53,330 nt of DNA, taken from positions 1 through 53,330 of IMG/VR virus record IMGVR_UViG_3300037010_000252. The stretch is one strand, 5' to 3'. Position numbers and translations under genes: made by a program. This stretch comes from a virus. Below the pieces are notes generated by a model. That model was given only the letters and a program-made list of their open reading frames with translations. It did no database searches and had not been told where the DNA came from. Positions 1-53,330 of the stretch are shown here, one piece after another. The first letter of the stretch is position 1; every line of letters begins with the position of its first letter.

Positions 1-96
1 CCTCCAATGCTCAATGCACTCGCGCTGGTAGCAGCCCGTGAGCGAGACTGTGATGTGGCGGACGGCTTCCTCGATGGTTGGCTGTTTGCCACTCAC
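1..96 (-). CDS. Hypothetical protein, 5' part only (runs off the left edge)
   Basis: A GTG start at 96 overlaps the TGA stop of the upstream Cys-rich gene (GTGA overlap), and the frame stays open for 32 codons to the window edge, reading VSGKQPTIEEAVRHITVSLT and on. The preceding codons contain GGAG about 6 bases before the GTG, a usable ribosome site. The fragment looks alpha-helical and polar. I do not recognise a function. It is the third gene of the leftward mini-operon behind the HTH regulator; coupled translation is implied by the overlap. Its C-terminus is outside the window. Confidence 0.6.
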   Translation of the reverse strand, partial: MSGKQPTIEEAVRHITVSLTGCYQRECIEHWR

Positions 97-296
97 TTCT
101 CCATTCCGGCACAACAGCCATCCTTGAACCACGGAGATTCTTGGCCATCGGCCCCAGGTTCACGCTCGAACTTCCCGCATTCCTCGGCGGCCTTCCGCGA
201 ACATACCTGGCCCTTGTAGTGAATGCGGCAACGGAGAGCACCGTCGGCCCCATTGTAGCTGTTAGTACAGTCTGGGCAAGATGGCAGCAATGTCAT
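93..296 (-). CDS. Small Cys-rich protein, possible zinc-binding
   Basis: 67 residues. The ATG overlaps the TGA of the HTH regulator gene (ATGA), so translation is probably coupled. Two N-terminal cysteines form C-P-D-C, followed by single cysteines in CRIH and QVCSRKAAEEC and a late CC pair, which suggests metal binding or disulfides. No domain family is recognised with confidence. Its place between a phage repressor-type gene and another small gene suggests an accessory of the immunity or early-left region; this is inference. The overlapping forward ORF at 78-335 is its antisense shadow. Confidence 0.6.
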   Translation of the reverse strand: MTLLPSCPDCTNSYNGADGALRCRIHYKGQVCSRKAAEECGKFEREPGADGQESPWFKDGCCAGMEK

Positions 297-523
297 ACTA
301 TTCGCCCAGGCGTGCCGTCCAGCGGATTTGGATAGATGTCAGGACGCAACGTATGCGGTAGAACCTTCCATCCCAGATAATCGCATACTGGAATGACATA
401 CTCCGCCCTTAGAACATCATCGTCACCCCATTGACACACGGCTTGCCGAGTGACCCCGGCAGCAGCAGCCAGCGCCGCCTTGTTATTTCGGAAGTAGTTT
501 CTTACGAGGTCTGCTATGTTCAT
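293..523 (-). CDS. HTH transcriptional regulator (Cro/YdaS-like)
   Basis: 76 residues. Residues 8-35 read as a helix-turn-helix: NNKAALAAAAGVTRQAVCQW, the typical Cro/YdaS pattern (A-x3-G-V-T-x2-A-V-x2-W). After it comes a short D/E-rich turn and a basic tail. This family binds palindromic operators in phage early control regions. The gene is first in a leftward operon and faces the rightward early promoter across about 120 bp that holds two copies of a GTAAA-N6-TTwAC palindrome, which it probably binds. Its ATG is only 6 bases from its own -10 box, so the transcript would be leaderless, as is lambda cI from PRM. Whether it acts as Cro or as a maintenance repressor cannot be told from sequence. 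Confidence 0.8.
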   Translation of the reverse strand: MNIADLVRNYFRNNKAALAAAAGVTRQAVCQWGDDDVLRAEYVIPVCDYLGWKVLPHTLRPDIYPNPLDGTPGRIV

Positions 524-529
524 GCCGAA

Positions 530-558
530 AGTTAATCACATTTTACCTATCAAGTCAA
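530..558 (-). promoter_or_regulatory. Leftward sigma70-type promoter of the HTH regulator
   Basis: On the minus strand: -35 TTGACT (558-553), 17-base spacer, -10 TTAACT (535-530). Six bases then separate the -10 box from the ATG at 523, so the predicted start of transcription falls on or next to the start codon. The spacer holds operator copy 1. Confidence 0.65.
531..546. promoter_or_regulatory. Operator copy 1 (GTAAA-N6-TTAAC)
   Basis: A 16-bp imperfect palindrome, read on the minus strand as GTAAAATGTGATTAAC. It overlaps the -10 box of the leftward promoter and matches the spacing of copy 2 at 620-635. A regulator bound here would block its own promoter. Confidence 0.55.
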
Positions 559-609
559 CAGTTCGCATGTGCCCTGGATCCTGCTGCGAAAATTTTTTGC
601 AAACACCCC

Positions 610-638
610 TTGACTTGAAGTAAAACATAGTTTACAGT
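610..638 (+). promoter_or_regulatory. Rightward early promoter
   Basis: -35 TTGACT (610-615), 17-base spacer, -10 TACAGT (633-638). It drives the early operon beginning at 798. The -35 and following bases (TTGACTTGA) are the same as in the opposing leftward promoter, so the two promoters look like duplicated units. Confidence 0.7.
620..635. promoter_or_regulatory. Operator copy 2 (GTAAA-N6-TTTAC)
   Basis: GTAAAACATAGTTTAC, a 5-6-5 palindrome sitting between the -35 and -10 boxes of the rightward promoter. Together with copy 1 it forms a symmetric two-site switch. The likely ligand is the HTH protein encoded at 293-523. Confidence 0.6.
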
Positions 639-797
639 GACCTACATCGAGGCAGTTTACCGCAGCGATGCCCGGCCAACCAGGCGTACCGAAAGGAAGC
701 CTCAAACGCTGGAATCCGGAGAAATAGCGACCACGAGCGGGCGCGGACACTAGGTGTCTTTACCGGATGGGGTTCCTGTTCAATGAAAGGAAATGCC
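639..797 (+). other. Untranslated leader of the early operon
   Basis: About 150 bases between the early promoter and the first convincing start codon. It holds a short hairpin, GGACAC-TAG-GTGTCT followed by TT (745-761), that could act as a weak attenuator. No good ORF on the plus strand starts inside it, and reverse-strand frames look like shadows. An antitermination or leader role is possible but not shown. Confidence 0.4.
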
Positions 798-1091
798 ATG
801 ATCGGAAAAGAAATGATCGGGAAATATGTAATCGTCCGCACATACAGTGCGGGAGTCCATTTTGGTAGGCTGATGTGGCGTTACGGGAAGGAGGTCTTGC
901 TGTGTGATGCACGGCGAATCTGGTATTGGGAGGGGGCGTTCACTTTGAACGCAATCGCTGTAAACGGGGTCGCCAAAACTTCAAAGCTATCGATTCCAGT
1001 GTCCGAAATTCTCTTGACAGAGGCTGTAGAGGTCATTCCGTGCACTGAGACGGCATCTGCCAATCTTCGTGGAATGGAGGCATATGGATAA
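798..1091 (+). CDS. DUF6948-like phage protein
   Basis: 97 residues if started at the ATG at 798, which has AGGAA 6-10 bases upstream; an in-frame ATG at 783 lacks a ribosome site. The core YVIVRTYSAGVHFGRL, then DARRIWYWEGAF and SKLSIPVSEILLTEAVEVIP, is the conserved pattern of a small phage/prophage family that I recall as DUF6948. Function is unknown; it is predicted to be a small beta-rich fold. In related phages it precedes a Gly-rich low-complexity protein, as it does here, which supports both calls. It overlaps the next gene by 8 bases. Confidence 0.75.
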   Translation: MIGKEMIGKYVIVRTYSAGVHFGRLMWRYGKEVLLCDARRIWYWEGAFTLNAIAVNGVAKTSKLSIPVSEILLTEAVEVIPCTETASANLRGMEAYG

Positions 1092-1329
1092 AAACCAAGG
1101 TTACGGATTCGGCAGATACGGCTTTGGGTCTGGCGCTGGAGAAGGTGACGGGGTAGGCTCAACAGACGGTTCAGGTGATGGCTCGGGATATGGTTCAGGG
1201 CATGGAGGTGCGCACGGAACTGGTTACGGCGTTGGACTCGCAGAAGGGTATGGGTCTGAGCATGGAGAAGGAACCGGAGATGGTTCCGCCGATGGATACG
1301 GAAACGACACTGGAGACGGAATAGGGTAG
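1084..1329 (+). CDS. Gly-rich repeat protein
   Basis: 81 residues starting at the ATG at 1084, which has a strong GGAGG 3 bases upstream. After MDKNQ the protein is almost wholly G-x-G, GYGS, GDGS and GHG repeats, with Tyr, Asp, Ser and His between glycines. Such YG/DG-rich proteins occur beside DUF6948-type genes in other phages; their role is unknown. The sequence would be disordered or form a polyglycine-type fold. The reverse-strand frames here (for example 881-1438) are shadows caused by the repeat composition. Confidence 0.7.
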   Translation: MDKNQGYGFGRYGFGSGAGEGDGVGSTDGSGDGSGYGSGHGGAHGTGYGVGLAEGYGSEHGEGTGDGSADGYGNDTGDGIG

Positions 1330-1347
1330 AAGCAGTAAACCGTGTGG

Positions 1348-1494
1348 ATGCAGTCGGTTTGTAACTGTACCAGCCGCCACGGCAACAGGTGGAGTTTGCC
1401 TTGCAAGGGCTTGCCTGTTGCCGGGAAGCGGCACTCACATGAATGGCTGCTTATGTATTTCCTGGTGCGCTTATGCGAAGAGGAGATGAAATGA
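1348..1494 (+). CDS. Possible small ORF spanning a stem-loop (uncertain)
   Basis: 48 codons from ATG 1348 to a TGA that overlaps the ATG of the next gene (ATGA). The product is MQSVCNCTSRHGNRW and on, with four cysteines and a basic middle. The ribosome site is weak (GTGTGG), and the middle is dominated by a long inverted repeat, so the ORF may be incidental to an RNA element. The exact ATGA junction is the main argument for coding. Confidence 0.3.
   Translation: MQSVCNCTSRHGNRWSLPCKGLPVAGKRHSHEWLLMYFLVRLCEEEMK
1380..1423 (+). other. Long RNA stem-loop in the early operon
   Basis: CGGCAACAGG (1380-1389) pairs perfectly with CCTGTTGCCG (1414-1423). The 24-base apical part contains a second inverted repeat, GCCTTGCAAGGGC. 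No U-tract follows, so it is not a classic terminator. It could be an RNA processing, antitermination or translation-control element. Confidence 0.55.
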
Positions 1495-1619
1495 AATTCG
1501 GAACAAACGACTTACTGAAAGAGGCTTACCGAAATCTTGGCAGAGAAAGCGCCCTGGTTGACAGTATCGTGACCGTGGCTTGCCTGATCGCCATTGTGTT
1601 GATGGTGGTGTACTTATGA
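1491..1619 (+). CDS. Small single-span membrane protein
   Basis: 42 residues: a polar N-terminus (MKFGTNDLLKEAYRNLGRES) and a C-terminal hydrophobic helix (VTVACLIAIVLMVVYL). The start has GAGGAG 8 bases upstream. The stop overlaps the next ATG (ATGA). Too short for a family call; probably an inner-membrane early protein. Confidence 0.6.
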   Translation: MKFGTNDLLKEAYRNLGRESALVDSIVTVACLIAIVLMVVYL

Positions 1620-1870
1620 AGCCGCCCTTGTCAATCTGCATTTTTGGCGATCAAGTAATCACCATTCCGTCATACGTTGTACCACGATGGAACCAGTGTA
1701 TGTTAGCCGATAGCTTGGTCATGTGGCGTAGCTTCGCTTTCCTGCTATCAGCGGAGGCAAAGATGTCCCAGGTTGAGGGAGACAAGGAAATGGAATCAGA
1801 CCTCAAATTTCTGTTTGAACTGGCAATGCAGCATGTCTATTCGCTGCAACCAAGTATGGAGGAAGCATGA
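1616..1870 (+). CDS. Hypothetical early protein
   Basis: 84 residues from the ATG at 1616 that overlaps the previous stop (ATGA). A longer in-frame reading from 1580 is possible but would run through the upstream membrane gene. Sequence features: a hydrophobic N-terminal strand (LSICIFGDQVITIP) and an acidic helical C-terminus. Not recognised. It lies in the tight cluster just upstream of the recombination genes and ends in an ATGA overlap with the next gene. Confidence 0.65.
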   Translation: MKPPLSICIFGDQVITIPSYVVPRWNQCMLADSLVMWRSFAFLLSAEAKMSQVEGDKEMESDLKFLFELAMQHVYSLQPSMEEA

Positions 1871-2055
1871 ACAACGTAATCGAGTTTTCTAAACCGGCCC
1901 CATCATGCCTGGTTCCGATCACCCATCCTGCTCGCGCTTTCGAGCGCGCTACTGACGTTGAGAGAACGTTTCAGCAATATCGGACTACGGATTTGGTTGT
2001 GGTGGGTATGTTAGGGCCGGAAGATCGGCCATCAGAACAGGTGGCTCTCAAGTGA
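1867..2055 (+). CDS. Hypothetical early protein
   Basis: 62 residues, with a GGAGGAAGC ribosome site before the ATG, and ATGA/GTGA overlaps with both neighbours. No recognised domain; predicted mostly unstructured N-terminus followed by a short helix and strand (TTDLVVVGML). Translation is coupled to the annealase gene that follows, so it may be a small partner of the recombination module; that is inference from position only. Confidence 0.6.
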   Translation: MNNVIEFSKPAPSCLVPITHPARAFERATDVERTFQQYRTTDLVVVGMLGPEDRPSEQVALK

Positions 2056-2921
2056 GTAACGAAATTGCAACAAGTAAATCCTCCGTTCCAGCAATGAGCG
2101 AAGCAGAACTGCTGAACGTCCTGCGCAATTCGCTGTATGTCGGAGCGCGTGACGAGTCAATCAAGATGGCGATTGCCTACTGCACCGCCAGTGGGCTTGA
2201 TATTTTCCAAAAGCCTGTCCACATAGTCCCGATGTGGGACGAAAAGACCAAGAGTATGCGCGACGTGGTAATGCCAGGGATCGGCCTATATCGCACACAG
2301 GCGGCTCGTTCCGGCGCGTATGCTGGAGTTACCGAGCCAGAGTTCGGCCCAGACATCACCGAGACATTCCCGGAAGAGAAGGGGTATGAAGGTAAGCGCC
2401 GACCAGAAGTTACTATCACGTACCCGGAATATTGTCGCGTAATCGTCAAGCGCCTACTTCCCAATGGGCAAATTGCAGAGTTCGCAGCTACCGAACGCTG
2501 GAAAGAGAACTATGCCACCTCCGGCAAGGGATCAAAACAGCCCAATTCCATGTGGAAGCGCAGGCCATATGCGCAGCTTGCGAAGTGTGCTGAGGCGCAA
2601 GCACTGCGCAAGGCATTCCCGGAATTTGGATCGCAGCCTACCGCAGACGAAATGGAAGGAAAGGAAATCGACGTTGGCTTCGTCAACCACGAGACCGTGG
2701 AAGTTCGCACCGAACTGCCCGCATACAGCCAAGAACAGATGAACACGAATATTGAGGTATGGCGCTCCGCAATTGCTTCCGGGAGGATTACTCCAGAGCG
2801 TATCGTGGCAATGGTATCTAGCAAATACGTGTTGAGCGATGACCAGATAAAGACGATACACGGCTTGTCTGTCTCAAATGTCGTTGATGCAGAGATAGTG
2901 GATGAGGGGGAACAGAAGTGA
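2052..2921 (+). CDS. bet: Phage recombination annealase Bet (RecT family)
   Basis: 289 residues, GTG start at 2052 overlapping the previous stop. Residues 15-190 follow the RecT/Bet pattern: LLNVLRNSLYVGARDESIKM, ASGLDIFQKPVHIVPMWD, VVMPGIGLYRTQAARSGAYA, then the conserved KCAEAQALRKAFPEF segment near residue 190. These proteins bind single-stranded DNA and anneal complementary strands in phage recombination. The gene directly precedes, and overlaps, a YqaJ/lambda-type exonuclease, which is the usual two-component system; SSB lies further down the same operon. The C-terminal 90 residues are variable and partly acidic. Confidence 0.9.
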   Translation: MSNEIATSKSSVPAMSEAELLNVLRNSLYVGARDESIKMAIAYCTASGLDIFQKPVHIVPMWDEKTKSMRDVVMPGIGLYRTQAARSGAYAGVTEPEFGPDITETFPEEKGYEGKRRPEVTITYPEYCRVIVKRLLPNGQIAEFAATERWKENYATSGKGSKQPNSMWKRRPYAQLAKCAEAQALRKAFPEFGSQPTADEMEGKEIDVGFVNHETVEVRTELPAYSQEQMNTNIEVWRSAIASGRITPERIVAMVSSKYVLSDDQIKTIHGLSVSNVVDAEIVDEGEQK

Positions 2922-4528
2922 ACACTACGGCAAGAAAAGATGATGACTTTGATTTTCGTGTTGTCGATCTGCGTCATGACACAGATATTTATGTTGTCGG
3001 TCTGCGTCAGGGAACAAAAGAGTGGCTTGAGCACAGAGCAAAACATTACAACGCCAGCGATGCTCCTGCTATGTTGGGGTTGTCTCGCTATAAGACACGC
3101 CAGCAATTACTGCGCGAAACAGTTACCGGGGTTGTTCCAGATGTTGACGAGGAAACGCAACGCCGCTTCGATAGAGGCCATGAGCTTGAGGCAATCGCAA
3201 GGCCGTGGGCTGAGGAAATCATAGGCGCAGAACTTTTCCCTGTAGTGCTGTCTGGAAACATTGACGGATTGCCGCTATCAGCTTCGCTTGACGGGCTGAC
3301 AATGCTTGCGGACGTTGCATTCGAGCACAAGACGGGGCGCGCAGACCTTTTGGAAAGCCTGGAGGAAGGAATAATCCCTGACGAATACAAGCCTCAGATG
3401 GAGCAATGTCTTCTTCTGTCTGGCGCAACAAGATGCCTCTTTATGGCATCTAACGGCGACCGCGAAACGATGCGCTATGCTTGGTATGAGCAAGATTCGG
3501 CAGTGCGCAAGAAACTTCTAGCAGGCTGGAAACAGTTTGCCGAAGACCTGGCTAACTATCAGCACGTCGAAGTCATTCAGCCAGCCGTGGCAGATCCTCA
3601 GATGTCTCTTCCGGCAGTATTCGTCAAGGTAAACGGCAGTATTGCGCTGGACGATAACCTGTCCGTGTTTGGAGAAGCCCTAACGGCATACGTTGAGCAG
3701 ATCAACAAGAAACCACAGACTGACCAGGACTTCGTAAACCTTGAGGCCGCCGTCAAGACGCTTAAAAAAGCCGAGGACGCGCTTGATGCCGCAGAGAGTA
3801 GCGCACTCGGGCAGGTGGTCAGCGTCGATGCTATGCGCAGAACTGTTGCGTTGTATCGAGAGATGGCTCGCAATGCTCGTCTGATGATCGAAAAACTTGT
3901 TAAGGCTGAGAAGGAGAACCGTCGAGCAAAGATTATCCTTGATGCGCAAGACGCAATTATGAAACACATAGACCGCTTGAATGAGCGCGTTGGCGGGTGG
4001 ATGCCGAAAACCATTCCATCGTTCGCTGACACAATCAAGGGTCTGAAATCGTTAGATTCAATGCGCGATAAGGTTTCGACCGCGCTTGCCAATGCAAAGA
4101 TTGAGGCTAACGAACTGGCTGACCGCATCGAGTTTAATGACAAGCAGAGAACCGTTGACGGCGTGAACTACAGTTATCTAGTTCCAGACTTCGGGCAAAT
4201 CTGCATCAAGCCGAAAGAGGACTTCGCTGCAATCGTGGCGCAACGCATCGCAGAACATAAAGCTGCCGAAGCCGAGATAATGGCCGCGACAAAGCGAGAA
4301 TCATCAGCAACAGATCAACTGGCGAATGCCAGCGAATCGACGCACGTAGAGCAGAGCGCGACTACGATCCCTAGGGAACCGCTGGATAGCAGACAACCGC
4401 CCAGGATCGACGATGCTCTCATCGACGACTTCCTGTCGGTGCTTGAGATCAGCGCGCGCGAGCGCAATGAGCTTCGCCCGATCCTGGTGAAGTTCGAGAT
4501 TTTCAGAATGACAAGGAATACGAGATAA
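2918..4528 (+). CDS. YqaJ/lambda-type viral exonuclease with long C-terminal extension
   Basis: 536 residues, GTG start overlapping the annealase stop. Residues 25-210 are the YqaJ nuclease domain: GLRQGTKEWLEHR, YNASDAPAMLGLSRYKTRQQ, then the PD-(D/E)xK region with FDRGHELE, SASLDGL and FEHKTG, and a PQMEQCLLLSG helix. It should degrade double-stranded DNA 5'-3' to make single strands for Bet. The remaining roughly 300 residues are helical, partly coiled coil, and unusual in length for lambda Exo (226 residues), so an additional DNA-binding or partner-binding role is likely. The N-terminus carries an 11-residue tandem duplication (VVDLRHDTDIY then VVGLRQGTKEW). Confidence 0.88.
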   Translation: MNTTARKDDDFDFRVVDLRHDTDIYVVGLRQGTKEWLEHRAKHYNASDAPAMLGLSRYKTRQQLLRETVTGVVPDVDEETQRRFDRGHELEAIARPWAEEIIGAELFPVVLSGNIDGLPLSASLDGLTMLADVAFEHKTGRADLLESLEEGIIPDEYKPQMEQCLLLSGATRCLFMASNGDRETMRYAWYEQDSAVRKKLLAGWKQFAEDLANYQHVEVIQPAVADPQMSLPAVFVKVNGSIALDDNLSVFGEALTAYVEQINKKPQTDQDFVNLEAAVKTLKKAEDALDAAESSALGQVVSVDAMRRTVALYREMARNARLMIEKLVKAEKENRRAKIILDAQDAIMKHIDRLNERVGGWMPKTIPSFADTIKGLKSLDSMRDKVSTALANAKIEANELADRIEFNDKQRTVDGVNYSYLVPDFGQICIKPKEDFAAIVAQRIAEHKAAEAEIMAATKRESSATDQLANASESTHVEQSATTIPREPLDSRQPPRIDDALIDDFLSVLEISARERNELRPILVKFEIFRMTRNTR

Positions 4529-4538
4529 GGAGTGGTAA

Positions 4539-5162
4539 ATGGATAAAGCATTGGAAGAAATGGAAGCCCGCGTCATTGAGCGTAATGACCGGATACACGT
4601 TTACCCGATGCGAAACAAGACGCCAGAAGAGCGCAGGGCAATCGCTGCCAAAAGCCACGCAACACGCAGAGCACGGCGAGAGGCAGAGGAAGCAGCCAGG
4701 CTGGAGGCGAGAGCTTACGCAGGCGGTTTGCGAGATGAGATCGCCGCACTCGAACGCAGAATAGCGGGAATGAAACGCATGGAAACGATGCAAGTTGTTT
4801 CCTCCTTGTTGACCGGAAAGGCGCTGTTGCGAGCCGAAGAAATAGCCGCCGCCGCGCAGCCGTGGGAAAAATTGAGCGGTGTTTATTTCTTGCTATATGG
4901 GGATGAGATTGTGTATGTCGGGCAGTCGGTGAATGTCTACTCAAGAATTGCGCAGCACGCAAGAAAACTGTTTGACCGCTATGCGGTTGTTCCGTGCCAT
5001 GCTGGTGCGCTGGATAAACTGGAGTCGCTTTATATCCATCTGCTGCGCCCAAAATTGAACGGCGTGCAAAAAGACGGCGCATGTTGTGCGCCTATAAGTT
5101 TAACTGATCTGCTAGGTATGGTTCCTAACGACTTAGCTCATTCATCTGCAAGCAGTCGGTGA
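4539..5162 (+). CDS. GIY-YIG domain protein
   Basis: 207 residues. The C-terminal half (about 110-175) is a GIY-YIG fold: GVYFLLYGDEIVYVGQSVNV, then RIAQHARKLFDRYAV and a DKLESLYIHLLRPKLNG motif with the conserved glutamate and asparagine. The Tyr pair, the Arg after YVGQS and the Glu are the catalytic set of GIY-YIG nucleases. Residues 20-95 are a basic-acidic coiled coil. It could be a homing-like or repair/host-degrading endonuclease. AAGGAG lies upstream of the ATG. It follows the exonuclease by 10 bases. Confidence 0.82.
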   Translation: MDKALEEMEARVIERNDRIHVYPMRNKTPEERRAIAAKSHATRRARREAEEAARLEARAYAGGLRDEIAALERRIAGMKRMETMQVVSSLLTGKALLRAEEIAAAAQPWEKLSGVYFLLYGDEIVYVGQSVNVYSRIAQHARKLFDRYAVVPCHAGALDKLESLYIHLLRPKLNGVQKDGACCAPISLTDLLGMVPNDLAHSSASSR

Positions 5163-5216
5163 AACTAAGTAGCAAGTAATGAATGAGGAAACGCGCATAA
5201 ACTTGATTGGATTTGT

Positions 5217-5717
5217 ATGCCACAGCCTTTGTGGTGGGTTACTAAAGATGGAGACCTAGATTGCCTGGAGTTGTATGAACGACATTACTCTTGCAATAGA
5301 CGGCTTGACGGATCACGAGAACGCGCACAGTGCTTTGTCGGGCCAGGTGAAAAGGTCGTCCTGCGAACAAAAAGCGGGGACGCCATGTTTGTATGGCGAC
5401 GCTTCCTTGACGACTGCATTGACCAGCGAACCGGTGAGCGGCAGGCCGGAGTCAACTGCGCCGTTTTTCGGAACGAGTCGGAGCACCTTAGTTCAGAACT
5501 CATTCGCCAGGCGGACGCAATTGCTGATGTCTTGTGGCCTGATTTGCGGCATTATACCTACGTCAATAGCAAAAAGGTCGCATCAAAAAACCCTGGATTT
5601 TGCTTTCTCAAGGCAGGATGGCGACGATGCGGAATAACAAAGGGCGGCCTTCTTGTTTTTGAGCGTGTTAAATCGCATGAGCGCGAAAAGAGTCAACATG
5701 ACAACGATAAAGGATAA
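5217..5717 (+). CDS. Phage protein, GNAT-like (Mom-type-like fold suspected)
   Basis: 166 residues. The segments ELYERHYSCNRRL near the N-terminus, GVNCAVFRNES in the middle, and HYTYVNSKKVASKNPGFCFL with AGWRRCGITKGGLLVFER at the C-terminus match a family of phage proteins that resembles GNAT acetyltransferases and, more loosely, the Mom DNA-modification group. That assignment is from memory of the pattern, not from a search. The ribosome site is weak (GGATTTGT before ATG). It sits next to a methyltransferase remnant, so a role linked to DNA modification is possible. Confidence 0.6.
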   Translation: MPQPLWWVTKDGDLDCLELYERHYSCNRRLDGSRERAQCFVGPGEKVVLRTKSGDAMFVWRRFLDDCIDQRTGERQAGVNCAVFRNESEHLSSELIRQADAIADVLWPDLRHYTYVNSKKVASKNPGFCFLKAGWRRCGITKGGLLVFERVKSHEREKSQHDNDKG

Positions 5718-5835
5718 GCCACGCGCTTACTACAACGAGATTTACCCATGCGCTGCGCAATGGCTGCGCAACCTGATTGCGGACGGGCACATTGCACCCG
5801 GAGACGTAAGGAGGCTGAATAATGCGATTCGATAG
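5698..5835 (+). pseudogene. Remnant of a phage cytosine-5 DNA methyltransferase (N-terminus only)
   Basis: 45 codons read MTTIKDKPRAYYNEIYPCAA followed by QWLRNLIADGHIAPGDVRRL. The stretch RAYYNEI-P-AAQWLRNLI-GHIAPGDV is the stereotyped N-terminus of many phage-encoded Dcm-type methyltransferases, where it is followed by the FAGIGG SAM-binding motif. Here the match stops at GDV and the frame ends 8 codons later, inside the ribosome site (AAGGAGG) of the next gene. Most likely a deletion removed the catalytic body. The short ORF may still be translated, since it overlaps the end of the GNAT-like gene. Confidence 0.6.
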
Positions 5836-6112
5836 CAATTTATTGGCAAAGGTAGGAGAGAACAGCGATGTTGTACCTGGAAACGTTTACCAGGCTAATG
5901 GTGGTAGAAAAAGCTCCGGTACTAAATGGTGGCTGGTGGTCGCCGTTTCAAAGACAGAGGCGCACTGTGTCGGATTCGATGAGTGCGGCTATCCGTGTTC
6001 CACTGACAGCTACCTCAAGGATGCGCTACGAGAGCGACCAATCGTCGGACGTTGTGATCTGGACGCGATCCAGTTGACGCTGACAGTAGCGTCTTCAAGT
6101 TGCGAGGAGTAG
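5822..6112 (+). CDS. Hypothetical phage protein
   Basis: 96 residues, excellent ribosome site AAGGAGG 8 bases before the ATG. Predicted small beta-rich domain: VVPGNVYQANGGRKSSGTKW then WLVVAVSKTEAHCVGFDECG. The pattern P-G-x-V-Y-x-A-N-G-G resembles small phage proteins of unknown function. It begins inside the methyltransferase remnant and ends 4 bases before the deaminase gene, so the operon continues without a gap. Confidence 0.65.
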   Translation: MRFDSNLLAKVGENSDVVPGNVYQANGGRKSSGTKWWLVVAVSKTEAHCVGFDECGYPCSTDSYLKDALRERPIVGRCDLDAIQLTLTVASSSCEE

Positions 6113-6116
6113 CAAT

Positions 6117-6980
6117 ATGAATAAGTGGGATCAACGCATGTCGAACTTGGCGAATCTGGTTTCGACATGGAGCAAAGACCCGAGCACTGGAGTAGGGGCC
6201 GTGATCGTTGATGCCAAGAACCGTGTTGTTTCTCTTGGATACAACGGGTTTCCGAGATGCGTGGTCGATTCAGACGAAATGCTGTTCGACCGCGACGAGA
6301 AGCTGCGCCGCACCATCCACGCTGAGGAGAACGCATTGCTGTTCGCCGGACGCTCGGTAGAAGGCTGCACCCTCTACGTGACCCACCCTCCGTGTGCGCG
6401 TTGCGCGGCAAAGATCGTCCAGGCAGGAATTGCCCGCGTGGTTGCGCAAATCCCCGATGAACAGTTCAGTGGCCGGTGGGAGGCGGATATGCGCAGTGCC
6501 TCCGAGATGTTCGCGGAGGCTGGAGTTGTGCTTACGCTAAACACGGACGACTACTCGGAAGCCACGAGCACTGGTGACTACTCGGCTGCTACGAACGCTG
6601 GATATCGGTCGGCTGCCACGACCACCGGAGACCGCTCGGCGGCCACTAACACTGGCTTCTACTCGTTGGCCGTAACAGCGGGCCACTACTCGTTGTCCTT
6701 GAACGCTGGCTACGGCTCGGTGGCTATGGCCGCTGGCCGCTACTCGACGGCTAAGGTGACAAGCGCAGAATCTATAGCGGCATCTCTTGGTGTGGAGGGC
6801 CGTGCCCGCGCCTCAGCAGGTAGCGCTATCGTCCTCTGCTACCGCGACAAAAAAGGCCGCCTGATCCATATTCGAGCCAGCAAGGTGGGAGACAATGGTA
6901 TCAAGGAAGGTGTTTGGTATTCGCTGGACTCCGACGGAGAATTTATCGAAGTGAAATCTGACGAGAGCAAGGAGTGTTAA
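6117..6980 (+). CDS. dCMP deaminase fused to a 9-residue-repeat (DUF7666-like) domain
   Basis: 287 residues. Residues 1-135 are a deoxycytidylate/cytidine deaminase: STGVGAVIVD, LGYNGFPR, the zinc motif HAEEN and PPCARCAAKI, giving the His, Cys, Cys ligands and catalytic Glu. It should convert dCMP to dUMP for the phage dTTP pool. Residues 140-220 hold eight copies of a repeat with period 9, such as TGDYSAATN, AGYRSAATT and TGDRSAATN, which would coil as a beta-helix. The last 65 residues (SAGSAIVLCYRDKKGRL and GIKEGVWYSLDSDGEFIEV) match the tail of the separate repeat-protein family I recall as DUF7666. The fusion is unusual; ordinary phage dCMP deaminases end near residue 140-190. Confidence 0.85.
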   Translation: MNKWDQRMSNLANLVSTWSKDPSTGVGAVIVDAKNRVVSLGYNGFPRCVVDSDEMLFDRDEKLRRTIHAEENALLFAGRSVEGCTLYVTHPPCARCAAKIVQAGIARVVAQIPDEQFSGRWEADMRSASEMFAEAGVVLTLNTDDYSEATSTGDYSAATNAGYRSAATTTGDRSAATNTGFYSLAVTAGHYSLSLNAGYGSVAMAAGRYSTAKVTSAESIAASLGVEGRARASAGSAIVLCYRDKKGRLIHIRASKVGDNGIKEGVWYSLDSDGEFIEVKSDESKEC

Positions 6981-7427
6981 ATGTCTGTATCTATTGAACA
7001 GATCAAACAGGGAGCAGTTTTCCGGTTCAAAAACGGGCCGCGCCGCGTTACCGGCTTTGGCAGGTCAATTGGCTCAGGATTCAATGTCAGGTGGGAGTAC
7101 GCTGACGGCAAAAAGCGAGGTGGACGGCTCACAGGGAGTCAGTGGGTACACAACTTTAAGTCCCAAGCCATTGAGCAAATCCCTGATCCGGCCGTAGCGG
7201 GGGCTACTTGCCTCCTGGTGTCTGGACGAGAGGTTGCGATCTTTGAAGATGATGTGTTCAAAATCACGGTGGACACGAACTGCCCGGCTAAATGGGCGTT
7301 TGTTGACTTGGGAACAGGAGAACTGTGGGGACACGATGGCACTCAGTTCAGGCGTCTATCTTCTGCCGAATTGGAAGAAGTAATGGATGTGGCAAAACAA
7401 GCAGCCGAGCAAAAGGAGGCGAAATGA
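6981..7427 (+). CDS. Hypothetical protein
   Basis: 148 residues, starting directly after the deaminase stop with AAGGAG 7 bases upstream of the ATG. The N-terminal 60 residues look like a small beta-barrel (GAVFRFKNGPRRVTGFGRSI), and the middle (CPAKWAFVDLGTGELWGHDG) is a motif seen in several phage proteins of unknown function. The C-terminus is a charged helix. It ends in an ATGA overlap with the next gene. Confidence 0.65.
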   Translation: MSVSIEQIKQGAVFRFKNGPRRVTGFGRSIGSGFNVRWEYADGKKRGGRLTGSQWVHNFKSQAIEQIPDPAVAGATCLLVSGREVAIFEDDVFKITVDTNCPAKWAFVDLGTGELWGHDGTQFRRLSSAELEEVMDVAKQAAEQKEAK

Positions 7428-7645
7428 AAGAGGTAGTTACATTTAGGTGGGAAGGGGATGTCGAAAGTGAATCAGGTGTTGCCATTTACGAAGTCGGCAC
7501 GCCAACATGCTCGCTACGGCTACCCAACTTCCAATCTGCGTACACTACGTACATGGCGATGCGTGAGGCGTATCAGAAAGGATACGAGGATGGCGTTTGT
7601 AGCACGAAGGCTGCGGTGCAATCTGCGCTGTCAAAACTTCTATAG
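7424..7645 (+). CDS. Hypothetical protein
   Basis: 73 residues from the ATG at 7424, which overlaps the previous stop and has AGGAGG 7 bases upstream; the longer in-frame reading from 7325 would run through the upstream gene. Predicted alpha/beta with a helix AYTTYMAMREAYQKGYEDGV. Not recognised. Confidence 0.65.
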   Translation: MKEVVTFRWEGDVESESGVAIYEVGTPTCSLRLPNFQSAYTTYMAMREAYQKGYEDGVCSTKAAVQSALSKLL

Positions 7646-7657
7646 AAGGAACGAACG

Positions 7658-8032
7658 ATGAGCCGTTTAGCAAAAAATCTTGTTGCCTTCGACACAGGAC
7701 GGGGCTTTGCTGATGTGATTGCTATGCCAACTCTGAATATCCAAGAGGTTGTATCTGATATGCCAGATAACACTGCCCACGAGTATCGGCTGGAGGTGCT
7801 AGTTGGGGCTTCGACCTTGGTGAATAAATCGGTCACTGAACAGTCCGATCACAAAGAGAACGTCTTCACCAATGCAATACGTGCGACACGCCGTAAGATC
7901 GTCGAAGAGGCCTTCGGTGAGTTTCGTCCACTGATCTATCAGATCAACGAAGCGATTCATGCTCGTGACTGGAATGAGGCTAATCGTCTCACTGGAAAAC
8001 TGTATCAACAGATGTTTGAGGATGGCCTATGA
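7658..8032 (+). CDS. Hypothetical protein
   Basis: 124 residues, AAGGAACGA upstream of the ATG. The last 50 residues are helical and charged (RRKIVEEAFGEFRPLIYQIN followed by an amphipathic helix), a pattern common in small phage early proteins without known role. A 17-codon reading (MKLMPTNAPHTMLTKDK, 8029-8082) follows with an ATGA overlap, but it is too short to call. Confidence 0.6.
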   Translation: MSRLAKNLVAFDTGRGFADVIAMPTLNIQEVVSDMPDNTAHEYRLEVLVGASTLVNKSVTEQSDHKENVFTNAIRATRRKIVEEAFGEFRPLIYQINEAIHARDWNEANRLTGKLYQQMFEDGL

Positions 8033-8081
8033 AACTCATGCCGACCAATGCGCCACATACAATGTTAACCAAGGATAAATA

Positions 8082-8396
8082 ATGGGTAGCATCATCAAGC
8101 GGACAGTTACCGAGGTAACGTTCATGGAGAACACCAGTTCAAACGAAGATATGCAGGCCATTACACTCCGCCTTGAAAGCGAAGGTGCTGGACGATTCCT
8201 AATCATTTCTAATGGGAGGCCTGGTGGCGAAATGTACCTGAATAGCCTAGACGATCTTCGCATCATCTACGAAACAGCCTGCCAGCTATGGAATCAAGGC
8301 GATGTAATGGCTCCAGGCGACGCGGACATTGATGAAACACTGGAGCCTACTACTTACGATGACAGCATAAGCAGAGCATTTGTGGAGCAGGAATGA
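8082..8396 (+). CDS. Hypothetical acidic protein
   Basis: 104 residues with AAGGATA before the ATG. The first half is beta-rich (ITLRLESEGAGRFLIISNGR), followed by an amphipathic helix (LDDLRIIYETACQLWNQ) and an acidic tail. Not recognised. Its stop overlaps the next start (ATGA). Confidence 0.65.
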   Translation: MGSIIKRTVTEVTFMENTSSNEDMQAITLRLESEGAGRFLIISNGRPGGEMYLNSLDDLRIIYETACQLWNQGDVMAPGDADIDETLEPTTYDDSISRAFVEQE

Positions 8397-8755
8397 AACT
8401 CACTACATCAATGCGCCGAGTCATGATCGCTCTAGACGAGCATGGTGATATGTCTGCGCGAGAAATTGCAGAAGTAGCATACATTTCAGTGCGCACCCTG
8501 GTATCCAGTGGAGTTCTAACTGCATTGCGCGAAGCTGGACTAATCCGAATCTCTGATTGGCAGCGCAATTTCCCAGGTTCACCAACCCCGATATACTCGT
8601 TTACTCCGGGGAATAACAAGCGTAAGCCAAAGCCGTACTCCAACGCAGAAGTGTGCAAGCGATGGAAGGAGAGCGTCGGGTACTACGGGCGCGAATACAA
8701 ACAGCGCCAGAAAACGCGGCAATCCATTGACCAACTTTTGAGGATCAATAAATGA
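8393..8755 (+). CDS. Winged-helix DNA-binding protein
   Basis: 120 residues. Residues 1-65 form an HTH/winged helix: MRRVMIALDEHGDMSAREIA, then VRTLVSSGVLTALREAGLIR and a wing ending in PIYSFTPG. The remaining part is strongly basic (KRKPKPYSNAEVCKRWKES) with a conserved phage-like end. Likely a DNA-binding regulator or replication accessory. It overlaps the MazG-like gene by 4 bases. The last 30 bases resemble the leader of the SSB gene (see repeat). Confidence 0.7.
   Translation: MKLTTSMRRVMIALDEHGDMSAREIAEVAYISVRTLVSSGVLTALREAGLIRISDWQRNFPGSPTPIYSFTPGNNKRKPKPYSNAEVCKRWKESVGYYGREYKQRQKTRQSIDQLLRINK
8726..8754 (+). repeat. Gene-start repeat, copy 1
   Basis: 29 bp ending in the ATG of the MazG-like gene; 24 of 29 positions match copy 2 at 9078-9106, including an unbroken TTTTGAGGATCA. 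Copy 1 also encodes the end (IDQLLRI) of the winged-helix protein and includes the ribosome site GAGGA. Confidence 0.6.
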
Positions 8756-9048
8756 GCAGATTCGACGACATTCGCGCATGGGCGCACGACCGCAACCTGA
8801 TCGACGGCAGCACGCCAGATCGGCAATTCCTCAAACTGTCGGAGGAGGTTGGCGAATTGGCGGCAGGGCTGGCAAAGGGTAATCGTCTTGCCGTTATCGA
8901 CGGCATAGGCGACGCAATTGTGGTGTTGACAATTCTTGCTTCGCAAGTAGGAATGCTAATTGAGGATTGCATTGACGCAGCCTGGGATGAGATCAAGGAT
9001 CGCAAGGGGCGTATGCAGGACGGTGTTTTTATCAAGGACGGCGATTGA
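8752..9048 (+). CDS. MazG-like nucleotide pyrophosphohydrolase
   Basis: 98 residues. The pattern DRQFLKLSEEVGELAAGLAK and DGIGDAIVVLTILASQVG carries the EExxE and GD-A metal-binding helices of the MazG/all-alpha NTP-PPase family. These enzymes hydrolyse (d)NTPs to monophosphates. With the dCMP deaminase upstream and the deoxyribosyltransferase-like gene at 9565, it suggests adjustment of the host nucleotide pool. Start chosen at the ATG overlapping the previous stop. Confidence 0.8.
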   Translation: MSRFDDIRAWAHDRNLIDGSTPDRQFLKLSEEVGELAAGLAKGNRLAVIDGIGDAIVVLTILASQVGMLIEDCIDAAWDEIKDRKGRMQDGVFIKDGD

Positions 9049-9077
9049 AATGCCAATCGTGAATGTTGCAATGTTCG

Positions 9078-9106
9078 ATTAACCAATTTTTGAGGATCAC
9101 AACATG
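9078..9106 (+). repeat. Gene-start repeat, copy 2
   Basis: Second copy of the 29-bp unit at 8726-8754, ending in the ATG of the SSB gene and supplying its GAGGA ribosome site. Here it is non-coding. Confidence 0.6.
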
Positions 9107-9535
9107 AAAGTATTTGGTGCTGCAAGACTTGGAAGCGATATGGAAGTACGCTTTGCTAAAGACGGAGAGCCTGTCGGTAATGTATCGTTGGCCTTTAGGT
9201 TGGGCAAGAAGGATAAGAAAACCGGAGAGTACATGACACAGTGGGTACGAGCTTCACTCTTCGGGAAGCGTGCTGAATCGCTGGCACCATACTTGGTTAA
9301 GGGAAGCATCCATGCTTTCGTCTTGCGCGATCTGCATGTCGAAGAGTTTACTACCAGCGATGGCGAGAGGCGGGTGTCAGTCCAGGCCACAATTGATGAC
9401 GTTGAACTGTGCAGCAAAAAGGATTCAGTGAGCGCCGAAGATCATGCTAGACGCAAAGAACAATCTCATGAAGCACGCGCTGGTGAAGTAGTCGGAGGTG
9501 GTTTCGACGAAACTGATGGCGACATCCCATTTTAG
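9104..9535 (+). CDS. ssb: Single-stranded DNA-binding protein
   Basis: 143 residues. Residues 1-105 are an OB fold of SSB type: GAARLGSDMEVRFAKDGEPV, NVSLAF, TQWVRASLFGKRAESLAPYL, LVKGSIHAFVLRDLHVEEF. The C-terminus ends DGDIPF, the acidic tip through which SSB recruits partner proteins. It protects single-stranded DNA in replication and in Bet-mediated annealing. It is the last gene of the rightward operon and meets the leftward late region head-on at about 9550. No clear terminator hairpin is visible in the 29-base gap. Confidence 0.9.
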   Translation: MKVFGAARLGSDMEVRFAKDGEPVGNVSLAFRLGKKDKKTGEYMTQWVRASLFGKRAESLAPYLVKGSIHAFVLRDLHVEEFTTSDGERRVSVQATIDDVELCSKKDSVSAEDHARRKEQSHEARAGEVVGGGFDETDGDIPF

Positions 9536-9564
9536 AATACACCTCACAGATAAAAGTGGATTCA

Positions 9565-9963
9565 TTACGTTAGGTGCCTTGAGTTGATCCGTGTCGCCGC
9601 GCTTTCTAGGGAGTCAAAAGCAGCGCCACCGTTTCGCTCCACCATTTGCGCCACGGCGCCTAGCGACTTCCACTGCCCATCTGTGAACCTCTTATCGCCG
9701 TCCTCTCGCAACCTAACAAATACAGTTCGCGCTGGTCGTTTGTTACTGTCGTCGATCGCTTCAGCAATCGAATATACACCGGTCATCTTTGGCGTAATTA
9801 CGTACAAACACACGTCGCACTCTTCTCGCTGGCGCAGTTCTTCGGCCATGCGCTCTGGCGTCCAGTCATCAACGACTGGATTGAAAAATTCAATGTCGAT
9901 CATTGGAATAATGCGATCGCGCCAGTTAGATCCGTTGCATGTACCGCCCAAAAATACTTTCAT
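9565..9963 (-). CDS. Nucleoside 2-deoxyribosyltransferase-like protein
   Basis: 132 residues. The N-terminus MKVFLGGTCNGSNWRDRIIP, then FFNPVVDDWTPE, REECDVCLYVITPKMTGVYS and IAEAIDDSNKRP, is the nucleoside deoxyribosyltransferase-like (Nuc_deoxyri_tr2) pattern, with the conserved GGT, D-W and late SIAE glutamate expected at the active site. It would move or hydrolyse deoxyribose from nucleosides or nucleotides. It is the last gene of the leftward region, 18 bases after the giant gene. Start has GGAGAGGG upstream of the ATG. Confidence 0.8.
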   Translation of the reverse strand: MKVFLGGTCNGSNWRDRIIPMIDIEFFNPVVDDWTPERMAEELRQREECDVCLYVITPKMTGVYSIAEAIDDSNKRPARTVFVRLREDGDKRFTDGQWKSLGAVAQMVERNGGAAFDSLESAATRINSRHLT

Positions 9964-9981
9964 GTCAAAACCCTCTCCAAG

Positions 9982-12900
9982 TTATTGATTATGCAAAGAC
10001 AATAGCTCGCCACGCAACTCCTTTGGGGCAGACTTGACAATTCGTTGTTGCCTAGTCTCGGCCATCTTCTTCACTCGCTCCATTACCTGCTTGCTAGTGA
10101 TGGAGATTTTCTTATCAGGGTTATTGGCGTTCCAGTCTGCCAATTCCTGACGTGCCTTTGTGACGGCTTCCTTGTCTCCTGTGAAAATCCCCTGCGCTAT
10201 TGCTCCAGAAATCTCGGACTCTACGTTGCGAACCAGTTGAATGTCCTGCATGTCCATCTGCGCCGTTCGGCTTTCGCGTGCCACGCTGGCTGGCTGGAAG
10301 CCGATCAGTTTAGATGCCGCGTCTAACGTGTCTGTGTTGACAACCTTCTTCCCTGAACTGTCCCGGTACATTCCAGTACTTGCCATGTCTGCTGCTTTCA
10401 GCGCATTGCGCACCGCAAGCGGCATGAACTCGCCATTCAGCGCGTCTTTAATAACTCCACCTACGGGGCCAAGCACATCAAGAACTTCTCCGGCCTTATC
10501 TGTCTTGTTCTTCAACATGATCCCTGTGCCTGGTAGTAGATTGCTCATCCCAAGGCGCGCCGAGAAATCAATCGGGAATCCAGGCAATGCAGACGTGCCA
10601 TGCAAAACAAAATCGGCGCCAGTCTGCCCCAATATCGAGGCAACGAATTTCTCCTTCTCGGCCTTGGTGTTCCACGCATAGCCCATATGCTGCGCAAGGG
10701 TGTCGATCAGGTCGTCTAGGTCGTCAGCGAACGGAAGCCCCTGTAGGCCAGCAGCCAGCACAAGAATGGCCAGCGCAATCGCCTTCTCCTTCTTCGGCAG
10801 CCTGGACAGAAATTCCATGTAGCCGATGCTGTACTGCTTGAATGTGAAAACAAGCGCACCCGCAGCACCACGTGACCAGTTGGAGCGGTTTCCGCGATTG
10901 TAAATTCCCTGGGTTTCGTTTACGGCTTCTTCCGCGAAGGCGAACGGATCGGCCATCTTGTTCTGGCGCGCGATATTGTAGGCCGCGATGAATGTAGAGC
11001 GGCGGTTGAACTGCTCGGCAAGAGAGAACAGAGACCCCCAGGCGAATAGGCCGCGCTTGCTAAGGTCGTCCAGGTTATTTGCCAAATCCCCCTTGACGCC
11101 TAACATGCGCGCCAATGCGCCTATTCCAGAACCACGCTTGAGTGCTTCTGCATGTAGCTGGTGAATCTCCTGAGGGCTGACGACGCCATCTACTTCTGCG
11201 CGCTTTAGGGCCTGCTTCAAGTCAGCGTCGAGAGTATCACCCGCAACGGCCAGTTTCATTGCCTTGGCCATCTCATACCCTGCATTCTTCGAGAACTGAT
11301 GCAGATATGGGTAGCTCATAACAATCGGCTGCGTCAGGTTTACCATTGCCGACGCCACAGATCCACCGATGTACTGCACGAACAAAAGTCCGCGCAGCTT
11401 TGTGGAATCATCTGTTGGGTTGCGCACGAAGTCTATAAGTTTGATTGCATCGTCTTTCACGTCCCCTTTTTCCTTCGGGATCGCTTCTGCAGCTTTATCC
11501 ATCTGTCCGCCGTATGCGTTCGCTGCAGCATGACGCGCGTTCGATGTGATGAAGCTGGCGAGAATGCGCGGAATGTCTTCGCTGAATCCAGCCATACCTT
11601 TGCGCCTGAGTAGTCTCTTCATGGCGCTGCGATTAGACTTCGCCAGTTTGATGTATTGCTGAACAAGTGCCTTGTTCTTAGCACCAATCGCATCTGCAAA
11701 CAATTCCAGCGTGTCCGGGCTGATTCCGTTGAACAGCTTATACGACTCGGAAGACAGCACGCCCTGAGTAAAGGTTGCCCCCGCAAATTCAGGATCGGCC
11801 TTCAGTTCGCGCATTCTGGCGTTTGCTTCTGCTTCGCTCTCGAATAGGCTGAAATAAAGCTCCTTGTCACCTTTGGTGACATAGAGCGTGTACTTGCCGA
11901 AGCGGCTCAATGGTGCGTATCCCTTGGCCTTTAGGTCGGCTACTCGCATTCCCTTGTCCAATACAGCCTTGGCGTCGTCGGACTTGCCGATACTATTTAG
12001 GTGTGCAGCAACCATTATCGCTGACCGACTTGCTGTTTCCGCATTCAGTATATCGTCGCGCAGATGTTCTGCATCTTTGCCCACGTAGCTCAGAATATCG
12101 GTTTTCCCAAGATCATCGAGAGACTTATCCACGGCTGCGCGGAACTGTCTGTAAAGCTCGATCTGGTTTTCGGTCAACTTGAATTTGTTCCGTAGCTCAT
12201 CTGCGCTGTAAACCTTCTCGTCCACAAGCGTTCCAGCGAATATAGGAGCGGAAATCGCCTTGATGTCTGCCTGACTTGGCCGCTTCGACTTCCATAGATC
12301 GCTAATCGACTTCAATTGCGGGATCAGTTTGTCAGCCATATCGGCAGCACTGTTTGCAAACGTAGCCATCCCGGATATGTATGACTGAACAGAGTCGAAC
12401 ACTTTTCGGTAATCAGCGTCAATTTGAGACTTGTGGTACGGTGTTCCGATTGACTTGTGCCACCATCCGTTGAACGTTTTCTGGGTGGTCAATAGGTCTG
12501 TGATACGCTGTGATACGGCAACCTGCATTTCGACCGTTCGGCTAAACATGGGGCTTGTGCTATCTTTAGTGGATGCACGATTCGCCTTATCCTCTTCCGA
12601 TTGAGTCTCTTGGGCCGTCCGAATACCATACCGGCCCGTCAGATCGCCATTACGGTACGCATCTGCAATGCGCTTGGCCTGTTCTGCTTCGGCCTTTAGT
12701 TTTGACTGGTATTCATCAATGGTTGGATGGCCTGCCCAAGTGTCGCCTTGCGGTTTACGCATCGAAGGATTGTCAAGCGTAACAATTCCTTGCTTAGTGC
12801 GCGAATAAGCCTCACCAGGTCGCGCATTGGTGGACTCCTTGCCTCCGTTCTCGATGAATGCCCTGGCGGGAAGGATGTAGTTTGCAATGATGTCGTTATC

Positions 12901-15900
12901 AGTCAGTTTCAGGTTCATGCCTTTGCTACGCAACCACTGCCTGATAGCCGCGATTGCGCGCTTAACGAAGCCAATTTCCGGGCGCGTCTCGGCCATGTTT
13001 ACCAATACTTCCTCGGCGGCTTTCAGTAGGTCGTTCTCATTTTTAGGGTCAAAACCGTATTCCTTGACCTTCGCATCTACTTCGGCGCGGCGCATAGCAA
13101 CAATCTGTCGCAGGATAGAATCTAGCGCATCACCGAACATACCGCGCAAACCTGCGTGACCAAGAACTTCGTGCGCGACTGTCCTGATTACGTCATAGAC
13201 GCTCTTGTGTTGGCTGGCTACGATGTAAACCTTTCCACCCGTAATGAAACCGCGCGGCTCTCCTTTTGCCCCTCTGGCCTTCATTTTTGCGTCTTCGTCG
13301 CGCACGCGCTGCGGAACCTTGGAGTCCTGCATGTCGGATACGACGATGATCTCTGGCGCGTTCCTCCAGTGGGCCGTGATCCAATTTACAATATTTTGCA
13401 CGCGGACGACGCGCTTGACTGTTTCTGCTTCTGTTAGGCCATTAGTGGCGCGCAGGAAATCAACTGAATCACTAGTATTGTCGTCTTGTTTTTCTTCTGC
13501 CCCCCTAAGTTTGGAAAGCAGCTTACTGTATTCGGCTCGTGCTTTTTCCAGCTTTGCAGTATCAGGCCATTCGCCAGGAACCTTTGTTTTATCAATCTCT
13601 TCCTTGGTCTTCTTGGCGCGCTCAAGCTGTGCCATGTTGTAGTCTAGCATGTTGCCTGCGGTAGTCACCAGTGAATCGGCAACCTTGATAACCTGATTGG
13701 CGATCTTCACCGCGTCAGTCGCATTGTCGCCAACATCTATGACCATGTTCAGCGAGTCATTGCCAACGCCAACCACGACATCAAGCATCTTGCCGTTTCT
13801 TGATTTCTGGCCTTCGACGCTGACATCAAGCTCTCCCATCTTGCCGACGTTCTTGATACTGTCTTCGGCCACCGCATCAGCAACTTCCTGTGCGATTGCT
13901 TTTGCTGCAACAGATCTCCTGTTGTAGGTTTTTCCGTTAAATTCAAGCATGAACGGTGAAGCGTCGCCTTTGATGTTTGCGTATGCTTCTGACATCAAAG
14001 CGCGCGATGTGTATTCCTTACCATTCATGACAACAGAGATAGGGGCAGCGCGATCATTCCCGTTCTCGTCTTTCACCTTGGCATTTATCTTTCCCTCAAG
14101 GTATTCACCAGCCTTGTCCGGGTCTGTGTAGGTGGTTCCGTCGATAACAACCTTGAAGTTGTCGCGCTGCTTTTTAACCGCGTTACGGTACGCCTTGGCA
14201 GCTCCATCCATGCGTTTGGACTTCTCAATTTGCTTTGGCAGGCTTGCAAGCTGCTCGTTTACTTTGCGAGCGCGGTTGATGATGTCATTCTTTTGCGCCT
14301 CAAACGACCGCTTGCGCTGCTCTAGCTTCTTGATTTCTGAGCGCATCTGGATTTCCTTGAGCAAATCCATGTTTCCTGTTGCGGCGGCTTGCATTTCCCC
14401 TGCTGACATTTCCATGTCATCAAATGGATTTTCGATTTCTCGGCTCACGTTACGGGTGCGAAGCTGATTAATCATTTTCAGCTTCGCTTCCTGTATCTGC
14501 CACATGCGCAAATCAAGCGTGTCCTGCGTGACGTAGGCAAGAATCTCTACCTCAAATCCATTAAGGGTATCGGACAGCTTGTTTCCTTGACGGATGATGC
14601 GCCCCTCGCGCTGTTCTACGTCGGATGGCTTCCACGGAACATCAAGGTGGTGCAATGCGACAAGTCGTTCTTGTACGTTTGTACCGGCACCCATCTTGGA
14701 GGTTGATCCAATCAATACACGAATCTGCCCACTATTAACCTTTCGGAACAGTGCTGCTTTCTGGTCGTCTGTGTTGGCGTCATGAATGAATGCGATCTCG
14801 GCTTCCGGTATGCCGCGTTCGACAAGGGCCGACCTAAGATCGTCATAGACCGAGAATCCGCGAAGAGCTGCATTGATGGCATCAAGCCAGTCCCTTCCCT
14901 TGGCGTTAAGCTTCTCCTGTGCCGCCTCGCTTGCCTCAACCTTTGCAAGCGCATCCTCATTGCCAACCGCAGCTAGAGACTGCACTTGTTCAGTGTTTCC
15001 AGCATCAATTATGGCGCGCAGTTCCTCGTATTCCTTGATCTCTGCTTTAGCTTGTTTGAGCGGAGTGCCAAGGTCTGAAAAGACAAGTTGTGCCCCCTTA
15101 TTGTCGTCGTACTGCTGGTATCGCTCGAAGATTTCATCGGCAGCACGGTCGATTCTGCCTCCACTCTCGCGCTCGGTGATTTCAGGTCTGACAAGGCGAA
15201 TATCCATCGCCGCCTTGCGCGCGTCTGTCATAATGACAAGTGCATTGTCCTCGCCCTTTTCTGGGCGGCCACCTCTGGCTGCAAGTTCCTTTGCGCGCTT
15301 TGCGATTTCCGCCATGTATTCTGTCTGTGCCTGCGACCTTGTGAGCGCAACGGGCTGACGTTTGCCGTCTTTCAGCTTTGGAAGGGGAAATTCTCGGCCT
15401 CCGTGTTCTTCACGGAATGCAGCCTTGATGTCTTCCATAGTAACCGTATCGGAAACCTGGTCGAACATTTTTAGCAATTCTGTGGTGTTGACGAAGGTGT
15501 TCATTCGGTTAGACGGCTTGTAGCCATCCCCGCCCATATTCTGCATGAATACCTGCTGCACGGACGCGAAAGTGTTTGCCCAGGAGTCAAACGAATCGAA
15601 ACCTGCCTCCTTCATTTGGTCTGGCATCAGGTAGCGCATCATGTGGTACATCTCTGCCAGCGAGTTTGAAACTGGTGTTCCAGTCGCAAATACAAGACCT
15701 TGACCGCGCCCGTTCTTCTCGAAAATCTGATTAGCCTTGATATACATATCATAGGCACGCTGGCTTCCTGCCGGGTCTCCCAATCCCTGAACATTCTGCA
15801 TTTTGGTCGAGAACATTAGGTTCTTGAACAGGTGTGCCTCATCAACGAACAGTTGATCTACGCCAATCTGTCCGAAGTCAAGCAAATCATCTGTCGCCTT

Positions 15901-18900
15901 ATCGCGCAACTTTTCGATGCGGTTTTCCAGCCTTTCGATCAACCCCTGCAACTGTTTAACCGTGCGCTTTTTCTGTTTGGATTCTCCGTCTCCTTCTTTA
16001 ACAGAATTGATTGTCTTGACGATGTTCTTTATCTGTTCCTCGTTGAACCTGGCCTCGAACTCGGGGGACGGCTTGATGAACCCGAACGAAGAGTGGGCGA
16101 TGATTACCGCATCCCAATCACCAGTTGCAATTTTTGCCAGGAATCTGCGACGATTAAGTTTTGAGAAGTCCTTCTTTGTTGCAGTAAGGATGTTTGCGCC
16201 AGGGTATAGCCTATAGAAGTCTGCCGCCCACTGCTTGACTAGATGGTTTGGCACCACGATCATTGGCTTTTTGGCGAGGCCTGTGCGCTTTAGCTCCATA
16301 GCTGCGGCGATAATTGTGTATGTCTTGCCAGCGCCAACGACATGATCCAGAAGAACTGTGCGATCCTGGACGATGCGCGCGATAGCATTGCGCTGGTGAC
16401 GGCGGAATTTGATAATGCTGTCAGGAACCTTTCCAGGAAAGCGCATCCACGATCCGTCATACTTGCGCGTCACATAGTTGTTATTGGTATCGTTGTACGC
16501 GCGCACAAGAATTTCTGAGCGTTCCGGATCTGAGAACAGCCAATCCTGAAAGCGGTCACGTATCTCTTGCGCCTTTGTGTTAGCGTCTTCTGTTTCCTTG
16601 ACAAGTGTGTAAGTCCTACCATCGAAGTCCTTGCCACTCACCTTGATGGTGCGATTATTAAGGATTGCCGATAGCAGCATGTCTCCGCTATATTCCTTGG
16701 TTCCCCAAGTGTTTGTCGCCTTTATTTCTGATCCAGGTTGAATCGAAACTGAATATGAGCTATTTGCGGGGATATAAGTAATGCTGGCCGTGGTTCCTTC
16801 GCCAAACAGTTCTTTTGCGAAGTCCTCATAAACACTCTCTGGAACCCACGGTGAGCCGACGCGGGCCGCAATCTCGTGCGCCCCAACATCTTCTGGGATA
16901 ACTTCTTCCAATGCCTGGACATTGTTCATCATTCCAGCAGCTTTCGCCTGCTTTAGCTTGTCGCGGACGTTTCCTGACAAGTAAGCATCGCGCAGCATGT
17001 ATTCATTGGTAGCAGGATCAATGAACAAAAGTGGCTTGTCTCCTGTGGAGAGCTTTTCCAGAACTTCGTCGGCCTGCATTCCGAGAAGTTTTCCGATATA
17101 TTCGGCATCTATCTTCCCTCGTTCGGCCATCGAAATAGCTATAGCGTCGGCGGGGCTGTCTGCCTTTTCAACAATCTTGCGCGCATCTACCACACGCTGA
17201 TTGAAGATCGGTGCTTTCTTGGCTCTAGACTTGAAGGCAGGTATTCCGAGCGACTTTGCGGCCGCATTTCCCATGCCGCGCGTGTAGTCATACTCAAGAG
17301 AAGCCAATAGAGGATAATCTGGGTCATCTCCGAATACGCGAGATGTGCTCATGTCATTCAGCAACCCATGCTTCTTGGTGTATGAGTCATATTGCTCGTT
17401 AAGTCTATCGCGTAGCGCGTTCATGGATTCGTCACCACGAATCTCGGCGGCCAACAATTTACGCAGAGTGTCACGCATGGCAACCAATTGCTTAATGCGA
17501 TCGAACCCAGACTCACCAAGTTTGGTTTTTTCAGTCCATTGGGTGTCAGGTGTAATCTGTCTGCTGTATGTCTCACCGTCAAGACCGCGAACACGAATTA
17601 ACAGCTTGTCACCATCACTATAGAATCCGCCGTCAAGCACATCTAGCTTACCTAGAGCGGCAGACTCAGCATTGACGGCGTTATCGGTATTCGTTATCGA
17701 GCGATCCGTATAGACGTTGGCCGGTAGATTTGCTACAGCTTCTCGCAGAATCTCCAGCGTATCTTGTCCATCGCGTGCAATGAGTGCAGGCATACCCGGC
17801 CCATACATGGTTCCGTATGCGCCGTACTTGCCAAGCATCATGTGCTCATTGTCTGCGAAGTACTGATTGAGAGGGACGCGGTTCCCTTCGTCGTCGATAG
17901 CAACTACAACATCCATCCACCGTTTCGCGTCTTCTCTGGTAGCTTTCGTACCCCATTCTGATTCTGGCAGTTTTTGCAAGAAGATCAGGTCGGTAGTGAC
18001 TTCTGTGTTTGCGTTCTTGCTGAAAGCGTTATTTGGCAGCCGGATAGCGCCCAATAGCTTTGCGCGGTCAGAAATGTACCGGCGAGCAGCATCACCTTTG
18101 GAGTCTAGGAAATTGCTTGTGACAACCTGGGCAAGAATCCCTCCTTCGCGTAGCATGTCCACTGCCTTGGCAAAGAAGTAGTTATGTAGAGACAGCCCAG
18201 ACAGGTGCTTGCGACCTGATTTATCAACCTGCTTATCAGATGCGAAGGGAGGATTTCCAACTGCAACGTCATAGTAGTTGTCGCTTCCCTGAAATTCCGT
18301 GAAGTCAGCTTGCTGAACGTTCTGCTTAGGGTATAGCTGCTTTGCTATCTTGACGGCAAACGGCTCGCGTTCAATGGCGGTTACACGTCCGCCACTACGC
18401 ATGTCAATAGGCATCAAGCCGATGAAGTTTCCGACTCCAGCGCCAGCCTCAAGAACACGTCCACCATTGAAACCCATGCTGCGAAGTGCGGCATAGATAC
18501 CGTCAACAATGACTTCGCGCGATGTGTAGTGGGCATAGCGTGTTGAGCGTGCGGCGTCTGCGAACTCCTGTTCAGACATCAGGCTGCGTAGTTCGGCGTA
18601 TTCCTTTGCCCAATCTTTATTGGACTCATCAAACGCCTGCGGGATTCCACCCCATCCAACGTACTTCGCAAGTACGCGCTGCTCATCAGGGGTCGCAGGA
18701 CGGTTTTCCTCGTCCAGTTTTTTCAGAAGTCGGATTGCCGCGACATTGTTCTTGAACTTGGTTTTTTGCCCACCCTCGCCAAGCCCTAGATCATCATTAA
18801 TAATGAAGTCGTCAGGCTTAAACTGTGGAGGATCGGTCCTCGGCGCGTTTGGTGCCTCGTCTTCCTGGTTTACTGCTCCGGATCCCCCGGAATTGTCACC

Positions 18901-21900
18901 GATGCCATTGTCTTGTTGTAGTCTGCCATTGCTGCGTGGCCTAGGCTCTGTTCCATTTCTTCGTCCTGCCCCGTCTCCGGCGCTGGAAACAGGTAGTCCT
19001 CCCGCGTCATTTCCCACGCTTCCGTCTGGCTGAACCCCTCGCGCACCAGGTTCTGCATTTCCTCTGCCGTTGCCTGTGCTGCTTCCATCAGGTTTTTCTG
19101 CAGCGTTCCCTCCTTCACCATGCGCGCCACCATTTCTGGAAGGTACTCCTTCCAGTGTTCTAGTGCCTGCCTCATCCAGTTTTCGTACTGCATTACCGTC
19201 ACCCTCTTGAGGTTTGTTTATAGATGATGTGGCTGCGGTGTCAACTGGCGGCTTCCATTTGGTGAAGCGGTATTTTGCATCGCTCTCGATGCTGTCTAGC
19301 GCCTCATGCTTTGACCATCCACCTTTCGGCCCGGCTCCACCATTGGTGATGGTTGCGCCTGATCCATCGTCGCGCGACTTCATCACCCATCCGTTGTCGG
19401 TTTTCTCTATCCATACGGTACGGCCATCGACGCCAGCATAGTCGAAATGCGCCTTGTATCCAGCATCGACCGCACCTATCAATTCGTCTAGCGTGTTTGG
19501 ATACTTGGTTTCCACAGCATCCTTTATATGCTCTCTCAGCACGGAAGCCGCGCGCGGGAACAATTCAGCAAACGCATTGAACGGCTCAACATTTCCTCTC
19601 TTGATTGCTTCGACAATGGCGTCTTCCGCATCGAATATGCTGGTACGCATCTTGCGAAGGTCGGACTCAAGTTGAGTTACTTCTGCCTTAAGCGCCGTTT
19701 TTTCAGCCAACAGCATGGGTTCATTGAGTTTATTTCTGACGCGGCGGATCGCGTCTTCCTTGCGCTGCATGGTATATTGCAGCGCATCTCCTATTTCACC
19801 CGGTATTGAAACGGTTCCGGCTTTCGCGGGAACTTTCTCTACTTTGACCGGCTCCTCCTCAGCAATACCTGCCGCCTTAGCTTTGGTGTCCTCCTTGGCC
19901 GAAAGGCCGTTGATGTCGAATCGCTCAACATCGTCCGCGCTGCTCATTTCCTTCTGAAACGCTGTGGCGCGCGGGTCGTACTTGACACCCATGTACCACG
20001 ATTTCAGGTACGGTTTCACGGCGTCACCAAGGTCTGCAATCATTGCCTTGGCGTAGGCAACAAAGGTGCGCGCACCCTTTTCAATGTGATAGCCCGCCAA
20101 AGTAATACCGGCCTGCATAACTTCCGGGTCGATGCCGCTGTTAAGCTGCCCGGACAGTTTCTTTTTAAGAAGCGCACGCGCTGCTGCTGCTGCATCCTCT
20201 GTAAATATAGTGTTCTTAGACACCTTTGGATGGTCGAGAAGATCGGACTGGTTGTGGTTGGCATCTGCCGCACGATCTGATCCAGTCAAGGTGAAGCTGT
20301 TGCGCTCCGCGTCGGCGCGCGCCTTGGCATCTGCTTCTGCCTCTGCCTTTGCTTTGTCCGATTCGGCCTTTCTATCTGCCTCGGACTTGGCTTTTAGTTC
20401 TTCTGGCGTCTGCCGATTTAGCGCGAAGTCTTCGGTTTGAGAGGATGTAGTAGGCTGATTGCCTACGCCTTCCTCAGAAGCTCCGCTTTCTTGCGACGTA
20501 TAACCGACAGCCGTCTCTTTAGTAGCGCCAGTTGTAGTACCTTCTTGCGCTCCCTTGGTGTCAGTTCCTTTAGCCGATTCACTATGTTGTCCGGTTGATT
20601 CATTGATTTCGTCCTCGCTAAATCCGAGCGCACGCATGATCTCGGCTTCACTCGTGCTCTCCTTGAAGTCAGGAATATCGTCCTCTTCGTCGAATGTCAT
20701 GCCTTCTAGGTTGGTTTCACTGGCGATTTCCTCGGCCAACGTTTCTGCATCGGATGGCAGTTCTGCCTCAATCTCCGCTTCCTGTTTGGCAAGTTTCTGT
20801 TCTCTTGCAACAAGCTCGTTGTAGTGCTCACGGTCGGCCGCAGACATAACCGAGTTTTTATTCAGCGCCTCCCGTACCAAGTCGCGCGCAGCCTGAACAC
20901 CGCCGTCAACGTCATTGTATTCAGCGTCGGTAATGTATCCTGCCTCGTGTAACTTTCTGGCAACCAGATCAAGGGCGTTTCCATCTTTTCGGAAAAGACC
21001 AGGGGCCATGCGGACGGCACCGATCCCCTTCTCTCCGGTGATGTCGCTGGCTTCCTGAATCTTGATGCCGCCAATCTTCTTTATGGTGTCGATGAACTTC
21101 TTGCGAGATGACTCAGCAAATTCGTCGCTGGTCGTGGCGACATCTTTCTTCGATTTTTCCTTGCTGCCGGATGCAGGAATAATGCCTTTCTCTCCAGCGT
21201 AAATCCTTTGTTTGCTAGACAGCGCCCCGGCATCCTTAATGGCTTTGCTGACCGTTGCGAAGTCTGAACTAGCGACAGGGATGTTTTCTCCGGTCTCGAA
21301 GTTTTGAGCCGGATACTCTCCAATGTAAACGACGCCATTTCGGACGGTGACTGGTTCTGTGCTTTTCGGCGTGGTTCCGACTCGCGCAATAACCTGGTTC
21401 GCACCAGCATCAGTAGTATTGCTTACCTGCCGCGTTTTCCCTTGGCTGGATGCATTGGCTTCTGGACTTTTGTCGCCTGCATTGGTTTCTGTGCTTTTGT
21501 TGGTTGCATGGGTTTCTTGGCTTTGTCCGCCTGGTTGAACTCCCGCGCCACCGACTGCGGGACTCCCGCTTCCTTGGCGAATTTCTTGTTGTGCGCTGCT
21601 GCCTGCATTAAGCGTGCTTGTGCCGGGGACTTGCTTGGCATTTTCTACTCCTTGTGGTTGGTTGAAATGATTGCTGGTTGGCTCGGTGGTTACATTCGAG
21701 TCGGCCACCCCAACCGTTCCAGAAGACTTATCCGCCGTGCCGCCTGGTACAGAGATTCCGGTAGCTCCACTTGCTCCCACGGGTCTGCCAGCATCGCTGT
21801 TTTGTGCAGCAACTCCGCCTCCTGGTAGCTGATTACCTGCGCGTTCAGGGCTTTGCGAAGCCAACTCGGAAACTGCTGTGCTTTGATTTCCTGCGCCATT

Positions 21901-23295
21901 GTTTGCTACCTGTTCTGTTTTTGGTTCGTTTGGAATAATTCCTGCAGCAATGGCCGGAGTGCCTTGTTGTTCAGGTGCGGGCGTGCCGGGGAGAGCAATT
22001 CCCAATACACTCTCAGGTGCAATCGCCCCAGAATCAATTCCGGTAGATGCCGCGCGGGCAATCGCCCCGTCACCAAGTTGGGCCTTGGCCGTCTCGACAA
22101 TATTAGGTGCCGCGTCGTTAGATGCCGCGTCATTGGCGGCCATCGTGCGCTTGATTTCAAGGTCGCGCCGCATTACCGCCTGGTTGGCCGCCTGTTGGGC
22201 ATAGAAAGCCTTTATTTCTTCTGGGGTATAAAGTTCTCCGGTATTTGGGTTAGTGTCGGTAGTAGTCGGGGGCGGCAGGACTTCACCTGCATCGGGAACG
22301 ACACGACCGCTGCGCAAGTTTGCACCTGCGCCCATGATTCCGCCTGTAATGCCGCCCTCCACTGCCTGCCGTAAAACGCCTTCTGACAGCGGCTTATTGT
22401 CTGCGTAATTCTGCCACGCCTGTTCCTGCGCCGACTGAGGGACTTCCTGCAATATGCCTTCGCTGGCCGCTCCTCCGGCTATGCGCTTCCACGCTGAAAG
22501 TCCATTTTTTCCACTTTCCAGTGCGGTATTATCCAGCCCCTTAGCCATTGCCGTTTCGGCAGTTTCCAGCCCAAGTTTGTTGGCGATATGCCCGCCCACA
22601 CCTGAAATTAGGGCGTCTATACCGCCAGAAGCAAGTGCTGCGATAGCATTCTTCTGCTGGTCATTGCCCTGGTACTGATCCATTTGCTGCCCGGACTGGA
22701 TTGCGCCTTCGCCAATACCTCCGGCAATTGCCGCCGATTTATCACCGGCTAGACGCTCAAGGTAGCCAGTTCCTGCTTTTCTTGCTGCGGCTCCTGCTGC
22801 GACTTCTGCGGCTGGCGTCAATACACGTCCAGCAGTCATAAGACCACGGCCAATAGCCCCACCAGCCAACATAGAGGGAGCAGACTCAGCCACCTGATTT
22901 ACCGAATACATCGGGTTTTTCAGGTACTCGGCGGCCACATCAAAGCCGTTCTTGTTTTGATCCTTCCATGCGGCGTCGATGTCCTGCTGTGACTTGACGT
23001 ATTCTGGAGAGTATTGCGATTCCAGCTCCTTGGCTTTCTGCCCAGGAGAAAATCCGATTGCCTTGCCAATTTTTTCGGCGGTATCTGATATGGGCCTGCC
23101 CAAGCCGGAAAGCGCAAACGGCAAGTCAGCTATTCCGGTAGCAATTCCAGGAATTTCCGCAATTCCGCGCATGATAGATAGGCCAAGATCAGAATGATTT
23201 GGCTTTCCTACCGGCTTTGCGTTGGAAGATTGGAATAACCCGAGTGGGTCGTTATTCTGCTGCAAAAGACCAAGTGGATCGTTACTGTCAGCCAT
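9982..23295 (-). CDS. Giant polyvalent virion-type protein: methylase, SNF2-like helicase, PLxRFG/LPD C-terminus
   Basis: 4437 residues. Residues 90-330: Ala/Gly-rich hydrophobic stretches. About 650-1000: conserved globular segment. About 1570-1760: N6-adenine methylase, VLEAGAGVGNF (~1612) and NPPF (~1680). About 2300-2920: helicase, Walker A GAGKT (~2320), VDEAH (~2482), ATGTP (~2538), QREGRIIRQG (~2893). About 3374: HEVLGH, a possible zincin site, spaced HExxxH rather than HExxH. About 3794: PLSRFG, the PLxRFG signature. About 4175: hydrophobic AIALAILVLAAGLQGLPF. Proteins of this kind occur in Bcep22-like podoviruses as virion components and relate to DarB-type antirestriction proteins, so co-injection with DNA and protection against host restriction is the best guess. 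Linkers at about 360-640, 890-1060 and 1365-1560 are low-complexity and overlap nested ORFs. It is the last of the structural genes. Confidence 0.9.
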   Translation of the reverse strand: MADSNDPLGLLQQNNDPLGLFQSSNAKPVGKPNHSDLGLSIMRGIAEIPGIATGIADLPFALSGLGRPISDTAEKIGKAIGFSPGQKAKELESQYSPEYVKSQQDIDAAWKDQNKNGFDVAAEYLKNPMYSVNQVAESAPSMLAGGAIGRGLMTAGRVLTPAAEVAAGAAARKAGTGYLERLAGDKSAAIAGGIGEGAIQSGQQMDQYQGNDQQKNAIAALASGGIDALISGVGGHIANKLGLETAETAMAKGLDNTALESGKNGLSAWKRIAGGAASEGILQEVPQSAQEQAWQNYADNKPLSEGVLRQAVEGGITGGIMGAGANLRSGRVVPDAGEVLPPPTTTDTNPNTGELYTPEEIKAFYAQQAANQAVMRRDLEIKRTMAANDAASNDAAPNIVETAKAQLGDGAIARAASTGIDSGAIAPESVLGIALPGTPAPEQQGTPAIAAGIIPNEPKTEQVANNGAGNQSTAVSELASQSPERAGNQLPGGGVAAQNSDAGRPVGASGATGISVPGGTADKSSGTVGVADSNVTTEPTSNHFNQPQGVENAKQVPGTSTLNAGSSAQQEIRQGSGSPAVGGAGVQPGGQSQETHATNKSTETNAGDKSPEANASSQGKTRQVSNTTDAGANQVIARVGTTPKSTEPVTVRNGVVYIGEYPAQNFETGENIPVASSDFATVSKAIKDAGALSSKQRIYAGEKGIIPASGSKEKSKKDVATTSDEFAESSRKKFIDTIKKIGGIKIQEASDITGEKGIGAVRMAPGLFRKDGNALDLVARKLHEAGYITDAEYNDVDGGVQAARDLVREALNKNSVMSAADREHYNELVAREQKLAKQEAEIEAELPSDAETLAEEIASETNLEGMTFDEEDDIPDFKESTSEAEIMRALGFSEDEINESTGQHSESAKGTDTKGAQEGTTTGATKETAVGYTSQESGASEEGVGNQPTTSSQTEDFALNRQTPEELKAKSEADRKAESDKAKAEAEADAKARADAERNSFTLTGSDRAADANHNQSDLLDHPKVSKNTIFTEDAAAAARALLKKKLSGQLNSGIDPEVMQAGITLAGYHIEKGARTFVAYAKAMIADLGDAVKPYLKSWYMGVKYDPRATAFQKEMSSADDVERFDINGLSAKEDTKAKAAGIAEEEPVKVEKVPAKAGTVSIPGEIGDALQYTMQRKEDAIRRVRNKLNEPMLLAEKTALKAEVTQLESDLRKMRTSIFDAEDAIVEAIKRGNVEPFNAFAELFPRAASVLREHIKDAVETKYPNTLDELIGAVDAGYKAHFDYAGVDGRTVWIEKTDNGWVMKSRDDGSGATITNGGAGPKGGWSKHEALDSIESDAKYRFTKWKPPVDTAATSSINKPQEGDGNAVRKLDEAGTRTLEGVPSRNGGAHGEGGNAAEKPDGSSTGNGRGNAEPGARGVQPDGSVGNDAGGLPVSSAGDGAGRRNGTEPRPRSNGRLQQDNGIGDNSGGSGAVNQEDEAPNAPRTDPPQFKPDDFIINDDLGLGEGGQKTKFKNNVAAIRLLKKLDEENRPATPDEQRVLAKYVGWGGIPQAFDESNKDWAKEYAELRSLMSEQEFADAARSTRYAHYTSREVIVDGIYAALRSMGFNGGRVLEAGAGVGNFIGLMPIDMRSGGRVTAIEREPFAVKIAKQLYPKQNVQQADFTEFQGSDNYYDVAVGNPPFASDKQVDKSGRKHLSGLSLHNYFFAKAVDMLREGGILAQVVTSNFLDSKGDAARRYISDRAKLLGAIRLPNNAFSKNANTEVTTDLIFLQKLPESEWGTKATREDAKRWMDVVVAIDDEGNRVPLNQYFADNEHMMLGKYGAYGTMYGPGMPALIARDGQDTLEILREAVANLPANVYTDRSITNTDNAVNAESAALGKLDVLDGGFYSDGDKLLIRVRGLDGETYSRQITPDTQWTEKTKLGESGFDRIKQLVAMRDTLRKLLAAEIRGDESMNALRDRLNEQYDSYTKKHGLLNDMSTSRVFGDDPDYPLLASLEYDYTRGMGNAAAKSLGIPAFKSRAKKAPIFNQRVVDARKIVEKADSPADAIAISMAERGKIDAEYIGKLLGMQADEVLEKLSTGDKPLLFIDPATNEYMLRDAYLSGNVRDKLKQAKAAGMMNNVQALEEVIPEDVGAHEIAARVGSPWVPESVYEDFAKELFGEGTTASITYIPANSSYSVSIQPGSEIKATNTWGTKEYSGDMLLSAILNNRTIKVSGKDFDGRTYTLVKETEDANTKAQEIRDRFQDWLFSDPERSEILVRAYNDTNNNYVTRKYDGSWMRFPGKVPDSIIKFRRHQRNAIARIVQDRTVLLDHVVGAGKTYTIIAAAMELKRTGLAKKPMIVVPNHLVKQWAADFYRLYPGANILTATKKDFSKLNRRRFLAKIATGDWDAVIIAHSSFGFIKPSPEFEARFNEEQIKNIVKTINSVKEGDGESKQKKRTVKQLQGLIERLENRIEKLRDKATDDLLDFGQIGVDQLFVDEAHLFKNLMFSTKMQNVQGLGDPAGSQRAYDMYIKANQIFEKNGRGQGLVFATGTPVSNSLAEMYHMMRYLMPDQMKEAGFDSFDSWANTFASVQQVFMQNMGGDGYKPSNRMNTFVNTTELLKMFDQVSDTVTMEDIKAAFREEHGGREFPLPKLKDGKRQPVALTRSQAQTEYMAEIAKRAKELAARGGRPEKGEDNALVIMTDARKAAMDIRLVRPEITERESGGRIDRAADEIFERYQQYDDNKGAQLVFSDLGTPLKQAKAEIKEYEELRAIIDAGNTEQVQSLAAVGNEDALAKVEASEAAQEKLNAKGRDWLDAINAALRGFSVYDDLRSALVERGIPEAEIAFIHDANTDDQKAALFRKVNSGQIRVLIGSTSKMGAGTNVQERLVALHHLDVPWKPSDVEQREGRIIRQGNKLSDTLNGFEVEILAYVTQDTLDLRMWQIQEAKLKMINQLRTRNVSREIENPFDDMEMSAGEMQAAATGNMDLLKEIQMRSEIKKLEQRKRSFEAQKNDIINRARKVNEQLASLPKQIEKSKRMDGAAKAYRNAVKKQRDNFKVVIDGTTYTDPDKAGEYLEGKINAKVKDENGNDRAAPISVVMNGKEYTSRALMSEAYANIKGDASPFMLEFNGKTYNRRSVAAKAIAQEVADAVAEDSIKNVGKMGELDVSVEGQKSRNGKMLDVVVGVGNDSLNMVIDVGDNATDAVKIANQVIKVADSLVTTAGNMLDYNMAQLERAKKTKEEIDKTKVPGEWPDTAKLEKARAEYSKLLSKLRGAEEKQDDNTSDSVDFLRATNGLTEAETVKRVVRVQNIVNWITAHWRNAPEIIVVSDMQDSKVPQRVRDEDAKMKARGAKGEPRGFITGGKVYIVASQHKSVYDVIRTVAHEVLGHAGLRGMFGDALDSILRQIVAMRRAEVDAKVKEYGFDPKNENDLLKAAEEVLVNMAETRPEIGFVKRAIAAIRQWLRSKGMNLKLTDNDIIANYILPARAFIENGGKESTNARPGEAYSRTKQGIVTLDNPSMRKPQGDTWAGHPTIDEYQSKLKAEAEQAKRIADAYRNGDLTGRYGIRTAQETQSEEDKANRASTKDSTSPMFSRTVEMQVAVSQRITDLLTTQKTFNGWWHKSIGTPYHKSQIDADYRKVFDSVQSYISGMATFANSAADMADKLIPQLKSISDLWKSKRPSQADIKAISAPIFAGTLVDEKVYSADELRNKFKLTENQIELYRQFRAAVDKSLDDLGKTDILSYVGKDAEHLRDDILNAETASRSAIMVAAHLNSIGKSDDAKAVLDKGMRVADLKAKGYAPLSRFGKYTLYVTKGDKELYFSLFESEAEANARMRELKADPEFAGATFTQGVLSSESYKLFNGISPDTLELFADAIGAKNKALVQQYIKLAKSNRSAMKRLLRRKGMAGFSEDIPRILASFITSNARHAAANAYGGQMDKAAEAIPKEKGDVKDDAIKLIDFVRNPTDDSTKLRGLLFVQYIGGSVASAMVNLTQPIVMSYPYLHQFSKNAGYEMAKAMKLAVAGDTLDADLKQALKRAEVDGVVSPQEIHQLHAEALKRGSGIGALARMLGVKGDLANNLDDLSKRGLFAWGSLFSLAEQFNRRSTFIAAYNIARQNKMADPFAFAEEAVNETQGIYNRGNRSNWSRGAAGALVFTFKQYSIGYMEFLSRLPKKEKAIALAILVLAAGLQGLPFADDLDDLIDTLAQHMGYAWNTKAEKEKFVASILGQTGADFVLHGTSALPGFPIDFSARLGMSNLLPGTGIMLKNKTDKAGEVLDVLGPVGGVIKDALNGEFMPLAVRNALKAADMASTGMYRDSSGKKVVNTDTLDAASKLIGFQPASVARESRTAQMDMQDIQLVRNVESEISGAIAQGIFTGDKEAVTKARQELADWNANNPDKKISITSKQVMERVKKMAETRQQRIVKSAPKELRGELLSLHNQ
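18870..19193 (-). CDS. Nested gene in +1 frame of the giant gene (small phage protein)
   Basis: 107 residues from ATG 19193, with GAGG 9 bases upstream (a GTG at 19202 is the alternative start). The product MQYENWMRQALEHWKEYLPE followed by MVARMVKEGTLQKNLMEAAQ and GFSQTEAWEMTREDYLFPAP is a normal helical protein with Trp, Tyr and charged residues, and it resembles a known group of phage proteins ending in an E-A-W-E-M-x-R-E-x-Y-L motif. The giant protein in the same bases (residues about 1368-1476) is Gly/Asn/Ser-rich with no order. This strongly suggests the +1 frame is the older coding frame. Confidence 0.7.
   Translation of the reverse strand: MQYENWMRQALEHWKEYLPEMVARMVKEGTLQKNLMEAAQATAEEMQNLVREGFSQTEAWEMTREDYLFPAPETGQDEEMEQSLGHAAMADYNKTMASVTIPGDPEQ
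20463..20603 (-). CDS. Nested short basic protein in +1 frame of the giant gene
   Basis: 46 residues from ATG 20603 with GAGGA 8 bases upstream. Product MNQPDNIVNRLKELTPRERK followed by KVLQLALLKRRLSVIRRKKA and a basic end: two amphipathic helices. The giant frame over it (residues about 898-945) is Thr/Gly/Ser/Glu-rich. No family name is offered. An in-frame ATG at 20651 is less likely because it has no ribosome site. Confidence 0.5.
   Translation of the reverse strand: MNQPDNIVNRLKELTPRERKKVLQLALLKRRLSVIRRKKAELLRKA
21423..21641 (-). CDS. Nested gene in +1 frame of the giant gene (MPSKSPAQ family)
   Basis: 72 residues. AAGGAG lies exactly 6 bases before the ATG. The N-terminus MPSKSPAQARLMQAAAHNKK and then FAKEAGVPQSVAREFNQADK is a stereotyped small phage protein (MPSKS-x-Q-x2-LM-x-A-x-AHN-x2-FAK-x3-VPQSV-x-x-EF-x-x-ADK) known as a separate gene in other phages, usually of unknown function. 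The C-terminus repeats KPMQ/KPMH units. The giant protein here (residues about 552-625) reads as a Ser/Thr/Gly/Asn-rich linker. The combination of family match and ribosome site makes this the best supported of the nested genes. Confidence 0.78.
   Translation of the reverse strand: MPSKSPAQARLMQAAAHNKKFAKEAGVPQSVAREFNQADKAKKPMQPTKAQKPMQATKVQKPMHPAKGKRGR
21690..21899 (-). CDS. Possible nested gene in +1 frame of the giant gene
   Basis: 69 residues. The product MAQEIKAQQFPSWLRKALNA, then QVISYQEAELLHKTAMLADP and WEQVELPESLYQAARRISLL, has balanced composition, three Trp and helical periodicity, unlike the giant frame (residues about 466-536), which is Gly/Ser/Ala/Asn. An AGG 9 bases before the ATG is a moderate ribosome site. 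It lies 48 bases upstream of the MPSKSPAQ ORF in the same frame, so the two may form a small nested operon. Family not recognised. Confidence 0.5.
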   Translation of the reverse strand: MAQEIKAQQFPSWLRKALNAQVISYQEAELLHKTAMLADPWEQVELPESLYQAARRISLLERLGWPTRM

Positions 23296-23373
23296 TGCCT
23301 TGAATCCTACTAATTGTGGGTTTTCATGATTCTATCGGTGCTGATACTTGGTGTTCTACTACCCCAGACGCAT

Positions 23374-25449
23374 TCACTGAACTCCATAGATAGCATATAG
23401 TGATTTAATTTGCGCAGGATCGGTTATCCCCTTCGCTTTGGCGGCCGCATCGACCTGCTCCTTGGTGACTGACATGCCGCCAGCCTGTGTTCCTCCATTC
23501 ATCCCGACGTACTGCCCGGTGCGCGTGTTGAACGGAACCTTGAGTTTAATCGGATTGCCAAGCGCGTCAACACCGCTCTCGATTTCGGCAAGGATGTACT
23601 TATCGTAGTTAGTGCCTCTGGCTGCGTTCAGTTGAGAAAGCAAAGATTCTCGTGTCTTGTCGTCCTTGGCGTTCATGAACTCGGCAAGCAGTTTGTCCTG
23701 CGTTGCCGATCTGTCGTTCTCCAACTTGGCTCCACGTGTGCGCTCCTGGTCGTAGGCATTGAGGGGCTTCGGAGTGAGATCTGCGGCGATCTTGAGCTTT
23801 GTGGCCTCGAGGTTAGATGCATTAGTACTCTGGTTATTTAAGACCAGTGCAGCGTTGCTGTTTCCGCTGAGTGCGGCATTTCGCATCCCATCCATATAAA
23901 TGCTGTCAAGACTTGCCTTGTCCTGCGCTGCTTGCGCCTGTCCATTCTTTAGGTTTGCAGCATCGCTTGCCTGCCGTTCGGCCATGATCTGTGCGCCGGT
24001 CTTGCCGTTGGAGAATTTGGAGGCAATATACGGGTTAGGCGTAGAGTCTCCGTATGAAACACGACCATCCTTGCCGACCGATTTGGTAACACCTCCGTAG
24101 CCGTCCATAGCGAAGCGGGCATTGTCAGCCGCAACGCTTTGCGAAGTGTTCTGTCTGGCGCGAATACCCTTGTTAACGATGTCCACCATTTGCGGGCTGA
24201 GCTCCGACGCCGTGCGGTTTTTGTAAAACGTCTCTGCCGCTGCCGGGTCATTGAACTTCGTATCTCCCTGCGCATCGTTGAATTTCTGTGCGAACCTGCC
24301 AGCCTGCTCGGCAAGCAGCGCATCATTGTTTGCTGTGAAAGTTGAATCAGCCAGCGCCTTGCTGTTGAGTGTTCCATCCGGCGCGCGAACACTGGCAGGG
24401 AGGGTGGCTTCAGCCGATGTAGCAGTGGTTGACGGTACTACGGATGGCGCTGCAGCAACATTCCCGCTTTGGGCGGCCTGAACCACTGGCTGTGCTTGGA
24501 CAGCTTTGTTATTAGGCGACGATTGACCAGCAATGCTAGGTTGCGCGGCTGCATTACCGCTGTCACCGAACAATGGCTTCCCAACAAATTCTCGACCGAC
24601 ATACTTTTGTCCGGTGTATCCGGTACGAATATCTGCCCCAAAGGAGTCCGCCGCGTTGGCAATTGGGGCGGCAATTGCCCCAGGAATGTTGTTGGCGATT
24701 GACAGCGCGGCCTGACGTGTATTCTCAAGACTCCTTGCTGCATTTCCGATAGCCTCGCCTGTACCGCTTGCTACGTTTGCTACTACACGAGATGCTGCAC
24801 CGATGTTCTGTCCAACAGGCTGCGACGGAGGCGCAGTGCCAAACATTGCTTCTCCAAGCGTCGGGATCGTACTTGCTGGCTTGTAAAAGTCAGAAACCCA
24901 AGGCTTTTTTTTGTCTGTTTGGCCTCCGTCAGCCATCCCCCGCATGATTGCTGGCTTGTTCTTAGGGTCAACGAACTTATGTGTCTTGGCTCTGATTGCG
25001 TCAAGGGCTTTCTGGCCTCCCATCGCCTGAACTGTATCTGCGGGAAGAACGTATTCACCATTGGATAGCGCAACAGGCCCTACTTTGTCATCTGTCTTGC
25101 CTCCTGGGCCATACACCTTTCCACCATGTCCGCGCTCGATTTTGGCAGCATTGCCGCGCTTCATTCCTCCATCTTTCATGCCTCGGCGTTGTGCTTCAAG
25201 CATCTCGGCAGGAGGGGTAGCGCCATCCCTGATCCGCGACATTCCGCCCTTGCCAGCCGGTGCCGAAATGGTTTGGGTTTGGCTGCCGGTGGCATCATCC
25301 AGTGCGGATTCAATCCTGTTGCCACGTGTAGCTAGCGCAATACCAGCATCTCGCGCCATCCCTGTGCCGAGCATGTACGGGTTCGCTCCGCCGTTGGCCA
25401 TCCTCGGAATGCCGCAGGCAATCGACGCCTTTTTGTTGTGCTTCTTCAT
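23374..25449 (-). CDS. Large virion-associated protein
   Basis: 691 residues. N-terminal 190 residues are Gly/Lys-rich with GGMSRIRDGATPP, GGKVYGPGGKTDDKVGPVAL and SNGEYVLPADTVQAMG; the GEYVLPA-like motif occurs in many phage structural proteins. The rest is Ala/Asn/Gln-rich, likely helical and partly disordered, with a globular end (YDKYILAEIESGVDALGNPI). It lies directly upstream of the giant gene in the late operon, so the two may be ejection or internal virion proteins. AGGAGA precedes the ATG. Function is not known. Confidence 0.75.
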   Translation of the reverse strand: MKKHNKKASIACGIPRMANGGANPYMLGTGMARDAGIALATRGNRIESALDDATGSQTQTISAPAGKGGMSRIRDGATPPAEMLEAQRRGMKDGGMKRGNAAKIERGHGGKVYGPGGKTDDKVGPVALSNGEYVLPADTVQAMGGQKALDAIRAKTHKFVDPKNKPAIMRGMADGGQTDKKKPWVSDFYKPASTIPTLGEAMFGTAPPSQPVGQNIGAASRVVANVASGTGEAIGNAARSLENTRQAALSIANNIPGAIAAPIANAADSFGADIRTGYTGQKYVGREFVGKPLFGDSGNAAAQPSIAGQSSPNNKAVQAQPVVQAAQSGNVAAAPSVVPSTTATSAEATLPASVRAPDGTLNSKALADSTFTANNDALLAEQAGRFAQKFNDAQGDTKFNDPAAAETFYKNRTASELSPQMVDIVNKGIRARQNTSQSVAADNARFAMDGYGGVTKSVGKDGRVSYGDSTPNPYIASKFSNGKTGAQIMAERQASDAANLKNGQAQAAQDKASLDSIYMDGMRNAALSGNSNAALVLNNQSTNASNLEATKLKIAADLTPKPLNAYDQERTRGAKLENDRSATQDKLLAEFMNAKDDKTRESLLSQLNAARGTNYDKYILAEIESGVDALGNPIKLKVPFNTRTGQYVGMNGGTQAGGMSVTKEQVDAAAKAKGITDPAQIKSLYAIYGVQ

Positions 25450-25467
25450 GGTAATTCTCCTGATTCC

Positions 25468-26424
25468 TTACTGAAAGACGTTTTCGGCATGAGAAACGAT
25501 GGTACTGATAGCGTTCAGTGCAGACGCCGCAGCACGTGCAAATGCCTCTGCCTCAGCGACGACTGCACTTGCAGCAGTTGATGCAGCCTTGCTGTAACCG
25601 TCAATGTTAAGCCCCTGCTCCTTGAGTGAGGCTTCTTGGTTCGATAACGTTATCTTCATTGCCATCTCATCGCGCGCGAGACGTGCTCGGTACAAGTCTG
25701 CTGTTGCCGCCATCATGCGTGCTTTGGCGTCTAACCTTATCGACGCCACCCGCGCCGCAGTGTCCGCACCAGACACAATCGAACGGATGTAGTCAGCGGC
25801 AGCCTGTATCGCAGACATGCGAGACTTGATCGCATTATCGACGGCAAAGCGCAGGTTTTCGACCGACATATCAGCCTGCTTGATCGCCGCATCGCGTGAC
25901 GCAGCCTGCAAACTCTCAAGTTGGTCTGACTTTATCTTCGCAAGCCGCGCGGCTGCTGCGCCCGGAGGAATACTGAATCCGCGCCCAGAAAATTCGCTGA
26001 GTGTCTGTGCTTCCAGTCTCATTCCATCGGCAATTACCCTGTCGCGGTCTCGGCCCCATATCTGAGCCTCTACGTCCGGGTTAATCCCGGTTCCGCCAAG
26101 CGTGATCGAGTTCACAAGCCAGTTAGTGGCCTCGTCGAATGCGTCTGCTGCCAGCGGGTAATACTTGACGAAAAACCCCGCAAGCTCGTCCGATAGCATG
26201 GCCATTATTTTGTCTAGTTGCGCATCGAATGTGAGCGTTGGGTTCTCGACATCGGGAACGTTTGGCTCAATCGCGGTGATCGTATAGGACGCCTTGGTCG
26301 ATGACGCCCTAGGCCCGGACATAGCTCGTGTGACAGCGTTGGTGATAATCGCATCGACCGTGCCTAGATAGCCAGATGCGAGCGCGCGCTGGTTAAATAC
26401 TTCTGTGGTTGCGCTGTCTGACAT
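25468..26424 (-). CDS. Structural protein, mostly helical
   Basis: 318 residues. Long Ala-rich helices dominate from residue 150 on (RDAAIKQADMSVENLRFAVD and following), ending in an alanine-rich helical tail. The N-terminal part (TITAIEPNVPDVENPTLTFD) is extended. Such proteins accompany the tail genes of Bcep22-type podoviruses; an internal core or tail-assembly role is plausible. Its start shares a base with the stop of the upstream gene. Confidence 0.65.
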   Translation of the reverse strand: MSDSATTEVFNQRALASGYLGTVDAIITNAVTRAMSGPRASSTKASYTITAIEPNVPDVENPTLTFDAQLDKIMAMLSDELAGFFVKYYPLAADAFDEATNWLVNSITLGGTGINPDVEAQIWGRDRDRVIADGMRLEAQTLSEFSGRGFSIPPGAAAARLAKIKSDQLESLQAASRDAAIKQADMSVENLRFAVDNAIKSRMSAIQAAADYIRSIVSGADTAARVASIRLDAKARMMAATADLYRARLARDEMAMKITLSNQEASLKEQGLNIDGYSKAASTAASAVVAEAEAFARAAASALNAISTIVSHAENVFQ

Positions 26425-28445
26425 TAAATTCTCCGTGTCCCGTCTGTGGTCAATAGGCCGACAGAAGCGATCTCAAAATCCGCGCCGTCCTTGTTTTTCA
26501 GAGTTAACCCTAGCATGTTCGCCTTTAACCCACGCCCGAGATCGACCCGGTGTTGTTTGAACGTGCCATCATCGCTGCTGCGCGTCTCGTAGGTGTAGAT
26601 CTTTCCATCTGCATCCACCTCAAGTTTCAGAACGTCAGTAGAAGATGCTGCGATGTAGACATTTGGCAGCATTTTCTGCAACGTAGTCGCCATATCCATC
26701 TTGCCGATGTTTGCCAGAGAGTTGATCTGCGCTCCGGCATCGGTTGGGCCTTCTAGCCTATATACACCATCGGCCGCAACGCCATAGGCCACCCCCGCGC
26801 GGGTGAAGAAACTGTTGAAACAATATCCATCGTACTGACTGGATGCATTTGTTTCCTGGTTCACCACCCATACCACGCCGTTGGTAGGCAGGTCAGCTAG
26901 GTCGTTTAGGCTAGATGTCTGCAATGACATCCCACGCAGCATGGACAGAAGTTCATATCCATAGACGCCGGACAGGGAGAACGAGTCGGACTGCTGAAGA
27001 ATAGATAGCAGCTCAAGCGCCTGCTCTCGTGAGAGAGTCAACGATGACGTGATTCGCCCTTCGCTGTTGAGGATCAGGAACAGGTCGTACTTCATCGCGT
27101 TACCGGAAATAATGACCCCTGTGCTGACCAGAAGCATTTCATTGTCCTTGATGAATCCGCCAGATCCGAATGCAAATGGGGATGGAAGCGTAACCGATCC
27201 AATGCCATACTCAGTTTCTGCGGCCTGTGACAAGAACAATGGCAATGCGCTATCGCCATTACCTACGTCAGTCTCGGTGCCTGCACCCCATACTGTCATG
27301 AATGGAAGATTGATATAACCGGAAGTAGGCTTTTCTGGAATGAAGTCCCCATCAATGCCGCTGACCGATAACTCCGGTAATGTGGCATAACCGAAACCAA
27401 GGTATTCAGAATCAGGGTCGCTGCCAAATACTTTCATCGCCAGCAGCGTAATCGACCCGCGCCCGCCCACTTCGGCATCAGCTTCCATGTCACCGTCGCC
27501 GGTAATCGTAGCGTCTAGCTGTCCAGCTACCCCAAAGTCTCCACTGAGCGCGCCGTAGCCGGACATAATCACCGAAGTTCTAAACGACACCAGCAAGTCT
27601 CCGCTGCCAGTCATTTCGGCGCGCACCTGCGGTTTCATGGTGATCTCGCCTGACCCGCGCATGACTACGGATGGCTCTAGCACCGTAGTTACAGAAGTGC
27701 TGCTGACGAACTTCGCGCTAGAAACCTCATCTCCGCCAGAGTACAGCATTCCGTAGGCGTATAGGATGCTGCGCTGGTCGTATGTTCTGACATTGCTGAT
27801 ATGTACAAGTCCGCCAGCGGTGTAGGCAATGCGCCCATCAGCCAGCCGTAGAATGCGGACAGCAAGCCCAAACGTGTTTGTTGCCGCCAGCAGCGCCACC
27901 TTCGCGCCGGACTCGAAGGCGTAGATTCCTGACGTGTCAACCAATACCCCGCACTTGAACTTGCTGACCCTCATGCCCTCCATGCCGATAGGGCCTATAC
28001 CAACCAAAGCGGCATAGGTGCCAGGCTTCACCGTGAACTCAAGGTATGAGGAGGTGTCCAGCGTTCCTACCGTTCGCGCGTAGCTGTTCCATCCCTGGTT
28101 GAGAGATATTTTGAACTGCTCTTGAGTCGGAGGTGAGGCTGGCACGGCAGGAACGGCTGCGGTCGGCGGGTAGTAGACAAGAAAGTCGTATGTGTTACAA
28201 ACCGTTTGTCCGTGGCCGGATGAAGGTGCCGTAATACTGATAGTTCCTGGATACCCGTTTCCTACAACAAGCGAGTCGCTGTCTGTAGAACTAAATGATG
28301 TAACATCCACGGAATATGAGACGTAGCACAGGGTCTGTGGCTCGATGGCTACATGCGCAGGCTTGGCAGGAATATATGGGCTACCAGGGCCTCCTGGGCT
28401 GTTAGGAATATAGGTTCCGATGACGTTCTTGATGAGTGACCCCAT
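26424..28445 (-). CDS. Large tail/virion protein with beta-repeats
   Basis: 673 residues. The middle (about 250-400) holds repeated beta units such as RGSGEITMKPQVRAEMTGSG, ISG/MSG-YGAL-x-GD and ITGDGDMEADAEVGGRGSIT, each with a G-S/D-G-x-(I/L/M) core. The C-terminal third is alpha/beta and may form a propeller-like or adhesin module. No enzyme motif is seen. It lies between other virion genes of unknown role and is probably an exposed tail component. Confidence 0.65.
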   Translation of the reverse strand: MGSLIKNVIGTYIPNSPGGPGSPYIPAKPAHVAIEPQTLCYVSYSVDVTSFSSTDSDSLVVGNGYPGTISITAPSSGHGQTVCNTYDFLVYYPPTAAVPAVPASPPTQEQFKISLNQGWNSYARTVGTLDTSSYLEFTVKPGTYAALVGIGPIGMEGMRVSKFKCGVLVDTSGIYAFESGAKVALLAATNTFGLAVRILRLADGRIAYTAGGLVHISNVRTYDQRSILYAYGMLYSGGDEVSSAKFVSSTSVTTVLEPSVVMRGSGEITMKPQVRAEMTGSGDLLVSFRTSVIMSGYGALSGDFGVAGQLDATITGDGDMEADAEVGGRGSITLLAMKVFGSDPDSEYLGFGYATLPELSVSGIDGDFIPEKPTSGYINLPFMTVWGAGTETDVGNGDSALPLFLSQAAETEYGIGSVTLPSPFAFGSGGFIKDNEMLLVSTGVIISGNAMKYDLFLILNSEGRITSSLTLSREQALELLSILQQSDSFSLSGVYGYELLSMLRGMSLQTSSLNDLADLPTNGVVWVVNQETNASSQYDGYCFNSFFTRAGVAYGVAADGVYRLEGPTDAGAQINSLANIGKMDMATTLQKMLPNVYIAASSTDVLKLEVDADGKIYTYETRSSDDGTFKQHRVDLGRGLKANMLGLTLKNKDGADFEIASVGLLTTDGTRRI

Positions 28446-28489
28446 AATCTATCCTTGTCTGCTGCTGTGTAGGCTGTAGGACACCTGGG

Positions 28490-28951
28490 TCATGACAATA
28501 TCTCTTCCTGTCCGCTTAATGATGTCCAGAACGCCACAGGGGTATTTTTCATGGTAAATTCAAACGTCGAAGAGTCAAGTTCTCCGCTGTTACCGAAACT
28601 ATTAAGAAAAGTGACGATAATGTAACCAATCTGCGCATTGATCGTAGTGTCAGTCGTGCCGGAATAACCAGAAAACAATAATACACCGGTAGGACTGAAC
28701 ACCTCCGCCATGCATATCTGGCACGAATTACCTCCAGACATGCGCGCAACAAGCATCGTCATCGGAGAAAGCGGAGTGAGTCTTATCGCGTCTCCGTATG
28801 CCGGTCTACCGCTCCCAAGCCACCATGCGTCTCCCCACGCACCACCGCCAGGCGGCCCGATGAGAAATGATCCAGATTCAACCGCGATGCTGAATAGAGA
28901 ACTAGTCAGACCTTCATAGTTAGGGTCGCGCCCATGCGAGAAACAAGGCAT
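28490..28951 (-). CDS. Hypothetical structural protein
   Basis: 153 residues, beta-rich, with Gly/Trp turns (PPGGGAWGDAWWLGSGRPAY) and a C-terminal Thr/Asn-rich strand segment. Start has TAGGAGG 7 bases upstream. Flanked by tail genes on the same strand; probably a small tail component. Not recognised. Confidence 0.65.
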   Translation of the reverse strand: MPCFSHGRDPNYEGLTSSLFSIAVESGSFLIGPPGGGAWGDAWWLGSGRPAYGDAIRLTPLSPMTMLVARMSGGNSCQICMAEVFSPTGVLLFSGYSGTTDTTINAQIGYIIVTFLNSFGNSGELDSSTFEFTMKNTPVAFWTSLSGQEEILS

Positions 28952-28962
28952 CTAGTGTCCTC

Positions 28963-30435
28963 CTAAAACCATAGCGCGCGAGTCGGGGAACTTTTACTAG
29001 CCAGTTCCGCAAACTTGTGGTCTCCAAAAACCGCTACGTCCGCGCGGCTAATCCTTCCGTCTGCGACCTTGCCGCGTGCAATCCATTTTGACTCGGCAGA
29101 TGAGTCGTATTCGTACAGCTTAGTCACGCCATCAGCAAAGATTAACGCCAGCGCCTTGGTTTCCGAAGAACTTGCGCTTACTGTACGGTGCCTGACGATA
29201 ACGCCGGGAGGATGATTGAACAATGTCCATCCACCAAACGGAGAACCGTAATACACGGCATTAAAAAAGTCATTGCTATTGGCATCTCGTATTTCGCATA
29301 TGTAATACCCTGGTGACACCTCGGAGATCACAGCTAACTGTGTTGTGTTGTCATACGCCGGTAAGACAATATCCTTCACATTGACAGTCCCATCCAAGGA
29401 AAACACTACGCCTTTTATCTTGTCATCAGGCGGTACTGGCCCCCAAAAACACACGTCGCGCAGGCCATAGCTAAAGCTGCCGCGATTGTATGGAGGCCAG
29501 TTAAACGGCCAGTAAACACCTATCAGGTTATACATTGCGGTGATGAGTTGTGACTCCGAGCCATCCCCTGAGCATGGCGCAGGCAAACCGAACGCCTGGG
29601 CGATTGCTTGCGAATTAACCTGACCAGCAAACGACAATACTCCGTTGGAAAATGGGTCGCTTCCGACCTCTTGTACATAAGCCAGAACTTGAGTCGGCCC
29701 AAGAACTTCCGAGCACTTTCCGTCGTTGTGTACTACATATATCATGGCAGCGTTCTCACCCCATATAGGGCGCATGTAGTGTGCCTTGCCGCGAAACCCA
29801 GGGAACTGACCTTTGACCGACAGCGAAGACGTGATACGCAGACCTCCGCGCACAACAGAAACCAAGAACTGATCGAAGTCTGTTGAGGATGATGTAGTGT
29901 TCGTGGACATACTATAAAAGTTGCCGCCGAGCGTGAATCCGTATCCTACAAATGGTGTTGTAGACGGGGATTTTTCGGATTGGTCAAAAACCCCATTCAA
30001 ATACCCTGTACTATCTGTTGGATCACTGACGATGATCGGCCGTGGCGCATACCATGATCCAGAAAGCGTGCCATATACCCCTAGCGAGGCGAAGAAGTCA
30101 GACGACCCGTGATACATTACTTCTCCAAGCCCGCTAAACAGTGCGGTAGGAGCATTTCCTTCGGATGGGGGGCGCGACATTGTGAGCACGAAGTCACCTC
30201 CGTACTGATCGCAGTAGCGGTATTCGTATTTGCCACCTGTAAAGTCAACCACGACGGCCCCAGGAGGAGCGATAATGCGCGCCTCGTCGATGCCATCTAT
30301 CGTGGACAGCCTGATTAGGTATCCGCTGATGATGTAGCTCTTGGAAGTAATCCCCATATCCTTGAGCATCTTCATCTTCTGCTTGACGAATGGCCGCCAT
30401 GCGTCACTGCGAATGCCATTGGTGACGATGTTCAT
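28963..30435 (-). CDS. Structural protein (tail)
   Basis: 490 residues. Begins MNIVTNGIRSDAWRPFVKQK, with beta-rich repeats through most of its length; aromatic and Gly/Asp turns (VVVDFTGGKYEYRYCDQYGG) suggest a propeller or beta-sandwich fold. No catalytic motif is seen. It is part of the block of five to six consecutive tail genes and has relatives only among phage virion proteins as far as can be judged by eye. Confidence 0.65.
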   Translation of the reverse strand: MNIVTNGIRSDAWRPFVKQKMKMLKDMGITSKSYIISGYLIRLSTIDGIDEARIIAPPGAVVVDFTGGKYEYRYCDQYGGDFVLTMSRPPSEGNAPTALFSGLGEVMYHGSSDFFASLGVYGTLSGSWYAPRPIIVSDPTDSTGYLNGVFDQSEKSPSTTPFVGYGFTLGGNFYSMSTNTTSSSTDFDQFLVSVVRGGLRITSSLSVKGQFPGFRGKAHYMRPIWGENAAMIYVVHNDGKCSEVLGPTQVLAYVQEVGSDPFSNGVLSFAGQVNSQAIAQAFGLPAPCSGDGSESQLITAMYNLIGVYWPFNWPPYNRGSFSYGLRDVCFWGPVPPDDKIKGVVFSLDGTVNVKDIVLPAYDNTTQLAVISEVSPGYYICEIRDANSNDFFNAVYYGSPFGGWTLFNHPPGVIVRHRTVSASSSETKALALIFADGVTKLYEYDSSAESKWIARGKVADGRISRADVAVFGDHKFAELASKSSPTRALWF

Positions 30436-30491
30436 TCGTTGCGCTGACCTGAGAATGTCGCCATACCAAGGTCGAACGCCATATCAACCCC

Positions 30492-30929
30492 TTACGCCGT
30501 AGGCATTGCGACGTTGAAACTGTCGATGTTCTTGTAGTTGCCTGATACGAAGTTTACGCTGCTGAAAATCAGGTCAGCACCAACTACGCCTACAGTGCCC
30601 TGCAGGCGATTGTTTGTAGTGCTCATGGTGCCATCGTCAGTAAGCCCCTGGAAGCGGTAGAACGAAGCAGTTCCGTTGGCGACGATCAGTCCGCGCCAGA
30701 CTTCCGAGGGATTCTTCCCAAGCACTCCGGAAGTGGAAGAAGTTGCCATTGTGATACCAGTGCCAGCAGCGTTGTTGGATATAATGCACAGCAACGTATT
30801 GCCAGACAGCGCAGCGTCTGCGGTTGCTGGCTCCGCTCCGTCGTATATGAAGATCGCGCCGCCATCGACGCCAGATTTGAAGTTTCCTGTGGTCAGCAGA
30901 TAGTCGCGCAGTCCGGTACTAAGTTTCAT
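30492..30929 (-). CDS. Small phage structural protein
   Basis: 145 residues. The pattern MKLSTGLRDYLLTTGNFKSG, IFIYDGAEPATADAALSGNT and later WRGLIVANGTASFYRFQGLTDDG is a recurring phage protein of the tail region, with a single jelly-roll-like beta domain expected. AGGAGCACG precedes the ATG. Confidence 0.7.
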   Translation of the reverse strand: MKLSTGLRDYLLTTGNFKSGVDGGAIFIYDGAEPATADAALSGNTLLCIISNNAAGTGITMATSSTSGVLGKNPSEVWRGLIVANGTASFYRFQGLTDDGTMSTTNNRLQGTVGVVGADLIFSSVNFVSGNYKNIDSFNVAMPTA

Positions 30930-30941
30930 GTCGTGCTCCTA

Positions 30942-31337
30942 TTAAGTTAGTGCGGCGATGCCACGTCCGATGCCAAGAACCAGTGAGCTGTTTGCGACTA
31001 CTGTTTCCGGCACCGCCAGCGCGCCTCCGATAAGAAAGTTTCCTCCGGTTGGGCCTACGGTGTCCCATACGCCGATGTGCGTAACGATGTATGTAGTGGC
31101 CGCTGAGTTAGCAGTCCAACTCAAGGCAGCGGTGTTTGCGGACTGCCCAGAAGCAGCCGCGCCGAATACGACAGCCTTACGGATATAGGCGGAGTCAGTT
31201 GAAACCAGAACTTCGTTCGCTCCAGTGGTTCCAGGGTCGGCTACATGAAGGGAAATGAACCACGTGGTAGGGCGTGTTGCCGCACCAGAGGTGAGCATCC
31301 AGTTGAGCAGCAGGTTTCGTGCGTATGCGCTAATCAT
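30942..31337 (-). CDS. Small tail fibre-type protein
   Basis: 131 residues: YARNLLLNWMLTSGAATRPT, TWFISLHVADPGTTGANEVL, and a C-terminus with THIGVWDTVGPTGGNFLIGG. The pattern (LNW-T-G-RPT-W-SLH-DPG-TGANE, then VTHIG-WD) is a common tail-fibre family of phages. The next gene at 31347-31859 looks like a divergent relative with the same fold, so the two may be an old duplication. Confidence 0.75.
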   Translation of the reverse strand: MISAYARNLLLNWMLTSGAATRPTTWFISLHVADPGTTGANEVLVSTDSAYIRKAVVFGAAASGQSANTAALSWTANSAATTYIVTHIGVWDTVGPTGGNFLIGGALAVPETVVANSSLVLGIGRGIAALT

Positions 31338-31346
31338 ATCGAGTCC

Positions 31347-31859
31347 TTAAACGGTAACGAGAGAGAGTCCGGCGGTCACGCGCAGCGACTCGCCTGCGGC
31401 TACTGTCTTTGGAGAGCTGGCAAGCACGGCAGACAACAATACACCGGTGGTTCCACCCTTGACCGATCCGGAACTGATGAATCCGCCGCGCACTGTCTTG
31501 GCCGCCGTGAAGGTGAAGGTAGCGGGCGCCGCTCCATTGACGTACACACCGTTGGTAAGCGCGTCTGGCACGATCAGTACGCGCGTGGATTCCGAGTACG
31601 CTGTTGTAATTTCGGTCGCGGTGGCGGGGAATGCGGACATATTGTCGCCAGTTGCCGGAGAGTGCGCGCCTTCGTACAGCCCAATGTACCAGCTAGAAAA
31701 CTGGCTGCCTCCAAGAAGCGCCACATTCAGGATGTAGTCGCGCCCCTCATCCGGGATCATGTTGTTCTCGGTGAAATCCCATTTCAGGTTTCCGAGCGTA
31801 TCGAAGCACTCGAACTTGTATTTGAAACCGATACGACATTTACTGATGTCCATGCTCAT
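31347..31859 (-). CDS. Tail fibre-type protein, related to the preceding family
   Basis: 170 residues. FECFDTLGNLKWDFTENNMI and PDEGRDYILNVALLGGSQFS with SWYIGLYEGAHSP match a family found in podovirus and myovirus tail regions, paired with small fibre proteins. The C-terminus is a beta-rich domain with a typical SPKTVAAGESLRVTAGLSL end. Start at ATG 31859 overlaps the stop of the upstream gene (ATGA). Confidence 0.72.
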   Translation of the reverse strand: MSMDISKCRIGFKYKFECFDTLGNLKWDFTENNMIPDEGRDYILNVALLGGSQFSSWYIGLYEGAHSPATGDNMSAFPATATEITTAYSESTRVLIVPDALTNGVYVNGAAPATFTFTAAKTVRGGFISSGSVKGGTTGVLLSAVLASSPKTVAAGESLRVTAGLSLVTV

Positions 31860-33088
31860 CCCGCCTTCCTGATGACTTCCATTTCGATAAATGACGACGC
31901 CGCAAGCGGTGAAACCGTGCTGTTTTGAACGCTTGCGACGAATTGCTTGATGCCGTTGTGCTCGCGCAGCATCGCAGCACCAGAGGTGCCAGTATCGGCT
32001 GCCACGTTATCTTCCTGCATATTGACTAGCTGGCCGTCCTTTCTCCCGGTGACGGCGCCGCGCGTGCTGTACCACATGGCGTTCCCGGTAGCGCGGTCGA
32101 TCAGGCTGGTGCCTGGAACAGCGCCGTAGCTAACTTGCTCGGCAATCACCGGAGTTTCCCTTGTCTCTCCACTCAGCAGGAATGTCTTGTCGGTGGTCGC
32201 AATCCACACTCCAGCATCTACCGCTTCAATCACGGCTATGTCGTGCTCGAACTGTATGTAGTTGTTTGCCAGTCTGAAATGGCTAAAGGCGAACGGCTCG
32301 GAGTACCACAGCACTTTTCCGTCGGCTACGTACATGCGGCCTTTGTACTGGCGGATTATTGAACCTGCCGGTGGTGCGTCGATGAACTGCTTGTCGAGCG
32401 CAGCGCCGCTGCCGGGATCGGTGTAGACTGTGAAGCTCCCTGCGGTGGTATCGCCAACGTGATACAGGGTCTTTCCGTTGACCGTGCTTAGATATAGGCG
32501 CAGCGTTGCGTCTCCTCGTTGCGGAAGGCCGATGAACTGGATACTCGATGACGTGGTGACGGTGATAGAAGATAGCTCACTGGCACCATGTTCGATGCCG
32601 TCTGGAGTCAAGTAGGTGAGTGCTGCCAGATATGTTCCTTTGGGAAGCACGCCGTATGATGAACCCATCAATGGCGCACTAGGAACGTCATATCCCCATC
32701 GCGTCAGCGTTCCGTTGGCGAGCAGCTTGCGAGTCATGATGCCATCGCTAAAGTACAGTACGCCGTCGAAGTACTCGTAGGCAACAGGCCCATGTACCGA
32801 GCACACATCGCTGGCGGTGTCATCGTCGTTCAGCAGCTTGAGAGTATGTCCGTCAACGAAGAATGTGCCACCTGCGCAGGAATATCCGCTGTGCGCGCCG
32901 ACCGCAGGCGTGACGCGGGTGAAACCATCTCTGCGGCTAAGGTATCCACGATTGTCGATGTTCACGTTTACGGCGTTGCGCAGCGCGACTTTATTGCCGT
33001 CTTGGTTAGTCGGTAGGGCATAATCCGGCGCACGATTGTTCATGCCGATGGGCCAAGGCCCGATTGCCTTTGGTGTACCGGTTGCCAT
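31856..33088 (-). CDS. Tail protein, beta-propeller-like
   Basis: 410 residues. The opening AIGPWPIGMNNRAPDYALPT and the NVNIDNRGYLSRRDGFTRV segment are typical of podovirus tail proteins that form a beta-propeller; later blades are visible as repeating VDGHTLKLLND, YFDGVLYFSDG and YKGRMYVADGKVLWYSEPF units. It lies between the connector-like gene and the small fibre proteins. Role probably tail tube or nozzle. Confidence 0.75.
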   Translation of the reverse strand: MATGTPKAIGPWPIGMNNRAPDYALPTNQDGNKVALRNAVNVNIDNRGYLSRRDGFTRVTPAVGAHSGYSCAGGTFFVDGHTLKLLNDDDTASDVCSVHGPVAYEYFDGVLYFSDGIMTRKLLANGTLTRWGYDVPSAPLMGSSYGVLPKGTYLAALTYLTPDGIEHGASELSSITVTTSSSIQFIGLPQRGDATLRLYLSTVNGKTLYHVGDTTAGSFTVYTDPGSGAALDKQFIDAPPAGSIIRQYKGRMYVADGKVLWYSEPFAFSHFRLANNYIQFEHDIAVIEAVDAGVWIATTDKTFLLSGETRETPVIAEQVSYGAVPGTSLIDRATGNAMWYSTRGAVTGRKDGQLVNMQEDNVAADTGTSGAAMLREHNGIKQFVASVQNSTVSPLAASSFIEMEVIRKAG

Positions 33089-33089
33089 G

Positions 33090-33722
33090 TCAGAACACGC
33101 AGCGGGTTACATGCCGCCTGCGTTCTCCGTGTTTGCGCCGCACATTGGCGTCGATTCTCTGTCCGAAGTTGGCGATAAATTCGGCCTCGTGGCGGTCGGC
33201 CTTGCCTTGGTCGAAGCTATCGCTGTCAGTCTTTAGATATGCCAGGTGAAGCGCCCAATCCAGAAGTTTTGCGTGATACCTTGCATTGATCTCAGGTGTA
33301 TCCGTATCCGCAGTCATTTGAGTGTTTGGAAGTCGGTACATTCCAAGACGCAATGTTCCTGAAAAATCAGGGGTAAAATTGAGTTCGATGGATGTTCGAT
33401 CTGGAATTAGGAACAATGCTCTATAACGCATCTCGCGGCGGTCGATGATCGGAATTTTATCCGGTTCGATTGCGGGCGGTATCGTCAATTCGGCGTAATC
33501 AAGCCTAACGACGTTTGCTGTCAGTGGATAACGCTTGGTTCCTGGAACTACGTTAATCAGCGACGTCGCGCTGGTGTCGTCGTAAATCAAGCTGGCACGC
33601 TCTGCCGCTTCGTTTTCTGCTTCGTTAAGGAATCCATCAATCTCCGGGTCGCCCCACAGATATGGGGCCGCAATGTCCCCGGACTTGATCCTGAACAGTG
33701 ATCGCAGTTCGGCCAGGGTCAT
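33090..33722 (-). CDS. Head-tail adaptor-like protein
   Basis: 210 residues. The N-terminal MTLAELRSLFRIKSGDIAAP and LWGDPEIDGFLNEAENEAAE is the pattern of gp4/gp6-like adaptors, an N-terminal helix bundle followed by a beta insert and C-terminal helices (YHAKLLDWALHLAYLKTDSD). The length fits phage adaptors that sit under the portal. It lies downstream of the capsid genes, where the connector is expected. The family assignment is by pattern. Confidence 0.65.
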   Translation of the reverse strand: MTLAELRSLFRIKSGDIAAPYLWGDPEIDGFLNEAENEAAERASLIYDDTSATSLINVVPGTKRYPLTANVVRLDYAELTIPPAIEPDKIPIIDRREMRYRALFLIPDRTSIELNFTPDFSGTLRLGMYRLPNTQMTADTDTPEINARYHAKLLDWALHLAYLKTDSDSFDQGKADRHEAEFIANFGQRIDANVRRKHGERRRHVTRCVF

Positions 33723-33725
33723 TTG

Positions 33726-34085
33726 TTACTCATGTCCGCCGTCGTCAACAACGGCTTCCCATGCGTTGTCGCGCTCTTCCCGAGAGACAGTGAAACCTAC
33801 GATCCTGGATACGGCATCTGTCTTTGGTTTTCCATCGGCAGTAAAGTCTTCTTCAGACGGGGCTTCTACCATTGCCTGCATGGCTTCTACGATGGCGCTC
33901 ATCTTGTCGAAGGCTTTACCTTCTTGGGGAATTGCGCGCTCGATACCTTCGGGCATACAGCCAAGCGCAATCGCTTCGCGGTGAAAATTTGGGTGAAGAT
34001 CGGTGCCAGTTGGCTCAACAATGGCGATATGGCCAGTTGTCAGTGCAATCTGTACCGGCTTATCTTCCGGAGGAAAGAACTTCAT
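33726..34085 (-). CDS. Hypothetical virion-region protein
   Basis: 119 residues from ATG 34085, with AAGGAG 5 bases upstream; a TTG one codon earlier is an alternative. Strand-rich N-terminus (VQIALTTGHIAIVEPTGTDL) and long acidic helix. The pattern of residues 1-45 occurs in small head-region proteins of other podoviruses. Role unknown. Confidence 0.65.
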   Translation of the reverse strand: MKFFPPEDKPVQIALTTGHIAIVEPTGTDLHPNFHREAIALGCMPEGIERAIPQEGKAFDKMSAIVEAMQAMVEAPSEEDFTADGKPKTDAVSRIVGFTVSREERDNAWEAVVDDGGHE

Positions 34086-34104
34086 CAATTCTCCTTTTCA
34101 GTAA

Positions 34105-34135
34105 ATGGGCCACACCAGTTATAGGCGCGGCCCAT
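34105..34135 (-). terminator. Hairpin after the decoration-like gene
   Basis: ATGGGCC pairs with GGCCCAT across a 17-base loop on the minus strand. A short T-rich stretch follows (TTTACTG). It may be a weak terminator or an mRNA 3'-stabilising element. Confidence 0.45.
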
Positions 34136-34139
34136 GATT

Positions 34140-34541
34140 TTAGCCTTGCGCAAATTCGGCTCGGCCAACAACGTAGTATTGGACGGCAAGGCGAACCTTG
34201 CCAGTCGTCGGAGTGCCGCCGCCAGAAGTCCACGTAACCGTAAGATAAGGCTGTGCAGACGTAACCACAAAACCAGTCGGGTTGATCGGAACGCGAGAAC
34301 CAAGAGCATGAATATTGCCGTCCGTCATGTAACGGGTGGCCAAACCTGCATCGCCAACGTCCATAACGTCAGAAGTGCTAGAGTTCCATGCCTCGGTAGT
34401 TACAAGATCGCCACTGACTACAACTGCGCCAACAGGCAATTGCATCACGTTCAGGGCAACGTTGGTAACAAGGTCTGCCACGGAGATGTCCTGATACGCG
34501 GCAATCAGTTCCTGACGCCCAGAGTTTTTAATCAAAGCCAT
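34140..34541 (-). CDS. Capsid decoration-type protein
   Basis: 133 residues, beta-rich: FVVTSAQPYLTVTWTSGGGT, a Gly/Thr linker, then VRLAVQYYVVGRAEFAQG. It directly follows the major capsid gene in the direction of transcription, its own start has AAGGAA upstream, and it is flanked by hairpins on both sides, all typical of decoration or capsid-stabilising proteins made in high amounts. Exact family not recognised. Confidence 0.65.
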   Translation of the reverse strand: MALIKNSGRQELIAAYQDISVADLVTNVALNVMQLPVGAVVVSGDLVTTEAWNSSTSDVMDVGDAGLATRYMTDGNIHALGSRVPINPTGFVVTSAQPYLTVTWTSGGGTPTTGKVRLAVQYYVVGRAEFAQG

Positions 34542-34568
34542 GATGATTCCTTTCTATTCAGGGTAATT

Positions 34569-34590
34569 GGCTGGTCATTGCTGACCAGCC
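34569..34590 (-). terminator. Perfect 9-bp hairpin with GCAA tetraloop after the capsid gene
   Basis: On the minus strand GGCTGGTCA-GCAA-TGACCAGCC, 7 bases after the capsid stop. The loop is a GNRA tetraloop and the stem is perfect. No U-tract follows, so it is better read as an mRNA-processing or stabilising hairpin than as an efficient terminator. Confidence 0.6.
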
Positions 34591-34596
34591 ATGCGA

Positions 34597-35697
34597 TTAC
34601 TGGATGTAGTGATCCACCGCAACCACGCCGAAATCCTGAACGGAACCGTCGTAGATCGAGTAGAACTTGGGTTTCAGGAAGCCAAGCATCTTGTCGATGT
34701 TGATACCCTGCTGGCTGCCATACTGGAACGTCTTTTCATCCCATTCAGGAGCACCAAGATCAGCCATCGCCAGCGCCTGAGCGCCGCATACAAGCGTGCG
34801 GGTGCCGTTGACAGTACCGCCCGAACCCCATTTCGACCCAGAAGCAGCGCCCTTGGTCGTATAGACCAGACGATGCTCTTGAATGACAGCACCGTCGATG
34901 GTCACAGTACCGCCCGTGAAGAACGGGTTATCTGCGCTTCGCGGCATTGCCGTAACAACTGCGCGCTGATAGTCGGGGTCTTTCTTCAACTGCGCCAAGC
35001 TGTTGGGGTGCATCATGATGACGTAATACTCCTTGCCACCAGACATCAACGGCTTGACGTAGTGCTCCTTGGCATAGGCGATCATGTCAACGATTGCCTT
35101 GTACGTAAGAACATATGTGTTTGCGATGTTTGCGGTATTGCTCGGCAGCAACTGAGTACCATCCCACATCAGCGAGCGCGCCGACGTGGGCGCGGAAACG
35201 TCTGCGGCAAACGCCAGGTTTGGGAACGGAGAGCCAACTCGGGCGGCGCCGTTATTCTGCACCGAATAACCGACGCCTGACATAGTAAGGAACGCCAGTT
35301 GATCGACGCGGTTTGCCAGCCAGTAAGCGAGGCGATCACGGCCAGTTTCGCGGAACCTAATGACGGTCTTTTGTTCCGCCAGTTTGCCCTTGTTGCGAAC
35401 CGAATGGGATAGCTGGTCGATTGTGATGATTTGGCTATACGACTGCATAGCCTCTTCATTGCCTTCGCGCTCGTTATCACCGATCACGCCATCACCAACC
35501 AGGTCTGCAACCAGATGGATGATGCACTGCTCACCCTTCTCGGTACGGGTCAAGTCGGTAATGCGCTGGATCATCGAACCTTCGTCCGTGCCAGTGAATT
35601 TTTTGATGAACATTTGATCGCGTGCAGCGCGCCACACATCGCGCGACCAAACCAGTTTTTGTTGCGGCGTCAACGCCGCGAAATTTGTCAAAGACAT
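34597..35697 (-). CDS. Major capsid protein (Phage_capsid_3 / DUF4043 type)
   Basis: 366 residues. Opening MSLTNFAALTPQQKLVWSRD, then FIKKFTGTDEGSMIQRITDL, GEQCIIHLVADLVGDGVIGD and the REGNEEAM helix: these are hallmarks of the capsid family I recall as DUF4043/Phage_capsid_3, an HK97-fold shell protein. The long E-loop-like segment (RNKGKLAEQKTVIRFRETGR) follows. It follows a scaffold gene and precedes a decoration-like gene, as expected. AGGAGTC precedes the ATG. Confidence 0.85.
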   Translation of the reverse strand: MSLTNFAALTPQQKLVWSRDVWRAARDQMFIKKFTGTDEGSMIQRITDLTRTEKGEQCIIHLVADLVGDGVIGDNEREGNEEAMQSYSQIITIDQLSHSVRNKGKLAEQKTVIRFRETGRDRLAYWLANRVDQLAFLTMSGVGYSVQNNGAARVGSPFPNLAFAADVSAPTSARSLMWDGTQLLPSNTANIANTYVLTYKAIVDMIAYAKEHYVKPLMSGGKEYYVIMMHPNSLAQLKKDPDYQRAVVTAMPRSADNPFFTGGTVTIDGAVIQEHRLVYTTKGAASGSKWGSGGTVNGTRTLVCGAQALAMADLGAPEWDEKTFQYGSQQGINIDKMLGFLKPKFYSIYDGSVQDFGVVAVDHYIQ

Positions 35698-35821
35698 ATT
35701 GCGACTCCTAAGTAAGTTGGAAAACGTCTAGGCTGTACGCCGCCACACCGCGAAACCGGCTTTCTGGTTGCCGAACCACGACAGATAACGCTCTGTCTCT
35801 TGCGAAATCGCTATGTCTTTC

Positions 35822-35852
35822 ATGCAGGCGGGGCGCGAATCCCGCCTGGCAT
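35822..35852 (-). promoter_or_regulatory. Strong hairpin between scaffold and capsid genes
   Basis: On the minus strand CAGGCGGG-ATTCGCGC-CCCGCCTG, an 8-bp GC-rich perfect stem, extended by ATG/CAT with one bulged base. It sits in the 166-base gap upstream of the capsid gene, which otherwise holds only a 31-codon ORF (MKDIAISQETERYLSWFGNQ, 35728-35823) of doubtful status. It may separate scaffold and capsid expression levels. Confidence 0.6.
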
Positions 35853-35863
35853 TCATGCTTAGA

Positions 35864-36760
35864 TCAGTCGCCTCGCATACGCCTCTTTTCAGATTCCGGC
35901 AATGCGTCAAACTGTTCTTCGGTCATGTTTTGAATGTTAACTTTTGCCGCGTCCTGTCTAGTGCCAACCCCCACCGCAGTCGTGCTAGGCTGTGTTGCGG
36001 CAATCTTAGCGCCACGTTTAATTGCAACCACAGTGCGGTCGTCAACTTGCTTGCTTTCGTCAGCGGGTTCGGGCTTGTCAAGGTTGTACATCTTGGCAAC
36101 CTTATCGGCTGCCCTAGTGATAGCCTCAGCGGGACGCATTCCCTTTGACGCAATATAGAAGTCGCGCAATTCAACCAGTTCGGCAATAGCCTCAGGGTTG
36201 GCGGATTCTCCTGTGTCGTTGAACTCCGGGTATTTCTCGATCACAGCAGCGGCTGCGGCATTGATGTTGTTACTTTCAATAGCCATAATGCTGCGCTGCT
36301 CAATTTCCTTTACCGCACTGTCACGGATAATGGCGTTAATCTGCATGCGCAATTCTCGCGCCTTGTCTCGGTCTCCATCCATCAGTGCGTCTGTATAGGC
36401 ATCCTCAAGCGTGGAAACCTCGGTAGCAACATCAGGATTGGCAACCTGTTCCTGCTTTGCACCTCCGTTACGAAGTTCCTCAAGCTCTGCTAGAAGAGCG
36501 GCCTCTCGCAATTCTGCGGCCTTTTTGGCATTGTTTACTTCGTCAAAACGTGACTTTGGAATCATCACGTTAGGCTTTGAGGATTCCTCTTCAGCCTCTT
36601 CTGGGATTGAGGCAATCTCTTCCAGCGCCTCCGGGTCAAGCGGTTCATCTTCAACCGATTCCGGGTTAAAGTCGTCGCCACGGTCGCCCGTTACAACATC
36701 GTCTTCATCAACAATGTCGTTTTCACCATCTTTGATCTGGTCTTCCGATTCAGATGTCAT
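35864..36760 (-). CDS. Scaffolding protein
   Basis: 298 residues, strongly acidic N-terminus (MTSESEDQIKDGENDIVDED), a central helical coiled-coil region (KKAAELREAALLAELEELRN) and a basic C-terminus ending in FDALPESEKRRMRGD. The E-rich start, helices and basic tail are the usual phage scaffold design. It sits just before the capsid gene in the late operon and after the portal and a small gene. Family assignment rests on composition and position. Confidence 0.75.
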   Translation of the reverse strand: MTSESEDQIKDGENDIVDEDDVVTGDRGDDFNPESVEDEPLDPEALEEIASIPEEAEEESSKPNVMIPKSRFDEVNNAKKAAELREAALLAELEELRNGGAKQEQVANPDVATEVSTLEDAYTDALMDGDRDKARELRMQINAIIRDSAVKEIEQRSIMAIESNNINAAAAAVIEKYPEFNDTGESANPEAIAELVELRDFYIASKGMRPAEAITRAADKVAKMYNLDKPEPADESKQVDDRTVVAIKRGAKIAATQPSTTAVGVGTRQDAAKVNIQNMTEEQFDALPESEKRRMRGD

Positions 36761-36776
36761 GTCAATCCTCTATTGG

Positions 36777-36962
36777 TCAATCATTTTCGCCGGATTCTTC
36801 GGCGGCATTCGACTGCAACTGCTTCAGTTCAGCAGATTTTTCAACAGCCAGCTTCTTGACTGCCGCCATGCGCTTCTTGTCTTTCTGGATTTCACGTGCG
36901 CTCAACAGTGTGCGCAGATCGCTTTCAACAAGAAAATCTTTGTCAGAAATTACTCTTGCCAT
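36777..36962 (-). CDS. Small charged helical protein between portal and scaffold
   Basis: 61 residues from the ATG at 36962 (GAGGA 8 bases upstream); a longer reading to 37034 would run into the portal gene. MARVISDKDFLVESDLRTLL followed by SAREIQKDKKRMAAVKKLAV is a long amphipathic helix. Such small proteins next to portals may be internal or assembly factors. Not recognised. Confidence 0.65.
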   Translation of the reverse strand: MARVISDKDFLVESDLRTLLSAREIQKDKKRMAAVKKLAVEKSAELKQLQSNAAEESGEND

Positions 36963-36987
36963 GTTGTTTGTCCTCAGTGTTTTGTGG

Positions 36988-39108
36988 TTACTGTGTTGCT
37001 GGTTTCCCGCCTTCGATTCCTGTGTCCATGCCAACGTCGGGATTTGCTGGCGTGAGTGGGTCTGTGTTTTTCGCTGGAGGAACTATAGGGCCACGCAGAC
37101 CTGGCGGAGCCTCTGGCACGATAGGAGGCGCATCCTGATCGACAAAACCAGCCGATTTAAGGATAGAGTCGGCCATTCCAGCGGTCTGTGGGGTTTCTGC
37201 GATGGTGCGCGCCGATTGCATTGCGCTGAACGTAGCCTCCACCAGTTTATTGACTGTGACTGCCTCAAGTTGCTTCGTTTCGGCCTTGATCTTGTCTGCC
37301 TGGGCTTGGGCAAGTGCAGTTTCTTCCGGGGATTTACTGCCAACACCTTCCATTTGCTTGATGATGTCTTGCTTGCGAGACAGATTGGAACTCATGACAA
37401 TCGCCGTATCCGGTATTGCTACACCGCTCTTGCGCATTTCGAGTGCCTGCGTGAACTGGCTGTTCTCAAATGTTACCTGCATCGGCTGCTCGGTAATCAC
37501 CAGGTCGTACTCTCCTACGCTCATGTCGTTGATATATCCGCCTTGGCCGTCCGGCTTGTTGACCTCGACGAAATTGTGTTCCTCTGCCCCGGTATCTGGA
37601 TTTGTCTCGGTGATGCGTATGATTCTCGGGGAATCATAAAAATTCTTGATAGCGTAATCAATCCATCCAGCAACGAATGACCTAGTACGAGACAGGCTGT
37701 CCAGGGGAACAGCGAGCTGCTGCTGGCTTGCAGACTGTCGGCTCTGGATTGCGACTCCAGATACTTCCGCTCCTTGGGTTCCGCGCATTGCATCCGGGAC
37801 GGTAACCTCCTTCAAGGTAAGCAATGCCCTATCCATAAGTCGATCAACCCCGCTTGGAATCTGGCTAGGGTCGATTTTCCTAGGCGGTTGTGCGCCCTTG
37901 GCGTACTCGATTACAAGGCCATTCTCTCCGCCACGCTCCTCAAGTTCCTCGCCACTCATATTTGTTAGGCTATTCTGCTCATACATCCAGCCAGAATTTG
38001 CCGCCGAGTTTAGGATATGTACGAACTGACTCAACGTCTTGTTAAGAATCTTCTGCGGGTCAATGGCGTTATCAACCATGCCACGTGTTTTGCCGCGCCG
38101 GAAATATGGGAAGAACGGAACCACGGTAAAGCGATCATATGGGCTGATTTCATCAATCAGCGTCACGTAACGTGTTGAAACAGTCCACTTTACCCGTCGT
38201 ATCATGCGCTTGGATAGCGTTCCGCCTTCGGCAATCTCGGATGCTACGGCATCTGCATTGGTGCTGGTAACTGGATGCACGTCTCCGTAAGGAGAAATGA
38301 CAACATCAGCCATTTCATAAACGAATCGCTGTCTGTCAATGATGCGATAACGGGCTGTGTCATCGTCAACGCCGCTACGGTAGAACATATAGTAGCTCTG
38401 CCCACCTGTATAGATGTTTCCAAACTTGTTGCGCTGGCCTCCGCTATCGCCAGCTTCATCAACTCCGTCCCCAAAGTCATGCTCGCCTTGGTCCCCGTGG
38501 GCCATCTTCACCTTATCGCGCATCTCCTTGCCGTACAGCGCCTCAATTTCGTCCAGGCTGTACCATCGGGTGACAATAACGTCTCCCCATTTCTGCGGGT
38601 CATAGCTCTTAGCGTCAGGATCAGGGATCACGTCTCTAGGATCAAGGTCAGTGATGCGCAATTCCCCGAGAACGTTGTCATCGTATGACATTCGGCAGTC
38701 GTAGTATCCACGCTGCTCGATCATGCCATCAGCAAAAACTCCAGTTTCTACCCAATGCAGTTTGTTGTTGTCGGCAATCTGCATCGCCAGTTTAGACCTA
38801 ATATCCGCAGTCACCTGGTTAACTGGATTGCGCGGGCGAAAGGCGATGTCCATGCGGTTATGAATCTGATAGCCGATGGCGGAATTTAGCGCGGGCATGA
38901 TCTCGTTGGCTTCAAGAACCGGCTTTCCGTCAGCGTTCAATTGTTCACGGTCTGCGTCGTCCCATTGCAGACCTCCGCCCAAATAGTTGCGCTCGCAAAG
39001 AATCGCCCGGAATATGTAATCCAGGTGTCCGCGCGCGATACCATAGCGGTATCTATCCCAATTCTGTTGGGCGGTAATGTCGCCTAGTGGTTGATTGATG
39101 TCGTTCAT
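36988..39108 (-). CDS. Portal protein (P22 type)
   Basis: 706 residues, the usual length for P22-like portals. MNDINQPLGDITAQQNWDRY, FRAILCERNYLGGGLQWDDA, LPxR-like stem regions and a C-terminal helical barrel with DNA-exit loops. Segments such as IGYQIHNRMDIAFRPRNPVN and VDNAIDPQKILNKTLSQFVH are typical. The dodecameric ring forms the DNA entry vertex. It overlaps the large terminase by 4 bases and precedes the scaffold, a standard order. Confidence 0.85.
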   Translation of the reverse strand: MNDINQPLGDITAQQNWDRYRYGIARGHLDYIFRAILCERNYLGGGLQWDDADREQLNADGKPVLEANEIMPALNSAIGYQIHNRMDIAFRPRNPVNQVTADIRSKLAMQIADNNKLHWVETGVFADGMIEQRGYYDCRMSYDDNVLGELRITDLDPRDVIPDPDAKSYDPQKWGDVIVTRWYSLDEIEALYGKEMRDKVKMAHGDQGEHDFGDGVDEAGDSGGQRNKFGNIYTGGQSYYMFYRSGVDDDTARYRIIDRQRFVYEMADVVISPYGDVHPVTSTNADAVASEIAEGGTLSKRMIRRVKWTVSTRYVTLIDEISPYDRFTVVPFFPYFRRGKTRGMVDNAIDPQKILNKTLSQFVHILNSAANSGWMYEQNSLTNMSGEELEERGGENGLVIEYAKGAQPPRKIDPSQIPSGVDRLMDRALLTLKEVTVPDAMRGTQGAEVSGVAIQSRQSASQQQLAVPLDSLSRTRSFVAGWIDYAIKNFYDSPRIIRITETNPDTGAEEHNFVEVNKPDGQGGYINDMSVGEYDLVITEQPMQVTFENSQFTQALEMRKSGVAIPDTAIVMSSNLSRKQDIIKQMEGVGSKSPEETALAQAQADKIKAETKQLEAVTVNKLVEATFSAMQSARTIAETPQTAGMADSILKSAGFVDQDAPPIVPEAPPGLRGPIVPPAKNTDPLTPANPDVGMDTGIEGGKPATQ

Positions 39109-40634
39109 GCTGCCATTGCTGATCGTTTCTGTCTGCGACGAATGCTGGCTAGTTTCTGCTGCAATGGGGACAGTTCAGAAGCGCGAACTTCAACTGGCAT
39201 AAAGAATGTCATTGCCAGCGCGTCAGCGAAGTCTGGTGATCGCACGCCAGAAGCTCTCATTTTTTCCTTTGATTCAAGCAATATACGTCTTGCAGAATCG
39301 TAGCTGTATCCTGGCGCGCATAGGTCAGCAGCAAATTCATCGCTATCCGGTATTTGTGGGTCGAGCGTGAGCCACTCACGCATTTTTCCCCACATTTCTG
39401 CCCTAACATTGGAATAGGTTTCCTTGTCAAACGCCGCTGCGCCACTATGTACGCGGATAATCAAGCGATTCGGGAACAATTCTGCCAATCTACTGTAAAC
39501 ACCTGCTCCCACCCCCACCGCGTCCACAAAAACAGCATCCGGGTTTTCCTCGTGAATCATCATCGAGGCATGTCCGACAAGTTCCATTAGGTCAAGATGC
39601 GCGAACTTCTTGGTTTTTAGGACGCGCAAACCTTGGCGTAGCACGAATGTCGACCTGTCTGAGCCGAACTCTGCGGGGTCTATTCCCATCACCTTAGCGC
39701 CACGCGCCTCGGCATTATTCTTGCGGGCTGCGGCTACAAGTGACTGACTGATATACGACTCTCCGCCAGCACGAATGAACGCCAATTCGGGGCTTGCCGG
39801 GTACTCCTGGTTGAATAGGCTTACGTCCCCCTTAAAGTCTCCGAGGATCTTGTTTCTCCTCCATGCCATCTGGAACTCGTCTAGTCCGTAGGTGGTAGCG
39901 TATTGCGCCTCTTCGGTATCAAGAACGAATCCTTCTGGTGGAGTGCGGCGATACTCAGTCTGGATGAACCAGGGAAGGAATATCGGAATGTACTCGGTAA
40001 GTCCAGCCTCAGCGTCCTGCCATGCCTGGTGGAACGGATTTCCTACTCCGTTAGCGGTAGATTCAATGAATACCTCTGTGCCCTCCATGTCCGGGACTGC
40101 CTGCCCAATACCGGCCATGTGTTTCGCCGCATTCGGCCAGAAGCCAAATTCGCTTGCATGAAATAACTGCGCAGTGTCTCCGCGCCCTGTCTCGCTCGCA
40201 CCGGCTGTCAAAACCTTGTACGAGGACATCAACCTACCGAATGCCAGCTCGTTTGCGTTGTCTTTGCTGGCAGTTGGCCTAAGATTTTCTGGACAACATG
40301 CGTGATACAGCTTTGCCATGCTGAACAGGTTTGAAGTGGCCTTGGACTCATGAGTCATGATTACAGCACGCCTACCTGTTTGCGTGCTGGTCTTATGGTA
40401 GAAGCGGCCTTCTACCAGGGTTGATATTCCCTGTTGCCTACCCTTGAGGATGATTGCGCGAACCTTTCCCGTGCTGGATAACTGTGCTTCTATCTTCTCA
40501 TGTAGAAGGTGTTGCGCGCTGTTGAGCACAAACGGAACAACACGCCCGCGCTTGTCCCGTATGCGAAGGGCATGTTGAGCGTAATACGGAAAGTCATATA
40601 GCAGGCGCCGCAGGCGGGATTCTACCTCGTTCAT
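39105..40634 (-). CDS. Terminase large subunit
   Basis: 509 residues. ATPase domain: AIILKGRQQGISTLVEGRFY, where GRQQGIST is the Walker A variant of this family; VFIESTANGVGNPFHQAW follows. Nuclease domain: MGIDPAEFGSDRSTFVLRQG provides a metal-binding Asp, and VFVDAVGVGAGVYSRL a second. It cuts and packages phage DNA through the portal, whose gene follows with a 4-base overlap. The small terminase gene lies about 5 kb upstream, an unusual gap. Confidence 0.9.
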   Translation of the reverse strand: MNEVESRLRRLLYDFPYYAQHALRIRDKRGRVVPFVLNSAQHLLHEKIEAQLSSTGKVRAIILKGRQQGISTLVEGRFYHKTSTQTGRRAVIMTHESKATSNLFSMAKLYHACCPENLRPTASKDNANELAFGRLMSSYKVLTAGASETGRGDTAQLFHASEFGFWPNAAKHMAGIGQAVPDMEGTEVFIESTANGVGNPFHQAWQDAEAGLTEYIPIFLPWFIQTEYRRTPPEGFVLDTEEAQYATTYGLDEFQMAWRRNKILGDFKGDVSLFNQEYPASPELAFIRAGGESYISQSLVAAARKNNAEARGAKVMGIDPAEFGSDRSTFVLRQGLRVLKTKKFAHLDLMELVGHASMMIHEENPDAVFVDAVGVGAGVYSRLAELFPNRLIIRVHSGAAAFDKETYSNVRAEMWGKMREWLTLDPQIPDSDEFAADLCAPGYSYDSARRILLESKEKMRASGVRSPDFADALAMTFFMPVEVRASELSPLQQKLASIRRRQKRSAMAA

Positions 40635-40651
40635 ATTTGTGTCAGAAATCT

Positions 40652-40930
40652 TTACGAATATGCAGCATAAACATTAAGGTCAGCGGAACACCCGAGCCAT
40701 TTACCGGATGGCAAGGTAACGCTGGCCTGTAACTTCCATGTCCCGGCCTTGTCAAGTGTGTCTGCCTGGGTGATGTACAGGAGTTCAGTGCCAGATGCCG
40801 TTGCAGTCCACGTAACATGCGTTCCATCTGGTTTGCGCGCATTGATCTCGGTAACAGTGGCTCCGGCCAGGCTTACCTTGGTATCCAACTTGATTAGTGT
40901 TCCAGTGTCTCCGACATAGACTTTGCTCAT
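40652..40930 (-). CDS. Small Ig-like (BppU-type) structural protein
   Basis: 92 residues. YVGDTGTLIKLDTKVSLAGA, NARKPDGTHVTWTATASGTE and KAGTWKLQASVTLPSGKW is a single beta-sandwich resembling the N-terminal domain of phage baseplate upper proteins. Start overlaps the previous stop (ATGA). Confidence 0.65.
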   Translation of the reverse strand: MSKVYVGDTGTLIKLDTKVSLAGATVTEINARKPDGTHVTWTATASGTELLYITQADTLDKAGTWKLQASVTLPSGKWLGCSADLNVYAAYS

Positions 40931-41100
40931 ACGTCCTCCAGATCAATGCGCGAAATCAGGATTACAACCTGTTTTAATGCGCTTTTCACGCCTACAGTTG
41001 TAGTAAGCAGCGATTCAAACAGCACCGACATGGTAACTCCTGATTCGTAGCCTTGCGACTGCGTGATGCGGCTCAACAGAATGACAATTTCCGTGCTCAT
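40927..41100 (-). CDS. Small hypothetical protein in an overlap chain
   Basis: 57 residues from ATG 41100: MSTEIVILLSRITQSQGYES, then VKSALKQVVILISRIDLEDV. It has two short segments of similar pattern (VILLSRI and VILISRI), suggesting an internal duplication. Its ATG overlaps the stop of the WGGR-repeat gene, and its own TGA overlaps the next ATG. Continuous four-base overlaps make translation likely. The family is not recognised. Confidence 0.65.
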   Translation of the reverse strand: MSTEIVILLSRITQSQGYESGVTMSVLFESLLTTTVGVKSALKQVVILISRIDLEDV

Positions 41101-41237
41101 CGTGCTGATACAAGGCTTACGCTTTGGACAATGTGAGATTGTAGGCGCACAACTTCACGTCGGCGCCTCACGGCATTAAACAGCGACCCCCAACGGCCGC
41201 CCCAACGGCCGCCCCATCGTCCGCCCCAATGACTCAC
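41097..41237 (-). CDS. Small Trp/Gly/Arg-repeat protein with GTG start
   Basis: 46 residues: (V/M)SHWGGRWGGRWGGRWGSLFN followed by AVRRRREVVRLQSHIVQS. The GTG at 41237 overlaps the TGA of the upstream gene, and GGAGG lies 5 bases upstream of it. The TGA at 41097 overlaps the ATG of the next gene. The repeats come from a 13-bp GC-rich DNA repeat. W-G-G-R-W-G motifs occur at the ends of some phage virion proteins, so this could be a split-off or programmed extension of the preceding protein. Missed by simple ATG-based calling. Confidence 0.65.
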   Translation of the reverse strand: MSHWGGRWGGRWGGRWGSLFNAVRRRREVVRLQSHIVQSVSLVSAR

Positions 41238-41737
41238 ATGGGCCTCCATTCGTCAGTGCCCTCGATGCCGGAGCCGGTGATTGGAACTGCGTTTACCTTT
41301 CGGATGTCGGCTGCAATCGGCGTTGCCTGCGCTGCAGCTATTACGGCTGCAGCATTCTGCGCCGCCGTCGGAGGAGCTCCTCCGTCACCGATTACCAGCG
41401 TAGCAGCCGCAGAAGACTGCACCAGTACTTGCGGATTGCCTGTGTTGTTGATTCTGTCAAGAGCATCAGCCAGGTTTCCGCCGCTAACTGTTGCCTGGTA
41501 GGCTCCAGCAGCGAAATTTAGCTTCCACGATGATCGAAGCGCAACCGTAATTCCTGTTTGCACCCCGCCTCCAAGCGCGTTTTTGCCAGTCGCATCGGCA
41601 ATTTGGTCGTAAACAATCCCTCGCTCGCTTGATTCCTCGTCGCGGATCGCGTTGATTAGCGTCTGCATCATCAACGGCGCCGCGTCAGACTGCGGAATTA
41701 CGATGAAATTCGCTGAATGATCGAATGAAATAGTCAT
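41234..41737 (-). CDS. Structural protein of the receptor-binding cassette
   Basis: 167 residues. N-terminal FDHSANFIVIPQSDAAPLMM, then an Ala-rich C-terminal half (AAQNAAAVIAAAQATPIAAD). Likely a trimer-forming or coiled structural protein. Starts 2 bases after the upstream gene stop and ends in the GTGA overlap with the WGGR-repeat gene. Confidence 0.6.
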   Translation of the reverse strand: MTISFDHSANFIVIPQSDAAPLMMQTLINAIRDEESSERGIVYDQIADATGKNALGGGVQTGITVALRSSWKLNFAAGAYQATVSGGNLADALDRINNTGNPQVLVQSSAAATLVIGDGGAPPTAAQNAAAVIAAAQATPIAADIRKVNAVPITGSGIEGTDEWRPM

Positions 41738-41739
41738 GC

Positions 41740-43131
41740 TTACGTCACGATAGCATCAGTCGTCCTAATTGCCGATACCGACGCCCCGGCATTCGTTACG
41801 GTAGCCGAGTTCTCAAACGGCAAGATGCCCTTTTTACGAACACGGGCAACCACATCAAAATCTGAAACGTACACAAAACTCTTGCTCATGCTTGAGCCAG
41901 TTGCCAAGTCGTCTATGAGCGGATTGTATAGTGCTGCGCCACTTGCTCCAGATAGGGCCGGGGACACGCCGGTAAACTGCTTGGATCCGCGTGTTACCCC
42001 GGTGTATGTATAGCGAGTATCTCCAAGGCGCAACACTCCGGTATCCGCGATGTCGTTGCCAATTGCTTCGTTGACAGTTACCGTGGTGGCCGACGTGTGA
42101 ACCCCGTTTAGGGTGAACTGGCTCTTGTTTAGCGCCCCAGATACGGTACGCCCGACAAGTACACGATCTCCGGCAACCAGGCCAGAGACAATAACAGAAA
42201 CCGTGGTAGGCGGAATCCTGGTTGTCCCGGATGAGTCGATAAGCTGGCGGTTGTTTGAGTCGCTTACGTTGGTGAGCAGAACGCCGCGAGCGCCAAAGAA
42301 TTTGCCGCCTGCAAAGCTACCGAATGGCGATTGCTTAACTTCTGCATATGAAGGATCAACAGACCTGTAAAACTGGCCTTGTACGCCGTTCAGGGTAGTG
42401 GTAGATCCTCGCCGTGTAATGTATTTGAGATACTTGTATGCCTGGGCGCAAGTGTATACACCTCCGCAATCCACCTTAGCCCCGTAGCTTTCTGCCGTTC
42501 CGTCTCCGTTAACATCCTCTGTATATGTGCCGAAACTGACTGTGATTGTATAGGCCGACACGTCAGATCCATCGTCGTTTGTGTCTGGGCTGGTCGCAAG
42601 AGGAATCGGGTTCCGTCCACCAGTCGCGCTTGCCTGTGCAGTGAAGTGATCGTACAGGTCTGCATTTCCGGTAACACGGTTGCGAATGTAGGCGGTAATG
42701 TTTCGGTTATCAACATCGGATCCGCCCGACACCACTTTAACAAGCTGGTCGATATGCCCTTGCACATAACCAGGGTACGTAGCTACCAATGCAGCATTTT
42801 GCAGCCAGTAAACTACGCCATCTGTCTCAATAGTACCCAGAGTGTAGAAGTTGGCCCACACGTCCTTGTCTGTAGTGGCCTTTTGAACCACAATCGAGCC
42901 GCCGTATAGGTATCCCAAGTCACTGTCTGAGCCGAACGTCCATCCATTGATGAGTGTGTATTCGACCGGGGTTTGTGCCGACATTGGAACCGTGTCGTCC
43001 ATTTGTCCCGCATCGTCAAACAAGTCCATCAACCATGAATACAGAGCATTTACCGTATAGCGGGTAGTTCCGCTGACGTGGCTAATCTTCTTGTTTGTAT
43101 AGTCGAGGCTGAAATCGTCATAAATTGCCAT
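41740..43131 (-). CDS. Large virion protein, tail region
   Basis: 463 residues. MAIYDDFSLDYTNKKISHVS, GTTRYTVNALYSWLMDLFDD and DTVPMSAQTPVEYTLINGWT is the opening of a phage structural family seen with tail-spike cassettes. The C-terminus is beta-rich (VSVIVSGLVAGDRVLVGRTV). Probably part of the tail-spike attachment or adhesin assembly. The gap to the next upstream gene is 12 bases. Confidence 0.7.
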   Translation of the reverse strand: MAIYDDFSLDYTNKKISHVSGTTRYTVNALYSWLMDLFDDAGQMDDTVPMSAQTPVEYTLINGWTFGSDSDLGYLYGGSIVVQKATTDKDVWANFYTLGTIETDGVVYWLQNAALVATYPGYVQGHIDQLVKVVSGGSDVDNRNITAYIRNRVTGNADLYDHFTAQASATGGRNPIPLATSPDTNDDGSDVSAYTITVSFGTYTEDVNGDGTAESYGAKVDCGGVYTCAQAYKYLKYITRRGSTTTLNGVQGQFYRSVDPSYAEVKQSPFGSFAGGKFFGARGVLLTNVSDSNNRQLIDSSGTTRIPPTTVSVIVSGLVAGDRVLVGRTVSGALNKSQFTLNGVHTSATTVTVNEAIGNDIADTGVLRLGDTRYTYTGVTRGSKQFTGVSPALSGASGAALYNPLIDDLATGSSMSKSFVYVSDFDVVARVRKKGILPFENSATVTNAGASVSAIRTTDAIVT

Positions 43132-43143
43132 GATCTTGTCCTA

Positions 43144-43530
43144 TTAGGCTATTAAATCTGGAACTTGTGAAATGTAAATTGTTCCGCCACTCTTTGAGAT
43201 GTTGCCGTAGGCATCCAGCGGTATGTACTTAGGTGCAGTTGTCCCTTTGCGTACAGCAACATGAACCAACATTGGATTTGAATACGCCGGAATACCTGCA
43301 ATAACTTCATATGTTGACGAAGCCACACCGCTTGCAAGCAGCAACCCGGTACTGTTTTCGGTCACACGATAAGCTGACCCAACTACGATGTTTTGCAGTG
43401 TCAGACTAGCGTAGAACAATGGATCAGTTGGAAGACGGAAGACGCCAACCCCATACCTGCCAAGGCTCTCTACTCGGCCGCTTTGTGCCGGTGAGAACGC
43501 ATTGAATGTATCCGGGATAATTGCGCTCAT
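43144..43530 (-). CDS. Small structural protein of the receptor-binding cassette
   Basis: 128 residues, start overlapping the stop of the spike gene. FYASLTLQNIVVGSAYRVTE and STGLLLASGVASSTYEVIAG suggest one beta-sandwich, with LVHVAVRKGTTAPKYIPLDA at the end. The pattern recurs in phage tail regions. Function unknown, perhaps a collar or chaperone of the spike. Confidence 0.65.
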   Translation of the reverse strand: MSAIIPDTFNAFSPAQSGRVESLGRYGVGVFRLPTDPLFYASLTLQNIVVGSAYRVTENSTGLLLASGVASSTYEVIAGIPAYSNPMLVHVAVRKGTTAPKYIPLDAYGNISKSGGTIYISQVPDLIA

Positions 43531-44990
43531 TACGAAACCTGCGGGTCTGGATCAACGAATAGTATGTCGAGCGAAGATGCTGATTTGATACCTATGTTGA
43601 GGGTAACAACTACTGCGCTATCCTGCTTGATAGAGGTTGGAGTCGTTACGCTTATCTTGTTCTTGTTGAAGGTAATCGACCCCCATGTTGATGATGGGAG
43701 CCAGGTTGCAGTCGATGTAGCAAGAGGCGCAGGAGAAGACAGCCTGTTCCGCGAACTAACAGTTTTCGGCAAACCTGTTGCATCATCTACATAAGTCACC
43801 TCTAGCCACACAGTTGCATCAGTCGGGGACATTGTGTTGGCAACAAGAAACTCTTGCGTAATAGTCTTGCTTGCCGCTGCGCTCTGGTAAACCTTGCTCG
43901 TGTGAATTTTAAGCGGCGCTGACGTGCTGGCCGTAACGGGATACGCGCGCCATGACCAAGGAGTAGAACCGCTGGTTGGCAGCGTTGCATTGAGTGTTGG
44001 CGGGTTGTTGTCAGAACGTGACGATATAAAACCACTACGATCCCACCGCTCAGACCCCAGACTTCCATCGGCTCCAAATGTAGAAATAGTTCCAATGTGG
44101 CGGGCAGTAGATGACGAAAGATTTATTGTCTTCGGATAAGAAAACCCAAATGTTTCTGCATAACCTACATAGCTTGTTGACATAATAAACAGCGTGAATC
44201 CAGTAGTCACCAAGTTGCCAGTTAAACTCCCGCCATTTACCAGAAAATTGACACCACCAGAACTCGAACCAGCAAGACTGATTGCAGCTAACTGGCCATA
44301 AGGTCCACTTGACGCATTCGCAATCAATGTAGTGTTATTTAGCACTACTTGACCTTGGGTCGCGCCAATAAACGTTGAGTATTGTCCGATACTAATTGTG
44401 CAATTGTTGACTTCATTAAAACCAGTGTATCCACTACCAAGGTTAGAGCCAGTTGCATAGATGGCTATTCTTCCGTAGCCGTTAGTTGTGTTTGATACAT
44501 CTATCAACCAGCCATCTATAATGTTCGCAGCACTTAAATATATTGCAACACCATTCGAGTTCGATGCACAAACTACACTTATCCGCCCTGCTGTCGATGC
44601 GATTACATTATTGGCTGTACGAATGGTTGCAATGTAGGTTGCCAAACTGATGGTAAGCGTACCGCTAACTCCGCTCCATACAGCGCCATTGTCAAGTATC
44701 CACGTCACTACAACGGAAGGTGAATCGTCCGTAAGCCCTGACTTACCCAAATAGCTGTTAACAGTAAGGGTCAGAGTGATGTCAGCGCCACCGCTGGTCT
44801 TAGAGCGAATATATACAGTATCACCAGCATTCAACGACCCATAGGCCGGTGCAGTGCTAGTAGTGCTATTTGTGTTAAAGAAAATAGCAATGTCATTCCA
44901 AGCCCCAGGCGCACCAGCCGATGCAGCTTCATTACTTGCAGTGCCGTCACCACAATATGCAGCGCCGTGGATAAGATACTTGTTAGCCAT
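43530..44990 (-). CDS. Tail-spike / receptor-binding protein, beta-helix type
   Basis: 486 residues. The N-terminus (MANKYLIHGAAYCGDGTASN) is followed by about 250 residues of regular short strands with Asn/Ser/Thr/Gly turns (ISVVCASNSNGVAIYLSAAN, IAIYATGSNLGSGYTGFNEV), the signature of a right-handed parallel beta-helix. The C-terminal domain looks like a separate beta-sandwich. It likely binds host surface glycans. The base composition of the turns (AAT/ACT-rich) differs from its neighbours, which fits horizontal exchange of spikes. Confidence 0.7.
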   Translation of the reverse strand: MANKYLIHGAAYCGDGTASNEAASAGAPGAWNDIAIFFNTNSTTSTAPAYGSLNAGDTVYIRSKTSGGADITLTLTVNSYLGKSGLTDDSPSVVVTWILDNGAVWSGVSGTLTISLATYIATIRTANNVIASTAGRISVVCASNSNGVAIYLSAANIIDGWLIDVSNTTNGYGRIAIYATGSNLGSGYTGFNEVNNCTISIGQYSTFIGATQGQVVLNNTTLIANASSGPYGQLAAISLAGSSSGGVNFLVNGGSLTGNLVTTGFTLFIMSTSYVGYAETFGFSYPKTINLSSSTARHIGTISTFGADGSLGSERWDRSGFISSRSDNNPPTLNATLPTSGSTPWSWRAYPVTASTSAPLKIHTSKVYQSAAASKTITQEFLVANTMSPTDATVWLEVTYVDDATGLPKTVSSRNRLSSPAPLATSTATWLPSSTWGSITFNKNKISVTTPTSIKQDSAVVVTLNIGIKSASSLDILFVDPDPQVS

Positions 44991-45390
44991 TCATAATGCC
45001 CTGATCTGCGCACAATGAAGCAAATGCCTGCATCTGCAAAGCAGCTTGCGCAATCATGAAAATTGCTGGCACCAGCTCATACTTATCCGAAACAGTAACC
45101 TCAATCTCTTTGTCTGTATTGTTCCAGCCAACAAGCGGTGAATGCTCGGCAAGCCAGTTCTTGACACACTCCGATTTGGTTCCTATGTAGTCTAATGACA
45201 GACGAAACGCAGATTCACCGTCGTCGGTGACGCGCCAGCCGTTACCATTGATTGCGTCAGCAAACACGACCACGTTATCACCATCGTCCCACTTCATTGG
45301 AGTTACCACCATAAAACCATTTTTGGTATCAATGACTTCAAAATTATGGAGAATCTCAAATTCAATTTTGGATATGGACTCCTTATCCAT
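44983..45390 (-). CDS. DUF1828-like protein
   Basis: 135 residues. VVVFADAINGNGWRVTDDGE and SAFRLSLDYIGTKSE match the core of a small domain I recall as DUF1828, found in phages and bacteria beside small toxin-like or unknown genes. No catalytic residues can be assigned. It overlaps the spike gene by 8 bases and the next upstream gene by 8 bases. Confidence 0.65.
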   Translation of the reverse strand: MDKESISKIEFEILHNFEVIDTKNGFMVVTPMKWDDGDNVVVFADAINGNGWRVTDDGESAFRLSLDYIGTKSECVKNWLAEHSPLVGWNNTDKEIEVTVSDKYELVPAIFMIAQAALQMQAFASLCADQGIMNG

Positions 45391-45775
45391 TCAGAATCTC
45401 CTGAGCACGCCCACTTGCCAGTATGCCTGCCTGTTCTAGCATCATCACACCGCCTTGTGTTTTCGTACTATCGAGGTCTACATCCTCAGCCAATTCCATA
45501 AGATACAGGTAATCATCCAATGCTGCACTCGAACCGCGTGCCTGCCGAATGGCGATACGCTCTTCGGAGGTGAATAGCTCCAAGAACTCCAGTTTTGACA
45601 GGGTGCGGCGGCCTCCGTATTTGTGGTAGTCAGTCACAACGGGGGCATCTGGGCTAGGCTCCATGGTCACAACTTCCTCAAGTCTCCATCCATCGCCAAG
45701 ATGTTCCGGGCTTGGGGAATCTGCAACGTACTCGGTGACAGCTCCATTAGGATCAGTTGCGCGAAATGTTGGCAT
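45383..45775 (-). CDS. Hypothetical tail-region protein
   Basis: 130 residues. FRATDPNGAVTEYVADSPSP is an extended N-terminus; LSKLEFLELFTSEERIAIRQ and AALDDYLYLMELAEDVDLDS form a helical C-terminal domain common to many phage proteins near fibre genes, where they act as chaperone-like or structural proteins of unknown role. Overlaps its downstream neighbour. Confidence 0.65.
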   Translation of the reverse strand: MPTFRATDPNGAVTEYVADSPSPEHLGDGWRLEEVVTMEPSPDAPVVTDYHKYGGRRTLSKLEFLELFTSEERIAIRQARGSSAALDDYLYLMELAEDVDLDSTKTQGGVMMLEQAGILASGRAQEILNG

Positions 45776-45861
45776 GTTGTCTCTATTGTTAAGCTGTCAG
45801 GAGGTCGTGATACTGGAACTATGCCAAGTTACGCCAGTTTTCATACGCACCCTAGACGCAG

Positions 45862-46491
45862 TCACTCGTTAACGGCTGGCAGAGACAGCACGTACTCTTC
45901 AAGAGACCGATTGCTACTCTCTTCCGCTTTTCCGATGTTGAACATTTCACGCTCCAGCGTAATCAGCGTTTTGAGGGCATTGGATAGGTCTGCAAGAACC
46001 TTTGTGTTGGCGGAGAGCGATACTGCACGCATCATTTGCGACCTTCTTATCGGGCTTTCATCTCCGTCACACTCAGCCCGGATGTCTTCCTGTATCTGCT
46101 CTCGATTGCGGATAGCGGCTTCAAGGTCGTCCATGAGCATGTCTGCAGCGCCTCGCGCACGCATCACGCTCTTGCTATGCTCTCGCATCATCGCAAGAAC
46201 TATCTGCGCGTTTTCGTTGACAACCATCTTATCATTGATGTTGTCAGCGATGCGCAGCGCAACTACATCCTTTGTCGCCTTGAATACGATGTTGGCGTGC
46301 AAGTCCTTATCGCTTCCGACCAGGCTCCTCAGCCTGTAAACGGTATGGTATCCAACGCTATGCTTCTCCGCGATAGCCTGTGTGTTGAGGATGCCAGCGC
46401 GAATGTCGTCAATAATGGCCTGCCTTTTGTTCTCACGCTGAACGGCGGTCATTCTGTCCTTCACCAGTCGGCGCTTTACCCGCTGTGACAC
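45862..46491 (-). CDS. Terminase small subunit (putative)
   Basis: 209 residues. The N-terminus is basic and includes an HTH (AIAEKHSVGYHTVYRLRSLV); then a long central helical region (IVLAMMREHSKSVMRARGAA) and helical C-terminus ending in a conserved EREMFNIGKAEE-type segment. The layout fits small terminases that recognise packaging sites. Its downstream partner would be the large terminase at 39105-40634, which is separated by the tail-spike cassette. The overlapping plus-strand ORF at 45623-46339 is antisense shadow. Confidence 0.65.
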   Translation of the reverse strand: MSQRVKRRLVKDRMTAVQRENKRQAIIDDIRAGILNTQAIAEKHSVGYHTVYRLRSLVGSDKDLHANIVFKATKDVVALRIADNINDKMVVNENAQIVLAMMREHSKSVMRARGAADMLMDDLEAAIRNREQIQEDIRAECDGDESPIRRSQMMRAVSLSANTKVLADLSNALKTLITLEREMFNIGKAEESSNRSLEEYVLSLPAVNE

Positions 46492-46492
46492 G

Positions 46493-46975
46493 TCATTTCT
46501 CCGCTTCGTGCCAGTCTATCAATGCGTTCAGTCGCTCGGCGCATGTGTCGTATTGCTGGTTGGCGCTGGAGATCCAGTAGGCAACGTCCCGATCAGAGGC
46601 GGCAGGTGCATCGGAACCTTTTGTGTCAGGCTTGCCGGGGGTTTCGGTTGGGTCGCTGGCGGCTGGCTGCAACAGGCTGACAGCAGCAGGGGAAAGGCAA
46701 GGAACATTGTGGGTGACGGATGGGACACGTTTGATTACCTCTACGGTTTTGACAGTGATTCGGCCTTCTGCCTGGGCGAGACGCGCGGTTGCCTCATCGG
46801 CTCGCTTGATTTGCGCGTTGATCGCAGCAATCTGCGCCTCGCGCTGCTTTGCAAGCTCGGCCTTGGCCTTTTTTTGGCTCGAACCATAGCCATAGTAGAA
46901 CCCGCCGCCGAACAATGCGACGGCGACCAGGACGGCAGCCAGGATACGGTACGGAATCGGGATCAAGGACAGCAT
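46493..46975 (-). CDS. Rz-like i-spanin
   Basis: 160 residues. N-terminal signal anchor YRILAAVLVAVALFGGGFYY, then a coiled coil (KAKAELAKQREAQIAAINAQ) and a periplasmic region with two cysteines. This is the standard inner-membrane spanin design; it works with Rz1 to disrupt the outer membrane at lysis. The start overlaps the endolysin stop by one base. It contains the Rz1 gene in another frame. Confidence 0.85.
   Translation of the reverse strand: MLSLIPIPYRILAAVLVAVALFGGGFYYGYGSSQKKAKAELAKQREAQIAAINAQIKRADEATARLAQAEGRITVKTVEVIKRVPSVTHNVPCLSPAAVSLLQPAASDPTETPGKPDTKGSDAPAASDRDVAYWISSANQQYDTCAERLNALIDWHEAEK
46528..46707 (-). CDS. Rz1-like o-spanin lipoprotein, nested in Rz
   Basis: 59 residues from ATG 46707 (a GTG at 46728 is an alternative). 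MFLAFPLLLSACCSQPP is a lipoprotein signal with lipobox LLSAC; the mature part is proline-rich (PATQPKPPASLTQKVPMHLP). Entirely inside Rz in the +1 frame. Classic Rz/Rz1 arrangement. Confidence 0.85.
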   Translation of the reverse strand: MFLAFPLLLSACCSQPPATQPKPPASLTQKVPMHLPPLIGTLPTGSPAPTSNTTHAPSD

Positions 46976-47442
46976 TACATCTCCCTAATGCCAAGGCACA
47001 GCTTGCGCTCTGCCTCGCGGCGCTTAACCAAACCGGGATTTACCTTTCCTCCGGCCCTGTTAAACAGCAAGATAGCGTCACATGCCCCCTTGTAGTCGCC
47101 CATCACCATCTTTTTGGCAACTGTTGACCTGCAAAACGCATCGGGGCCGATGTTGTAAGTAAGACTTACAAGTGCGTCGAACTCATACTGATACATCGGC
47201 ACCGGGGCGCAGCGTTTAACCGCGTCGGAATAAACGCTCGCACTCTTGTTGAGCCGAATCAGGGATCGCACCGGGTCAGTCTTGTCTCCCGGCTTTACGC
47301 CTTCTGTAGTCCCAAACCCGATGGTCTGCACTCCTACACCATCGTCATAGGCCGTCCCTCTATAACCCTCGCTGACCGCGATACCTACCAGGGCAGACGC
47401 CGACAGAACCAAGGCGCCGATGGCTGTACGTCGCTGGATCAT
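46975..47442 (-). CDS. SAR endolysin (T4-lysozyme-like muramidase)
   Basis: 155 residues from the ATG at 47442; the longer reading to 47727 crosses the holin gene. RRTAIGALVLSASALVGIAV is a signal-arrest-release anchor, weakly hydrophobic and Ala/Gly/Ser-rich. The catalytic triad region SEGYRGTAYDDGVGVQTIGF matches E-x8-D-x5-T, the muramidase motif. Cys near the C-terminus may form activating disulfides. Overlaps the holin stop by 4 bases (ATGA). Confidence 0.88.
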   Translation of the reverse strand: MIQRRTAIGALVLSASALVGIAVSEGYRGTAYDDGVGVQTIGFGTTEGVKPGDKTDPVRSLIRLNKSASVYSDAVKRCAPVPMYQYEFDALVSLTYNIGPDAFCRSTVAKKMVMGDYKGACDAILLFNRAGGKVNPGLVKRREAERKLCLGIREM

Positions 47443-47657
47443 TCGTCGTCCCTCATCTTGGGCTGCGCAATCAGCCGTGCGAACATCGCGCCCGCAACGG
47501 CAACAAACGACAAGACGGCGAACAAATCGCGCGGGATAGAATCCGAGAAGATTGGCACAACGACCTCGGCGCCCGACATGACTGCGGCAAACGCACCCAG
47601 GCGCATACTCCATGCCTTGCGCGCGATTCGCTTCCAATCGTCTAGCAGCATTATCAT
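47439..47657 (-). CDS. Holin-like membrane protein (DUF7940-like)
   Basis: 72 residues. Two hydrophobic segments (LGAFAAVMSGAEVVVPIF and LFAVLSFVAVAGAMFARLIA) flanked by charges, with an N-terminal MLLDDWKRIARKAW amphipathic helix. The pattern is common directly upstream of SAR endolysins in beta- and gammaproteobacterial phages. It likely forms pinholin-type lesions that depolarise the membrane and activate the SAR enzyme. Overlaps both neighbours by 4 bases. Confidence 0.8.
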   Translation of the reverse strand: MIMLLDDWKRIARKAWSMRLGAFAAVMSGAEVVVPIFSDSIPRDLFAVLSFVAVAGAMFARLIAQPKMRDDE

Positions 47658-47938
47658 TTACCGTTCCTTTGTTGCGCGTACTGCCGTTTTTCGTGGTCGA
47701 TCTGGCAATCTCTGTCGCAATAAACAAGCTCGGGCGGAAGCTCTTCCCCGCAGTTCAGGCAATGCCCATCATGTTCGGGAACAGGCTTCCTGTAACTGAT
47801 GGCCGCTTCACGCGCCTTTTCCTCGGCAATAGTTGCCAGATCGTCAATGTCCATTTTTGGAAAACTGAAAAATTGAACTAGGCAATACACCAGCATACCG
47901 GCCGCAAACCCTATCGAGAATCCGGCAACGAAGAGCAT
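47654..47938 (-). CDS. Membrane-anchored zinc-ribbon protein
   Basis: 94 residues. N-terminal transmembrane helix (MLFVAGFSIGFAAGMLVYCL), then charged linker, then HCLNCGEELPPELVYCDRDC, a four-Cys zinc ribbon of DksA/TraR-like spacing. It sits in the lysis cassette, suggesting a membrane role, but its function is not known. Confidence 0.7.
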   Translation of the reverse strand: MLFVAGFSIGFAAGMLVYCLVQFFSFPKMDIDDLATIAEEKAREAAISYRKPVPEHDGHCLNCGEELPPELVYCDRDCQIDHEKRQYAQQRNGK

Positions 47939-48129
47939 TAGTATGCGAGCATGTGTACCGAAACATTCTTTGCTCCAGCGTCTTCCAGGGCTTGCTTGAA
48001 CTCGGATGCGCAGTCTTCCTCAACGGAGGTCATAACGCTTTTAACGCATTCCATAGCCTCATCGGTTGACGCCATGTTTGCGTACTCAAACCAAATCGAC
48101 ACATGCACCGTAATCTTGCCCTTGCTCAT
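47938..48129 (-). CDS. Small hypothetical protein
   Basis: 63 residues from ATG 48129 (AGGA 7 bases upstream); the longer reading to 48216 would overlap the next gene heavily. SKGKITVHVSIWFEYANMAS then TDEAMECVKSVMTSVEEDCA gives an alpha/beta ferredoxin-like or dodecin-like profile. Overlaps the upstream stop (ATGA). Not recognised. Confidence 0.65.
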   Translation of the reverse strand: MSKGKITVHVSIWFEYANMASTDEAMECVKSVMTSVEEDCASEFKQALEDAGAKNVSVHMLAY

Positions 48130-48503
48130 GGATGAGTCCTTCCTCCGGTAATCCATAACCACAACATCCCGCCGAGCACAGTCACAAACAGAACTGGCCG
48201 CCACATAACTCCGCACGCAGAATTAAGCCTGCCCATAAACCGCATCATTCCTCGCACGTCCTCAGTAAATTCCGGCAAGCCCTCCTGTCGTTCAGCGATC
48301 CGAACTAGATTGGCGACCGTCAACGTAAGAGCCTTGATGGATTCGGTAGTTTCCGCGTGCATCTTGAATGACTCAGCCCTGGCCGCAACCAGTTCGACCA
48401 TTAGCTTGTCGTTGTCCTCCATGCGCTGATGAAGCCTCTCTACCCTGTCATTGATCCGTTTATGGACGTGCGACGTTGTGTCTGTTGATCGTCTATCTGT
48501 CAT
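48126..48503 (-). CDS. Coiled-coil membrane protein of the lysis cassette
   Basis: 125 residues. A long N-terminal coiled coil (VHKRINDRVERLHQRMEDND to residue about 70) and one C-terminal transmembrane segment (WRPVLFVTVLGGMLWLWITG). Similar small proteins lie near holins in other phages and may be holin partners or haemolysin XhlA-like. First gene of the lysis block. Confidence 0.65.
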   Translation of the reverse strand: MTDRRSTDTTSHVHKRINDRVERLHQRMEDNDKLMVELVAARAESFKMHAETTESIKALTLTVANLVRIAERQEGLPEFTEDVRGMMRFMGRLNSACGVMWRPVLFVTVLGGMLWLWITGGRTHP

Positions 48504-48709
48504 TTGCGCGACCGTGTGATGCTTTTGCGTGATTTTGCCAAGCCACCAGGCCGTCAGCCATTAACCCCCACCGCACACAACGTTAACCATGCGGAGTATC
48601 TCCATCCGACTACGCTAACGCGCTGGAGATTGCGGTCGATGCCTATGCCCATGCTGGCAACAAGCACTAAAGGAGCGGGATTGCCGGAACAATCCGCTTG
48701 GGCGATGAA
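48504..48709. other. Gap without a supported gene
   Basis: 206 bases between an HTH-type gene and the lysis cassette. Short frames are present on the minus strand: 32 codons MGIGIDRNLQRVSVVGWRYS, and 22 codons MADGLVAWQNHAKASHGRAN that overlaps the start of the next gene with GGGGG nearby. Neither is strong enough to call. A plus-strand frame lacking a start ends in ALEIAVDAYAHAGNKH. I see no terminator. Confidence 0.35.
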
Positions 48710-49054
48710 TCAATCCACATGCACAACAGTCGTTACCGATCCACACCTCAGCGTGATGCGCCCTCGCTCGTCCTGTGTAGCAATCACGCCCCTGGACGCC
48801 AGTAGAGCAACTTTGCGTGCCGTCCGTGCGCCGTTACGCCTTGCATAGTCGATCAGCGCGGCATCACTAGCAGACCATCTTGTTTCGCACTTGTTGCGAT
48901 TTACCCGAACCCTCCGCCTACGGGCTGCCCACGCTGATCTTGCCAGGATGGCGCCTACTACCCCTGGGTGCAGTTTGCAAATGTTTGCAATTTCGCAGGT
49001 AGATAGGTCGTTCGGAGAGGAAAAAAAGAGAGAATCAATGATTGCGCACAGCAT
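48710..49054 (-). CDS. Winged-helix/HTH DNA-binding protein
   Basis: 114 residues from ATG 49054; a TTG at 49084 would add 10 residues. FSSPNDLSTCEIANICKLHP followed by GVVGAILARSAWAARRRRVR is an HTH with strongly basic wing (RRRRVRVNRN). C-terminus ends in two strands. It lies just before the lysis and late genes, so a late activator role is possible. The region contains several TTTGCA motifs, some within this gene. Confidence 0.6.
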   Translation of the reverse strand: MLCAIIDSLFFSSPNDLSTCEIANICKLHPGVVGAILARSAWAARRRRVRVNRNKCETRWSASDAALIDYARRNGARTARKVALLASRGVIATQDERGRITLRCGSVTTVVHVD

Positions 49055-49116
49055 TTTCCGCGAGTTTTCCTGCCCCCGTTTCAATCTGTGCGCTCTTATC
49101 TATTGATTTGATTGAA

Positions 49117-49174
49117 GTTTTGCAGTTTGTGCAATTTTTCCCATTTTTTTGCTGTGTTTTGCAAAATCTTTGCA
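49117..49174. repeat. AT-rich block with TTTGCA repeats
   Basis: Between the Ref-like gene and the HTH gene. TTTTGCA at 49118-49124, TTTGTGCA at 49126-49133, TTTTGCA at 49157-49163 and TTTGCA at 49169-49174; two more copies lie in the HTH gene near 48973-48990. Looks like a cluster of protein-binding sites, perhaps the control region of the lysis and late genes. Confidence 0.5.
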
Positions 49175-49175
49175 C

Positions 49176-49490
49176 TCAATCAAGCAAGCCATGTCGTTCG
49201 AGTATCTCGTTGCATTTGGCGCTTAGGTCTTCCTGCTTCCCGTATCTATCCTCGAATCTACGCTTGTACGGGTGTACGGCAATCAGTGTCTTGTCATTAC
49301 CTGTTCCGTGTTGATGGTGGCCAGCGCATAGCGGCAGGACGCGGCGATGCGCGCCTGGCTTTGTGCGGCCGTCTATGTGGTGGATGCTGCAATGGTTTGT
49401 CGGGTTGCCGTCGATATAGCACGCAATGCAGCCGATTACGTCAACCAGACGCGACCAGTAGATACGCTCGCTCTTGGTGGGTGCGCTCAT
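49176..49490 (-). CDS. Ref-like HNH nuclease
   Basis: 104 residues from ATG 49490. The motifs IGCIACYIDGNPTNHCSIHH and IDGRTKPGAHRRVLPLCAGH with HHQHGTG, then AVHPYKRRFEDRYGKQEDL, are the pattern of P1 Ref (a RecA-dependent, HNH-type nuclease). Zinc ligands would be the Cys pair and late Cys-x2-H; the catalytic His is in the HH. It may cut DNA in recombination or repair. It begins 12 bases after the tRNA, with no clear ribosome site. Confidence 0.75.
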   Translation of the reverse strand: MSAPTKSERIYWSRLVDVIGCIACYIDGNPTNHCSIHHIDGRTKPGAHRRVLPLCAGHHQHGTGNDKTLIAVHPYKRRFEDRYGKQEDLSAKCNEILERHGLLD

Positions 49491-49501
49491 ATCGAGTGTG
49501 T

Positions 49502-49578
49502 TGGTGGGTCTGAACGGACTTGAACCGTTGACCACGGAATTATGAGTTCCACGCTCTAACCATCTGAGCTACAGACCC
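49502..49578 (-). tRNA. tRNA with CAU anticodon (Met or Ile2)
   Basis: 77 nt on the minus strand. Acceptor GGGTCTG/CAGACCC, D-arm GCTC/GAGC, anticodon stem TGGAA/TTCCG with loop CTCATAA (anticodon CAU), T-arm AACGG/CCGTT with TTCAAGT, discriminator A and encoded CCA. CAU can be elongator Met or lysidine-modified Ile2; the T-loop and variable region resemble Ile2 slightly, so the identity is left open. Confidence 0.93.
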
Positions 49579-49587
49579 GTGAAGCTA

Positions 49588-50073
49588 TCATACCTCATCC
49601 GGCATTGCTTCGGCCATCATCTCAATGGCCTCCGGTGTGAGGCTCGGCCAGTACTCTTGCGCTATGTATCCCGAAATCCTCCTGATCGTCGCCCGGAACT
49701 GCGCTTCGTCCATGCTGGCGAACGACAGGCTACGCGGCACCCGGTGCATGATCTTGACCTTCTGGCCCAAAATGACCAGGACAAGCGGTATCTCGTCGCA
49801 CTCTATGTTGCCCTCGATCTGTAGGCGCTTGAGCACCGCATGACCGTCGAGTCCGGTAAAGTCTTCAATGTTGTCGGACACAAGAGTACCTAGGCGATGT
49901 GCGAGCCGATGGAATCCCGGGTTACGCGGCTTACGTAGGTCGGCAAGAAGGATGTCCCCTATCCTGTATCCGCGCTCACGCAGCCGCTTTGCGGTATATC
50001 CGTCGGCCGGGACAAGTGCGCCCCTTACGACGGTAAACAGCAGGCGCTCGGGCTTACTGGCTGCCGCCTTCAT
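49588..50073 (-). CDS. DUF1367-like phage protein
   Basis: 161 residues. RGALVPADGYTAKRLRERGY, RNPGFHRLAHRLGTLVSDNI and the C-terminal MDEAQFRATIRRISGYIAQE are the signature of the phage family DUF1367, of unknown function and found in recombination/late regions of lambdoid-type phages. It precedes the tRNA and the Ref-like gene on the same transcript. Start overlaps the next upstream gene by 20 bases. Confidence 0.75.
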   Translation of the reverse strand: MKAAASKPERLLFTVVRGALVPADGYTAKRLRERGYRIGDILLADLRKPRNPGFHRLAHRLGTLVSDNIEDFTGLDGHAVLKRLQIEGNIECDEIPLVLVILGQKVKIMHRVPRSLSFASMDEAQFRATIRRISGYIAQEYWPSLTPEAIEMMAEAMPDEV

Positions 50074-50251
50074 GGGCTATATCATGTGCAATCGCGGCAA
50101 AGCATACCTTTGCGGCCTCGATTCCGCGCCGCGCGGCCTCCTTGGCCTCGTCGTACTCGCCAAGCTCGCGCAGCCGGTAATGGCGCGCGACGGCCTCAAA
50201 GTCGGCCGCGAACTGCTTGCTCACCATCACCTGCTCGCCGCTGCTTGCCAT
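50054..50251 (-). CDS. Small helical hypothetical protein
   Basis: 65 residues. AVARHYRLRELGEYDEAKEA and ARRGIEAAKVCFAAIAHDIA form amphipathic helices. GGGA lies 6 bases before the ATG. First gene of the long leftward region. Not recognised. Confidence 0.6.
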   Translation of the reverse strand: MASSGEQVMVSKQFAADFEAVARHYRLRELGEYDEAKEAARRGIEAAKVCFAAIAHDIAHEGGSQ

Positions 50252-50280
50252 CTATAGTCCCATTCCAGACGGTACGCATC

Positions 50281-50289
50281 ATTTTACCA
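50281..50289 (-). promoter_or_regulatory. Possible extended -10 promoter for leftward genes
   Basis: Minus strand TGGTAAAAT, a TGn extended -10 element, 30 bases before the ATG at 50251. The -35 region (CGCTAG) is poor. Weak but the only candidate seen. Confidence 0.35.
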
Positions 50290-50330
50290 CGTGCCCGCCC
50301 CACCTAGCGAAAATATTTTGTCAATCATAC

Positions 50331-50358
50331 TTGACATTTCCCAAAAATCGCGTAGACT
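50331..50358 (+). promoter_or_regulatory. Rightward promoter of the second early operon
   Basis: -35 TTGACA (50331-50336), 16-base spacer, -10 TAGACT (50353-50358). It precedes the first rightward gene by about 65 bases. The -35 is consensus. Confidence 0.7.
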
Positions 50359-50422
50359 GCAAATCATGGATAGCACAGTGCTGTCGCCCACGCCACGGGG
50401 AGTCAGGGGCTAGGAGATTGAA

Positions 50423-50797
50423 ATGAGCCACAAGCAATTGGTATCTGATATTCACGCCGTTGTGCAGCAGCGGATAGGAGAAATCGACCTAATCATGACA
50501 GGGCAGCGGAATACCGCCTCGTTCTACATGGCCACGTCCCAAATTTCTGGACAGGATCGCCTGTCCGCACTGACGGAATGGAAGTCCGCGCTAAAGGAGT
50601 CCTTGAGGGAAGTCAAGCGGGTTGCGCACTCAGCCCCCGAGGTGAAAGCATACCAAAAATTCCTAGGCTCTCCGTCCTCCATGTCATATGTAATGGTGGA
50701 TTGCCTCATCTGGCCATCCAGTGGGGGGCATTCCAAGCACGAAGAGTTTGACGCCGCCGTGCAGAAGCTAAAACGCCTGCTGAGCTGCGAGTTTTGA
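50423..50797 (+). CDS. Hypothetical protein
   Basis: 124 residues, AGGAG 8 bases before the ATG. Helical throughout (LVSDIHAVVQQRIGEIDLIM, RLSALTEWKSALKESLREVK), with a C-terminal acidic/basic helix. No domain recognised. First gene of the second rightward operon, where phages often place host-takeover functions. Confidence 0.65.
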   Translation: MSHKQLVSDIHAVVQQRIGEIDLIMTGQRNTASFYMATSQISGQDRLSALTEWKSALKESLREVKRVAHSAPEVKAYQKFLGSPSSMSYVMVDCLIWPSSGGHSKHEEFDAAVQKLKRLLSCEF

Positions 50798-50833
50798 GCA
50801 GAGTTCAACCAAAACGCACGCAAGGAGAAAACA

Positions 50834-51331
50834 ATGGAAGCAAGCCAAGTTGTTAACGATCTTACAAAATCCGGCATTGAGCCTGTTGCCGAGTACGTGG
50901 CCGCAGCAGGTCGTGACTACGGATGGGTCAAGGCGTGGCCAACAGACGGCCGCTATGTAGTGCAGTACGGCGACAGCTCAAACACTTACGCCGAGTTTGC
51001 CAACGACATTGATGATTTGGCCTGGTGGATTGAGTTCTCTGGATTGAGCGGACTCGATGCAGTTGTACAAACTGCCAATGTGCGAGGCCCTGGCGCAGTG
51101 CCGGAAGCCAACGAGGGCGATGAAGGGCCGTTCTATATCCTGGAAACCCGCTACTGGTACGGCGCGATCGAGACCAGTAGTCTTGTCATGGACGACACTG
51201 GGCGCGAACCGCTTGAGTTCGCATCCATCGAGGATGCGCGCGCATGGATTAAGCACGTTGACGGCGAGGTTTACCGCCTCTCAAACAACGAGAGTATGCG
51301 CCCGTACTATAACGTTGTCGCCTGCTCTTAA
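50834..51331 (+). CDS. Hypothetical acidic protein
   Basis: 165 residues with AAGGAG before the ATG. KAWPTDGRYVVQYGDSSNTY, FANDIDDLAWWIEFSGLSGL and a C-terminal FASIEDARAWIKHVDGEVYR-type module suggest a two-domain alpha/beta protein. The C-terminal module recurs in other phage and plasmid proteins. Acidic overall, which would fit a DNA-mimic or anti-defence role, but this is not shown. Confidence 0.65.
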   Translation: MEASQVVNDLTKSGIEPVAEYVAAAGRDYGWVKAWPTDGRYVVQYGDSSNTYAEFANDIDDLAWWIEFSGLSGLDAVVQTANVRGPGAVPEANEGDEGPFYILETRYWYGAIETSSLVMDDTGREPLEFASIEDARAWIKHVDGEVYRLSNNESMRPYYNVVACS

Positions 51332-51366
51332 AAACCAAACTTCCAAACACATAGGAGAAACATACC

Positions 51367-51696
51367 ATGTATAAGCGAGCAACCTTTTCAGACTTCCTCG
51401 ACGCCTTCCGTCACGCCGGGCGTGAAGATCAATTCAGCTATCAGGCGAAGGAGGCGCTATTTGAATACCTTGAAGACTTTGAAGAAGAAACCGGAGAGCC
51501 GTATGAACTTGACGTTATCGCGCTTTGCTGCGAGTTCCAGGAATCCGACATTGACGAGATCATCGAAGAAAACGGCCTCGATTTGTCTAGCTGTGAGGAT
51601 GACGACGACAGGCGCGAGTTGGTCAAGGAGTTCCTCGACTACAGAACGACTGTTGTATGGTCGGACGGCGACAGCTTCCTTTTTCAGCAATTTTAA
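51367..51696 (+). CDS. Small acidic protein (DUF7222-like)
   Basis: 109 residues, AGGAG 10 bases before ATG. FSYQAKEALFEYLEDFEEET and GEPYELDVIALCCEFQE are the pattern of a short phage/plasmid family I recall as DUF7222. Very acidic (EESDIDEIIEENGLDLSSCE), a common feature of DNA-mimic proteins. Family function unknown. Confidence 0.65.
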   Translation: MYKRATFSDFLDAFRHAGREDQFSYQAKEALFEYLEDFEEETGEPYELDVIALCCEFQESDIDEIIEENGLDLSSCEDDDDRRELVKEFLDYRTTVVWSDGDSFLFQQF

Positions 51697-51754
51697 TGGT
51701 GGGTGAACCAAAATATTGCGGACAACCCATGTGACCAAATACGGAGCTATCGAC

Positions 51755-52060
51755 ATGATTACAGAATCAGAAGCCAAAGCAAAAATTTGCCCGCTCAGGA
51801 GCATGGAATGCCTAGCCAGCGACTGCGCATTCTGGAGGTGGTCGCCAGCCACTAATCCATCCAACGGGGTGCAGAGGTTCTATGTCGCTGACAATGCGTC
51901 CGCAGAAAATGAGCGCGACGCCGGGAAAAAGCCGAAAGGCCATGAACGTTGGGAATTTGTACCGTGCGACGGCGATCCGGCAGGATGGCTGGAGCCACGC
52001 CAGGATGCCGACTTGCGGCGTAAAGGATACTGCGGCATCGCCGGGGAGCCTGCAAAATGA
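51755..52060 (+). CDS. Small Cys-containing protein
   Basis: 101 residues from ATG 51755, GGAG 8 bases upstream. The N-terminal CPLRSMECLASDCAFWRW and C-terminal KGYCGIAGEP are a recurring phage pattern, with four conserved Cys that may bind zinc. Role unknown. Its stop overlaps the next start (ATGA). Confidence 0.7.
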   Translation: MITESEAKAKICPLRSMECLASDCAFWRWSPATNPSNGVQRFYVADNASAENERDAGKKPKGHERWEFVPCDGDPAGWLEPRQDADLRRKGYCGIAGEPAK

Positions 52061-52524
52061 GGAATGCAACAATTTTGGGGCGCGTCGATGTTCCCGTGGT
52101 TGACCATGATTATCTGGAGAAGATCATTGACGAAGGGAAAAACCTTCACGGCCTCGTCAAATACTTTTCCATAAGCATAGAAGCCAGGCTCCCACTGAAA
52201 TCACTTTACCCGAATGCTTATGGATTCGGGCTTTACGCTACTGGATGGGTAGGCCCACACACCGACGACGGCGTAACAGGCGACATTACGCTAGGCATTG
52301 TCATTGTAGGGAACCATTACCTGTTCACGGGCAACGGCCGCCGCGTCGGAGACCTCGTTCCGGGAACAGTGTTCGCGTTGCTAAACAAAAAGCAGCACGG
52401 CGCATTTCAAAAGTACAAGAACGATACTACGCCACTGGTATTCGCCGCGTGCGAACCTGATCTTGCTGCGGAGGACTGGTATTTGTTTTGCGGCGATCTC
52501 ACAAGAGCAATACACCGTATGTAA
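52057..52524 (+). CDS. Possible 2OG-Fe(II) oxygenase-like or other double-stranded beta-helix protein
   Basis: 155 residues. A H-x-D motif occurs at H68-T-D70 (TGWVGPHTDDG) and a second His at 114 (KKQHGAF), spacing compatible with the metal triad of a double-stranded beta-helix. Segments ITLGIVIVGNHYLFTGNGRR and VGDLVPGTVFALLNKKQHG are beta-rich. No Arg clearly placed for 2-oxoglutarate, so the enzyme call is tentative. It overlaps the preceding gene by 4 bases. Confidence 0.55.
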   Translation: MRNATILGRVDVPVVDHDYLEKIIDEGKNLHGLVKYFSISIEARLPLKSLYPNAYGFGLYATGWVGPHTDDGVTGDITLGIVIVGNHYLFTGNGRRVGDLVPGTVFALLNKKQHGAFQKYKNDTTPLVFAACEPDLAAEDWYLFCGDLTRAIHRM

Positions 52525-52565
52525 TTTAGATGCGCGTGAAACCTTAAACAAATAGAGGAAAGTCA

Positions 52566-52769
52566 ATGGATATTGAACAAGTAAGGGCTGCGCGGCTCGA
52601 AATGGAAAACCAGATCATGGCGGCTATCATGGAGATCACGATGGACTTTCACACAAAGACCGGATTAAGTCCTGAAAGTATTGATGTTCAGATGGTTGAT
52701 ATAACAATGATTGGCAACCACAATAAACGCTTCGTAGTTGGGGCAGTTCATGCTTGTGTTCCGCTGTAA
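52566..52769 (+). CDS. Small hypothetical protein
   Basis: 67 residues, GAGGAAAGTCA before ATG. One helix (EMENQIMAAIMEITMDFHTK) followed by beta (VDITMIGNHNKRFVVGAVHA). The pattern is found in short phage/plasmid proteins without known role. Last rightward gene of the window. Confidence 0.6.
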   Translation: MDIEQVRAARLEMENQIMAAIMEITMDFHTKTGLSPESIDVQMVDITMIGNHNKRFVVGAVHACVPL

Positions 52770-52794
52770 CTAGGTGAGCGACAAGCAACGCCTC

Positions 52795-53097
52795 TTAAGG
52801 AGCAATTTTCTGCTTCCCGCTGCACGCGCGCTCAAGCGCGGCAGTCAGAGCCTTACGGGCTTCATGCGCTTCCTCAATAACTGTTTCCAATATTTCCCCT
52901 TCACAAAGGCACGCCAGAATCGCATCCGTTTCTTTTCCAGGGCTAGAATCACCGCTATCCACCCACTCAATGTCATGCAGCGCCTTTGCCACTAACTTCA
53001 GGTGTTTAGCAAATGCACGGCGCTCAGGCGTGTCCTGTATAAAAGTGGCCTCGTACTCCAGCTTGGAGAACAGATAATTCATGCTTCCACCGCTCAT
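52795..53097 (-). CDS. MSGGSMNYL-family phage protein
   Basis: 100 residues. The start MSGGSMNYLFSKLEYEATFI, TPERRAFAKHLKLVAKALHD and IEWVDSGDSSPGKETDAI is a conserved short protein of phages and prophages, of unknown function, with a long helix pair. GGAG 6 bases before ATG. Convergent with the rightward operon. Confidence 0.75.
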   Translation of the reverse strand: MSGGSMNYLFSKLEYEATFIQDTPERRAFAKHLKLVAKALHDIEWVDSGDSSPGKETDAILACLCEGEILETVIEEAHEARKALTAALERACSGKQKIAP

Positions 53098-53330
53098 CTT
53101 CCACTCCTAACTAATACTATCAATAAAAGAATCTAACACCTGCCCCCCGAGCCGAAGGCGAACAGACTTTATCCCTAGCCGTTGGCTGTGGAGTCCTTTC
53201 GCTCCTCGGCCCGAGGGTCTGCCCCCGTCGCCTTAGTGCTTCGTCAGCCTTACGGGGCGTTCGTGCGGACTTCGACGCGAACTGTGCTATTCCATCCCCT
53301 TATCCCCGCAGCGCACTTGGTATGTCGGCC
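53098..53330. other. Gene-free, self-complementary right end
   Basis: No convincing ORF on either strand from 53098. From 53150 to 53285 the sequence is dense in inverted repeats: CAGAC/GTCTG (53163-53167 with 53217-53221) encloses AGCC-GTT-GGCT, GGAG-N8-CTCC and CCTCG-GCC-CGAGG; then CCCCGT/ACGGGG (53223-53228 with 53252-53257) and GTTCG/CGAAC (53259-53263 with 53278-53282). This looks like a structured RNA or a packaging/replication site. Confidence 0.55.

Follow-up and report, generated by a model that had tools for sequence, protein, structure and literature searches.

Does a 72-codon reading frame lying wholly inside a giant gene of a virus constitute a gene of its own? The question is raised by gene B of the window, i.e., of the whole stretch of DNA analysed here (53,330 nucleotides, IMG/VR record IMGVR_UViG_3300037010_000252). 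The answer reached is that B is likely a real gene within a DarB-like giant gene that carries at least three guests in its +1 frame (A, B and C), translated by internal initiation; expression and function are inferred. The basis for A, B and C is homology, own starts and ribosome sites, and frame-specific conservation; for A and C, the same nested placement was found elsewhere. The features concerned are:

9982..23295, minus strand: the giant that hosts the guests; its DarB-like polyvalent protein of 4437 aa has methylase, SNF2/ResIII helicase and other domains
21690..21899, minus strand: gene A, nested in +1, 69 aa, immediately upstream of B
21423..21641, minus strand: nested gene B, 72 aa, +1 frame, PHROG 16759 family
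18870..19193, minus strand: gene C, nested in +1, 107 aa, within the linker that precedes the methylase domain
20463..20603, minus strand: possible fourth nested +1 gene (tentative), 46 aa, basic, helical-looking (MNQPDNIVNRLKELTPRERKKVLQLALLKRRLSVIRRKKAELLRKA)

The giant host gene and its linker

21382..22305, minus strand: N-terminal linker of the giant, hosting nested A and B, about aa 330–638; low-complexity in the giant frame

Host gene: The giant ORF was matched to phrog_10089 (DarB-like antirestriction, E = 0) in PHROGs; Pfam domains found were Eco57I/MTS methylase, ResIII, SNF2 and Helicase_C. Membership in the DarB-like polyvalent giants, taken as the phrog_10089 match with a methylase and an SNF2-type helicase in one ORF, is thus met. 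DarB of P1 is packaged in the virion, injected and active against restriction; for the window giant there are no such data.

Linker: A conserved domain (aa 36–330) stops before the linker and another (aa 639–703) starts after it. Across gene B the giant frame reads NAKQVPGTSTLNAGSSAQQEIRQGSGSPAVGGAGVQPGGQ..., which is G/S/Q/N-rich; the claim of the preliminary description that the giant protein is a low-complexity linker over these bases therefore held. No close relatives of the linker were found among viral contigs, among genomes, or by DNA pattern.

Gene B: reading frame and coding signal

21648..21653, minus strand: Shine-Dalgarno sequence AAGGAG of gene B, 6 nt before the ATG; 6-nt core match
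21438..21518, minus strand: three 27-bp repeat units in the basic tail of B (KKPMQPTKA/QKPMQATKV/QKPMHPAKG)

Reading frame: The ATG of B is at 21641 and its stop at 21423, wholly within the giant ORF; 23295 − 21641 = 1654, remainder 1 modulo 3, i.e., +1 to the giant. The frame opens directly at its own ATG, one codon past a stop. The 72-codon minus-strand ORF, +1 to the giant, with AAGGAG 6 bases before ATG, was thus correctly described beforehand.

Codon usage: With a model trained on the other genes of the window, the B stretch scored 0.125 when read as B and 0.059 when read as the giant; for control windows of other genes the values were 0.29 ± 0.09 in frame and −0.45 ± 0.18 in +1. Among the 72 nested ORFs of at least 40 codons within the giant gene, B ranked first, C second, A third and 20463..20603 fourth. 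A chance ORF was ruled out for B by this ranking and by the profile matches given below.

Substitutions: Between B and its nearest free-standing relatives, 6, 5 and 16 changes were counted at nested codon positions 1, 2 and 3; the third position thus takes 16/27 and the giant wobble position 5/27. Synonymous change in the giant frame with free amino acid change in the nested frame, named beforehand as a refuting outcome, did not occur. In the tail repeats, which are unique to the window copy among the aligned B sequences, 3, 1 and 7 columns vary at nested positions 1, 2 and 3 (7 of 9 third-position columns vs 1 of 9 at the giant's wobble position). Both patterns agree, as inferred from sequence alone, with selection in the nested frame; they do not isolate the time after nesting, and the repeat signal (3, 1, 7) is small and could possibly predate it. 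Selection on B after nesting is not directly measurable because the searches (viral contigs, genomes, DNA pattern, 63 giants) turned up no other virus in which a giant holds B.

Structure: The AlphaFold (AF2) model of B is predicted as three helices (pLDDT about 94 for residues 11–30) with a low-confidence, non-helical basic tail. The fold search against PDB gave no match better than E 2, with weak helix-turn-helix likeness only, and the sequence search of PDB gave no match.

Gene B: family and location elsewhere

Family: B was matched to PHROG 16759 with E 2.9e-19 (residues 1–50 to profile positions 1–50 of 58), and membership is met by profile over the conserved N-terminal 45–50 residues; all ten invariant family residues are kept. 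Profile search also matched B to the N-termini of two virion structural families, phrog_22033 and phrog_25121. With tblastn, matches were obtained in 122 phage records, and relatives are encoded by 592 stretches of viral contigs. The N-terminus had been assigned beforehand to a free-standing phage protein family; this held, PHROG 16759 being encoded by separate genes in unrelated phages, and the refuting outcome of no homologues as separate genes did not occur.

Location: Members found elsewhere are encoded either on their own, in many cases close to terminase or portal, or as the N-terminal part of a virion protein. In BUCT555, B is a gene of its own, the second after the large terminase; the gene between the two we take from its position to be the portal. 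In L023, B has terL on one side and portal on the other, in L009 it is found upstream of terL, and in L010 its neighbours are replication genes. It stands alone in phiKZ-like phages, and in 201phi2-1 its neighbours point the other way. The B domain opens an 847-aa structural protein of the giant phage CBB (L004, CBB_322). The N-terminal position in CBB_322/phrog_22033 may mark a virion-targeting or assembly domain. The separate-gene location is usual for PHROG 16759, for which it is not a defining sequence feature, and is not met by the window copy; B of the window is a member of PHROG 16759 by sequence, in a new location.

Search for nested B: None of the 63 giant genes collected carries B in any other virus. 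Of 369 genomes from the class to which an Oceanospirillaceae MAG belongs, 2 have B and none has C.

Frame over free-standing B: The frame corresponding to that of the giant is open in 23 of 61 distinct B genes vs 10% in synonymous shuffles; a captured B can therefore be read through. In L006, L011, L018 and L019, free-standing B directly precedes, and probably overlaps, the start of a small-terminase-like gene, whose frame relative to B is the same as that of the window giant. Nesting of B in TerS genes (L006, L018, L026 and others), in which a long open frame enters terS-like or other downstream genes, was considered and rejected; that frame is likely mere upstream openness.

Gene C

19202..19208, minus strand: Shine-Dalgarno-like AAGAGGG of gene C, 8 nt before the ATG at 19193

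Distribution: C was first met as the second nested +1 ORF of VvAW1 and was then searched for in the nested ORFs of 63 giants; it was found nested in 49 of the 63, always in +1. The 63 giants are not a random sample, having been collected through their similarity to a helicase segment or another part of the giant; a few loci duplicate one virus, and 44 distinct C sequences remain. Among public phages, C was found in 21 records, inside the giant CDS, which is nearly always annotated as DarB-like, methylase, transglycosylase, helicase or PLxRFG. Three feature tables of single-gene giants with C were inspected (Atu_ph08, Pavtok, Mwe-JY07), and none lists a separate CDS for it; no C was found on plasmids. 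In BcepIL02, a +1 ORF at the same place gave a weak match (E 0.002).

Start: In most copies an ATG stands four codons ahead of the conserved motif NWI..A..HWKE; a Shine-Dalgarno core of at least 4 nt precedes 75% of the starts tested vs 10% of all ATGs in the loci.

Selection: For the 44 distinct sequences in the three classes of lowest divergence, 62, 56 and 49% of substitutions fall at the nested third position and 16, 20 and 25% at the giant wobble position, which takes the fewest. In 927 of 946 pairs, amino acid identity is at least as high in the nested frame as in the giant frame. Purifying selection on the nested frame is thus supported for C, on 44 distinct sequences; for B the evidence is indirect only.

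Structure: The AF2 model of C is predicted to be helical (pLDDT 93–96, residues 11–60). The fold search against PDB gave nothing significant; the sequence search of PDB returned mostly designed helical proteins.

PBC5: In this phage (phrog_938) the C domain lies in frame after the N-terminal part of the giant and ends a 2185-aa protein. The giant is split here (L156, AF448724 26155..32712 and 16949..25498): orf33 ends in the C domain and orf23 is the methylase part. Real gene fission with a frame change and an old sequencing indel are both possible.

Gene A

Homologues: With tblastn, the only notable matches of A were weak (E 0.4–7); they sit nested, in +1, in the giants of Vibrio phage FGH, Thalassomonas phage BA3 and Vibrio phage VvAW1, about 1.3–1.9 kb into the giant gene. 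A profile built from these homologues found another in L097 (E 3e-8), also nested in a giant. The ribosome site of A is a weak Shine-Dalgarno sequence. Assignment of A to the C-terminus of acyl-CoA dehydrogenases was rejected (Pfam E 0.07 only).

Annotated copy: BA3_0004 of Thalassomonas phage BA3, an annotated nested ORF, is the sole annotated homologue of A among the FGH, BA3 and VvAW1 records; it is given as hypothetical only, with a longer start than A, and no notice of its conservation was found.

A (21690..21899) and C (18870..19193), also +1 genes nested in this giant, were overlooked in the preliminary description.

Further nested ORFs and survey of giants

Window: No homologue was found for the product of 20463..20603. 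Two more ORFs share the +1 frame (21906..22160 and 21081..21410) and were left out; they are without homologues and of odd composition.

Survey: By codon score, 85 coding-like nested ORFs were observed in +1 of the giants vs 41.5 in codon-permuted controls, and 3 vs 0.8 in +2. Part of the +1 signal arises from local composition, according to the permutation control.

Other nested +1 segments, of which the first three are placed in N-terminal linkers: L100 and L112–L117, giant nt about 1660–2360, a conserved basic protein, KPTKPSKxARNRRKxEQRQ...; L103/L105, giant nt 2089–2326 in the N-terminal linker, a small basic protein (MPYKSRAQQGYFHT...), reminiscent of B and without a match to it; L125/L126/L128, giants without C, giant nt 2779–4339, a conserved ORF, LGWPKSVxxLIEDGxYLxxLxxQEEQE...NHLAxHEIAELYGLSP; L154, giant nt 11359–11881, also L138, L140 and L156b, giants of Rhizobiales phages and prophages, a segment FDTLQKWxxHL...PPGDPxRxxxLKQARQIIREK.

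Proposed explanation

Translation: In the proposed mechanism, the giant mRNA would also be read by ribosomes starting internally at the guests' own sites, giving short helical proteins; there are no expression data. Internal initiation is the simplest route since the guests have their own starts. The giant frame would tolerate them by way of disordered linkers, in which its own amino acids matter little and almost any composition may be accepted.

Age of the guests: C may have long occupied the slot that precedes the methylase domain, and A may be an older occupant of the N-terminal linker; both are placed as older because of their distribution. B would be a more recent guest, its family being otherwise a separate gene, often in the head/packaging region. 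Homologues of B are separate genes in unrelated phages, and its history is therefore independent of the giant. The inference made beforehand, that a foreign small gene was overprinted by or inserted into the linker, is supported; whether the small gene was inserted or the giant frame grew across a gene already in place is undecided, for want of a close relative that has the same linker and lacks B.

Function: The most likely role of B is that of a small basic accessory of virion assembly or packaging, with a helical head and a basic repeat tail; it is a guess suggested by gene neighbourhood and by the virion-protein N-termini, and the replication neighbours in L010 speak against it.

Bolder reading: The DarB-like giants may be standing hosts of nested genes, their disordered linkers being reused as second-frame space; we consider this reading fairly likely. 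All well-supported cases are in +1. On this reading C would be an ancient, near-universal guest, and the changing guests (A, B and the proteins of L103/L105, L112–L117 and L126/L128, basic or helical) would have been acquired separately in different phages.

Alternative explanations

Recent capture: B might be a recently captured fragment, intact by recency and untranslated or unused, with only A and C at work. In its favour, B is nested only in this virus among the 63 giants, and there is no close relative for a selection test. Against it, the start, the 6-nt Shine-Dalgarno core, the stop and the ten invariant residues are all intact; in the tail repeats, which are specific to the window, variation falls mostly on nested third positions; and B directly follows another nested gene. 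This alternative is considered unlikely.

Frameshifting: Instead of being separate genes, the nested segments might be alternative domains of the giant, C-terminal or internal, that ribosomes enter by a +1 frameshift, as the in-frame C domain of PBC5 would suggest. However, a conserved ATG with a Shine-Dalgarno sequence stands at the C start in most giants, stops close the +1 frame ahead of C in the window and in others, and B begins at its own ATG one codon past a stop; PBC5 is a single old sequence, in which the shift may be an indel or a sequencing error. Because of the conserved ATGs and upstream stops, this explanation is held to be very improbable.

Artefact: That composition or assembly left +1 open by chance, the gene likeness being a by-product of conserved giant sequence, has in its favour the frequent +1 openness of giant linkers in GC-rich phages (41.5 in permuted controls vs 85 observed) but is all but excluded, the giant frame over C being less conserved than the nested frame, the B homologues being unrelated to giants, and C being present in 49 separately fetched loci.

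Comparison with known systems

The reading preferred here, that A, B and C are genes nested in the giant, is set beside three known systems; a fourth, BA3_0004, is given under gene A.

DarB-like polyvalent proteins: These proteins of phages and conjugative elements were described by Iyer et al. (2017, PMC5512222), and the window giant is of the same kind. Small-ORF cassettes were placed there beside the polyvalent genes, not inside them; no mention of overlapping or overprinted genes was found in that paper, and no description of nested genes in DarB-like genes in the open-access literature searched. Nested genes are already known; nesting in DarB-like giants is apparently undescribed in that literature. 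A giant-gene class of many cultured phages thus appears to carry a conserved second-frame gene, unannotated in the records examined, and small phage proteins of unknown function come within reach in the cultured phages Atu_ph08, VvAW1, Pavtok and Itty13.

PHROG 16759: The members of this family (58 aa, unknown function) and the N-termini of phrog_22033/phrog_25121 share with B the pattern MPSKSPAQxRLMxAAAHNxxFAKxxGxPQSVAxEFxxADK and the length class. They occur as a separate gene or as the N-terminus of a virion protein, whereas B of the window lies inside another gene and has a basic repeat tail not seen in these relatives. The variable guests include a family that elsewhere is an ordinary gene, and B would be one of few natural examples in which a coding linker has captured a gene whose ancestry is known.

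Rz1-in-Rz: Completely nested genes in tailed phages are known from few cases, such as the lysis gene Rz1 nested in Rz of lambdoid phages; BcepIL02 has an Rz1-like nested lysis pair, gp75/gp76. Like A, B and C, these inner genes are on the same strand as the outer gene, fully contained in it, in another frame and provided with their own ribosome site. Strand, containment and frame agree for the window guests; own start and ribosome site are met by B (AAGGAG, 6 nt, ATG) and by C (conserved across giants), and weakly by A. The Rz1 proteins are unrelated to A, B and C, and the window differs in having several guests in the linkers of one multidomain giant.
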